From positions 1 to 39,262 of the forward strand of contig JAATGN010000079.1 of NCBI GenBank assembly GCA_015654615.1: a DNA stretch of 39,262 nucleotides. The letters are read 5' to 3'. The notes below the pieces were generated by a model that saw only the letters and a program-made list of their open reading frames with translations, was not told the origin of the DNA and ran no database searches. The stretch comes from Rhodospirillales bacterium. GTDB taxonomy: Bacteria; Pseudomonadota; Alphaproteobacteria; Rhodospirillales; Magnetospirillaceae. How positions within the stretch are numbered: position 1 is the stretch's first letter; each line of letters opens with the position of its first letter. Position numbers and translations under genes: made by a program. Shown here in pieces: positions 1-39,262 of this stretch.

Positions 1-185
1 AGCTTGCGGAAGTCATTCACCGCATGGGCGGCATTGGCGGCACTTCCACCGACGCCCAGCACGAACAGGCGGCCTTCGCGTTCGCGCAGAGCCGCCAGCT
101 CATGCGCCAGGGATTCGATGGCGACAAGATCGATGGCGCGCGCGATCTGCGCGACTTCATCGAAGAATTGAGGCACGTGATCCAT
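1..185 (-). CDS. SIS-domain sugar-phosphate isomerase, partial (N-terminus only)
   Basis: The N-terminal 61 residues of a gene that runs off the left edge. After an amphipathic first helix the protein reads LFVLGVGGSAANAAHAVNDF. This is the phosphate-binding Gly-Ser loop of SIS-domain isomerases of the sedoheptulose-7-phosphate isomerase (GmhA) type. I chose the ATG at 185 because AAGGGGAA lies a few bases upstream and the frame opens only 32 bases after the transaldolase-like stop. It is the third gene of a leftward group with a nucleotidyltransferase and a transaldolase-like aldolase, which fits interconversion of a ketose phosphate before nucleotide activation. The substrate cannot be read from this fragment. 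The SIS fold is secure; the GmhA-like role is inference. Confidence 0.8.
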   Translation of the reverse strand, partial: MDHVPQFFDEVAQIARAIDLVAIESLAHELAALREREGRLFVLGVGGSAANAAHAVNDFRK

Positions 186-219
186 CAGCTGTTCCCCTTG
201 CCGCCACCGATCAGGCTCA

Positions 220-918
220 TCAAAGGCGGAATCCCGCCCGCTGGCCGTCGTCAAAAAACATCTTCACCGTCTCGAGCGAATATTCGAGAAGGCTTTTGTC
301 CCTGAGCGTCAGCTTGCGCAGCAGATCGGGCGTCACGGTGATGATATGACAGCCGATCGTTTCCGCCTGGTAAATATTCAGCACCTCGCGGGGGCTGGCC
401 CACAAAAGCTCGGCTTTCGGCCGCGCCTTGCAAATCTGCAAGGCTTTGACCATCAGGGGAACCGGATCGCGGCCGGTGTCGGCGACGCGGCCTGCGAAGA
501 CGGAAACGACGGCCGGCGTGCCGACCGCCAAGGCCTCCACCACCTCTTCCACCTGGCCGAGACCGAGAATGGCCGTCACATTGAGACTGACGCCGGCGGC
601 GGACAAGGTCCGAATCAGAGGCGCACAGGACGTTCCCCGGGTATTGGTCACCGGGATCTTCACATAGACGTTCGGCCCCCAGGCCGCGATCTTCCGGGCC
701 TGGCGTTCCATCTCGGACAAATCATCGGCGAAAACCTCGAAGGAAATGGGCAGGTCCGTAATATGGCCGAGGACCTCCTTGGCGAAACCCTCGTAGTCTT
801 GAATGTCGGCCTGCTTCATCAAGGTCGGATTGGTGGTAAATCCCTTCACCACGCCAGCCCGGTAAGCAGCCAGCATATCGGCCAATTTTGCGCCATCGGC
901 GTATATTTTGATCGCCAT
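220..918 (-). CDS. Transaldolase / fructose-6-phosphate aldolase-like protein
   Basis: A 232-residue protein, the short MipB/TalC length rather than the >300 residues of classical transaldolase. It shows GFTTNPTLMKQ near residues 26-36 and VYVKIPVT with the Schiff-base lysine at about K87, both typical of the family. This predicts a class I aldolase or transaldolase acting on C6/C7 sugar phosphates in the cytoplasm. Its ATG follows immediately on the TAG of the nucleotidyltransferase (stop at 919-921), so the two are probably co-transcribed and translationally coupled; the SIS isomerase follows. In this context it more likely supplies or remodels a sugar phosphate for a surface glycan than serves central metabolism. 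The exact reaction is not determined. Confidence 0.85.
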   Translation of the reverse strand: MAIKIYADGAKLADMLAAYRAGVVKGFTTNPTLMKQADIQDYEGFAKEVLGHITDLPISFEVFADDLSEMERQARKIAAWGPNVYVKIPVTNTRGTSCAPLIRTLSAAGVSLNVTAILGLGQVEEVVEALAVGTPAVVSVFAGRVADTGRDPVPLMVKALQICKARPKAELLWASPREVLNIYQAETIGCHIITVTPDLLRKLTLRDKSLLEYSLETVKMFFDDGQRAGFRL

Positions 919-1698
919 CTAATCCGTCCCCCCTTTGCCGGCGGCATTGCCCTCGCTCAAATAACGCTCGGTTTCGGCAAGGCCCGCCTTCGAACCAATC
1001 TCGTAGAAACGCCGATACACCTCGAAACCCGCCAGCGCGCCGCGGTCGGCCAGACCGGCATACAGTTCGGCCAGGTCGAAAGCCTGGTCGTCCGCGAAAG
1101 GATCGAACGCCGCCGCCGCCAGGATCCCCAAACCATAATCGATGTGTTGCATGGAAGGAGTCGGGTGGCGCTTGTCGTACCGACGGATCGCCTGTCCATC
1201 GAAATCGACGTTGCTGCCGTCCCAGCGATTTTCATTGCGAAAAACCGTCATGAGGCCGGGCTTTCCGCTGGCCCGAAAACCATCCACCACCGGGGCGAAG
1301 GCGATGTCCAGATAGCTGTCGCCGTAAAGAACGAGAAAGCTGTCGCCCAACAGCGGCAGGGCCCGTTTGAGCGCGCCGCCGGTGCCCAGGGGGACCGCGC
1401 CGTCGAAGGAATATTCGACGGCAAGACCGAATTTCCGACCGTCGCCGACATAATCTTGCAGCATGCCGCCCAGATGCCCGACGCAGAGAACGACCTTCTC
1501 GGCGCCTTCGCGCCGCAACAGCGCCAATTGATGCGCAATGAACGGTTGACCGGCGACCGGCAATAAAGATTTCGGCACGCTGTCCGTCAGTGGGCGCATC
1601 CGTTCCGCCTTCCCGCCCGCCAGCAATGCCACCGGCGGCAGGGCTTCGATCGGAAACCCGGAATATCCGGTCTCCGAAGAATTAGAAAGCAACGGCAT
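919..1698 (-). CDS. Sugar-phosphate nucleotidyltransferase (NDP-sugar synthase)
   Basis: A 259-residue member of the RmlA/HddC/GalU-type nucleotidyltransferases. LLAGGKAERMRPLTDSVPKS at residues 25-44 holds the nucleotide-binding GG and the PKS lysine. VLYGDSYLD carries the metal-binding Asp, and GTGGALKRA is also typical. It would activate a sugar-1-phosphate to an NDP-sugar in the cytoplasm. It is the first gene of the leftward triad with the aldolase and the SIS isomerase. The ATG at 1698 has no clear ribosome site and puts about 22 residues before the fold, so a later start (for example GTG at 1632) is possible. The sugar and nucleotide cannot be told from the sequence; a heptose is plausible given the neighbours. 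Confidence 0.88.
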   Translation of the reverse strand: MPLLSNSSETGYSGFPIEALPPVALLAGGKAERMRPLTDSVPKSLLPVAGQPFIAHQLALLRREGAEKVVLCVGHLGGMLQDYVGDGRKFGLAVEYSFDGAVPLGTGGALKRALPLLGDSFLVLYGDSYLDIAFAPVVDGFRASGKPGLMTVFRNENRWDGSNVDFDGQAIRRYDKRHPTPSMQHIDYGLGILAAAAFDPFADDQAFDLAELYAGLADRGALAGFEVYRRFYEIGSKAGLAETERYLSEGNAAGKGGTD

Positions 1699-1745
1699 CG
1701 AATAAACAGCCCAAAGAGCGCCTAGTTTTGCCTTACCGACAAATC

Positions 1746-1760
1746 TTAACAGATAGTTAA
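1746..1760. promoter_or_regulatory. Perfect CtrA-type box in a divergent promoter region
   Basis: TTAA-CAGATAG-TTAA matches the alphaproteobacterial CtrA consensus TTAA-N7-TTAA exactly. It sits inside a 7-bp inverted repeat, TCTTAAC-AGATA-GTTAAGA (1744-1762). It lies 46 bases upstream of the leftward nucleotidyltransferase start and about 200 bases upstream of the rightward epimerase, so it could serve either direction. CtrA is known to control flagellar and cell-cycle genes in alphaproteobacteria; its role here is inferred. Confidence 0.55.
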
Positions 1761-1793
1761 GAAGTCGCGAGAAGATAGGACCTGTAAATTGTA

Positions 1794-1822
1794 TTGACCA
1801 ACCCTAGCAGAGGACCTAGACA
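1794..1822 (+). promoter_or_regulatory. Weak candidate sigma-70 promoter for the epimerase group
   Basis: TTGACC (1794-1799) and TAGACA (1817-1822) are separated by 17 bases. The -35 is good and the -10 is poor. It points toward the epimerase gene at 1965. Confidence 0.25.
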
Positions 1823-1838
1823 GTCACAAGCGTCTAGG
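1815..1838. repeat. Inverted repeat in the divergent leader
   Basis: CCTAGAC (1815-1821) and GTCTAGG (1832-1838) form a perfect 7-bp inverted repeat with a 10-base spacer. It overlaps the candidate -10 element, so it could be an operator or a leader hairpin. Its function is unknown. Confidence 0.4.
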
Positions 1839-1964
1839 CCATTCACCTCTGGCGACGCCGGCAGGAAACGGTTTCTGCGGCGCCGGGCGAAAATGGAAGG
1901 CCTGGTTCGACGCTGGTCGGGCGACAGGACGCGCTGTGCCGCAAACCGGAAACAAGACAAAGCC

Positions 1965-2915
1965 ATGGCAGACAAGATTTTCGTCGCGGGAGGCGCCGGC
2001 TTTATCGGCAGCCATGTGGTCGACCAGTTGATGAAGGACACCACGGCCGAGGTCACGGTGTTCGACAATTTCAGTTCGGGCCAGCGACGGTTCCTGGGCC
2101 GGAACCTGGCGAATTCCCGGCTGACCGTCATCGAGGGCGATTTGAAGGATCGCGCCGCCGTGACGGGGGCCATCGCCGGCGCCCGCAAGGCCTATCATTT
2201 TGCCTCGAACCCCGATATCGCCAAGGCCATGTCGCAGCCGGACGTGGATTTCTGGGAAGGCACCTATCTCACCCAGAACCTGCTGGAAGCCATTCGTTGC
2301 GCCGGGGTCGCCGAACTGGTCTATGCGTCGGGCAGCGGCGTTTACGGCGATACCGGCGACCGGGCGGTGACGGAAGATTGGACCCCGATGCTGCCCATTT
2401 CCCCCTACGGCGCCAGCAAGCTGGCCGGCGAAGCGATGATCCACGCCTATTCGCACATGTTCGGGCTGAAAGCCTCGGTTTTTCGCTTTGCCAATGTCGT
2501 CGGCGACAACCAGACGCACGGTGTCGCCTTCGACTTCATCCGCCGCCTGCGCGAGGACCCGACGCATCTGCGCATCCTGGGCGATGGCAGCCAGAGCAAA
2601 TCCTATATCCATGTCGACGACGTGGTGCACGGACTGCAATCTCTGTCGCCTCGCAATGAGGCCTATCAGTATTTTCATCTGGCGACGGAGGATTACCTCA
2701 CCGTCACCGAAATAGCCGACATGGTCGTCTCCGAACTCGGCCTTTCCTCCGTTCGCTATGACTACACGGGCGGGGACCGCGGCTGGAAAGGAGACGTCCC
2801 GGTGGTGCGTTTCGATCTTGCGAAAGCCTATGCGCACGGTTGGCGGGCGCGGCGCTCGGCGCGGGAAGCGATGCGCGCCGCCATTCAAGCGATGATCGCC
2901 GCCACGGCCGAGTAG
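1965..2915 (+). CDS. NAD-dependent sugar epimerase/dehydratase
   Basis: A 316-residue extended short-chain dehydrogenase. The Rossmann motif GGAGFIG lies at residues 9-15 and an acidic residue follows strand 2 (VFDNFSSG). The catalytic YGASK has Tyr148 and Lys152, preceded by the Ser-rich YASGSGVYGD. The family oxidises and epimerises or dehydrates NDP-sugars. I chose ATG 1965 because the Rossmann strand begins directly after it; the 57 in-frame codons upstream look non-coding. It begins a rightward group with an FkbM methyltransferase and a second epimerase. The closest general match is UDP-glucose 4-epimerase-like enzymes; the actual substrate is not visible. Confidence 0.9.
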   Translation: MADKIFVAGGAGFIGSHVVDQLMKDTTAEVTVFDNFSSGQRRFLGRNLANSRLTVIEGDLKDRAAVTGAIAGARKAYHFASNPDIAKAMSQPDVDFWEGTYLTQNLLEAIRCAGVAELVYASGSGVYGDTGDRAVTEDWTPMLPISPYGASKLAGEAMIHAYSHMFGLKASVFRFANVVGDNQTHGVAFDFIRRLREDPTHLRILGDGSQSKSYIHVDDVVHGLQSLSPRNEAYQYFHLATEDYLTVTEIADMVVSELGLSSVRYDYTGGDRGWKGDVPVVRFDLAKAYAHGWRARRSAREAMRAAIQAMIAATAE

Positions 2916-3040
2916 TCTCGGGACGATAGGACGACGAATCGCCGTCGCAATCCCGGGCGAGACGGATATATCCTTACGTCGTCATCCATCGATGAGGGTT
3001 GGTTCGAACTGCTTCCGGAAAATTGCGCACTGGAAAAAAT

Positions 3041-3823
3041 ATGCATGACCATCTTCTCTTCTGTCTGCTGTCTCGCCCAGGCACCTTGCTGGACATCGGC
3101 GCCCATGTCGGCCAGTCGACGAGGGCGCTGCTGCAAGCGAAAAATTCCCAGGTCGTTTCTTTCGAACCGGTCCATGAAACCTTCGTGCTTCTGTATTGCA
3201 ATATGCTGAATTTGGGAGGAGGCCGGATTCCGGACAATCTGACGGTTCATCATGTAGCCTTGGGCGAGCAGGCTGGATTGGCGCGGATTTCCATTCCGTC
3301 ATTCGATGGAAATAAGAACAATCAGTGGGCCTCTCTTGCTAAAAACTATGAAACATATCTATCGAACAACAAAGACAGCGTAGAGGTCACTGAAATCGGA
3401 CAGGATGCAATTGTTCTTCCGTTAGACTTCTTCGTATTAAAGGATACCACCTTCTGGAAGGTGGATGTGGAAGGTTTCGAGATGGAGGTCTTGCGAGGCG
3501 GTGCCCGGACCCTTGAGGCTTTCAAGCCGGTCTTGTTCATAGAGCTTGAGGAACGCCATCGCCCCGGCATCACGACGGCAGTGTCCGCCTTCCTCTTCGC
3601 CATGGATTATTCCGGCTTTTTCATTTCCGAAAAGAACGAGTTGCTTCCTTTCAATGAGTTCAGCGTCGAAAAATATCAAGCCGACCCCATCTTGCCCGGC
3701 AGCACGCGGGATCGCCATGGCATGCCCTATGTGAACAATTTTATATTCGTTCACCGGGACGATGTCTGGGCATCGGAGCAATTGAACGGCATCAAGAGCA
3801 TCCTGCAAATGGAGAACAGTTGA
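3041..3823 (+). CDS. FkbM family SAM-dependent methyltransferase
   Basis: A 260-residue protein with LLDIGAHVGQST (SAM motif I), VVSFEPV (motif II) and WKVDVEGFEMEVLRGG, which together mark FkbM methyltransferases. These often O-methylate sugars in surface glycans. ATG 3041 is preferred over an in-frame TTG at 2999: GGA precedes it, and the start then lines up with the second FkbM protein of this window (14352-15155), which has a matching RPGTL stretch. The interior is clearly AT-richer than its neighbours; my hand count for 3301-3420 is 48 G+C of 120. That suggests separate acquisition. The methylated substrate is unknown. Confidence 0.85.
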   Translation: MHDHLLFCLLSRPGTLLDIGAHVGQSTRALLQAKNSQVVSFEPVHETFVLLYCNMLNLGGGRIPDNLTVHHVALGEQAGLARISIPSFDGNKNNQWASLAKNYETYLSNNKDSVEVTEIGQDAIVLPLDFFVLKDTTFWKVDVEGFEMEVLRGGARTLEAFKPVLFIELEERHRPGITTAVSAFLFAMDYSGFFISEKNELLPFNEFSVEKYQADPILPGSTRDRHGMPYVNNFIFVHRDDVWASEQLNGIKSILQMENS

Positions 3824-3933
3824 CGGCCCGAGGCGCCGTTCGGTTTTTCGATGCCTCCGTTGCAAGTCCAATCCGATGATGTCACCGTCGGAACGGGCAT
3901 TCTCAAGACGCGCCACTGCAGTTAGGACGGCTC

Positions 3934-4866
3934 ATGTCACTCTACCTCGTCACGGGGGGGCTTGGATTCATCGGATCCCATCTTGTCGATTCCCTTCTGG
4001 CCGCAGGGCACCGCGTCCGGGTCGTCGACGATCTGTCGACCGGCCGTCGCGATAGGGTCGCCGGTCCTATCGATCTGCTGATCGGCAGCGTCACCGATGC
4101 GCCCCTGATCAACGCCGCCGTCGCCGACATCGACGGGTGCTTCCACCTCGCGGCGGTCGCTTCGGTGGCGCGTTCCAATGAAGAATGGCGAGAAACCAGC
4201 GCCGTCAATCTGGGAGGCACGGTCACGGTGTTCGAAGCCGTGGCACGGCGGCAGGGCGGCCCCGTTCCGGTGGTCTATATGTCGTCGGCGGCGGTCTACG
4301 GCGATATCGAGGCGCTTCCGCTGAGCGAGTCAGGACCGACCCGCCCCCTGACGGCCTATGGGGCCGACAAGCTTGCCTGCGAACTGCATGCCCATGTCGC
4401 CGGAACCGTGCACCGCGTTCCGACCTTCGGCCTGCGGCCTTTCAATGTCTACGGCCCCCGTCAGGACCCGCAGTCGCCTTATTCCGGAGTGATTTCGATC
4501 TTCGCCGATCGAGCCCGGCGCGGCCTGGACATTGCGATCCATGGGGACGGCCATCAGAATCGGGACTTCGTCTACGTCGCCGATGCGATACGCTTCCTGT
4601 CGTCCGCCATGCAGGCCGCCGGCGTCTCGGCCCCTGTCGCCAATATCTGCACCGGCCGGACGTCGCGCATTCGCGAACTCGCGGAAATCATCCTGCGGCT
4701 GACCGGCAGTCCGTCCACCATCCACCATACCAGCCCCCGGACGGGAGACATTCCACGTTCGCAGGGCAGTCCCGCGCTGGCGCTTCAACTGCTGGGGATT
4801 CGGGCTGAGACCGCTCTCGAAGATGGGTTGCTGCGGCTTCTTCAGGATGCAGGCGAAAATATCTAG
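3934..4866 (+). CDS. NAD-dependent sugar epimerase (UDP-glucose 4-epimerase-like)
   Basis: A 310-residue extended SDR protein: GGLGFIG at residues 8-14, VVDDLSTG after the second strand, YMSSAAVYGD, and catalytic YGADK (Tyr142, Lys146). RPFNVYGPRQDP is the typical substrate-side motif of GalE/WbpP-like enzymes. AGGACGG lies before the ATG. It is only a distant paralogue of the gene at 1965; having two such enzymes implies at least two modified sugars or two steps of one pathway. Likely cytoplasmic. It may be co-transcribed with the FkbM gene 110 bases upstream. The last part of the group is followed by the repeat region at 4902-5158. Confidence 0.9.
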   Translation: MSLYLVTGGLGFIGSHLVDSLLAAGHRVRVVDDLSTGRRDRVAGPIDLLIGSVTDAPLINAAVADIDGCFHLAAVASVARSNEEWRETSAVNLGGTVTVFEAVARRQGGPVPVVYMSSAAVYGDIEALPLSESGPTRPLTAYGADKLACELHAHVAGTVHRVPTFGLRPFNVYGPRQDPQSPYSGVISIFADRARRGLDIAIHGDGHQNRDFVYVADAIRFLSSAMQAAGVSAPVANICTGRTSRIRELAEIILRLTGSPSTIHHTSPRTGDIPRSQGSPALALQLLGIRAETALEDGLLRLLQDAGENI

Positions 4867-4901
4867 GGCGGTTTGCGACCAAACGGGATCAATCCCTGTA
4901 C

Positions 4902-5158
4902 CGTCATCCCGGCGAAAGAGCTTGTGAAGCAAGGGAAAGTGGCACCGGCGTCCCTGTCGGTGTCCGCCGCCCTGCGGCGGAAACGTTTCCTTCAGGATCG
5001 ATCCCTCGGCCGTTCTTGCGCTGCCGGCTTCGCCGGCACACCGGCAGGGACGCCGGTGCCACTGGAGTTATTTCACAAGCTCGAAAGCGGGGATCCGGGA
5101 GTCTCGGAAATGCCCGTGGGGTGCCTCCCTGGATTCCGGCTGATCCAAGGCAATGACG
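4902..5158. repeat. Dispersed intergenic repeat split by an insertion
   Basis: The sequence starts CGTCATCCCGGCGAAAG and ends CAATGACG, so its outer ends CGTCAT and ATGACG are inverted. If 4919-5087 is removed, the left part reads straight into CGGGGATCCGGGAG. That restores a unit resembling the familiar bacterial intergenic repeat that begins GTCATCCCGGCGAAAGC. The resemblance is from memory; the split itself is seen directly. There is no credible gene in this roughly 350-base gap (4867-5213). Confidence 0.55.
4919..5081. mobile_element. MITE-like 163-bp palindromic element with target duplication
   Basis: The ends are AGCTTGTGAA (4919-4928) and TTCACAAGCT (5072-5081), a perfect 10-bp terminal inverted repeat. 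Directly outside lies the 6-bp direct repeat CGAAAG (4913-4918 and 5082-5087), as expected for a target-site duplication. Inside, 4938-4963 and 5038-5063 form a second, 26-bp inverted repeat with one mismatch, so the transcript would fold into a long hairpin. It encodes no protein and must have been moved in trans. It sits within a separate dispersed repeat (4902-5158). The class of transposase that mobilises it is unknown. Confidence 0.65.
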
Positions 5159-5213
5159 AGAAAGATCGATGATCCAGTCTGATCGCAAATCCCTCCAACA
5201 CCGATCAGCGCCG

Positions 5214-6092
5214 CTACTTCCGCGCCTTCAAAAGCTGATCGATGATTGCATAGTCGATTTCCAGCCGCTGTCCGGCGTTTCGATACTGAGCGCTGATCAA
5301 GGCCAGGGCACCGATGCCGAGCCGTTCCTCCCGCAGGTCCCGCCGGAGCAATCGGTCTCGGACCGTGTTTTTGTGAATTTCACGAATATCCACGCTGGCC
5401 CCGGTTGGCGCCGAATTGGCGTATTCGCCGACGGCCGTTCTCAAATGATAGAATGCCAGCGGCCGCGGTATCACACCGATATCGAATTTTTCGATAAACC
5501 TTAAATGAAATTCATAGTCTCCGCCCAACGGAAGATCTTCCGAAAAATATCCGATTTGCGATAAGACCTCTCTTCTGAAGAGAAAGGCATTGATCGTAAA
5601 CGGATGCCATCCCGCGACATCAAGCATGAACACTTCAGCAAGCTGCGGGTTCAGCGGTGCAAAATGCGATATATGGATATCGTTGCGGCCGATTTCCTCA
5701 TAAACACGAAAAGTCTGAACGGCCACACCGGCACACCACCGTTGCTTCTCGAGAAAGGCGACGGTCTGCTGCAGGAAGGTCTCGTCCCATGAATCATCAT
5801 CGTCGAGAAGCACGATAAAGGTCGAATTCGAAGACCGGATGCCGATATTGCTGGCGGCTTCCATACCCACGCTCTTCGGATTGTGGACGGCAATGACCGT
5901 CGTCCCCCGCTTGCGGGCGTCTTCGGCGATTTCGTCGACGGGACCGGGATCACCACCGTCGTTGACGATCACCCAAGCGAGATCCTGGCAGGTCTGATTG
6001 ATGATCGATTCGGCGGCGCGGCGCAGAGTCACGGCCCGATCCTTGGTCCGAGTGACGACCGCGACTTTGGCGAAGGCGGGATCGGACGCCAT
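5214..6092 (-). CDS. Family 2 glycosyltransferase (second of a tandem pair)
   Basis: A 292-residue GT-A glycosyltransferase. VAVVTRTKDR at the N-terminus, WVIVNDGG near 40-47, EAASNIGI and the nucleotide-sugar/metal motif LLDDDDSWDE (DDDD at 97-100) are typical of GT2. GGDYEFHLRFIEKFDIG covers the acceptor side. No membrane segment is visible, so it is cytoplasmic. Its ATG overlaps the stop of the upstream paralogue in a TGATG junction, so the two are coupled. The strong likeness to that neighbour, starting with the shared TRT start and DDDDSWDE, shows tandem duplication. Donor and acceptor are unknown. It is the last gene of the long leftward glycan group. Confidence 0.88.
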   Translation of the reverse strand: MASDPAFAKVAVVTRTKDRAVTLRRAAESIINQTCQDLAWVIVNDGGDPGPVDEIAEDARKRGTTVIAVHNPKSVGMEAASNIGIRSSNSTFIVLLDDDDSWDETFLQQTVAFLEKQRWCAGVAVQTFRVYEEIGRNDIHISHFAPLNPQLAEVFMLDVAGWHPFTINAFLFRREVLSQIGYFSEDLPLGGDYEFHLRFIEKFDIGVIPRPLAFYHLRTAVGEYANSAPTGASVDIREIHKNTVRDRLLRRDLREERLGIGALALISAQYRNAGQRLEIDYAIIDQLLKARK

Positions 6093-6973
6093 CAGCTTTC
6101 CCCGCGGTACAACCGCGCCAAGCCATATTCCAGACCGGCCAGTATATTGTTCTGTTGGGCATGCAAACGGGCAAGGCCGCTGACCAGCCCCATCCCGAAG
6201 CGCCCCGCTTCCATGTCACGACGGATCAAACCGTTCGAAACGGCGACCTCATATCGCTTCCACAGGTCCGCCCCGTACTCGTCGTAGCGGGAATTCCCAT
6301 AGTCGCCGCCCTGAAGATTTTGCCGGCAGTGCCAGAAAGCGAGCGGCTTGCGGAGGACGCCGATCGTAAATTTCTCCACGAAACGCATATGGAAGTCCCA
6401 ATCCCCGCCACCAATGACGACCTCGTCGTAATAGCCGATGACATCGAAGACGCTTCTTTTATAAAGGAAAGCGATCGGCGGAAAGAGCCCTGGCCGAGCG
6501 ACCCCGCCGATATCCGCCGTCTCGACATGTGTATTATGCCGGGCGATCTCATACTCTACGATATCGCCCCCCCTTTGTTCTTCTCCGACGCGGCGGGTTT
6601 GCGTTGCCACGCCGGAGAAATCTGGGTTTGATTCAAGATAGTCCGTCGTCTCGTCAAGAAAACGTTCGTCCCAACTGTCATCATCGTCGTGAATCACGAC
6701 ATATTTGGAACGGGTCGCCTTTATGCCGATGTTACTGGCCGCTTCGGGACCGTGCCGTTCGTCATTGTGAATGACCACCACCGCCAATCCACGTTCCCGC
6801 GCGCCGGCCGCCACCGCATCGACGGGTTCGCGCGGACCGTCGTTGACGATGACCCAAACGACGTCCTTACAGGTCTGACCGGCGATCGACTCGAGGGCTC
6901 GCCAGAGCAGCCGCGGACGCGCCATCGTCCTGGTCACCGCGGCCACGGAATGGAATTGGCTGTCCGACATCAT
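6092..6973 (-). CDS. Family 2 glycosyltransferase (first of a tandem pair)
   Basis: A 293-residue GT2 enzyme with VAAVTRTMAR, WVIVNDGP, EAASNIGIKA and VIHDDDDSWDERFL (DDDD at about 96-99), then GGGDWDFHMRFVEKFTIGV. The frame stays open upstream, but the start belongs at the ATGATG at 6968-6973, which overlaps the TGA (6970-6972) of the preceding fusion gene; the fold begins right there. ATG 6970 is equally possible. Both ends overlap neighbours, so it is translated as part of one operon. Its C-terminal residues (GLARLHAQQNNILAGLEYGLARLY) form a helical tail also seen, diverged, in the downstream copy. The sugar transferred is not known. Confidence 0.87.
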   Translation of the reverse strand: MMSDSQFHSVAAVTRTMARPRLLWRALESIAGQTCKDVVWVIVNDGPREPVDAVAAGARERGLAVVVIHNDERHGPEAASNIGIKATRSKYVVIHDDDDSWDERFLDETTDYLESNPDFSGVATQTRRVGEEQRGGDIVEYEIARHNTHVETADIGGVARPGLFPPIAFLYKRSVFDVIGYYDEVVIGGGDWDFHMRFVEKFTIGVLRKPLAFWHCRQNLQGGDYGNSRYDEYGADLWKRYEVAVSNGLIRRDMEAGRFGMGLVSGLARLHAQQNNILAGLEYGLARLYRGES

Positions 6974-9234
6974 CGAACCTCGGCCGACCCGCCGACCTTC
7001 TCCTCGGCCAGCAGGGACAAGGCTTCGACCAGCTGCAACACCACGGTCGACCATTCGCCACGGAACACCCGCGCGGTCGGATACCAGGGGTGGGCCGCCT
7101 CTCGCCATCGATAATCGCGGTCTTGCGGGTGGAGCATGAGCCACACCGGCTTTCCCAAGGCCGCGGCCAAATGCGCCACATGATTGTTGGCGGAAACGAC
7201 CACATCCATCCGGGCGATTGCCGCGGCCATATTGGAAAAGTCGGGGATGACGGGAGACAGATCGACGACGCCGATCCTCGCGTCACGAAGGCGTTGGGCG
7301 TCCGGACCGACCTGCAGGCTATAGACGCGGCATCCCCGCACGTAGGAGAGCGGTGTGAGGTCCATCAGCGGACAACTGCGGTCGGTCTCCGACGGCGTAT
7401 CGAACATCGCCGGACTGGACTCGCCCTGCCACGCCAGGCCGATCTTGAGCGCGCGCTCGGCCGGGATGGGGAAATAGACACCCTTGGGCAAATGAAGATA
7501 GGGAATCTCGAGCTCGCTCAGCAAACCGCGCCCCGCCAATACGGCCGGAAGGCTGAGGATCGGCAACGCATAGTCGACGGCGGGCAAAGCCGAGTCCACG
7601 GCCACGCAGCCGGAAACGCCCGCGATGGTCGAAAGCAGCCCTTCCAGGCCGCGATGGCATTCGACGAAGACGTCGCGGGGCCCCAGCTTTGCCAAAACCG
7701 GCAGGAATCGGGCGAATTGAATCATTTCCGGCGGCCCGAATTCCGCCGTTATCAACAAGCGGGCCCCCTCCAGCGACTGGCCGTCCCATCGCTTTATGCC
7801 CTTGGCGGCCGGGCGGTCGTTCGGCAAGCGTTGCCGCCACTCAAGTTCGGCGAAACCCCGCGCCGACAGGCTGTCCGCCAGCAAGGCGTCGGCCAGCCGC
7901 AGCCGCAGTTGGACATTGTCGCGATCCATTTCGATGGCGCGCTCCAAATGCGGAACCGCCTGGGCCATCTGGCTCGACCGCTCATGCATCCCGGCCAGGT
8001 GGGTTCGGATCTGCGCCGAGCCGGGGTCCTGTGCCGCGGCCTTCTGCATCAGTTCGAGACCGCGCCGGAGATCGCCGTGATCTTCATACCAGGCGGCAAG
8101 ACCGGCGGTGAACCGAACATCGTCGGGATGCCTGGCCTGCAAATGTTCGAGAACGGATTGGGCCTCCGCCACCTGTCCAGCCTCCGACAGCGCCGAAAAA
8201 AGCGCCGTTCCCAGGTCTGGATCGTCAGGGTGCGTGTTTTCCGCCTCGCGCAGCATCGCCACGGCGTCGGCGTGCATGCCGACAGCCTGCAGCGCCTTCG
8301 CGAAGTCGAGGCGGACCGGCAGATGATTCGGGACCAGGCCCAGGGTTTTCCCGAAATGCTCCGCCGCCACGAAAGGCTGGCCAAGAGCCATGCTGGCCAG
8401 CCCCATCAGATGATGGAGCGTCGGATTGGCCGGAGCGCCGCCCAGCGCCGCGGCGCAGAGCTCGACGACCCTTGCATTGTCGCCCGCCGCGAAAGCGGCT
8501 TCGGCCGCCGTCTGAAGCGCCTGAGGGGAAAGCATCTCCACCGGCGGCGTCTGCCGGGACTTTCCACGGTTCTCCAAGGAGTCCGGATGAATCAAAGGCA
8601 AGGGCGCCGGAGTGGACCGCAGACCGCTCAATCGCGGATTGGAGAACCAGGCGTCCTGCTTGACGAAGAGCAGGACGTTCTGACGGTAGCGCCAGACGAT
8701 CCGGGAATCGGTCCACAGTTCCGACCGCAGAACGTCACTGCAAAAACAGCCGTTCTGGTGAAAAAGTTTCGCCCAATAGTCCGGCCAGAAACCGGAACGC
8801 TCTTCGGAGCTCTCATGCGGCGCCGGGGCGGCGAAGAGGATGACGTCTCCATGTTCGCTCAGGGCTTGGACCAGCGACGCATGATCGACTTCGGGCAGCT
8901 TCCCGGCCAGTTCCACGCAGGTCACCAGATCAAATCGGCGGGACAGCGAAAAGCCCCCGTGGGCGTCGCAGAAGCTGATCGTCCGCCGGAAGGCGGCGGC
9001 AGGCTCCGTGCCCGGCAGATCGACGCCCCACGGATCGGCGACGCCATGGCCGGCCGCCGCGCGAAGCCACGCCCCCTGGCCGCAACCGACATCGAGAAGA
9101 GACGCCGCCCCGGTCATCGCAAGCGTTTTGGCAAGAAGAATGGAGGCGGATCGCTCGATGTCGCCGGTCGGCACGTGCTCGGAAGAGGCCTGACCGGGAG
9201 CATGCCCACTGTGGAGCTCCGATTGATGCAGCAT
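6970..9234 (-). CDS. Methyltransferase-TPR-glycosyltransferase fusion protein
   Basis: A 754-residue, three-part protein. Residues 1-195 are a class I SAM methyltransferase (LLDVGCGQGAW near 47-56, then a WPDYWAKLF...WRYRQNVLLFV end). Residues about 235-470 form several tetratricopeptide repeats (for example around 273-304, 340-370 and 375-440). Residues about 480-745 resemble the GT-B glycosyltransferase domain of the TPR protein at 15386-16855. GGAGAGG precedes the ATG at 9234. Two expected glycosyltransferase signatures are altered: EQGxGD is EFGPPE, and SVDTxxAHL is SANNHVAHL. That part may therefore be inactive or act as a binding module. It leads the tandem GT2 genes, overlapping the first. 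Confidence 0.82.
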   Translation of the reverse strand: MLHQSELHSGHAPGQASSEHVPTGDIERSASILLAKTLAMTGAASLLDVGCGQGAWLRAAAGHGVADPWGVDLPGTEPAAAFRRTISFCDAHGGFSLSRRFDLVTCVELAGKLPEVDHASLVQALSEHGDVILFAAPAPHESSEERSGFWPDYWAKLFHQNGCFCSDVLRSELWTDSRIVWRYRQNVLLFVKQDAWFSNPRLSGLRSTPAPLPLIHPDSLENRGKSRQTPPVEMLSPQALQTAAEAAFAAGDNARVVELCAAALGGAPANPTLHHLMGLASMALGQPFVAAEHFGKTLGLVPNHLPVRLDFAKALQAVGMHADAVAMLREAENTHPDDPDLGTALFSALSEAGQVAEAQSVLEHLQARHPDDVRFTAGLAAWYEDHGDLRRGLELMQKAAAQDPGSAQIRTHLAGMHERSSQMAQAVPHLERAIEMDRDNVQLRLRLADALLADSLSARGFAELEWRQRLPNDRPAAKGIKRWDGQSLEGARLLITAEFGPPEMIQFARFLPVLAKLGPRDVFVECHRGLEGLLSTIAGVSGCVAVDSALPAVDYALPILSLPAVLAGRGLLSELEIPYLHLPKGVYFPIPAERALKIGLAWQGESSPAMFDTPSETDRSCPLMDLTPLSYVRGCRVYSLQVGPDAQRLRDARIGVVDLSPVIPDFSNMAAAIARMDVVVSANNHVAHLAAALGKPVWLMLHPQDRDYRWREAAHPWYPTARVFRGEWSTVVLQLVEALSLLAEEKVGGSAEVR

Positions 9235-9429
9235 TTGAAGCCTCTCCGACGGATCTTTATTTTGCGCTTACGGTAAAAAAACGAACAGCAACCCAGTTTG
9301 AACAATACGGCCAAGATGTAATCAAAACGTTAAGCACCGTGCCGGGTCACCGGGGCCCCCGCCGGTCGAGGATCGGTCCCGGGAAGGTACCGTCATATCA
9401 TCCGGAAAACCGCGCCGTATCCGTTTCCC

Positions 9430-10626
9430 TCAAGACATTCGATGGACGGTTTCCTTGTCGCTGGCGGCAAGATTTTGTACGGCCTCGAGCAGCAAGGCGA
9501 TGCGATCCTTCATGGCGGCATCGACCCCGCCCTCCGGGTCGTTTTCGCGCGTCCGGATAACGTAACGGCCACGGTCGATGGCGTTGCGCATCGCGTTGTA
9601 AATCAGATCCCCATCCAACAAGCTCGGCTCCACCTGGCTGCCGGTCAGCCAGCCGTTCCACGATTCCAGAAAAACGAACCGTTCGGCCGCAGGGAAACCC
9701 TGATGGGCGAATATCATGGCGTTTTCGATGAAGAGGCCGAAGACATAGGCATCAAAAGGCTGGTTTCCGTTGACGGTCAGGTGAGTGGCGCCACCATCGG
9801 GATGCAACGCCCAGTCATGGTAAGAGGCGAACACCCGCGGCAGGACCTTGCCGCGCTGCTCGCGGTTGAGCATTCGCGCCACGGCGAACAGGATATAGGG
9901 AAAGAACTTGTCGAGGCAGTCGACGGAATCCCGCAGACCGGCCATCACCTCCAAATACGCCAAGCCACTTGATCGATTGCTCGGCTGGCACGAATGCCAG
10001 TCGGCCGGGCCGGGATCGATCAGGGCATCAAAGCCGCTGGACAGGAAGCGTCCCTTGTCTTCGGCCCGATTGGCAACGATGTAAAGTCCCGGAAGGCCGG
10101 CCCGGTGCGCCGCGCCTTGCAGGATCTCGATCGCTTCCGCGGCATCGGCCAATTCTTTTGGGCGGTCGATGATCACCAGGGTACGCCCGGCGGCCGGTAC
10201 CGGCACCCCAACCTGCAGCGCCGCCACCAGACGAGCGGCGCGATCGACCCGGTCGCCCCGGGATGCCGGCCCCTTCCAGAATGCGTCCTCGCCGTTCCGC
10301 CATTGAAACGCCAGACCGAACCCATCGCCGCAGGCCGGTGCCAGGACTTCGGCCCCCGTCACATAGGCCTCTCCAGCCCACCGGCAATCGACGACGAATC
10401 CGTCGATCCCCGCTTGACGCGCCATGCCCACCACCTGATTCACCGCGTCCGGATGGGCCAGATCGTACTGTCCCAGGGTCGACGGGAGATTGAGGCCAAA
10501 ATGCCGACGGCTGGCCGGCCGCGCCTCGCGCAGAGCGCGCCAAGGATCGACGCCGCCCAGCAGTTGTCGCACGTCGGCCGTGGACTGGTAACGCGTATCG
10601 AAGAAAGCCAGAACGCGAACCGCCAT
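9430..10626 (-). CDS. GH99-like / WbsX-type domain glycan protein
   Basis: A 398-residue protein. LPSTLGQYDLAHPDAVNQ (47-64) followed by MARQAGIDGFVVDCRW matches the start of the WbsX / glycoside hydrolase 99-like domain, whose members usually read like LGxYDLxxPExxxxQxxLAxxxGIxGFxxYxYW. Near the C-terminus FLESWNGWLTGSQVEP matches the usual NAWNEWAEGxxLEP, with Glu-to-Gly and other changes. Such proteins occur in O-antigen and flagellar glycan clusters, and their reaction is poorly defined. AGGAG lies 6 bases before the ATG, and the gap to the upstream GT9-like gene is 9 bases. The 195 bases downstream (9235-9429) are non-coding and probably carry the promoter of the fusion gene. Confidence 0.72.
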   Translation of the reverse strand: MAVRVLAFFDTRYQSTADVRQLLGGVDPWRALREARPASRRHFGLNLPSTLGQYDLAHPDAVNQVVGMARQAGIDGFVVDCRWAGEAYVTGAEVLAPACGDGFGLAFQWRNGEDAFWKGPASRGDRVDRAARLVAALQVGVPVPAAGRTLVIIDRPKELADAAEAIEILQGAAHRAGLPGLYIVANRAEDKGRFLSSGFDALIDPGPADWHSCQPSNRSSGLAYLEVMAGLRDSVDCLDKFFPYILFAVARMLNREQRGKVLPRVFASYHDWALHPDGGATHLTVNGNQPFDAYVFGLFIENAMIFAHQGFPAAERFVFLESWNGWLTGSQVEPSLLDGDLIYNAMRNAIDRGRYVIRTRENDPEGGVDAAMKDRIALLLEAVQNLAASDKETVHRMS

Positions 10627-10635
10627 CTTCTTCTC

Positions 10636-12090
10636 CTATGAGGGAAATCCATAGAGATCGTGAGCCATGTCGAGGATGGCCGTAATCAATCGCGACGGAT
10701 CGACGAAATTCGAACAATCCTCACGGCCGAGAAGCGGGCATTTATCATGGCCACCGCAGGGATTGCACGGAAGATTTCCAACCAGCGGCCGGTAATCCGG
10801 CGCATCCCTGGCGTCCGAGTTGCACGGTTTGGTATTGGCGAACAATCCAATGGTTGGCCATCCGAGGACATGCCGGACAAAGTGATGGGGAAAGGAATCG
10901 ACGCCGATGAAGATGTGGTGGTCTTGCGCCGCCGCCGTCAACTGCGATGTATCCTCGCTGGTGATCGAGCGCACGCCCAGCGTTTTTTCCAGATCGGGGC
11001 GGTCGATCACGGTGATTTCGCAGCCGAACGATTTCAACACCGCGAAGACCGTCGCGGCATGATCGTCGCGATAGGTTTTCAACGTCCATCCGCCGACCAG
11101 ATGAAACAACAGTTTGAGCGGCCGCGGCGGCAGATCGGGACGGGCGGAGCATGTCGGAGGCTGGCCATGGACCGTCCGGCCTTCCTCCGACATCGACTCG
11201 CCCAAGGCGAATTTCATTTGATCGATCAAATGAAAGGGCGGAATGCTGTAGATGCGCGAATAGCGCATGAAAACGATGAAATGATTGTCGAGGACATCTT
11301 GCCCCAGGCGCTCGAGCGAACGCGCCAAATACTCCAATTCCCCGACCGAGTTGTCGCGCGGCAACCAGGGCAGGCGAAGCCAAAGGGGCTCCAGTCGTCC
11401 CGGACAAGCCTGGTAGATGTCTTTGTAAGACCAGCAGATGATCTGCTTGTCGAAAAAGCTCTCCGGCATTTGTCGTGACGCCAGATTGAGAAAGAGCAAC
11501 GAACCGGCGTGATAGGGCTGATAGGTGGCGAAGGGCAGGGTCCGCCAGGCCGGATTGCGCTCGATGGTCTGAACCGCGGCCATGGACAGAATTTTCAGCA
11601 TCTGCTGGCGCGCTTCCCCCTGAAACCAATGGGTTGGCGTCGATTCCGGAAAATGGGTGATTTCCAATCCCGGCGTGCCGATGCGTTTCACCTCCTGTCC
11701 GCTCAACAGATGGAGCAGACGCCCGTCGAGGGCGGCATCGACGGTCGAAAGAAGCAGCAAAAAGCGCTCGAACCGATCGAACAACTGCCGGGGCAGAACA
11801 TAAAGAAGCGGAAATTTCCGAGCGTCGGTGACGAGGGCGGGAACCGACGAGACGGCCCCGAGCCAATCGGCCAGCTGCTGCGGATTGAGAGGAAGCAGGG
11901 GATTTCCGATGACCAGAACTTCGGCCTCGGGCATTGCCTGGATCAGACGGCGTCCGACCTCCAGCAGATAGCGACTGGGCGGACAAGTGGCCGAGTCGAA
12001 GATTTCGTTGTCGCGAAAGGCTCCCGAGCCGAAAACGAAAGACAATCGCTCGACACGGCCGGAAGATGCAATTGAGAGCCCGGCCAACAT
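10636..12090 (-). CDS. GT9-like glycosyltransferase, paralogue B
   Basis: A 484-residue protein. The C-terminal third reads HIFIGVDSFPHHFVRHVLGWPTIGLFANTKPCNS, which has the shape of the family 9 (heptosyltransferase) motif GxDSGxxHlAxAlgxPtvalFGxT. It ends with a Cys-rich stretch, CNPCGGHDKCPLLGREDC, like that found near the end of many GT9 proteins. The N-terminal 300 residues are not recognisable except through its paralogue at 12733-14196, which shares MLAGLSI, GAFRD-EIFDSA, LLEVGRRL, LVIGNPLLPL and RFLLLLS. It starts 19 bases after the small methyltransferase-like gene. It probably transfers a sugar in the cytoplasm; specificity unknown. Confidence 0.72.
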   Translation of the reverse strand: MLAGLSIASSGRVERLSFVFGSGAFRDNEIFDSATCPPSRYLLEVGRRLIQAMPEAEVLVIGNPLLPLNPQQLADWLGAVSSVPALVTDARKFPLLYVLPRQLFDRFERFLLLLSTVDAALDGRLLHLLSGQEVKRIGTPGLEITHFPESTPTHWFQGEARQQMLKILSMAAVQTIERNPAWRTLPFATYQPYHAGSLLFLNLASRQMPESFFDKQIICWSYKDIYQACPGRLEPLWLRLPWLPRDNSVGELEYLARSLERLGQDVLDNHFIVFMRYSRIYSIPPFHLIDQMKFALGESMSEEGRTVHGQPPTCSARPDLPPRPLKLLFHLVGGWTLKTYRDDHAATVFAVLKSFGCEITVIDRPDLEKTLGVRSITSEDTSQLTAAAQDHHIFIGVDSFPHHFVRHVLGWPTIGLFANTKPCNSDARDAPDYRPLVGNLPCNPCGGHDKCPLLGREDCSNFVDPSRLITAILDMAHDLYGFPS

Positions 12091-12109
12091 GATCAGTCGT
12101 TTCCGTTCG

Positions 12110-12673
12110 TCATCGGTTGGGAAAGGCGCACAGATAGCCGGTCCGCCGGACCAATCTGTTCACCTGATGCGTGGCGCCGAGGATATCCTCGACAAAATGA
12201 AGATCGCGGAATGCCGACGGCGCGGCAAGATCGGGCGGACAGGGACCGTCCTCGAAAGCGCCATCCTCATAGAGACGAAGATCGTCGACGATGAAAATAT
12301 CGCGCGCCGTGTCGCGCAGGCCGGCGATCACCCGCAACTCGCGTTCGAGCGGCGATGATGGCTGAGCGTCTTCGAATGTCGGATGCGTATCCAGCCAGAA
12401 CATCACGGGAACCTCGAGCGGGATTTCTTCCAGAACCATCTTGAGACCGCGTTCCGCATGACCGTGGATGATGGTCATCTTTTGATTCATCGCATTGCGA
12501 AATGCCACCGTGATGGCCAGTTTATGCGATTTTTCGATGGAATAGACATGTTCGAAGGGAAACGTTCCGGCGAATTCGATATCGACGCCTTCGCCGGTGC
12601 CGGTTTCTATGAGGAAACGACAACCATAATCGGCGATCAGTCGATCCAACTGAAAATCCGATAGTTCCCCCAC
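12110..12673 (-). CDS. Small class I methyltransferase-like protein
   Basis: A 187-residue protein that begins with GTG at 12673; AAGGAG lies 7 bases upstream and decides the start. FLIETGTGEGVD (residues 20-31) resembles SAM motif I, HVYSIEKS the second acidic motif, and FWLDTHPTFEDAQPSSPLERELRVI with FIVDDLRLYEDG the later strands of a family found in glycan clusters, usually labelled class I SAM-dependent methyltransferase or hypothetical. A partner or substrate cannot be read. It lies between the two GT9-like paralogues, 19 bases before the next gene, so it belongs to the same transcript. Confidence 0.65.
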   Translation of the reverse strand: MGELSDFQLDRLIADYGCRFLIETGTGEGVDIEFAGTFPFEHVYSIEKSHKLAITVAFRNAMNQKMTIIHGHAERGLKMVLEEIPLEVPVMFWLDTHPTFEDAQPSSPLERELRVIAGLRDTARDIFIVDDLRLYEDGAFEDGPCPPDLAAPSAFRDLHFVEDILGATHQVNRLVRRTGYLCAFPNR

Positions 12674-12732
12674 CTTTTACTCCTTCCTCAACGGCTTCAT
12701 CCGGACAGTTTTAACTTATCCGCCGATGACCG

Positions 12733-14196
12733 TCAGGCTTCATAACCATAAATTTCACGAGCCAAGTCAAGAATGTCGGCCGCCACCTGCTCCGGCGGGG
12801 CGTAATTGGCGCAGTCTTTCGTGCCGAAAATCGGACAGGGGGCAGAGAGACCGGCGACCCCACAGCGGTTGCAGGCCAGGGTAAGAACCGAAGACCGATA
12901 TCCTTCGCCATGTCGGGCATCCGAATTGCGCGGCTGGGTATTGCCAAACAAGCCGACGGTCGGCCATCCGGCCACGAGCCGCGCGAAATGATGCGGGAAA
13001 GAGTCCACCCCGACGAACAGATGGTGCATTTCGATCAGATGACGCAGGGCATTCGAGTCCTTGCTCTCCACCGATTGTGCTCCGCTGTCCTGCAAATCGG
13101 GGCGGCCGATGACGGTGACCGCAATGCCCAAACCCTGCAGGATACCGATCAGGGCCCGTATCTTCCTGTCGGGATATGTTTTCAAGCCCCAACCGCCGTT
13201 CAAATGGAACAGGACCCGCAAAGGCGTCAGCGGCAATTGGCAACGCGCCTCGACAGCCGCAGGCTTGGCGTGCAGCGTTTCCTCGAATGACAAAATGGAA
13301 TCGCCAAGGGCAAATCGCGCATGATCGACGAGATGAAACGGCGTCAGATAATACAGACGAATGATCCGTGAAAAGACGGTGAAGTTTTCCCGGGCAAAGT
13401 CTTTTCCCAGCTTTTCCATTGCCTGGGCAAAATAGGTGAATTCGCTCACCGAGTAATCGCGAGGCAGCCACGGCATATCCAACCGAACCGATTCGAGCCG
13501 GCTGCCGCAGGCCTCCGGAATGTCCATGTAAGATGCGCAAACCACTTGTTTGGAAATGAACATTTGGGCGGTCGACCGCGATGCGACAGCCATGAGCAGG
13601 ACATCGCCGGCATGCATGGGGAAGAAATTGACGAACGGCAAGCTTTTCCAGTCATGCCGGTTTTCAATATTGGTGATGGCGTTGCCACATTGCAGCTTGA
13701 GAGCCTGCAGCCTCTGATCGCCATTGATCCAACCGTTCGGTCCGCCGGAAAGCGATTCACCGATGGGCTCCAGGTCCAACTGCCGGCACCCCACCGGCAC
13801 GCCCGAGAGGAGCGCCAGCAAACGCGCGTCGAGGCCGGCATCCAATGAGGACAATAGCAAAAGGAAACGTTCCAATTCGCCGAACAGACGGCGCGGCAAG
13901 ATATAGAAAACCGGGAAAGTCGCGCGGTCCGTCACCACCATCGGCCCCGCGATGCCGCCATCCAGCCAGCCGGCCAATTGTTCGGCTTTCAGCGGCAAAA
14001 GAGGGTTGCCGATGACCAGCCAATCGGCATCGGGGACAAATCCCAGCAGCCGGCGTCCCACTTCGAGCAGGAAACGCCCAGGGACGCTCAACGCCGAATC
14101 GAAAATTTCATCGTCGCGAAACGCCCCTTGCGAAAAACGGAAATCAAATCGTTGCAGGCGACCCGTTGAAGAGGAAATCGACAATCCCGCCAGCAT
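12733..14196 (-). CDS. GT9-like glycosyltransferase, paralogue A
   Basis: A 487-residue paralogue of the protein at 10636-12090, alike along its entire length. HLFVGVDSFPHHFARLVAGWPTVGLFGNTQP is the GT9-like donor-site region. CNRCGVAGLSAPCPIFGTKDC is the C-terminal Cys cluster. GAGGGTGG precedes the ATG. The N-terminal half (LVIGNPLLPLKAEQL, LPRRLFGELERFLLLLSSLDAGLD) has no family I recognise, so the two proteins may define a subfamily with an added domain. It lies downstream of the FkbM gene and upstream of the small methyltransferase-like gene. The likely role is transfer of a sugar in assembly of a surface or flagellar glycan. Confidence 0.72.
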   Translation of the reverse strand: MLAGLSISSSTGRLQRFDFRFSQGAFRDDEIFDSALSVPGRFLLEVGRRLLGFVPDADWLVIGNPLLPLKAEQLAGWLDGGIAGPMVVTDRATFPVFYILPRRLFGELERFLLLLSSLDAGLDARLLALLSGVPVGCRQLDLEPIGESLSGGPNGWINGDQRLQALKLQCGNAITNIENRHDWKSLPFVNFFPMHAGDVLLMAVASRSTAQMFISKQVVCASYMDIPEACGSRLESVRLDMPWLPRDYSVSEFTYFAQAMEKLGKDFARENFTVFSRIIRLYYLTPFHLVDHARFALGDSILSFEETLHAKPAAVEARCQLPLTPLRVLFHLNGGWGLKTYPDRKIRALIGILQGLGIAVTVIGRPDLQDSGAQSVESKDSNALRHLIEMHHLFVGVDSFPHHFARLVAGWPTVGLFGNTQPRNSDARHGEGYRSSVLTLACNRCGVAGLSAPCPIFGTKDCANYAPPEQVAADILDLAREIYGYEA

Positions 14197-14311
14197 TCCA
14201 CCCTCGCTCCAGAGTTCTTCCGCGAACCCGCAGATCTTTCAAATGCGCGCAAGGCTCCACCGATAACATGCTTTCGCATCTGCGTGCGCGTCAAAAAGTC
14301 GGTCACCCGCC

Positions 14312-14328
14312 AGCCCGGGTCCCGGGCT
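14312..14328. repeat. Short GC palindrome downstream of the FkbM gene
   Basis: AGCCCGGG-T-CCCGGGCT is a perfect inverted repeat 24 bases past the FkbM stop (reading leftward). It could slow or end transcription between the FkbM gene and the GT9-like gene, but no T-run follows. Confidence 0.35.
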
Positions 14329-14351
14329 GAGGATGCCGGGCCCATGGCGCA

Positions 14352-15155
14352 TCAAACGGGCGGCGGCTCGGCCGCGAACCGTTCGCTCATAAGATGTCCC
14401 GCGATCTCGGCAAGACGCTGCAAGGCCCAGGCATCCTGCTTGTGAACGAAGATAAAATCCCCAATGTAGGTAATGGGATAAAGCTCGCCGGTGCGGGGAA
14501 GCGGCGGCGATTTCTGCATGGTCGTCCGGTCGAATTCCGCAAAATCCCTGAGCGTTCTGTCCAAAAAGAAAAACCCGCGATAATCCAGGGAGGCGAGAAG
14601 GGCCGGCACCTCTATCGTCGCATTCTTCCTGTGCTGTTCTTCGATCTCGACATGGATCACCGGTCGACAGCGGGCGATGGTGCCGGCGGCGCCCTGGATC
14701 ACTTCCTTTTCGAACCCTTCGACGTCGATTTTCAGAAAGGTGGCGTCCTGGATGTCGAACATGTCCAGCGGAACCGACACGATGTCCTGAGTGACGTGGC
14801 TGACCTCGACCTTGTCGGTCTGGCGCGCCATCTCGCCGAAGTCCTTTACGACCGAGGCGCGCCCTTCCCAGCGAATTCCATTGAAATAGGGAATTGCGAT
14901 GGAGGCCGGTCCGATCCCGGCCCCCAGGCCAAGGTTATAAACCGTGAGATTGGCCGGCAGTTCACCCCCCGCCGCCTGAGCGATCAGGGTGCACATGCCG
15001 ATAAAGGTCTGCACGACCGGCTCGAAAGCCACCACACGGGCATCCTTCACGGTCGACAGGCAATAGGCGCATTCTCCAAAATTCGCGCCGACATCCACCA
15101 AGGTACCGGGACGGCAAAGAAGCGGCATCAGGATGCTGTTTTCCAAAATATCCAT
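14352..15155 (-). CDS. FkbM family SAM-dependent methyltransferase
   Basis: A 267-residue protein with CRPGTLVDVGANFGECA (motif I), VVAFEPV, and FLKIDVEGFEKEVIQGAAGT, diagnostic for FkbM methyltransferases. The open frame extends to 15245, but the ATG at 15155 aligns with the start of the other FkbM protein (3041-3823), so I use it. It ends with a region shared with that protein: YIGDFIFVHKQDAWALQRL here and NNFIFVHRDDVWASEQL there. Hence the two copies are related over their full length, though this one has normal GC content. It is the first gene of the long leftward glycan group and is divergent from the TPR glycosyltransferase; the 230 bases between (15156-15385) should hold both promoters. 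Confidence 0.85.
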   Translation of the reverse strand: MDILENSILMPLLCRPGTLVDVGANFGECAYCLSTVKDARVVAFEPVVQTFIGMCTLIAQAAGGELPANLTVYNLGLGAGIGPASIAIPYFNGIRWEGRASVVKDFGEMARQTDKVEVSHVTQDIVSVPLDMFDIQDATFLKIDVEGFEKEVIQGAAGTIARCRPVIHVEIEEQHRKNATIEVPALLASLDYRGFFFLDRTLRDFAEFDRTTMQKSPPLPRTGELYPITYIGDFIFVHKQDAWALQRLAEIAGHLMSERFAAEPPPV

Positions 15156-15385
15156 TGCGACCCCACGGACATCGACCGGCTGCAGATTCCGCCACCTGCC
15201 TCCACGCCCATTGTTACGGCAAATCCGCATGTTCGGCAGCGCCAATTATTCGTTGCGGCCGCACGGCCCTCCTCGATGCCGGTCTGTGGCCGGCCCGCTT
15301 CGTCACTCCCATCTCCCTTGCCAAAAGGCCCCTTCGATCACCACAATGCCGCCCGGGTCCGATTGTCCGGTCCTCAGGAATGATC

Positions 15386-16855
15386 ATGGACTATACCGAC
15401 CTTTTGCTGACCCAGGCCGCGGAGAACGAGAAAAACGGGGATTGGGCCTGCGCCGAACTTTTCTATCGTGGTCTGCTCAAGGACCGCCCCCTGCATCCCG
15501 CGGCGAACCTCGGCCTGGGAACGTTACTGCTGCGCCGGGGCAAGCTTGCGGAAAGCGCCGCGTTTCTCGACCGGGCCGTGGAGGCCGATCCGGCTTCGCC
15601 CGAAGCGCATATGCAATTGGGAACCCTCTGGCAATCCCAGGGACAGGCCCCGCGCGCCTTGCAGGCTTTCATGATCGCCGCCTGCCTGCAGGGCGTCAAA
15701 ATCGATCCGCACGACCTGCAGGCCCGTTTCCAACTGGCCGGCGCCTTCCATCGGGCGGACCGCCATCGCGACGCGGTCGGCGCTTATCGGCAAGCCCTCG
15801 CCTTGCAGCCGGACTTTCCCGAAATCCACAACAATCTCGGAATCAGCCTGCAGAATTTGCTGCGTTCGGCCGAAGCCGTGACGGCCCATCGGCGGGCCGT
15901 CGCCTTGGCGCCGGCCAATGCCGGCCATCATGGCAATCTCGCCCATGCCCTGTTGGCGGCCGGACGGCTCGAGGAGGGGTTTGCCGAGTGGGAATGGCGC
16001 ACGCCCTCGCCGCCACGCGATTTCCCACAGCCGAAATGGGACGGCGCGCCTTTCGCCGGCAAGGTCCTGCTGGCCCATGCCGAGCAGGGTTATGGCGATA
16101 CGCTGCAGTTCTGCCGCTATCTGCCCCTGGCCGCCGGCCGGGGCGGCCGGCTGGTGGTGGAATGCCGCCGCCCTCTGGCCGGACTCCTCCGGCGCATGCC
16201 GGGGGTTTCCGAGGTGGTCGAATGGGGACAACCGCTGCCCGCCTTCGATCTGCAGATCGCCATTCCCAGCCTGCCCTTCGCCCTCGGGATCGGCGGCGCC
16301 TCCCTGTCCGCCACCGCGCCTTATCTCGAAACCTCGGCGGAGCATGCGGCCTTTTGGCATGATCGCCTCCGCACGGCCGGCGCCGCGTTCAAGGTCGGAC
16401 TGGTCTGGGCCGGCAACGCGGCGGGCCATGATCCCAAACGGGCCATTCCCGCCGCGTTGCTGGCGCAACTGGCCGAAATTCCCGGCGTCGCGCTGTTCAG
16501 TCTGCAACGCGACGGCGAGGCCGGCGCCATCGCCGCCCCGAACGCCGCGCGGCCGATCGTCGACCTTAACCCAGTGATCGCCGACTTCGACGATCTGGCC
16601 GCCGTCCTCGAAGGACTCGATCTGCTGATCAGCGTCGACACCGCCGCCGCTCATCTGGCCGGGGCCCTGGGCAAAGCGGTCTGGACCCTGCTGCACGCGG
16701 CGCCGGACTGGCGCTGGCTGCCGGAAGCCGCGAGCACACCCTGGTATCCCGGCATGCGCCTCTATCGACAGGGCGCCCCCGGAGACTGGAGCGGCGTCAT
16801 GGCGCGCGTGACGGATGATCTGGCTCTTCTGGCGCGATCCCGGCTGTCGTCATGA
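15386..16855 (+). CDS. TPR-domain glycosyltransferase
   Basis: A 489-residue protein. Residues about 1-205 hold tetratricopeptide repeats (for example PHPAANLGLGTLLLRRGKLAES style units ending in ADPASPEAH and LQPDFPEIHNNLG). Residues about 215-480 are a GT-B domain with the intact motifs HAEQGYGDTLQFCRYLP (near 231-247) and LISVDTAAAHLAGALGKAVW, then DWRWLPEA and TPWYPGMRLYRQ. AGGA stands 6 bases before ATG 15386. Proteins of this architecture are frequent beside flagellin or surface-glycan genes and are thought to glycosylate proteins or glycans. This is the gene nearest the flagellar block, and it faces it. The glycosyltransferase assignment is good; a flagellin target is inference. Confidence 0.83.
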   Translation: MDYTDLLLTQAAENEKNGDWACAELFYRGLLKDRPLHPAANLGLGTLLLRRGKLAESAAFLDRAVEADPASPEAHMQLGTLWQSQGQAPRALQAFMIAACLQGVKIDPHDLQARFQLAGAFHRADRHRDAVGAYRQALALQPDFPEIHNNLGISLQNLLRSAEAVTAHRRAVALAPANAGHHGNLAHALLAAGRLEEGFAEWEWRTPSPPRDFPQPKWDGAPFAGKVLLAHAEQGYGDTLQFCRYLPLAAGRGGRLVVECRRPLAGLLRRMPGVSEVVEWGQPLPAFDLQIAIPSLPFALGIGGASLSATAPYLETSAEHAAFWHDRLRTAGAAFKVGLVWAGNAAGHDPKRAIPAALLAQLAEIPGVALFSLQRDGEAGAIAAPNAARPIVDLNPVIADFDDLAAVLEGLDLLISVDTAAAHLAGALGKAVWTLLHAAPDWRWLPEAASTPWYPGMRLYRQGAPGDWSGVMARVTDDLALLARSRLSS

Positions 16856-16968
16856 TTGCGTCTCCGGCCGCCGGTCGTCCCGCCCTCTTCGGCCAACAGG
16901 GTCGTCCTGCTCTGATCCCCAGGCTGTCGACCTTGACCACAGTGGCGCGGGTGGCTTGAGGTTATTTT

Positions 16969-17101
16969 CAGTGGCGCGGGCGTCCCTGCCCGCGTTTTCG
17001 GCGCCCGTCGAAAAATTTGGCGAAAAGCCATGAGGGCCCGGCGTGGGAACGCGACGGTGCCGGCTCCGCCGGCATCGCGGGCGGGGACGCCCGCGCCACT
17101 G
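16969..17101. repeat. Palindromic intergenic repeat related to the 4919 element
   Basis: Between the TPR glycosyltransferase and dksA, 16969-16994 and 17076-17101 are 26-base inverted arms with one mismatch. Each begins or ends with CAGTGGCGCGGGCGTCCC. The first 12 bases, CAGTGGCGCGGG, occur again at 16940-16951 as a partial copy. The arm pattern GTGGC-rich/GCGTCCC resembles the inner arms of the 163-bp element at 4919-5081. I see no target duplication here. No gene is visible in the 278-base gap. Confidence 0.55.
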
Positions 17102-17133
17102 ATTACCGGCCCCGAGTCGCTTCGGAAAAGGCG

Positions 17134-17550
17134 CTATTCGTCGCGATGCGTGCGCTCGAGACGCTCATGACGCTCTTGCGCCTCAATGGACAGGGTGGCG
17201 ATGGGACGAGCATCCAGACGGCGGATTCCGATCGGCTCCTGGGTTTCTTCGCAATAACCGTAGGTCCCATCTTCGATCCGCAGCAGGGCGGCGTCGATTT
17301 TGGCGATCAGCTTGCGGGCCCGGTCGCGGGTCCGGAGCTCCAGCGAACGGTCCGTTTCCGTCTGGGCACGATCGGCGATATCGGCCTCCTGCGCCCCACC
17401 CTCCTGCAAATGCTGGAGGGTTTCGTCGGATTCGCGCAGCAACTCACCGCGCCAGCGCAACAGCTTCTGGCGAAAATACTCCGTCTGGTATTCGTTCATG
17501 AACGGTTCGTCCTCACGAGGACGGTAATCCGGCGGAAGCGTAACTGTCAT
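17134..17550 (-). CDS. dksA: DksA-type RNA polymerase-binding transcription factor (one-cysteine form)
   Basis: A 138-residue DksA homologue, which acts in the secondary channel of RNA polymerase together with ppGpp. The coiled-coil tip motif DIADRA (Asp57, Asp60, Ala62) is present. The C-terminal globular part reads GYCEETQEPIGIRRLDARPIATLSIEAQERHE. Only one of the four zinc cysteines remains (Cys100), with Thr, Ser and Ala at the others, so this is a zinc-independent form. Single-cysteine DksA is common in alphaproteobacteria. It lies 120 bases downstream of fliX and has its own promoter (17586-17614). Its place beside fliX/flgI suggests a link between the stringent response and motility, which is inference. 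Confidence 0.93.
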   Translation of the reverse strand: MTVTLPPDYRPREDEPFMNEYQTEYFRQKLLRWRGELLRESDETLQHLQEGGAQEADIADRAQTETDRSLELRTRDRARKLIAKIDAALLRIEDGTYGYCEETQEPIGIRRLDARPIATLSIEAQERHERLERTHRDE

Positions 17551-17573
17551 GCCTTCCCCACGTTCGAGTGCGA

Positions 17574-17588
17574 ATTCCGCCGCGGAAT
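17574..17588. promoter_or_regulatory. Palindrome at the dksA transcription start
   Basis: ATTCCGC-C-GCGGAAT is a perfect palindrome with a single central base that overlaps the -10 end and expected start of dksA transcription. It makes the discriminator GC-rich, and could be a repressor site or an early hairpin. Confidence 0.4.
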
Positions 17589-17614
17589 ATAAGGACCGTG
17601 CCCTGTCCCCGCAA
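17586..17614 (-). promoter_or_regulatory. Sigma-70 type promoter of dksA
   Basis: On the minus strand TTGCGG (17609-17614), a 17-base spacer and TATATT (17586-17591) give a standard promoter 36 bases from the dksA ATG. The bases after the -10 are CCGCGGCGG, a GC-rich discriminator of the sort usually repressed by ppGpp/DksA, so autoregulation is possible. Confidence 0.55.
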
Positions 17615-17670
17615 GGAAGGAATGCACGGCCAGCCGGGTCGGAATGGATTTTGTCTCGGATGACGTCGAC

Positions 17671-18111
17671 TCAAGACCCTCGAATCGACAGTTTGGCAAG
17701 TTCGACTTCCGCCCTCAGCTCGATCTCGTCGAGCACGGCGGACAACCGCGGATCCGTCACATGTCCGCGGCGTGACCGCACCATCTGCGCCAGCGCGATC
17801 AGCTTATCCTTCGGTATTGCGCCGAAGAGCAGGCCATGGCGGATGTCTTCCAGCTTATCGAGCAGATCTTCGCCATATTTCACCAGGCGACGGCGTTCCT
17901 CGCCGTCCAGGGCGTCGCCGACCGCCTGCGCCGCCAGCAGGGCGTCGATGCCGCCGACCGCCGAAGAGGTCTCGACGGCATGGCTCTCCTCGACGGCCTC
18001 GAACGTCTCGGCCAACTTGTCGGCAAACCCGCCGGCCGACGTCTTGTCGGTCTTGGCCGTCTTTCTAGACTGCCCCGAACCAGCGGTTGCTCCGATGCCG
18101 GAAACTTTCAT
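17671..18111 (-). CDS. fliX: FliX, flagellar assembly checkpoint protein
   Basis: A 146-residue protein. It starts MKVSGIG and ends DPRLSAVLDEIELRAEVELAKLSIRG, which together with VGGIDALLAAQAVGDAL and LLDKLEDIRHGLLFGAIPKDKL matches alphaproteobacterial FliX. In Caulobacter FliX binds FlbD and couples early basal-body assembly to FlbD activity at sigma-54 promoters. The frame is open far upstream, but ATG 18111 restores the family's typical start. It is transcribed away from flgI, the arrangement known from Caulobacter, and flbD itself is at 29828 in this window. A weak minus-strand promoter may lie near 18140-18170. Confidence 0.9.
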   Translation of the reverse strand: MKVSGIGATAGSGQSRKTAKTDKTSAGGFADKLAETFEAVEESHAVETSSAVGGIDALLAAQAVGDALDGEERRRLVKYGEDLLDKLEDIRHGLLFGAIPKDKLIALAQMVRSRRGHVTDPRLSAVLDEIELRAEVELAKLSIRGS

Positions 18112-18144
18112 ATCTGCCTGCAAAGCCTGGGATTCTGCGGAGTG

Positions 18145-18154
18145 AGTGTACACT
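18145..18154. promoter_or_regulatory. AGTGTACACT palindrome before fliX
   Basis: A perfect 10-bp palindrome 33 bases upstream of the fliX start codon, within its expected promoter. It may be an operator; no regulator is assigned. Confidence 0.3.
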
Positions 18155-18287
18155 GCGCGGAGTCCGGTTGAAAGCGGGGAAATCTCGCGGCCGCCGCCGG
18201 GTTTCCGTCCGCTCGCCTTCAGGGTCCGCCGGAAGCCCCCGGATCGGCCGCCGAAACCGGCGCTGGGCAGAGAGCCGCCGAACCTCG

Positions 18288-18323
18288 GGCAGAAATTGCC
18301 GCCATGGCTGGACAGAAGTTGCC
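18288..18323. promoter_or_regulatory. Two GGCA-N5-TGCC sites, probable FlbD-type enhancer
   Basis: GGCAGAAATTGCC (18288-18300) and GACAGAAGTTGCC (18311-18323) are near-identical, with centres 23 bases apart. They lie roughly 85-105 bases upstream of the start expected from the flgI sigma-54 promoter. That is where sigma-54 activators bind. Related sites precede fliK and fliF. Assignment to FlbD is by context. Confidence 0.55.
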
Positions 18324-18376
18324 GACGGCGGTCCCGCGGCCGCCGAGAGACCAGCGTTTCCGGCGCCTTCCATGGA

Positions 18377-18392
18377 TGGCACGCCATTCGCA
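18377..18392 (+). promoter_or_regulatory. Sigma-54 promoter of flgI
   Basis: TGGCACG-CCAT-TCGCA matches the consensus TGGCACG-N4-TTGCA with one change and has the required GG-N10-GC spacing (18378-18379, 18390-18391). The predicted start is near 18403, 56 bases before the flgI ATG. The rest of the 347-base fliX-flgI gap holds no gene. Confidence 0.65.
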
Positions 18393-18458
18393 TGGAGATC
18401 TGCGCTCGATTGCCGTTTCCAGGCCAACGAATCCTAAAGGCGCGCCGGAGAGATCGCT

Positions 18459-19622
18459 ATGAACAGGGTTTACGCCCGACCGTTTTCAGTCTTCAAGGGT
18501 TTGATCGCCATTCTCTCGGCGGCCGCCGTGCTGATCGCCGGCGTGCCGGCCTACGGCAGTTCGCGGATCAAGGATATCGCCGACTTCGAGGGCGTCCGCG
18601 ACAATATTCTGATCGGCTACGGCCTTGTCGTCGGATTGAACGGGACCGGCGACGGCCTCGACAACTCCGAATTCACCAAACAATCGATGATCGGCATGCT
18701 GGAACGCTTAGGCGTCAACGCCCGAAGCGCCAATCTGCAGGCCGGGTCGAATCCCGGCCTCAAGGCCAAGGACGTCGCCGCCGTCATCGTCACGGCGCGT
18801 CTGCCCGCCTTCGCCCGCCAGGGAACGAAAATCGACGTGACGGCCAGCGCCATCGGCGACGCCACCAGCCTGCTGGGCGGCACCCTGCTGGTCACGCCGC
18901 TGATCGGCGCCGACGGCGAAGTCTATGCCGTCGGCCAGGGGCAGGTCTCCTCGGGCTATTCGGCCGCCGGCGCCGCCGCATCGGTGACCAAGGGCGTTCC
19001 GACGTCCGGCCGGGTCGCCAACGGGGCGGTGGTCGAACGCGAGGTCGGCGCCGACATGAGCAATATGGAATCGGTGCAGATCTCCTTGCGCAATCCCGAC
19101 TTCACGACGGCGCGGCGCATCGCCCAGGCCGTCAACGCCTATCTGGGCACCGAGGTCGCCCGGCCGACCGATCCGGCCACCGTCCGCGTGGTCGTCCCGC
19201 CGCGCTATCTGGGCAATACCGTTTCGCTGTTGACCGACGTCGAACAGTTGCGGGTGCAACCCGACCAGATCGCCCGCGTGGTGGTGGACAATCGCACCGG
19301 GACCATCGTCATGGGCGAGAATGTCCGCATCAGCACGGTGGCCATCGCCCAGGGAAATCTGACCATTCGCATCACCGAGACCCCCCAGGTGTCGCAACCC
19401 TCGCCGTTTTCCGCGACCGGGCAGACCACCGTGGTCAACCGCACCGACGTCCAGGTCGACGAGGGGCCCGACAAGAAACTGGCGGTGTTGCAGGACGGCG
19501 TCACCCTGCAGCAATTGGTCGACGGCCTGAACTCCCTCGGCATCACGCCGACCGATCTCATCAGCATCCTGCAGGCGGTCAAGGCGGCGGGCGCCCTGCA
19601 AGCCGACATCGAGGTGATGTGA
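18459..19622 (+). CDS. flgI: FlgI, flagellar P-ring protein
   Basis: A 387-residue protein forming the periplasmic P-ring around the rod. An N-terminal signal peptide (FKGLIAILSAAAVLIAGVPAYGS, cleavage near residue 33) is followed by SRIKDIADFEGVRDNILIGYGLVVGLNGTGD, a hallmark of FlgI, and ends ISILQAVKAAGALQADIEVM as expected. Full-length. GGAGAG precedes the ATG. Its stop overlaps the start of the flgJ-type gene, so the two are coupled. It is the first gene behind the sigma-54 promoter at 18377. Confidence 0.97.
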   Translation: MNRVYARPFSVFKGLIAILSAAAVLIAGVPAYGSSRIKDIADFEGVRDNILIGYGLVVGLNGTGDGLDNSEFTKQSMIGMLERLGVNARSANLQAGSNPGLKAKDVAAVIVTARLPAFARQGTKIDVTASAIGDATSLLGGTLLVTPLIGADGEVYAVGQGQVSSGYSAAGAAASVTKGVPTSGRVANGAVVEREVGADMSNMESVQISLRNPDFTTARRIAQAVNAYLGTEVARPTDPATVRVVVPPRYLGNTVSLLTDVEQLRVQPDQIARVVVDNRTGTIVMGENVRISTVAIAQGNLTIRITETPQVSQPSPFSATGQTTVVNRTDVQVDEGPDKKLAVLQDGVTLQQLVDGLNSLGITPTDLISILQAVKAAGALQADIEVM

Positions 19623-19993
19623 TGATGACCGCGGATCCGACCCAGGGCATGGCCTCGCAGGCCCTCGCCTCTCGGGCCATGGCCTCGGAGGCCCTGGCCG
19701 CCCAGGAAATATCCGGGCAGACCGGGGGGGCGTCCGGCTCCGGCAAGCCGATCGACCTGGTGGCGGCCAAAAAGGCCGCCCAGAGCTTCGAAGCGGTGTT
19801 TCTGTCGCAGATGTTCGGCCACATGTTCGACGGCGTCGGCAAGGACAGCCTGTTCGGCGGCGGCCAGGGCGAAGAGATGTTTCGCCCGATGCTGCTCGAC
19901 GAATATGGAAAATTGGTCGCGAAAAAAGGCGGCGTCGGAATCGCCGACGCGGTGATGCGCACACTGATCAGCCAGCAGGAGAAGACAACATGA
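19622..19993 (+). CDS. flgJ: FlgJ-type rod-binding protein (no muramidase domain)
   Basis: A 123-residue protein that contains only the rod-binding domain: KKAAQSFEAVFLSQMFGHMFDGV near residues 50-72 and GGGQGEEMFRPMLLDEYGKLVAKKGGVGIADAVMRTLI. The muramidase half of enterobacterial FlgJ is absent, as is usual in alphaproteobacteria, where a separate hydrolase opens the wall. Its N-terminal 25 residues repeat MASQALASRAMASEALAAQ. The ATGATG at 19622-19627 overlaps the flgI stop; GAGGTG upstream serves either ATG. It scaffolds rod assembly in the periplasm. Confidence 0.9.
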   Translation: MMTADPTQGMASQALASRAMASEALAAQEISGQTGGASGSGKPIDLVAAKKAAQSFEAVFLSQMFGHMFDGVGKDSLFGGGQGEEMFRPMLLDEYGKLVAKKGGVGIADAVMRTLISQQEKTT

Positions 19994-20775
19994 GCCTCCC
20001 GCAACACAACAATCTTCCCAAACCGCCGCCGAAGGCGCCGCCGGGCGCCCGGCCGCTCGCCCCCGCGGCGCCGCCCGCCGTTGCCCGCGGGCCGCTCGCC
20101 GCACCGGTGGGCTCGCCGGTTGCCGCCCGCGGGCCGCTCGCCCCGCCGGCGGCGCCTGTCGGCGCCATGGCGGCGGGACGCCTGCCGCCGTCCTCCGGAC
20201 GACCGGCGGCTGCCGCCACGGCGACGATGGCGCCGCCGCCCTCCGCGGCCGCCCCGACGGCGGTGGCGCATCTGGTGGCCGCGGCCGGCGGACTGGGCAA
20301 GGCCGCGGCGACGCCGCGGACGATGCCCAAGGTCGACGTGCGGACTCTGCCGCCCAGCCTGGCCCCCATGGTCGAGGCGATCCACCTCTATGACGATCTG
20401 CTGATGGAGGAAAATGCCGCCCTGAAGGCGGGCGATTCGAAAAGCGTCGAGGCCTTGCTCGACCGCAAGATGGCCGCCACCCGCCTTTACCAGGACCGCC
20501 TCCGCACGCTGTTGGGCGATCCGCAATGCACGCGCAGCATGGCGCCGGAACAGCGCAGCGAGGTGGTCGCCATGGTCCGGTGCCTGGAAGAGCGGGCCAA
20601 GGAAAACACCATCCTGCTGAAAGCCAACATGGGCGCGATCGAACAATTGTTCGAAGTCATCAACACGGCGGCGCGCAAGATGCGACGTCAGGACGTCGCT
20701 TATTCGAAGGCCGGCATGATGTGCGACACCTACAATCGGAACGGCGTCTCGCTCGCTTACAACCACACGATTTGA
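19990..20775 (+). CDS. flgN: FlgN-like export chaperone with long Pro/Ala-rich N-terminus
   Basis: A 261-residue protein starting in an ATGA overlap with the flgJ-type stop. About 115 N-terminal residues are almost only Pro, Ala, Gly and Arg, with the near-repeat ARGPLAAPVGSPVAARGPLA. The rest, from APMVEAIHLYDDLLMEENAALKAGDSKSVEALLDRK on, is helical and matches the FlgN pattern (short acidic helix, then LYQDRLRTLL and long C-terminal helices ending NRNGVSLAYN). FlgN is the cytoplasmic chaperone of hook-associated proteins, and flgK lies 85 bases downstream. Usual FlgN is about 140-160 residues, so the extension is unusual. Confidence 0.72.
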   Translation: MSLPQHNNLPKPPPKAPPGARPLAPAAPPAVARGPLAAPVGSPVAARGPLAPPAAPVGAMAAGRLPPSSGRPAAAATATMAPPPSAAAPTAVAHLVAAAGGLGKAAATPRTMPKVDVRTLPPSLAPMVEAIHLYDDLLMEENAALKAGDSKSVEALLDRKMAATRLYQDRLRTLLGDPQCTRSMAPEQRSEVVAMVRCLEERAKENTILLKANMGAIEQLFEVINTAARKMRRQDVAYSKAGMMCDTYNRNGVSLAYNHTI

Positions 20776-20788
20776 TCGATGGGCGCGC

Positions 20789-20824
20789 CCCCTCCGGCCC
20801 CCTTGGACGGGGCCGCCGGAGGGG
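20789..20824. terminator. GC hairpin between the flgN-like gene and flgK
   Basis: CCCCTCCGGC (20789-20798) and GCCGGAGGGG (20815-20824) form a perfect 10-bp stem. No T-run follows, so it is a pause, attenuator or mRNA-stabilising stem as likely as a terminator. Confidence 0.4.
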
Positions 20825-20860
20825 ATTTGACGAGAGCCTCACGACACAGGACGCGACAGC

Positions 20861-23635
20861 ATGGCGGGCATGGCGGACACCAGCGCGGCAATCAGCAGCC
20901 TGAATTGGGCGCAGCAATCGGCGGTCAACGGCATTGCCGGCATCGCCGGCGCCGCGGCATCCGCCGCGACGCCCCGGACAAAAAAGACCAAAGACGAAAG
21001 ATCCGGCGAATCCTGGATTCTCGATGCCCTGTTTCCCCTCGCCACGATCCAGACCGGCATCGAAGAGGGCCTGAAAGCCAGCATCCGCGATGCCATCGGA
21101 ACGCTGAATACGCTGCTGGCCGACGACAAGCTCAGCGTGACCCTGCAAAAGCTGCTGGGGCAACCGGACGACCCGGCGACCATCGCCCGGTCGCTGCGCG
21201 ACCTGACCGACGCCTTCGCCAATCTCGCCGCCTCGCCCGGCCAGACGGCGCAGAGCGTGGTGCGGGCCGCCACCTCCTTCACCGACAAATTGAAGACGAC
21301 GACGACGCAGATCCAGGCGTTGCGCGGCCAGGCCGACAGCGACATCGGAAGCACCGTCGACAAAGCCAATGTGATTTTGAAACGGATCGCCGATCTCAAC
21401 GCCAAGATCGCCCTCGGCGCCGCGGCGGGTCAGCCGAACCGGGACAGCGGCGCCGAACGGGACGCCGCCCTCGATACCTTGTCCGGCACCTTCGATTTTG
21501 CCTCCTTCAACCGCGACGACGGCACCGTCGCCGTCTTCACCAAGACCGGCACCCCCTTGGTCACCGCCACGGCCGCCCAGCTTGTCCACAAGGTCACCGA
21601 AAAAATCGATCCTTCGATGACTTTGGCCAATGGCCGCCTGAGCGGCGTTTCGGCGAACGGCGTGGAGATCAGCGCCCAGCTCGCCGCCGGCACGCTTCAC
21701 GCCCTGCTGAAAACCCGCGATTCCACGCTGCCCAACGTGCAAAACCAGCTGGATACCCTGGCGCAAACGTTGCAGTCGCAAATCAATCAGGTGAGCAACC
21801 GCGCCCTGGCCACCAAGGGCCTGACCTCGGCGTGCCGCAGCAGCCGCCGCTTTTCCGACCCCGGCGGACAGAAGTTCACGCTTTCCGGTGGAGACGTCGT
21901 GGTCAGCCTGCTGGCCGGCGACGGCAAACCGACAGGCAGCATCGGCCTGTCCCTGTTGATGAAGCAATATTTGCAAGCCAACGGCTTGCCCTGCAACCGG
22001 GCATGGTCGGCCAGCCAGGCCGCGGCCGCCCTCAATCGCTGGCTGAACCAGAAGCTCGGCCCCCGGGCCGAATCCTATGCGGCGATCAATGACGACGGGC
22101 AGATCGCCTTTCAATTGCCGCAGGGGCTGGTCGCCGGCCTGACCTTTCAGGACCAGCGCAGCTTCGCCTATCATTCCTCGCCTTTCGCCAATCCCGACAA
22201 GCCGCTCGGCCTCAACGGCGCTGTCGGCTTCACCGACAGCGCCGGCAATGCCATTTCGACCAGTCGGGCCAATCCGCCGCAGTCCATCCTCCCCACCGAC
22301 AGCCTTGCCGCCGTCGCCGCCAAACTCAACGGCCTGGATGGGCTGGAGGCCACCGTCGTGCCCGGCGAGACCGGAGTCTTCCTGCAGGTCGCCAGCACGA
22401 CCGGCAGCGACATGAGCGTCGAGCCCGACGCCGCGGGAGCCAATGTGGTCGGCGGCCTCGGGTTGCGTCCGGCGGCGGATCAGGCCGCCGAGGACGTGGT
22501 GATCAACTTCCAACCGGAGCCGCAAGGGGTCAGCTTCAGCAGCGCTCCCCGGCCCGACGCCTTGACGCCGCTGGGTCTGGGCGGCCCATTGACCCTGCGC
22601 AACCAGGAAAACGAGCTGATCGCGCAGATCGCCGTCGAACCCGGCTGGTCCCTGGCAACGCTGGCGGCGCACATCAACGAGGCGGCAAAAAGCCGGAACG
22701 TGCATGCGACGGTCGTCGCGGCGGGCAATCAGGTCGTCCTGAAGATCGCGCCGCCATTGGGCCAGCAGCTGCGCATGGACGGCGCTCCGGAGTCCTTCCA
22801 TACGCCTCCCTCGAGCACCTTCGCGGCGGCGGGCGGAGCCTTGGCCATCGCGCTGGACGGCAGAGCGATCGGACGGCTGACCGTCAAGCCGGGCGACGAT
22901 CTCCAAGCCATATCCGACGCCATCAACGATCCGGCGGCGCCCTTCTCCACCCACGGCATCGCCGCCTCGCTGGGAAAAGTCGGCGAGGCCTCCTTCCTGG
23001 AAATCGCCAGCGCCTCCGGCCTGCCGCTCGGTTTCGACGGACCGGCCACGGGCCAGGCCGCCGGGGCCCTGGCCCTTCGTCTCAACGTCCGCGACAGCTT
23101 GGGCTTGTGCGCCCCGGCGACGCAGGCGATCTCCGGCTTCGCCAATTTCCTGGGTCTCAACGACTTTTTCGTCGCCGATCCCCCCGACGCCTTCGACAGC
23201 AAGGCGCCGACCGGCATCTTCACCAGCACGGCGATGCCCGGGACCGCGCGAACATTGGCGCTGAATCCGCAGATGCAGGACGATCCATCCAAGCTGGACG
23301 ACACGGCGCTGAGCGGCCGGATGACCGAAATGCTGCGCGGCCCGGTCAATCTGGCGGCGGCCGGCGGCCTGGCGCGCGGCAGCCAGAGCCTCACCCACTA
23401 CGCCGAGACGATCATTGCGACCGCCGGCGCCCAGGCCCGGGCGACACGGGGACAGCTGGTCTTTCAGGAAACCCTGCTCGAAGGACTGGCCTTGCAGCAT
23501 TCCCGAATCGGCGGCATGGACATGAACGATACGGTCTCCACCCTGACGATATACCAGCAGGCCTTCCACGACTCGTCGCGGATCGTCTCCACCATGGGTC
23601 AATTGTTCGGCAGCCTGGGGGCGCCGGTTCATTAG
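20861..23635 (+). CDS. flgK: FlgK, hook-associated protein 1, enlarged and divergent
   Basis: A 924-residue secreted hook-filament junction protein. Residues 150-185 (IQALRGQADSDIGSTVDKANVILKRIADLNAKI), the segment DGTVAVFTKTGTPLV, TLPNVQNQLDTLAQTLQSQINQVSN and the last 45 residues (GMDMNDTVSTLTIYQQAFHDSSRIVSTMGQLFGSL) are FlgK hallmarks. The usual N-terminus with NIANxNTxGYxR is missing; residues 1-60 are SSLNWAQQSAVNGIAGIAGAAAS and then a charged stretch. I found no lost reading frame upstream that would restore it. The middle 500 residues are extra surface domains. An alternative start is the ATG at 20870. flgL is not present after it. Confidence 0.8.
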   Translation: MAGMADTSAAISSLNWAQQSAVNGIAGIAGAAASAATPRTKKTKDERSGESWILDALFPLATIQTGIEEGLKASIRDAIGTLNTLLADDKLSVTLQKLLGQPDDPATIARSLRDLTDAFANLAASPGQTAQSVVRAATSFTDKLKTTTTQIQALRGQADSDIGSTVDKANVILKRIADLNAKIALGAAAGQPNRDSGAERDAALDTLSGTFDFASFNRDDGTVAVFTKTGTPLVTATAAQLVHKVTEKIDPSMTLANGRLSGVSANGVEISAQLAAGTLHALLKTRDSTLPNVQNQLDTLAQTLQSQINQVSNRALATKGLTSACRSSRRFSDPGGQKFTLSGGDVVVSLLAGDGKPTGSIGLSLLMKQYLQANGLPCNRAWSASQAAAALNRWLNQKLGPRAESYAAINDDGQIAFQLPQGLVAGLTFQDQRSFAYHSSPFANPDKPLGLNGAVGFTDSAGNAISTSRANPPQSILPTDSLAAVAAKLNGLDGLEATVVPGETGVFLQVASTTGSDMSVEPDAAGANVVGGLGLRPAADQAAEDVVINFQPEPQGVSFSSAPRPDALTPLGLGGPLTLRNQENELIAQIAVEPGWSLATLAAHINEAAKSRNVHATVVAAGNQVVLKIAPPLGQQLRMDGAPESFHTPPSSTFAAAGGALAIALDGRAIGRLTVKPGDDLQAISDAINDPAAPFSTHGIAASLGKVGEASFLEIASASGLPLGFDGPATGQAAGALALRLNVRDSLGLCAPATQAISGFANFLGLNDFFVADPPDAFDSKAPTGIFTSTAMPGTARTLALNPQMQDDPSKLDDTALSGRMTEMLRGPVNLAAAGGLARGSQSLTHYAETIIATAGAQARATRGQLVFQETLLEGLALQHSRIGGMDMNDTVSTLTIYQQAFHDSSRIVSTMGQLFGSLGAPVH

Positions 23636-23710
23636 CGGAGCACATCGGCATGACGCGGACGACAGCAATTCCGGCGGACGCCATGGCGCGGCTGGCAACA
23701 ATGACCGCCC

Positions 23711-23723
23711 GGCAAAATCTGCC
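23711..23723. promoter_or_regulatory. GGCA-N5-TGCC site upstream of fliK
   Basis: GGCAAAATCTGCC lies about 110 bases before the transcription start predicted from the fliK sigma-54 promoter. It is the reverse-complement form of the sites before flgI, and so a candidate FlbD enhancer site. Confidence 0.5.
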
Positions 23724-23735
23724 TTGCCCGGCGGC

Positions 23736-23782
23736 GGAACGGAAAACCGTTCCATGTCGCGAATACCGGGAAAAAGTCCCGG
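23736..23782. terminator. Two hairpins between flgK and fliK
   Basis: GGAACGG-AAAA-CCGTTCC (23736-23753) and CCGGGA-AAAAG-TCCCGG (23766-23782) are perfect stem-loops just upstream of the fliK promoter. They may end flgK transcription, although neither has a clear T-tract. Confidence 0.45.
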
Positions 23783-23801
23783 CTTCGAACGCCGGAACGA
23801 T

Positions 23802-23816
23802 TGGCCCGAAAATTGC
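23802..23816 (+). promoter_or_regulatory. Sigma-54 promoter of fliK
   Basis: TGGCCCG-AAAA-TTGC matches TGGCACG-N4-TTGC with one change and exact GG-N10-GC spacing. The predicted start is near 23828. That gives only 7 bases ahead of the GTG at 23835 but a 34-base leader with GAGGA before the ATG at 23862, supporting the latter as the start. Confidence 0.7.
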
Positions 23817-23861
23817 GTAAATGCCTGGTAGCCCGTGGATTCGCATGAGGACGCAGACATC

Positions 23862-25685
23862 ATGGCGGTAGAGGCCGTTGCAGCACAATCGACCCGAATC
23901 CCTTCTGTTTCCCTGTCGGCCGGTCAGTCCTTGAACGGCGGCGGCGGCGGGTTCGCGTCCCTGCTGTTGCAATCCGTTTCCGTCCCCGAGCAGAACCTGG
24001 GCCAGTTCGACGACGAGGCGGCCCCGTCGTCCGGCAGCGCCAAGACCGCGCCCCACGGCAGGGTGGCCCCGGCCCGCAACGGGACGGCGGCGGCCCGCGG
24101 CAGTTCCGCCCAAACGACGCCGGCCGACGGCATGGCGCAACCGGCCGTCGCGGCATCGGTCGCCCCCACGCCGCCGCCAAAGCCGGCGGCGGCGAAATCG
24201 GCGGCGGCGGACAAGACCTCGCGAAGCGAGACGGACCGGTCTTCCGCGGCGGCGGCATCGACCGACCGCGCGGCGTCGGACCGCGCCGCGACCGCGCGGT
24301 CGGCCGAAGCCAAGTCGACGCGCAAGACCGACAGCGAAAAAAGCGACGAGGAGACCGCCACCGACAAGACGGCGGCCACCGATTCAAGCGATCGTTCCGA
24401 TGCCGACCTGTCCGCGCAGGCGGCCCAGGCGAACGCCGCGATCCTGGCTCCGCCGCCACCGCCCCCGCCGCCGGCACCAGCGTCCGCCACGGCTTCGGAA
24501 CCGAGCCTGACGGGGATCGCCCCGGCGGCAGGCCCGGCAACGGATCCGGCGACGGCGCAACCGGCTGCCGGAACAGCCGGCGAAAGCCAGCCTTCGGCCC
24601 CGGATGCGCAAGCCGCCGAAGCCGCCGGCCAACCCCCGGGCCCCGCCCTGGCGGCGCAGGCCGGCGCGGCGAATGCCGGTACAGCGAATGCCGGTGCGCA
24701 GACCGCCTCGACGACGCCTTCGGCGGACAGTCCCGGCGCGACGCCGGGTCCGGACCAATCGGCGGCCGGCGAACTCGCCATGGCGCAAGCGGCGGCTCTC
24801 AGCCAATCGAGCGGCGGGGGGCGCGTCACGGTCAAAAGCGCCTCCACCGGCCCGGGGGCGGCCATCCCCCAGCAAAGCGCCAGCCAACTGGCGACGGCGG
24901 CGGCGGTCCAGGCCTCCGCCTCGCGAAACAGCCCGACGGAGCAGACCGCGGCGGCGGCGTCCGCGACCGGCACGGATGCCGCCGCCCCGGACGGCTCCGC
25001 CAATTTTGCGCCGTTCCTGGCGGCGGCCTCCGCCCCGCATGCGGGAGCGGCGGGGGCGACGGCCGGACCGGAAGAGACCCTTGCGGCGCCGACGGCCATC
25101 GGCGGCGCGGCAGCGGCGACGGCCGGCGAGGCGAAAACCGCGCCGATGCCCGACACCGTCGCCGGCATGCCGACCACCACCCTTCAGGGGCTGGCGCAGA
25201 CCCAGGAGAACGCCGCGGCGAGCGCGCCCCAGGCGGTTCGCCCGACGGTGCAGCCAAGTCCCATCGATCAGGTCAAGGTCCAACTGGGCAAGAGCCTGAA
25301 GGACGGGACCGATACGCTGAGCCTGCAGTTGCATCCGGCGGACCTCGGCCGGGTCGACGTCAAGCTGGAGATGCAAAACGGGCAGGTCAAGGCGACGGTA
25401 ACGGCCGATCGGCCGGAAACGCTGCAATTGCTGAAAAACGACGCCAGCGGGCTGCAGCAATCGCTGAACAGCGCCGGCCTCAACGCGGATGCCGGTTCCC
25501 TCAGCTTCGAGTTGCGCGGCGAACAGCAACAGCAGCAGCAACGCCAGGCCGCGCAGAACGGAGCGCGGAGCTTCGCCGGCAACGCTCCGGAGACGGACGA
25601 CGACACGGCCGGCGCCGCCCTGGCGGCCACCGCGGCGACTCAATGGACGGGCAACGGCAGGAGCGGCGTCGATATCAAGGTCTAA
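23862..25685 (+). CDS. fliK: FliK, flagellar hook-length control protein
   Basis: A 607-residue protein. The first 450 residues are low-complexity Ala/Pro/Ser/Thr sequence, as expected for the flexible ruler. The C-terminal domain (DQVKVQLGKSLKDGTDTLSLQLHPADLGRVDVKL, then KATVTADRPETLQLLKNDASGLQQSL) is the Flg_hook domain that switches export specificity. A Gln run (ELRGEQQQQQQRQ) follows. Start ATG 23862 was chosen from GAGGA upstream and the promoter position. FliK is exported during hook growth. GC content is very high throughout, so long open frames appear on the other strand; they are not genes. Confidence 0.92.
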   Translation: MAVEAVAAQSTRIPSVSLSAGQSLNGGGGGFASLLLQSVSVPEQNLGQFDDEAAPSSGSAKTAPHGRVAPARNGTAAARGSSAQTTPADGMAQPAVAASVAPTPPPKPAAAKSAAADKTSRSETDRSSAAAASTDRAASDRAATARSAEAKSTRKTDSEKSDEETATDKTAATDSSDRSDADLSAQAAQANAAILAPPPPPPPPAPASATASEPSLTGIAPAAGPATDPATAQPAAGTAGESQPSAPDAQAAEAAGQPPGPALAAQAGAANAGTANAGAQTASTTPSADSPGATPGPDQSAAGELAMAQAAALSQSSGGGRVTVKSASTGPGAAIPQQSASQLATAAAVQASASRNSPTEQTAAAASATGTDAAAPDGSANFAPFLAAASAPHAGAAGATAGPEETLAAPTAIGGAAAATAGEAKTAPMPDTVAGMPTTTLQGLAQTQENAAASAPQAVRPTVQPSPIDQVKVQLGKSLKDGTDTLSLQLHPADLGRVDVKLEMQNGQVKATVTADRPETLQLLKNDASGLQQSLNSAGLNADAGSLSFELRGEQQQQQQRQAAQNGARSFAGNAPETDDDTAGAALAATAATQWTGNGRSGVDIKV

Positions 25686-25720
25686 GGGCCGTTAAGCCCA
25701 CGGCTGTTCACTTTTGCCCG

Positions 25721-25744
25721 GTGGCGCGGGCATCCCCGCCCGCG
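25721..25744. repeat. Solitary arm of the GTGGCGCGGGC repeat
   Basis: These 24 bases match the left arm of the palindromic repeat at 16971-16994 with two differences. It stands alone in the 277-base fliK-fliF gap, which otherwise carries the fliF control region. Confidence 0.45.
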
Positions 25745-25854
25745 TCCGGCGGATAAGACGGGCGGCGGCGGCGGCCCCGCTGGCGACAAGGAACGGCAGG
25801 GTCTTTACGGCCATCGGGCCGTTTCCCCGGCGGGGCCTTCCCCAGGCACGACCC

Positions 25855-25867
25855 GGCAAGTTTTGCC
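25855..25867. promoter_or_regulatory. GGCA-N5-TGCC site in the fliF promoter region
   Basis: GGCAAGTTTTGCC lies 7 bases upstream of the CtrA-like box. In Caulobacter, FlbD represses fliF from a site close to its promoter while activating sigma-54 promoters; this placement fits the same use. The regulator is inferred. Confidence 0.5.
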
Positions 25868-25873
25868 TGGTCG

Positions 25874-25903
25874 TTAACCTGTGATTCACTTTCAAGGTAT
25901 AGC
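25874..25903 (+). promoter_or_regulatory. CtrA-like box and candidate promoter of fliF
   Basis: TTAA-CCTGTGA-TTCAC differs from TTAA-N7-TTAAC at one position. Taking TTAACC as -35, TATAGC (25898-25903) follows at 18 bases as a -10. The fliF start codon is 60 bases further. Expected if fliF is an early, CtrA-controlled class. Confidence 0.45.
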
Positions 25904-25962
25904 GTCGGCTGGATGGAAGAAGCTGCGCAAGATCACGCGCATGCGCCTTGGGGAAGCCAGCC

Positions 25963-27624
25963 GTGAACGCATTCCTTCAGTCTCTTAAGAATCTCGGAAC
26001 GATGCGCCTGACCGCCATCGCCGGAGGGGGAGTCGCGGTCCTGGCCTTCATCATCTATGTGATGGCGCGCATGTCCTCGCCGCCCATGGAGATGCTCTAC
26101 GGCGGCCTCGATCTGCAAGACGCCAACATGATCGTCAACAAGCTGCAGACCGATAAGGTTCCCTACGAACTGCGCCACGAAGGCTCGGAAGTCTGGGTGC
26201 CGCGCGACCGCAAGCTCGATCTCCGGGTCAAGATGGCCGAACAGCAGTTGCCGAGCGGCGGTTCGGTGGCGACCGGCTATGAGATCTTCGACAAGGGAGA
26301 CATGCTGGGCTCGACCAGCTTCATGCAGAACATCAATCTGGTTCGCGCCATGGAAGGCGAGCTGGCCCGCACCATTCATGCGATCGACCGCGTGAAATCG
26401 GCCCGCGTCCACCTGGTCCTGCCGAAACGGGAAATGTTCAGCCGGGAGGTCCAGGATCCTTCGGCCTCGATCGTGCTGAAGATGGACGGCAACGCCCGAT
26501 TGTCGAAACAGCAGGTTCAAGCCATCCAGCATCTGGTGGCGGCCGCCGTGCCGAAGCTGAAGCCGTCCCGCATCTCCATCGTCGACGACAAGGGCACCCT
26601 GCTGGCCCGCGGCGCCGACGACGACCGGCAGGCCGCGGCGGAAAATGCCGATGAACTGAAACTGAACACGGAACAGAGGCTGCAGCGGACCATCGAGGAT
26701 TTGCTGGAGCGCTCGATCGGACCCGACCGGGTCCGCGCCGAGGTCTCGGTCGAGTTGGACCTCGACCGCGTCGCCACCACGCAGGAAACCTACGACCCGG
26801 ACAGCAAGGTGGTCCGTTCGCAAGTGACCGTCGAGGAAGGCGAACAGACCCAGGACGCCGAAAGCAACGCGGTCAGCGTGCAGCAGAACCTTCCCGACGC
26901 CGGCGCCAACAATGCCGGCGCGAAGAGCCAGAGCAAGCAGAACCGCACGCAGGAAACGACGAACTACGAGATTTCCAAGACCACCAAGAATCTGGTCAAG
27001 GAACTGGGGACCGTCAAACGGATCACCGCCGCCGTGCTGGTCGACGGCCGCTATGCGCCCCCGACCGCCGAAGGCCAGAAAAAGCTGGTCTACCAGCCCC
27101 GCAGCGAACAGGAGATGGACCAGCTCGCCGCCCTGGTCCGCAATGCCATCGGCTATGACGCCAATCGGGGCGATCAGGTCGAGGTCACCAACATGCCCTT
27201 CGCCGGCCACGACGAGCCGGAACCCGACGGCACGGAAAACAAGCTGTTCGGCTTCGATCGCGATTTCGTCGAAAAAGTCGCCTCCAACCTCGGCCTCTCG
27301 GTCGTGGCCATTCTTTTCCTGCTGCTGGTCCTGCGCCCCCTGGTCAGCCGGGCGGTGGAATCGATGGCCGCCCAGGGCATGAGCGACCGGCGCATGCTGA
27401 CCGAGGGAGCGGGGCCGCCTTTGCTGGGGCCCGGCGCCATGCCGCCGGCCCCGGCCGCCGGCATGCTGGCCGACGAGATGGAAACCGTCGACGAACTGAT
27501 CGACATCGACAAGGTCGAGGGCCGGGTGAAGGCGTCCTCGATCCGCAAAATCGGCGAAATTGTCGAAAAACACCCCGAAGAAGCCTTGGGGATCATCCGA
27601 GGCTGGATGTATTCGGATACCTGA
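25963..27624 (+). CDS. fliF: FliF, flagellar MS-ring protein
   Basis: A 553-residue membrane protein forming the MS-ring. Membrane segments lie near residues 18-38 (AIAGGGVAVLAFIIYVMA) and about 440-460 (LSVVAILFLLLVLRPLV). The periplasmic part includes YGGLDLQDANMIVNKL and KSARVHLVLPKREMF, typical of the YscJ/FliF ring-building domain. The C-terminal cytoplasmic tail KASSIRKIGEIVEKHPEEALGIIRGWMY binds FliG. The GTG at 25963 is chosen because GGGGAAG precedes it and the product then begins MNAFLQSLKNLG, as FliF proteins do; a TTG at 25948 is the alternative. First gene of the large operon. Confidence 0.95.
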   Translation: MNAFLQSLKNLGTMRLTAIAGGGVAVLAFIIYVMARMSSPPMEMLYGGLDLQDANMIVNKLQTDKVPYELRHEGSEVWVPRDRKLDLRVKMAEQQLPSGGSVATGYEIFDKGDMLGSTSFMQNINLVRAMEGELARTIHAIDRVKSARVHLVLPKREMFSREVQDPSASIVLKMDGNARLSKQQVQAIQHLVAAAVPKLKPSRISIVDDKGTLLARGADDDRQAAAENADELKLNTEQRLQRTIEDLLERSIGPDRVRAEVSVELDLDRVATTQETYDPDSKVVRSQVTVEEGEQTQDAESNAVSVQQNLPDAGANNAGAKSQSKQNRTQETTNYEISKTTKNLVKELGTVKRITAAVLVDGRYAPPTAEGQKKLVYQPRSEQEMDQLAALVRNAIGYDANRGDQVEVTNMPFAGHDEPEPDGTENKLFGFDRDFVEKVASNLGLSVVAILFLLLVLRPLVSRAVESMAAQGMSDRRMLTEGAGPPLLGPGAMPPAPAAGMLADEMETVDELIDIDKVEGRVKASSIRKIGEIVEKHPEEALGIIRGWMYSDT

Positions 27625-27660
27625 TCCATCGATTTACCGTAAAAGCCGGGACCGAGTGCC

Positions 27661-28680
27661 ATGGCACGTATGAAAGAAGATTATCGCAGCCTGACCGGCC
27701 CCCAAAAGGCGGCCATTCTGATGCTGTCCCTGGGCGAAGAACAGTCATCGCGAATCTTCGCCATGATGGACGACGAGGAGATCAAGGAAATCTCGCAGAC
27801 CATGGCCAACCTCGGCACGGTCAACGCGGGTGTGGTCGAACGCCTGTTCGTCGAATTCGCCGACCAGATCTCGTCGACCGGATCGCTGGTCGGTTCGTTC
27901 GAAAGCACCGAACGGCTGCTGCTGAAGACGCTGTCCAAGGACCGCGTCGAAATGATCATGGAGGAAATCCGTGGTCCTGCCGGCCGCACGATGTGGGACA
28001 AGCTGGGCAACGTCAACGAGACGGTGCTGGCCAATTACCTGAAGAACGAATATCCGCAGACCGTCGCCGTCGTGCTGGCCAAGATCAAGGCCGACCACGC
28101 CGCCCGGGTCCTGTCGCTGCTGCCGGAAAACTTCGCCATGGAAGTGATCATGCGCATGCTGCGGATGGAGGCCGTGCAGAAGGAAGTCCTGGACGGCGTC
28201 GAAAAGACGCTGAGGACCGAGTTCATGTCCAACCTGGCCCGCACGGCGAGGCGCGACGCCCACGAATTGATGGCCGACATCTTCAACAATCTCGATCGCA
28301 ATGCGGAAAACCGCTTCATGAGCGCCCTCGAGGAACGCAATCGCGAATCGGCCGAACGCATCAAGCAGCTGATGTTCACCTTCGAGGACCTGATCCGCAT
28401 CGATATGGCCGGAATCCAGACGCTGCTCAGAAGCGTCGAGAAGGACAAGCTGGGCATGGCGCTGAAGGGGGCCTCGGACGTCGTCAAGGAGCTGTTCTTC
28501 AAGAATATGTCGGAACGCGCCGGCAAGATGATGCGCGAAGACATGGACGCCATGGGCCCGGTCCGTCTGCGCGACGTCGACCAGGCGCAAAGCACCATCG
28601 TCGTGCTGGCCAAGGAATTGGCCGCCAGCGGCCAGATCGTCATTTCCGAGGGCCGCGAAGAGGACGAGCTGGTGTATTGA
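27661..28680 (+). CDS. fliG: FliG, flagellar motor switch protein
   Basis: A 339-residue rotor protein. It reads [17 protein letters not shown] at the start, [16 protein letters not shown] in the middle domain, and has a C-terminal charged torque helix ([41 protein letters not shown]). The N-terminus binds FliF, and the C-terminus interacts with the stator. Normal length. It begins 36 bases after fliF, and its stop overlaps the fliH start (TGATG). Confidence 0.97.
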
Positions 28681-29420
28681 TGGCGAAGCTGCAGAAATAC
28701 CTCTTCGATCACGACTTCGGCGCCCCGCCGCCGCGGGCCGTTCCCGACGTCATGATCGAGGACGACTTCGAGGACATGCCGGCCGAGCCGGAGGTCGAGC
28801 TTCCCCCGCCGCCGCCGACGTTCAGCGAAGAGGAGTTGGCCCTGGCCCGCCAACAGGCCATGGAAGCGGGCCGCCAGTCGGGCCTCCAGGAGGCGGAGGC
28901 GGCCACCGAGCGTCTGGTCGCCACGGCGGTGGAAACGATCGCCCTGCATCTGCAGACTCTCGCCGCCGTCCAGGAGGCCGCCAACGAGAACCGCATGCGC
29001 GAAGCCGTCGCCGTCGCCATTGCGGTGGTCCGCAAGCTGCAGCCCGAGATGTCGCGCGATCATGCGCTGGACGAAATCTCCGGCGTGATACAAGAATGCC
29101 TGACCCATATCGAAAAGGACGTCCGCGTCACCATCCGCGTCAGCCCGGTTCATATGGACAGCATTCGCCATTATGCCAACCAGGCGGCCGAGGCGACCGG
29201 CTTCGAGGGCAAGCTGGTCTATACCGCCGATCCCCGCGTCGCCGCGGGCGATTGTCGCGTCGAATGGGGCGATGGCGGAGCCGAACGCGACCAGGAACGC
29301 CTGTGGACGGAGATCGATGCGGTGATCGCCCGCGCCTTGAGCGGGACGCCGTCCACGGCGGGAGCCGAGGGCAATCCCGGCGCGGCCGACGGCGAGGTTG
29401 CAATCGGGGTTCAAGGATGA
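28680..29420 (+). CDS. fliH: FliH, flagellar export ATPase regulator
   Basis: A 246-residue protein starting in a TGATG overlap with fliG. The N-terminus (KYLFDHDFG) and the acidic Pro-rich linker (EPEVELPPPPP) precede a helical region (EEELALARQQAMEAGRQSGLQEAEAATERL) with the small-residue heptads of FliH, then a C-terminal globular part (HIEKDVRVTIRVSPVHMDSI...VYTADPRVAAGDCRVEWGDGG). The DCRVEW-type strand is a FliH/YscL signature. It ties the FliI ATPase to the C-ring through FliN, which is the next gene; fliI is not in the window. Confidence 0.9.
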   Translation: MAKLQKYLFDHDFGAPPPRAVPDVMIEDDFEDMPAEPEVELPPPPPTFSEEELALARQQAMEAGRQSGLQEAEAATERLVATAVETIALHLQTLAAVQEAANENRMREAVAVAIAVVRKLQPEMSRDHALDEISGVIQECLTHIEKDVRVTIRVSPVHMDSIRHYANQAAEATGFEGKLVYTADPRVAAGDCRVEWGDGGAERDQERLWTEIDAVIARALSGTPSTAGAEGNPGAADGEVAIGVQG

Positions 29421-29490
29421 TTGTGTGCCGGTCCCGCTCCGGCATGGCGGCGGAGTGTGAACACCAGAGCGGGGCCACGGGGAGAGTTTG

Positions 29491-29808
29491 ATGTCGGATC
29501 TTGAGCTGAACGAACTGAAGTCGGACATGATGGACGCCGACATACCGGAGGGGCCGCGTTCGGCGCGCGACCTGGAGGCCGTCTATGATATTCCGGTGCA
29601 GGTTTCGGCGGTTCTCGGCAAGGCGACGATGCAGGTGAACCAGTTGCTGAAGCTGGGCCGCGGCGCCGTCGTCGAACTCGACCGCAAGGTGGGCGAGGCC
29701 ATCGACATCTATGTCAACAATCGTCTGGTCGCCCGTGGCGAGGTGGTGGTCGTGGAAGACCGGCTGGGAGTCACCATGACGGAAATCATCAAGACCGATC
29801 GCAGCTGA
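29491..29808 (+). CDS. fliN: FliN, flagellar motor switch protein
   Basis: A 105-residue protein with the SpoA fold: YDIPVQVSAVLGKATMQVNQLLKLGRGAVVELDRKVGEAIDIYVNNRLVARGEVVVVEDRLGVTMTEII. It forms the bottom of the C-ring and docks FliH. GGGGAGAG precedes the ATG at 29491; a TTG three bases earlier is less likely. It starts 70 bases after fliH. Normal short alphaproteobacterial length. fliM is not nearby. Confidence 0.96.
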   Translation: MSDLELNELKSDMMDADIPEGPRSARDLEAVYDIPVQVSAVLGKATMQVNQLLKLGRGAVVELDRKVGEAIDIYVNNRLVARGEVVVVEDRLGVTMTEIIKTDRS

Positions 29809-29827
29809 TCGGGTGGAGTAGGACAGC

Positions 29828-31201
29828 ATGCAACTTCTGATCATCGGCAGCCTGGACGGGCAGGTCGGCGCCGCAAGCCAGATGGCGATGGCACGGGGGG
29901 CCAAGGTGACCCATGTCGATACCGTCACCGGCGGTCTCGAAGTGTTGCGGTCCGGTCCCGGCGCCGATCTGGTGATGGTCGACGTCAAATTCGACGTCAA
30001 GGCCCTGGTCGACAGCCTGGCCAGCGAGCGGATCAATGTGCCGGTGATCGCCTGCGGCATCGGCACCGACGCCAGCGCGGCCGTCCGCGCCATTCGGGCC
30101 GGCGCCAAGGAATACATCCCGCTTCCCCCCGATGCCGATCTGATCGCCGCGGTCATCGCCGCCGTCACCGAGGAAAGCCATACCATCGTCTATCGCGATC
30201 CGGTGATGGGACAATTGGTTCGCATGGCCGAACAGGTGGCGCCCAGCGATGCGTCGATTCTGGTGACCGGCGAATCGGGAACCGGCAAGGAGCTGATCGC
30301 CCGTCTGGTCCATCGGAAAAGCCGGCGCGCCGCCAAACGCTTCATCGCCATCAATTGCGCGGCGATTCCGGAAAACCTTCTCGAAAGCGAATTGTTCGGC
30401 CATGAGAAAGGCGCCTTCACCGGCGCCGTCGCCCGGCGTCTCGGACGATTCGAAGAGGCCAACGGCGGCACCCTGCTGCTCGACGAAATCAGCGAGATGG
30501 ACATCCGGCTGCAGGCCAAATTGCTGCGCGCCCTGCAGGAAAAGGAGATCGACCGGATCGGCGGCAATGTTCCGGTCAAGGTCGACGTCCGCATCATCGC
30601 CACCTCGAACCGCAGCATGGAAGAGGAGGTGCGCCGCGGCACCTTCCGCGAGGATCTGTACTTCCGCCTCAATGTGGTCAATCTGCGGCTGCCGTCCCTG
30701 CGCGAACGGCCGCTCGACATCGATATGCTGTCCACGCACTTTCTCAAGAAATATGCCGAGGTGAACGGCCTTGCGCAGCGCCCCCTGTCGGACGCGGCGA
30801 AACGCATGCTGCTGACCCATGGCTGGCGGGGCAATGTGCGGGAACTGGAAAACACCATGCACCGCGCCGTGCTTCTGGCCGTCGGCAACGAAATCGGCCC
30901 GGAAGCCATCCTGCTGTCGGGGGGACCGACGGTGGTCGATCCGGCGGCGAGCGTGGTCGCCACCGCCGCCGCCGCCGCCTCGGCGGCAACCGGCGCCACC
31001 AAGCAACTGGTCGGCCGGACGGTCTCGGACGTCGAGCGGGATCTGATCATCGACACGCTGCACCATTGCCTGGGCAATCGAACGCATGCCGCCAACATCC
31101 TGGGCATTTCCATCCGTACCCTGCGCAACAAGCTGCATCAATATTCCGACGAAGGCATCCCGGTACCGCCGCCCGGCGAAGCAGAACATCCTGCCGTATA
31201 G
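29828..31201 (+). CDS. flbD: FlbD-type sigma-54-dependent activator
   Basis: A 457-residue regulator. Residues 1-115 look like a receiver domain but lack the N-terminal acidic pair (LLIIGSLDG), so classical phosphorylation is doubtful. The AAA+ domain is complete: Walker A GESGTGKE (148-155), the sigma-54 contact loop GAFTGA (195-200), Walker B LLLDE (216-220). A Fis-type helix-turn-helix ends it (NRTHAANILGISIRTLRNKLHQY). In Caulobacter FlbD activates late flagellar promoters and represses fliF, under control of FliX; fliX is at 17671. It begins 20 bases after fliN. It is the likely reader of the GGCA-N5-TGCC sites in this window. Confidence 0.93.
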   Translation: MQLLIIGSLDGQVGAASQMAMARGAKVTHVDTVTGGLEVLRSGPGADLVMVDVKFDVKALVDSLASERINVPVIACGIGTDASAAVRAIRAGAKEYIPLPPDADLIAAVIAAVTEESHTIVYRDPVMGQLVRMAEQVAPSDASILVTGESGTGKELIARLVHRKSRRAAKRFIAINCAAIPENLLESELFGHEKGAFTGAVARRLGRFEEANGGTLLLDEISEMDIRLQAKLLRALQEKEIDRIGGNVPVKVDVRIIATSNRSMEEEVRRGTFREDLYFRLNVVNLRLPSLRERPLDIDMLSTHFLKKYAEVNGLAQRPLSDAAKRMLLTHGWRGNVRELENTMHRAVLLAVGNEIGPEAILLSGGPTVVDPAASVVATAAAAASAATGATKQLVGRTVSDVERDLIIDTLHHCLGNRTHAANILGISIRTLRNKLHQYSDEGIPVPPPGEAEHPAV

Positions 31202-31223
31202 CTCGGGGAAGGAAACCTAGACC

Positions 31224-33383
31224 GTGGCCGACAACGCCGAAGCCACCGCCCCCGTCGCTGCCGGTGCCGGTCCTGTCGCCGGCGCCGCCGGCACCGGCAA
31301 CAGCCTGGTGCTGAAGGCGACGCTCGACCGGGTGCTGCAGGCCCTCAAGCGCGGCGACATCGCCTTCGCCTTCGGCGTCGTCCTGCTGCTGGTGGCGCTG
31401 ATCCTGCCGATGCCGCCCTGGCTTCTGGATATCTCGCTGGCCTTTTCCCTGACCTTCGCGGTGATGATCCTGATGACCGCGATCTTCATCGAAAAGCCGA
31501 TGGAGTTCAGCTCCTTCCCGACCGTCCTCCTGATCGCCACCTTGCTCCGGCTGTCGCTCAATCTGGCCTCGACCCGCCTGATCCTGGCCCATGGCCACGA
31601 AGGGCTGTCCGGCGCCGGCCACGTCATCCAGGCTTTCGCCGGCTTCGTCATGAGCGGCAGCTTCATCATCGGGGTGATCGTCTTCGCCATCCTGGTCATC
31701 GTCAATTTCGTGGTCATCACCAAGGGCTCGACGCGTATCGCCGAAGTGGCGGCCCGCTTCAACCTGGACGCCATGCCCGGCAAGCAGATGGCCATCGACG
31801 CCGACCTGTCGTCGGGCCTGATCGACGAGACCACGGCGCGGGCCCGGCGCAAGGAGCTGGAAGGCGAAAGCTCGTTCTTCGGCGCCATGGACGGCGCGTC
31901 GAAATTCGTCCGCGGCGACGCCGTGGCCGGCTTGATGATTACCGTGATCAATGTCATCGGCGGCATGATCATCGGCATGGTGCAGCAAAACCTGAGCTTC
32001 AGCCAGGCCGCCGATTTCTACACCAAATTGACCGTCGGCGACGGCCTGGTCACCCAGATTCCCGCCCTGATCGTCTCGACCGCCGCCGGTATGCTGGTCA
32101 CCAAGGCCGGCCTGCAGGAAGCCACCGACAAGGCCCTGTTCGGCCAGCTGTCCGGTTATCCGAAGGCGCTCGGCATGAGCTCCTTCCTGCTGGTCTCCAT
32201 CTCGCTGCTGCCCGACATGCCGATGGCGCCGTTCCTCGCCCTCGCCCTGATCACCGGCGGCTCCGCCTATTTCCTCGACCGTCGCGAGCGCCAGCGCGTC
32301 GCTTTCGCCGAGGAGGAGGCGGCCAAGCCCTCGCAGGCGCCGGTCGCCGACGAACCCATCTCGACGGCGCTCAAGATCGACAATGTCCGTCTGGAGCTGG
32401 GCTATGGCCTGCTTTCGATGATCAACAATCCGCACGGCCAGAAGCTGACCGACCAGATCAAGGCCTTGCGCCGCGCCCTGGCCTCCGAAATGGGCTTCGT
32501 CATGCCGAGCGTGCGCATCCAGGACAATATGCAGCTGCCGGCCAACAACTATATGGTCTTCATCAAGGAGGTCGAGGCCGGGCACGGCGAACTCCGGCCC
32601 AATATGCTGCTGGTGATGGACCCGCGCGGCGAGGACATCACCCTGGCCGGCGAGCCGACGCGCGAACCGACCTTCGGCCTGCCCGCCGTATGGATCGACC
32701 CGGCCAACCGCGAGGAGGCCCTGTTCCGCGGCTATACCGTGGTCGACCCCTCGACCATCATCACCACGCATCTGACCGAGGTGGTCAAGGACCATATGTC
32801 CGACCTGCTGTCCTACGCCGAAACGCAGAAGCTTCTCGACGAGCTGGACAAGGAAAACCAGAAGCTGGTCGCCGACATGGTGCCCTCCCAGATCACCCTG
32901 GGCGGAATTCAGCGGGTCTTGCAGAACCTGCTGCAGGAGCGGGTTTCGATCCGCGACCTGGCCTCGGTCCTCGAAGGGGTCAGCGAGGCTTGCAGCCACA
33001 GCCGCAACGTGATGATCATCACCGAACATGTGCGGACCCGCCTGGCCCGCCAGATCAGCGACGCCAATACCAGTCCCCAGGGCTTCATCCCGCTGGTCAC
33101 CCTGTCGCCCGAATGGGAACAGGCCTTCATCGAATCGCTGCAGGGCACCGGCGAAGAACGTCAATTGGTGATGGCGCCGTCACGGCTGCAGGAATTCATC
33201 ACCAAAACCCGCCAGACCTTCGAGCGTTTCGCCATGCAGGGGGAAACGCCGGTCATGCTGACCAGTCCGACCGTGCGTCCCTATGTCCGCTCGATCGTCG
33301 AACGATTCCGCCCCGTCACCGTGGTGATGTCGCAGTCGGAGATTCATCCGAAGGCCAAAATCAAGACCATGGGACAGATTTAG
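31224..33383 (+). CDS. flhA: FlhA, flagellar export apparatus membrane protein
   Basis: A 719-residue protein with about eight membrane helices in the first 340 residues (for example AFAFGVVLLLVALILPMPPWLL and FSLTFAVMILMTAIFI). The conserved loop STRIAEVAARFNLDAMPGKQMAIDADLSSGLI marks the FHIPEP family. The soluble C-terminal half is the docking platform for chaperone-substrate complexes. It starts with GTG after GGGGAAGGAAACC. About 35 Ala/Gly-rich residues precede the first helix. It lies 22 bases after flbD. flhB, fliR and fliQ are not in the window. Confidence 0.97.
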   Translation: MADNAEATAPVAAGAGPVAGAAGTGNSLVLKATLDRVLQALKRGDIAFAFGVVLLLVALILPMPPWLLDISLAFSLTFAVMILMTAIFIEKPMEFSSFPTVLLIATLLRLSLNLASTRLILAHGHEGLSGAGHVIQAFAGFVMSGSFIIGVIVFAILVIVNFVVITKGSTRIAEVAARFNLDAMPGKQMAIDADLSSGLIDETTARARRKELEGESSFFGAMDGASKFVRGDAVAGLMITVINVIGGMIIGMVQQNLSFSQAADFYTKLTVGDGLVTQIPALIVSTAAGMLVTKAGLQEATDKALFGQLSGYPKALGMSSFLLVSISLLPDMPMAPFLALALITGGSAYFLDRRERQRVAFAEEEAAKPSQAPVADEPISTALKIDNVRLELGYGLLSMINNPHGQKLTDQIKALRRALASEMGFVMPSVRIQDNMQLPANNYMVFIKEVEAGHGELRPNMLLVMDPRGEDITLAGEPTREPTFGLPAVWIDPANREEALFRGYTVVDPSTIITTHLTEVVKDHMSDLLSYAETQKLLDELDKENQKLVADMVPSQITLGGIQRVLQNLLQERVSIRDLASVLEGVSEACSHSRNVMIITEHVRTRLARQISDANTSPQGFIPLVTLSPEWEQAFIESLQGTGEERQLVMAPSRLQEFITKTRQTFERFAMQGETPVMLTSPTVRPYVRSIVERFRPVTVVMSQSEIHPKAKIKTMGQI

Positions 33384-33404
33384 ACAATGGGGGCGCGCTA
33401 GGCG

Positions 33405-34400
33405 ATGCGGCTCAAATCCTACACCGCCCCCAGCATGGCCGAGGCCATGCACATGGTCCGCGAGGAACTGGGAGACGATGCGATCATCGTCTCGACCCAG
33501 CGCGCCGCCGGCGGCAAGGGCATCCGCATCACCGCCGCCCTGGAGCCGACCGACGTCGAAGACGCCATCAGCGAAATGCTGGCCGAGGCCAACAGCACGC
33601 CGGCCGCCGAAGTGGTGCGGGAGGCCCTGATCGAGCATGGCCTGCCGGCCCGCCTGGTCGACCGCCTGGTCAATGCCGTCCACACCAGCGGCATCGAAGA
33701 TCCCCAGGTGGCCTGCACCACGGCGCTGGAAGCCGGCTTCGCCTTCGCCCCCCTGCCCGACCACGGGGCGCCGCGGCCCTTCATGCTGGTCGGCCCCCCC
33801 GGCAACGGCAAATCCATGGTGGTGGCCAAACTGACGGCCCGTTCGGCGCTGAGGAACCGGCGGGTCGGCGTGATCACCGCCGACAATGTCCGCGCCGGCG
33901 CCACCGAACAGCTGGCCGCCTTCACCCGCATCCTGCAAATCGACCTGATCCCGGCGCGCGGTCCCGAATCCTTGCGCCGCGCGGTGGAGAGCTGCGCCGG
34001 CCTTTACGACATCGTCTTCATCGACAGCCCCGGCCTCAATCCGTTCAAGCTGACCGACATGGAATATCTGACCGCCCTGGTGGAGGCGGCGAACGTCGAA
34101 CCGATCCTGGTCCTGGCGGCCGGCAGCGATCCGACCGAGGCCTCGGAAGTCGGAGAAGCCTTCGCCACGGTCGGGGCGACGAGACTTTTGGCGACGCGCC
34201 TTGACACCACCCGCCGACTGGGCTCAATCATGGCTGCCGCGGATGCCGCGCCCCTGATGTTTTGCGACGTCAGTGCGACACCGCACGTAGCCAATGGAGT
34301 GACGGCTATCAGCGCCTCGATCATGGCTCGCATGCTTCTACCCATCGCTCCGCAGATCAGTGCGAAGTCCGCTCCTACGACGACAGAGGCCACGTTATGA
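33405..34400 (+). CDS. flhF: FlhF, SRP-type GTPase for flagellar placement
   Basis: A 331-residue protein: MRLKSYTAPSMAEAMHMVREELGDDAIIVSTQ is the FlhF N-terminus, and the NG domain follows. The G motifs are changed: G1 is GPPGNGKS instead of GPTGVGKT, G2 TADNVRAGATEQL, G3 DSPGLNPF instead of DTAGR, and G4 TRLDTT. Nucleotide binding is likely kept, but hydrolysis may differ. FlhF sets the number and polar location of flagella with FlhG. It overlaps flhG in an ATGA junction. Confidence 0.92.
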   Translation: MRLKSYTAPSMAEAMHMVREELGDDAIIVSTQRAAGGKGIRITAALEPTDVEDAISEMLAEANSTPAAEVVREALIEHGLPARLVDRLVNAVHTSGIEDPQVACTTALEAGFAFAPLPDHGAPRPFMLVGPPGNGKSMVVAKLTARSALRNRRVGVITADNVRAGATEQLAAFTRILQIDLIPARGPESLRRAVESCAGLYDIVFIDSPGLNPFKLTDMEYLTALVEAANVEPILVLAAGSDPTEASEVGEAFATVGATRLLATRLDTTRRLGSIMAAADAAPLMFCDVSATPHVANGVTAISASIMARMLLPIAPQISAKSAPTTTEATL

Positions 34401-35200
34401 CCGCAACACCTGTCCCCGCCCCCACTCTCGCGCCCCGTCCGACTCAACGGGCCAAGGGCCGTAATGTGCTCGCCGTGGCGTCCGGCAAAGGCGGTGTCGG
34501 CAAAACCTGGTTCTCCATCACGCTCACCCATGCCCTGGCCCGCGCCAATCAGCGGACCTTGCTTTTCGACGGCGATCTCGGCCTGGCCAATGTCGACATC
34601 CAGCTGGGCCTGATGCCCAAGCACGACCTGGGCAGCGTGGTCACCGGACGCCTGACGCTCAATCAGGCGACCGTCAATTTTCCGGAAGGCGGCTTCGACG
34701 TCATCGCCGGCCGGTCCGGCTCGGGATCGCTGGCCAACATTCCGCTGTCGCGCCTGCAGCTGCTGGGCGACGATCTCAATCTGCTGGCCTGCGCTTACGA
34801 CAAAGTGGTGCTCGACCTCGGGGCCGGCGTCGAGAAGACGGTCCGCGCGCTGTCCAACAACGCGGGCACCATCCTGGTGGTCACCACCGACGAGCCGACC
34901 TCGCTCACCGACGCCTATGCCTTCATCAAGGTCACCTTGATGGAGCGGCCGGGCACCGATATCCGGGTGGTCGTCAACATGGCCAATTCGACCCGCGAGG
35001 GCGAGCGCATCTACAATACGCTGCTCAAGGCCTGCGAAGGGTTTCTCAAGGCCTCGCCGCCGCTGGCCGGGGTGATCCGCCGCGATCTCAAGGTGCGCGA
35101 GGCGATCCGCAATCAAAGCCCTTTGCTGACCCGATCGCCCAACAGCGAAGCCGCCGCCGACGTCGAAGCCATCGTCGACAAATTGCTGGGAGGCCGATGA
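34397..35200 (+). CDS. flhG: FlhG (MinD-like ATPase), flagellar number regulator
   Basis: A 267-residue P-loop ATPase: deviant Walker A ASGKGGVGKTWFS (residues 28-40), FDGDLGLANVDIQLGL, and DKVVLDLGAGVE. VVTTDEPTSLTDAYAFIKV is a Mrp/MinD-family signature. The 45 codons upstream in the same frame lie within flhF and are not used; ATG 34397 overlaps the flhF stop. The protein has a 20-residue Pro/Thr N-terminus before the first strand. It limits flagella number by acting on FlhF. The gene following starts in another ATGA overlap. Confidence 0.93.
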   Translation: MTATPVPAPTLAPRPTQRAKGRNVLAVASGKGGVGKTWFSITLTHALARANQRTLLFDGDLGLANVDIQLGLMPKHDLGSVVTGRLTLNQATVNFPEGGFDVIAGRSGSGSLANIPLSRLQLLGDDLNLLACAYDKVVLDLGAGVEKTVRALSNNAGTILVVTTDEPTSLTDAYAFIKVTLMERPGTDIRVVVNMANSTREGERIYNTLLKACEGFLKASPPLAGVIRRDLKVREAIRNQSPLLTRSPNSEAAADVEAIVDKLLGGR

Positions 35201-37389
35201 GCACCATCCCGCCGTCCCTGCCGCCATCCGGGCCCGCCTCTTCGCCCGCTCCGGCGGCGGGCATGACGGCGGCGGCGGGCCCCGGTGCGACGCCATCGGC
35301 GGCGGCGGGAGCGACCGGAGCGCTCTCCGCGCCGGGTCAATCCTTTCCGGTCGCGAAGTCCTCCGCCGTCCCGGCCGATCCGGTGGCCCCATCGCCGGCG
35401 AAGGGCATCACGACGACGGTGGTCTCCTCCCAGACCGGTCCGATGGGCCCGGCGGCCGGGCCGGCCTTGCCGACCGGCACCGTCTTTACCGTCCGTATCG
35501 TCGACGTTCGCAATGCCTCCACGGCGCGTCCCGCCCCCGACGCCGCTGCCGCCGACCGGCCCGCCCCGTCGCCGGGCGGGGCGGGCCCCACGGACGCCGC
35601 CTTCACCAGCGCCCGCCTGGCCCGCCAGGCTTACGGCCAATCCTTGCCGCCAAACACCACCCCGCCCGCCGCCGCCTCGCCGGCCACGGCCGCCGTTACG
35701 GCGGGGAACGGAGCGGCGCCGCCCCAGCCGGAAACCGCCGCCCCGCTGCCCGAAACCCCGCCGTCGTCGACGCCGGCCCAGGCCGCGCCGCCGGGTCCGC
35801 CGACTTCGGGCAGCCTCGATCCCTCGGCGGAAGCGGCGGCGCCAGCATCCGGGTCGGCCGATCCGTCTCCGTCCCCGCAAAATCCATCGCCGTCGGCGCC
35901 GACCACGCCTTCGCAAGCCGCGCCGCCCCCGGCCGGCCCCGCCGTCGTCCTCCCGGCGGACCAGCCGCTTTCCGTCGCATCTCCACCGTTCGCATCTCCG
36001 CCGGCCGCCGGCCCGCTTCCCACCGCGACCCCATCGCTTCCGGCGACCGTTCCGCTGCCGGCGGAAAACGGCGTGCCGGCGGCGACGAAAGGCGACGGCA
36101 CCGGCGCCGCCCCGAGCCCCGCCCCGCCAGGCCAGGCGGCAAATTTTTCCGCTCCTCCGGTCGGCGGCGCTGCCGATGTCCGTCCGCCGGGCCAGACTTA
36201 CGGCCAACCGGAGCCCGAGGACGCCGCTTCCCCCGCCGCCCCGCCGCCATCGCCGGCGCCTGTCGGCGATCTTGCGGCCGCCCTCCGGGCTCCGGTCGCC
36301 GAAGCCGCCGGAGCCCCGCCCTCGACGCCGCAGGGGCCGTCACCGGCAAACCCGCCGCAAGCCGCCGTTGCAATGGCGGCATCGGTCGCCGCGACCGCGG
36401 AGGAGTCTTTCCCCGACACCGTTCCGCCGCCCGCCGCCGGCCCTGCCGCGGCGGACATCGGCGGGGATTCGTCCGGAATCGACTCGCCCGATCCCCTGGC
36501 TTATGGCGCGACGGCGGAGGATCCGGCGCCGGCGATCACGGGGCTGCCGCCGAGCCTGACCGGAATTGTCGCCGCCAACACCCATGCCGGACTTCCGCTT
36601 CTGCAGACGTCTCTCGGCCTTTTGTCCCTGGAAACCGCCGTCGATCTGCCGGCCGGAGCCCTGGTGACCCTGCAGCCGCTCGACGACCCGACCTTGCCCA
36701 TGCCCGACGACGGCGCCGGCCCGGCCGCGCCCCCGCCCGGAGCCGGCTTCGCGGAAGCCATCGACGTCCTGCGGCAGGCCGGCTCCCAGGCCGTCTTGCC
36801 CAATCCGGCCGCCATGCGGGACTTGACCGTCCGTCTGGCCGCGACCCTGATCGGCCTGACCGCCGCCGTCGATTCGGCGAATGTCCGGCCCTGGCTGGGC
36901 GACCGGCTGGTCAAGACCCTGGCGAAAACCGATCGCCCCGATTTGGTCGCGCGCATGGAAAAAGATCTGGCCGGGCTCAAGACGCCCGTCCGCATGCCGC
37001 TCGACGGGACATGGCAGTGCCTGATCCTGCCGCTGCCGCTCGGCCAGCAGATCGAGCCGATCCGCCTGGTCGTCCGCCGTCCCCCCGGCGACGAGGCCGA
37101 GGCCGAGGCGCGCGAGGAGGAGGGAACGCGCTTTCTCATCGATGTGACCTTAAGCCGGCTGGGCGCCATACAGATCGATGGACTGTTGCGGCGGAAGACC
37201 CGGCGCTTCGACATGATCCTGCGCAGCCATGCGGTCCTGCCCGGCAAAATCCGCCATGACATCGAGGCGATCTTCGCCCGCTCGCTCGAAGGCCTGGACA
37301 TGGCCGGCGGCGCCAGCTTCCAGCAAACGCTGACCTTCATCGAGCCGATCCCGGCGGCGGCGGCGGAAATGTCCGGATGGGTGATTTAG
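35197..37389 (+). CDS. Pro/Ala-rich protein with FliK-like C-terminal domain
   Basis: A 730-residue protein starting in an ATGA overlap with flhG. Residues 1-440 or so are low-complexity Pro/Ala/Gly/Ser sequence with two short AYGQ/TYGQ repeats. The C-terminal 220 residues are folded: WLGDRLVKTLAKTDRPDLVARMEKDL, then a beta-rich part (TWQCLILPLPLGQQIEPIRLVVRR, RFLIDVTLSRLGAIQIDGLL, RRFDMILRSHAVLPGKI) that resembles the Flg_hook layout of FliK, where LxLxPxxLGxVxVxL precedes a swapped helix. I read it as a second hook-length-control-like protein, with moderate confidence. No signal peptide or membrane segment is seen. Last gene of the operon. Confidence 0.6.
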   Translation: MSTIPPSLPPSGPASSPAPAAGMTAAAGPGATPSAAAGATGALSAPGQSFPVAKSSAVPADPVAPSPAKGITTTVVSSQTGPMGPAAGPALPTGTVFTVRIVDVRNASTARPAPDAAAADRPAPSPGGAGPTDAAFTSARLARQAYGQSLPPNTTPPAAASPATAAVTAGNGAAPPQPETAAPLPETPPSSTPAQAAPPGPPTSGSLDPSAEAAAPASGSADPSPSPQNPSPSAPTTPSQAAPPPAGPAVVLPADQPLSVASPPFASPPAAGPLPTATPSLPATVPLPAENGVPAATKGDGTGAAPSPAPPGQAANFSAPPVGGAADVRPPGQTYGQPEPEDAASPAAPPPSPAPVGDLAAALRAPVAEAAGAPPSTPQGPSPANPPQAAVAMAASVAATAEESFPDTVPPPAAGPAAADIGGDSSGIDSPDPLAYGATAEDPAPAITGLPPSLTGIVAANTHAGLPLLQTSLGLLSLETAVDLPAGALVTLQPLDDPTLPMPDDGAGPAAPPPGAGFAEAIDVLRQAGSQAVLPNPAAMRDLTVRLAATLIGLTAAVDSANVRPWLGDRLVKTLAKTDRPDLVARMEKDLAGLKTPVRMPLDGTWQCLILPLPLGQQIEPIRLVVRRPPGDEAEAEAREEEGTRFLIDVTLSRLGAIQIDGLLRRKTRRFDMILRSHAVLPGKIRHDIEAIFARSLEGLDMAGGASFQQTLTFIEPIPAAAAEMSGWVI

Positions 37390-37566
37390 ATCACTGCGGT
37401 CGTCGTTTTTATCGGACCGAATCGCTTGCGATACTCCGGATGGGACGGGGAGGGCGTCGATGGATGGATGGACGGTCGGGATCTTGCCGGGCGCATATGC
37501 CGGCATGATATTTGCTTCGAATAATGGCGGACGCTCCCACGGCGACCCTTGGATATTGCTGTGACC

Positions 37567-39075
37567 ATGCGCGACGAAGCCACCCATTCGCCTTCCGATC
37601 CATTGGGCTATTACACGACGCTGGGACTCGGTCCCCTGGCCGACGGCGCCGAAATCAAGGCGGCCTATCGCCTCAAGGCCAAGCGACTGCATCCGGATCA
37701 CAACCCCTCGGATGAGGCGGAACAAGACTTTATCGACCTGACGACGGCCTATCAGGTGCTCAAGGATCCGAAAAGCCGGGCGCGCTACAATGCCACGGTG
37801 CGGTCCCTGGGACCGGCCAATCTGATCGATCCGCGCGATCCCCGGCCCGAACCCCTGCGCTGTTCGCGCTGCGGCAAGATCACCGCGCAGCCGCGTTATA
37901 TCGTATTCCACCGGGTCAAAACTTTCCTCCTGTCCTCTCGCCGCAGCACCATAAGGGGAATTTTTTGCCGGGATTGCGCCGATCGGACGGCAATTCGCGC
38001 CAGCACGCTGAGTTGGCTGCTGGGATGGTGGGGCCTGACCGGACCGCTGCAGACCGTGAAGGCCCTGCTCAAGAATCTGCAGGGCGGCGACATGCCCCGG
38101 GCCGACAATCTGTGGGTGCTGCTGCACCAGGCCCGCGCCTTCCTGGCGGACGGCGACAAGGATATCGCCCGCGCCCTGGCCGAACAGGCCCAGGCTTTCG
38201 CGAAAAACGGCGAGGAACGCGCCCGTATCGCGGAAATCGTCCGCGCCGCCGGCAAAACGGCCGTCCCCGTCACGCGCCGCCTGAAGAATCGTTGGCGGCC
38301 CTGGAGCTACGCCGCCATCATTCAGGCCCTGCCCCTGGCCGGCCTGTCCGTGGCGATTCTGGTCGCCGGCGCCGCCTTGCTGTTTCATAGCCAGACGGAA
38401 AGCGTCACGGCAATGATTACCATCCACCCGGCCCAGGCCGGTGAAGTCCGTCATGTCGCCGTCGACGTCCTGAAAGTGCGTCAAGGCCCGATGTCCGCCC
38501 AGCCGGTGGTGGCGTTGCTGGACCGCTTCTCCACCGTGCAAGTGATGGATTCCGTGGCCAACGGCGAATGGGCCCGGATTCTGACGCCCAACGGCGTCAC
38601 GGGATATGTCCCGGCGCGTTATCTGTTCGGCGGTCCCGGCGAGGAGTCGAAAAACCGCTGGTGCAACGACCAGAAGGGCGAGCCGCTCCACACGGGCGAC
38701 ATCTTGCTGCGCCGCTCCGGCGGGGAACATCGATTGTCGGTGAAAAACGCCACCGGTCACGATGTGGTGGTCCGCCTGAAAACGCAGAACGGCCGGACGT
38801 TGCTCGCCTTCTTCATGGCCAGCGGCACCGATGCCACCGTCGACGGAATTCCGGCCGGCACCTTCCGCGCCGCTTTTGCGATCGGCCGCGACTACAGCCG
38901 CGCCTGCGCCGTCTTCATGGAGGATATGCAGACCTTCATCGTCCCGACCGCCCAGGTGCTGCAGAGCAAAAGCCTGAATGGACGACGCCAGGACGCGGAA
39001 ATGACCTTGCCGCCGCTCGGCGACGACCCGGGCCAATCGCACGCCCTGCCGATGGAAAGCTTTTTGGACAATTAG
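37567..39075 (+). CDS. J-domain protein with CxxC pairs, membrane helix and SH3 domain
   Basis: A 502-residue protein. Residues 13-77 are a J-domain with HPD at 42-44, so it should recruit DnaK. Four cysteines, Cys99/102 and Cys134/137, form a likely zinc site. Residues about 250-273 (IIQALPLAGLSVAILVAGAALLF) form a membrane helix. Residues about 298-345 (VRQGPMSAQPVVALLDRFSTVQVMD...GVTGYVPARYL) match a bacterial SH3 domain. The last 150 residues contain a beta-rich region (LSVKNATGHDVVVRLKT). ATG 37567 is chosen as the first good start; no clear ribosome site is visible, and GTG 37561 or TTG 37549 remain possible. It follows the flagellar operon by 177 bases, ends at a terminator, and its link with flagella is uncertain. 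Confidence 0.78.
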   Translation: MRDEATHSPSDPLGYYTTLGLGPLADGAEIKAAYRLKAKRLHPDHNPSDEAEQDFIDLTTAYQVLKDPKSRARYNATVRSLGPANLIDPRDPRPEPLRCSRCGKITAQPRYIVFHRVKTFLLSSRRSTIRGIFCRDCADRTAIRASTLSWLLGWWGLTGPLQTVKALLKNLQGGDMPRADNLWVLLHQARAFLADGDKDIARALAEQAQAFAKNGEERARIAEIVRAAGKTAVPVTRRLKNRWRPWSYAAIIQALPLAGLSVAILVAGAALLFHSQTESVTAMITIHPAQAGEVRHVAVDVLKVRQGPMSAQPVVALLDRFSTVQVMDSVANGEWARILTPNGVTGYVPARYLFGGPGEESKNRWCNDQKGEPLHTGDILLRRSGGEHRLSVKNATGHDVVVRLKTQNGRTLLAFFMASGTDATVDGIPAGTFRAAFAIGRDYSRACAVFMEDMQTFIVPTAQVLQSKSLNGRRQDAEMTLPPLGDDPGQSHALPMESFLDN

Positions 39076-39115
39076 AGCGCGATGCCTTAAATCGGCATCA
39101 CGCTCTGGCTTTTCT
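39074..39115 (+). terminator. Hairpin terminator after the J-domain gene
   Basis: AGAGCG-C-GATGCC (39074-39086) pairs with GGCATC-A-CGCTCT (39094-39106) around a 7-base loop with one mismatch, then GGCTTTTCTT. The stem begins at the stop codon itself. It resembles AGAGC...GCTCT intergenic hairpins of alphaproteobacteria. Confidence 0.7.
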
Positions 39116-39130
39116 TGGTGTCCCTCGCCG

Positions 39131-39150
39131 GGCGCGCGCTTTCGCGCGCC
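39131..39150. repeat. GC hairpin GGCGCGCG-CTTT-CGCGCGCC
   Basis: A perfect 8-bp stem with a 4-base loop in the non-coding stretch after the terminator (39076-39262). Its function is unknown. Confidence 0.4.
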
Positions 39151-39222
39151 TGGCCGCGGCCTCAATGGCCCTGGGTCCGTCGTCAGCCGGCGTACAGGAG
39201 ACGGGGGATGAACCAAAAACTA

Positions 39223-39262
39223 CCGTCATTGCGAGCGTAGCGAAGCAATCCAGGACAGCCTG
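39223..39262. repeat. Dispersed intergenic repeat at the right edge
   Basis: CCGTCATTGCGAGCGTAGCG followed by AAGCAATCCAGGACAGCCTG. The internal ATTGC...GCAAT is palindromic. This string is a familiar dispersed repeat in many proteobacterial genomes. It runs to the window edge, so its full length is not known. Confidence 0.6.

Follow-up and report, generated by a model that had tools for sequence, protein, structure and literature searches.

Enhancer sites of the NtrC type are palindromic dimer sites, often paired, which lie about 100 bases upstream of −24/−12 promoters. In Caulobacter, the ftr4 element at fliF overlaps the promoter. The CtrA box has a consensus of the TTAA-N7-TTAA type. The Caulobacter FlbD site appears as CCCGGCA-N5-TGCCGGG in a 2011 paper (PMC3333781) that refers for it to Wu, Benson and Newton 1995, and the same paper prints a GGCA-N4-TGCC site for DVU1063 of Desulfovibrio vulgaris. 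Furthermore, two other papers state that Caulobacter fliF expression goes up without FliX, which the authors interpret as a loss of repression by FlbD (PMC3096577; also PMC3930126).

The window, that is, the whole stretch of 39,262 nucleotides analysed here, contains four sites before flgI, fliK and fliF that are built on a GGCA-N5-TGCC core, three of them exact and one with a single mismatch. Their letters and positions are as first claimed, and they very probably represent docking sites for FlbD, as judged from the sequence (Table 1). A fifth place where the motif is matched exactly, at 7823, falls within the gene of a TPR protein. Crude gene calling had produced a fliX frame running over both flgI sites. 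The Pfam FliX profile match and the tblastn matches to relatives begin at 18111, and with this start the gaps holding the sites are non-coding, in agreement with the preliminary description. The presence of both flbD and fliX in the window likewise stands, with FlbD scoring 803 bits against NCBIfam model NF050807 (cut-off 750) and FliX matching PF10768; no Pfam receiver domain was reported in FlbD at E 0.001.

Table 1 Predicted regulatory elements and flagellar genes in the window.
Feature	Position	Strand	Remarks
FlbD operator 1 of flgI (predicted) GGCAGAAATTGCC	18288..18300		exact GGCA-N5-TGCC
FlbD operator 2 of flgI (predicted) GACAGAAGTTGCC	18311..18323		one mismatch; 23 bases after operator 1
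Sigma-54-like −24/−12 element of flgI TGGCACGCCATTCGCA	18377..18392	+	counterpart in 5/5 relatives with the gap
FlbD operator of fliK (predicted) GGCAAAATCTGCC	23711..23723		exact GGCA-N5-TGCC
Sigma-54-like element of fliK TGGCCCGAAAATTGCG	23802..23817	+	counterpart in 6/6 relatives with the gap
FlbD operator at fliF (predicted) GGCAAGTTTTGCC	25855..25867		exact; within longer imperfect palindrome CGACCCGGCAAGTTTTGCCTGGTCG
CtrA-like box TTAACCTGTGATTCA (TTAA-N7-TTCA)	25874..25888	+	start-to-start distance from operator 19 bases; gap 6 bases
TATAGC, possible −10 element of fliF	25898..25903	+	identical in 7/8 relatives; TTTAGC in L022
fliX	17671..18111	-	PF10768 E 7.9e-40
flgI	18459..19622	+	
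flgK	20861..23635	+	NCBIfam TIGR02492, 152 bits, below cut-off 171
fliK	23862..25685	+	PF02120 E 4.3e-18
fliF	25963..27624	+	putative GTG start
flbD	29828..31201	+	AAA+ sigma-54 activator, GAFTGA, Fis-type HTH

The sites resemble those of the NtrC type, as generally known, in being palindromic, often paired and similarly distant from the promoter, whereas the half-site is different. With the ftr elements of Caulobacter crescentus, as far as the cited sections describe them, they share the core letters, the spacing, the regulator family and the presence of FliX alongside, and the target classes also coincide, namely sigma-54 middle and late genes together with fliF. The suggestion that the exact motif is unreported can apply at most to this organism, since the same GGCA-N5-TGCC is printed for Caulobacter (PMC3333781); our literature search found no FlbD site described for this order. 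The Desulfovibrio vulgaris regulator DVU1063 is an FlbD homologue, and its palindrome in front of flagellar genes is almost the same, but the spacing there is printed as four instead of five bases, and the sections of that paper dealing with it mention no CtrA partner.

At flgI and fliK, the sigma-54-like elements are consensus matches with 0−3 mismatches and represent predicted promoters. With the GG of each element set at −24, the site centres lie at approximately −109 and −86 for flgI and −111 for fliK, which confirms the earlier placement of the first three sites 85−115 bases upstream of predicted sigma-54 starts. Among the relatives, flgI operator 1 is exact in L016, L018, L022 and L023 and has one mismatch in L019. 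L016, L019, L022 and L023 have a looser second site 20−23 bases further on, and by eye so does L018. The fliK operator is exact in L022 and has one mismatch in L016, L017, L018, L019 and L023. The distance of about 100 bases to a sigma-54 element that characterizes FlbD/ftr sites is thus found at flgI and fliK, in the window as well as in the relatives.

The fliF operator is exact in all eight relatives (L016−L023), which together show six different 5-mers at its centre; L024, labelled Planctomycetota, starts at FliF, has no upstream region and enters no count. The second half of the adjacent CtrA-like box TTAACCTGTGATTCA reads TTCA, compared with TTAA in the CtrA consensus. The geometry of operator and box was missed by the preliminary description and recurs in many related bacteria. 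More specifically, the operator lies 18−19 bases upstream of a CtrA-like box in 25 of 25 fliF loci compared. Half of 50 sampled operator-bearing genomes (25, Telmatospirillum included) show this upstream layout, at a distance of 15−20 bases that is mostly 18−19 (22/25), while eight show the opposite layout, with the operator about 25 bases after the CtrA-like box. The upstream position of the fliF operator in Telmatospirillum would differ from a promoter-overlapping one such as that of Caulobacter crescentus ftr4. The fliF layout had been considered to fit Caulobacter repression; a site does stand before fliF, but it lies upstream of the CtrA-like box, which is not the expected place for simple promoter occlusion. 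Because the operator precedes the box in many genomes and follows it in others, it cannot be taken for granted that FlbD represses by covering the promoter. A form related to the CtrA consensus is given in PMC4287350.

In the class sample of 142 genomes, the composite of the motif with GTTAAC was no commoner than its reversed control (26 places in 23 genomes, against 26 control places in 21 genomes, counted by hand), and is distinguished only by position, with 10 of its 26 places at fliF. Within the order, its co-occurrence with FliX or FlbD was left aside as evidence, since an absence of FliX may mean that there are no flagella or that the genome is incomplete.

Across the class, GGCA was the sole outlier among 256 palindromic half-sites upstream of fliF. 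It occurred in 33 of 70 FlbD-positive genomes (own genome included), the next best half-site in 8 of 70 and the others in a mean of 0.62, and it stood out at spacing N5 only. The exact motif was absent upstream of fliF in all eight FliF-positive genomes without FlbD, a small comparison group. When one mismatch and an A/T-rich core were allowed, the site was present in 49/70 against 0/8 genomes (p 1.8e-4, kinship ignored). By the rule of the layout survey, 20 of 70 FlbD-positive genomes show no operator at fliF. Furthermore, the site accompanies the DNA-binding helices of FlbD: it was found in 44 of 56 genomes with at most one change in the HTH and in 4 of 12 with two or more (p 0.004), or 4/11 when G343, cut by a contig end, is set aside. 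Four of 82 FliF genomes (G319, G347, G363, G372) fell outside the upstream count, and G307 and G436, with short upstream stretches of 82 and 124 bases, were included in the palindrome count and excluded from the HTH comparison. FlbD reading frames were chosen by the HTH helix or ATPase motifs; a quick FlbD tree, with few firm branches, omitted 3 of 72 proteins (G387, G339, G404) that had no frame by this rule.

Azospirillum carries two kinds of fliF, with six strains common to both sets. All seven copies of the window's kind have the exact site, compared with none of the six second-kind copies; in two of the latter a string with one mismatch occurs, but no CtrA-like box accompanies it. As the motif follows FlbD, separates the fliF copies and is mostly absent where the FlbD helices are changed, and as its core is the published one, the reading of the sites as FlbD sites is supported.

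The genome scan suggested in the preliminary description showed no enrichment and thus failed as proof. The exact motif occurs at 148 places in 5.70 Mb against 187 for the reversed control, and the refined pattern at 21 against 42, with genic and intergenic places counted together in both the 148 and the 21. Nor does the entire window show an excess when up to one mismatch is tolerated (35 matches, 30.48 expected). From the genome density, approximately 1.0 exact match is expected in the window, where four were found, and the three flagellar gaps hold three exact copies against 0.022 expected (calculated for 851 bases, or 850 with the fliK start shifted by one base). The corresponding Poisson p of ~2e-6 is a post hoc value, as these very sites had supplied the motif; the conservation tests are free of this weakness. 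Several refined matches inspected outside the window lie near a TRAP transporter, MeaB, LysR and a trypsin-like gene and, being beside unrelated genes, were left out of the predicted regulon.

One flagellin promoter of the same genome, which was not among the loci defining the motif, has sites at −114 (7/8 letters) and −91 (6/8) from its sigma-54-like element, and the same two positions recur in relatives L114, L118 and L120 (27 flagellin loci scanned). Of the three flagellin genes in this genome that pass the Pfam cut-off, two (L051 and L052, with 309 and 156 bases inspected) show no site and no good sigma-54 element. A position weight matrix served solely for listing candidates. A candidate, GGAAAATTCTTCC, lies downstream of a sigma-54-like element on a contig with flgD and hook genes (L046:1571).

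The sites, the sigma-54-like elements, the CtrA-like box, their conservation and the link to FlbD are shown at the level of sequence, and from them we infer FlbD binding, the direction of its effect and the FliX signal. We favour, with a probability of roughly 0.85, activation by FlbD at flgI and fliK after a signal from FliX, together with a turn-down of CtrA-driven fliF expression. FlbD dimers would bind the four ftr-type operators via the Fis-type HTH. At flgI and fliK, FlbD placed about 85−115 bases upstream would contact sigma-54 polymerase at −24/−12 and open the promoter when FliX signals completion of the basal structure. At fliF, FlbD located just before the CtrA-like box, with 6 bases separating the two, would lower the CtrA-driven early promoter, in the simplest route by interfering with CtrA or with the way it contacts the polymerase.

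FlbD could instead bind all sites and join CtrA at fliF as an activator or timing element rather than a repressor. The rigid spacing of 18−19 bases and the upstream position, where activators are found more often than repressors that occlude a promoter, speak for this arrangement, yet we regard it as rather unlikely given the rise of Caulobacter fliF without FliX (PMC3096577, PMC3930126) and the other group of genomes, where the operator lies on the opposite side of the box, in a manner suiting repression. It is improbable that the palindromes are bound by a different flagellar regulator whose occurrence simply coincides with that of FlbD: the presence of the motif does overlap with flagella, but the motif is lacking in the eight FlbD-negative genomes and has no exact copy at the second fliF of the same Azospirillum strains, its absence accompanies HTH changes, and its core is identical to the published FlbD site (PMC3333781). 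Chance matches in GC-rich DNA, with which the missing excess in genome and window would agree, are very unlikely in view of the p-value for the three gaps, the 33 genomes with the motif at one position and the invariant fliF halves around variable inner bases, conservation countering chance for the site at fliF and for flgI operator 1 and leaving the second flgI site as the weakest case.

What began as a guess from sequence is now a predicted FlbD regulon that evolutionary evidence supports. The operator combined with the CtrA-like box may provide a simple marker for a flagellar feedback switch, one that separates the Azospirillum fliF copies, and it raises the question of how FlbD acts from upstream of a CtrA box. 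Tentatively, and with odds somewhat short of even, FlbD and CtrA may make up a switch of fixed geometry at fliF that comes in two mutually exclusive layouts: FlbD on the upstream operator would act on CtrA itself, and on the downstream one it would block the promoter. If this is true, the feedback would have been preserved while its mechanism was rewired.

The GGCA-N5-TGCC sites before flgI, fliK and fliF very probably represent real FlbD operators, judging from sequence, and the preliminary description had named them correctly, with all four found where it had placed them. It had also located both flbD and fliX in the window, which the profile matches bear out. The encoded FlbD contains the GAFTGA motif and a Fis-type helix-turn-helix, and no receiver domain was detected in it by Pfam at E 0.001.

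Positions of sites, genes and neighboring features
Locus	Position	Feature	Match or context
Window	18288	operator, first	before flgI
Window	18311	operator, second	before flgI
Window	23711	operator	before fliK
Window	25855	operator	before fliF
Window	7823	exact motif copy	within TPR-protein gene
Window	18112-18200	gap before fliX	divergent from flgI
Window	5214-16855	TPR proteins with glycosyltransferase/heptosyltransferase-like matches	adjoin flagellar genes; possibly flagellin glycosylation
Window		flbD	803 bits (cut-off 750)
Window		fliX	PF10768
Window		fliK	PF02120
Window		flgI, fliF, fliG, fliN-type gene	gene/profile matches
Window		flgK	score below its NCBIfam cut-off
L054, own genome (contig C100)	5542	GGCAAATTCTGCC	between mucR-type regulator gene and trypsin-like gene; may be chance
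L063, own genome	2518	GGCAAGACCTGCC	divergent gap, chemoreceptor gene/LysR gene; may be chance
L084, same order	972	second composite	oriented
L091, same order	1501	second composite	oriented

The Telmatospirillum-like assembly spans 5.70 Mb in 466 contigs with an estimated contamination of 7.26%, and the window FliF is 93% identical to that of T. siberiense. Across this genome the exact motif is not enriched as such, because 148 occurrences stand against 187 of the reversed pattern. The window holds four of the 148, with ~1.0 expected. Three lie in the flagellar gaps (~850 bases), where 0.022 are expected (p ~2e-6, post hoc), and the remaining one is genic. Judged by density, the motif thus appears not to be as frequent within genes as before flagellar promoters, the case that the preliminary description had regarded as adverse.

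At fliF, the arrangement is conserved among relatives. Eight of the nine loci retrieved by a FliF search (L016-L023) extend upstream of the gene, and all eight carry the exact operator, with six distinct inner 5-mers among them. In these loci a CtrA-like TTAA-N7-TTCA box begins 19 bases past the operator start (20 in L022), followed downstream by TATAGC (TTTAGC in L022). More broadly, of the order's 297 genomes, 163 contain the composite GGCA-N5-TGCC-N2..10-GTTAAC, against ~83 for a reversed control counted by hand. FliF is encoded beside the site in 25 of the 30 composite loci listed (in L075 the match covers a C-terminal stretch only), and its start lies 101-151 bases from the operator in 24 of these 25. 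All 25 have a full TTAA-N7-TTHA box, beginning at 18 (14 loci) or 19 bases (11 loci) under a search pattern that confined its start to 16-24 bases. As separate observations, L084 and L091, from one family of the order, carry a second composite, GGCATTATCTGCC adjoining GTTAAC, before a gene resembling flgB (named by eye from its translation), with a CtrA-like half-box on the operator's far side; and L024, a record labelled Planctomycetota and possibly a mislabelled bin, encodes a FliF 49% identical to that of the window.

The association with FlbD was apparent class-wide. Among 142 genomes from 140 genera, including the genome studied here, FliF was found in 82 and FlbD (E ≤1e-140) in 73, and 78 of the 82 fliF upstream stretches were covered (70 with FlbD, 8 without). 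GGCA was the sole standout among 256 palindromic half-sites at spacing five, occurring in 33 of the 70 FlbD-containing genomes; the next half-site reached 8, the others averaged 0.62, and GGCA/TGCC at other spacings appeared in 0-2 genomes. The exact site was found upstream of fliF in none of the eight genomes lacking FlbD (p 0.018, genomes counted as independent). Allowing one mismatch with an A/T-rich core, the counts were 49/70 and 0/8 (p 1.8e-4, genomes likewise counted as independent; shuffles, mean 1.2 and maximum 4), while two mismatches gave a weaker contrast of 57/70 to 3/8 (shuffle mean 14.6). By the one-mismatch rule, a site was present in 44 of 56 genomes whose FlbD helix stretch shows at most one change from GNRTHAANILGISIRTLRNKL, compared with 4 of 12 with at least two changes (p 0.004; 4/11 after removal of G343, a genome with its FlbD gene truncated at a contig end). 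The GTTAAC composite alone showed no excess in this sample, with 26 places each for motif and hand-counted control; 10 of the 26 are at fliF, all in FlbD-containing genomes.

The first flgI site is exact in four of the five relatives with an available gap (one mismatch in L019), and a looser second site follows after 20-23 bases (in L018 by eye only). Six relatives have the gap before fliK; L022 keeps the site exactly, and the remaining five each show one mismatch. A sigma-54-like element of the form GG-N10-GC, differing from a consensus at 0-3 positions, is present at every flgI and fliK promoter examined. The distance from the start of the first flgI site down to this element is 77-89 bases in the window and in four relatives (136 in L023); for the fliK site it is 65-91 bases in the window and in each of the six relatives. 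A flagellin gene on contig C76 of the same genome, whose promoter played no part in defining the motif, has GGCAAGAATTGCA (7/8 letters) at -114, before TGGCACGGGCCTTGCG, and a weak second site (6/8) at -91, 23 bases from the first. Among 27 flagellin loci of four relatives, the -114/-91 pair recurs in L114, L118 and L120, a site lies at -113 in L113, four more loci hold other candidates, and the rest have no site by that rule; none was seen at the own flagellin genes L051 and L052. Separately, in the gap before fliX, L018, L019 and L023 have in common a stretch similar to TTTACC..CTTTTAAC that looks like a CtrA box and is weaker in the window, and a GTGTACACT block is common to most relatives.

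On Azospirillum plasmids, fliF comes in two kinds, 48-50% and ~40% identical to that of the window, and six strains contribute to both sets. The analysis covered 17 of the 30 matches listed (50 records), four of them outside these two sets. The 48-50% copy has an exact operator in 7/7. In three of these the CtrA-like box follows at 18-19 bases; the other four have two operators, and the box lies 39-40 bases from the outer one. In L316, L317, L319 and L320, two operators ~21 bases apart, GGCATATTTTGCC then GGCAAAAACTGCC, precede the box. In contrast, the ~40% copy has neither exact site nor CtrA-like box (0/6 each), and a one-mismatch string in 2/6, one of them 400 bases up. Among the other four matches, taken irrespective of FlbD content, an exact site lies 63 bases from the match in Methylobacterium and 83 bases from it in Sphingobium, and neither shows a CtrA-like box under that rule; Marinovum (7/8 letters, GC-rich core) was counted as without a site, and Indioceanicola has none. 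In R. centenum, flbD mutations disrupt polar, not lateral, flagella, given as unpublished in the genome paper (PMC2890560).

The preliminary description considered the exact motif unreported. This holds at most for the organism, and the motif itself is known already. Searches of the open-licence literature yielded no FlbD site for Rhodospirillales. For C. crescentus, PMC3333781 prints the site CCCGGCA-N5-TGCCGGG with reference to Wu et al. 1995, and the core of this site equals the window motif; the same source gives GGCA-N4-TGCC for D. vulgaris DVU1063. Furthermore, ftr sites, fliF repression and later-gene activation are described in PMC3930126 and PMC3096577, and PMC12421884 attributes FlbD sites in Caulobacter promoters to Fumeaux et al.

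Without preselecting the box, two fliF layouts occur among the 70 FlbD-containing genomes; no description of these layouts was found in the open-licence literature. The box begins 14-21 bases after the operator start in 25 (22 at 18 or 19) and lies 21-28 bases before the operator in 8 (6 at 25); another 17 carry an operator but no such box, and in 20 no operator was found by this rule. A quick tree of 69 FlbD proteins requires at least four changes between layouts, two of them forced by firm branches, against a shuffled mean of 7.3. Telmatospirillum has the operator upstream of the box. The close, repressing fliF site proposed earlier fits the Caulobacter theme, but in this layout FlbD may either hinder CtrA or cooperate with it. 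What merits follow-up is the fixed coupling of operator to CtrA-like box.
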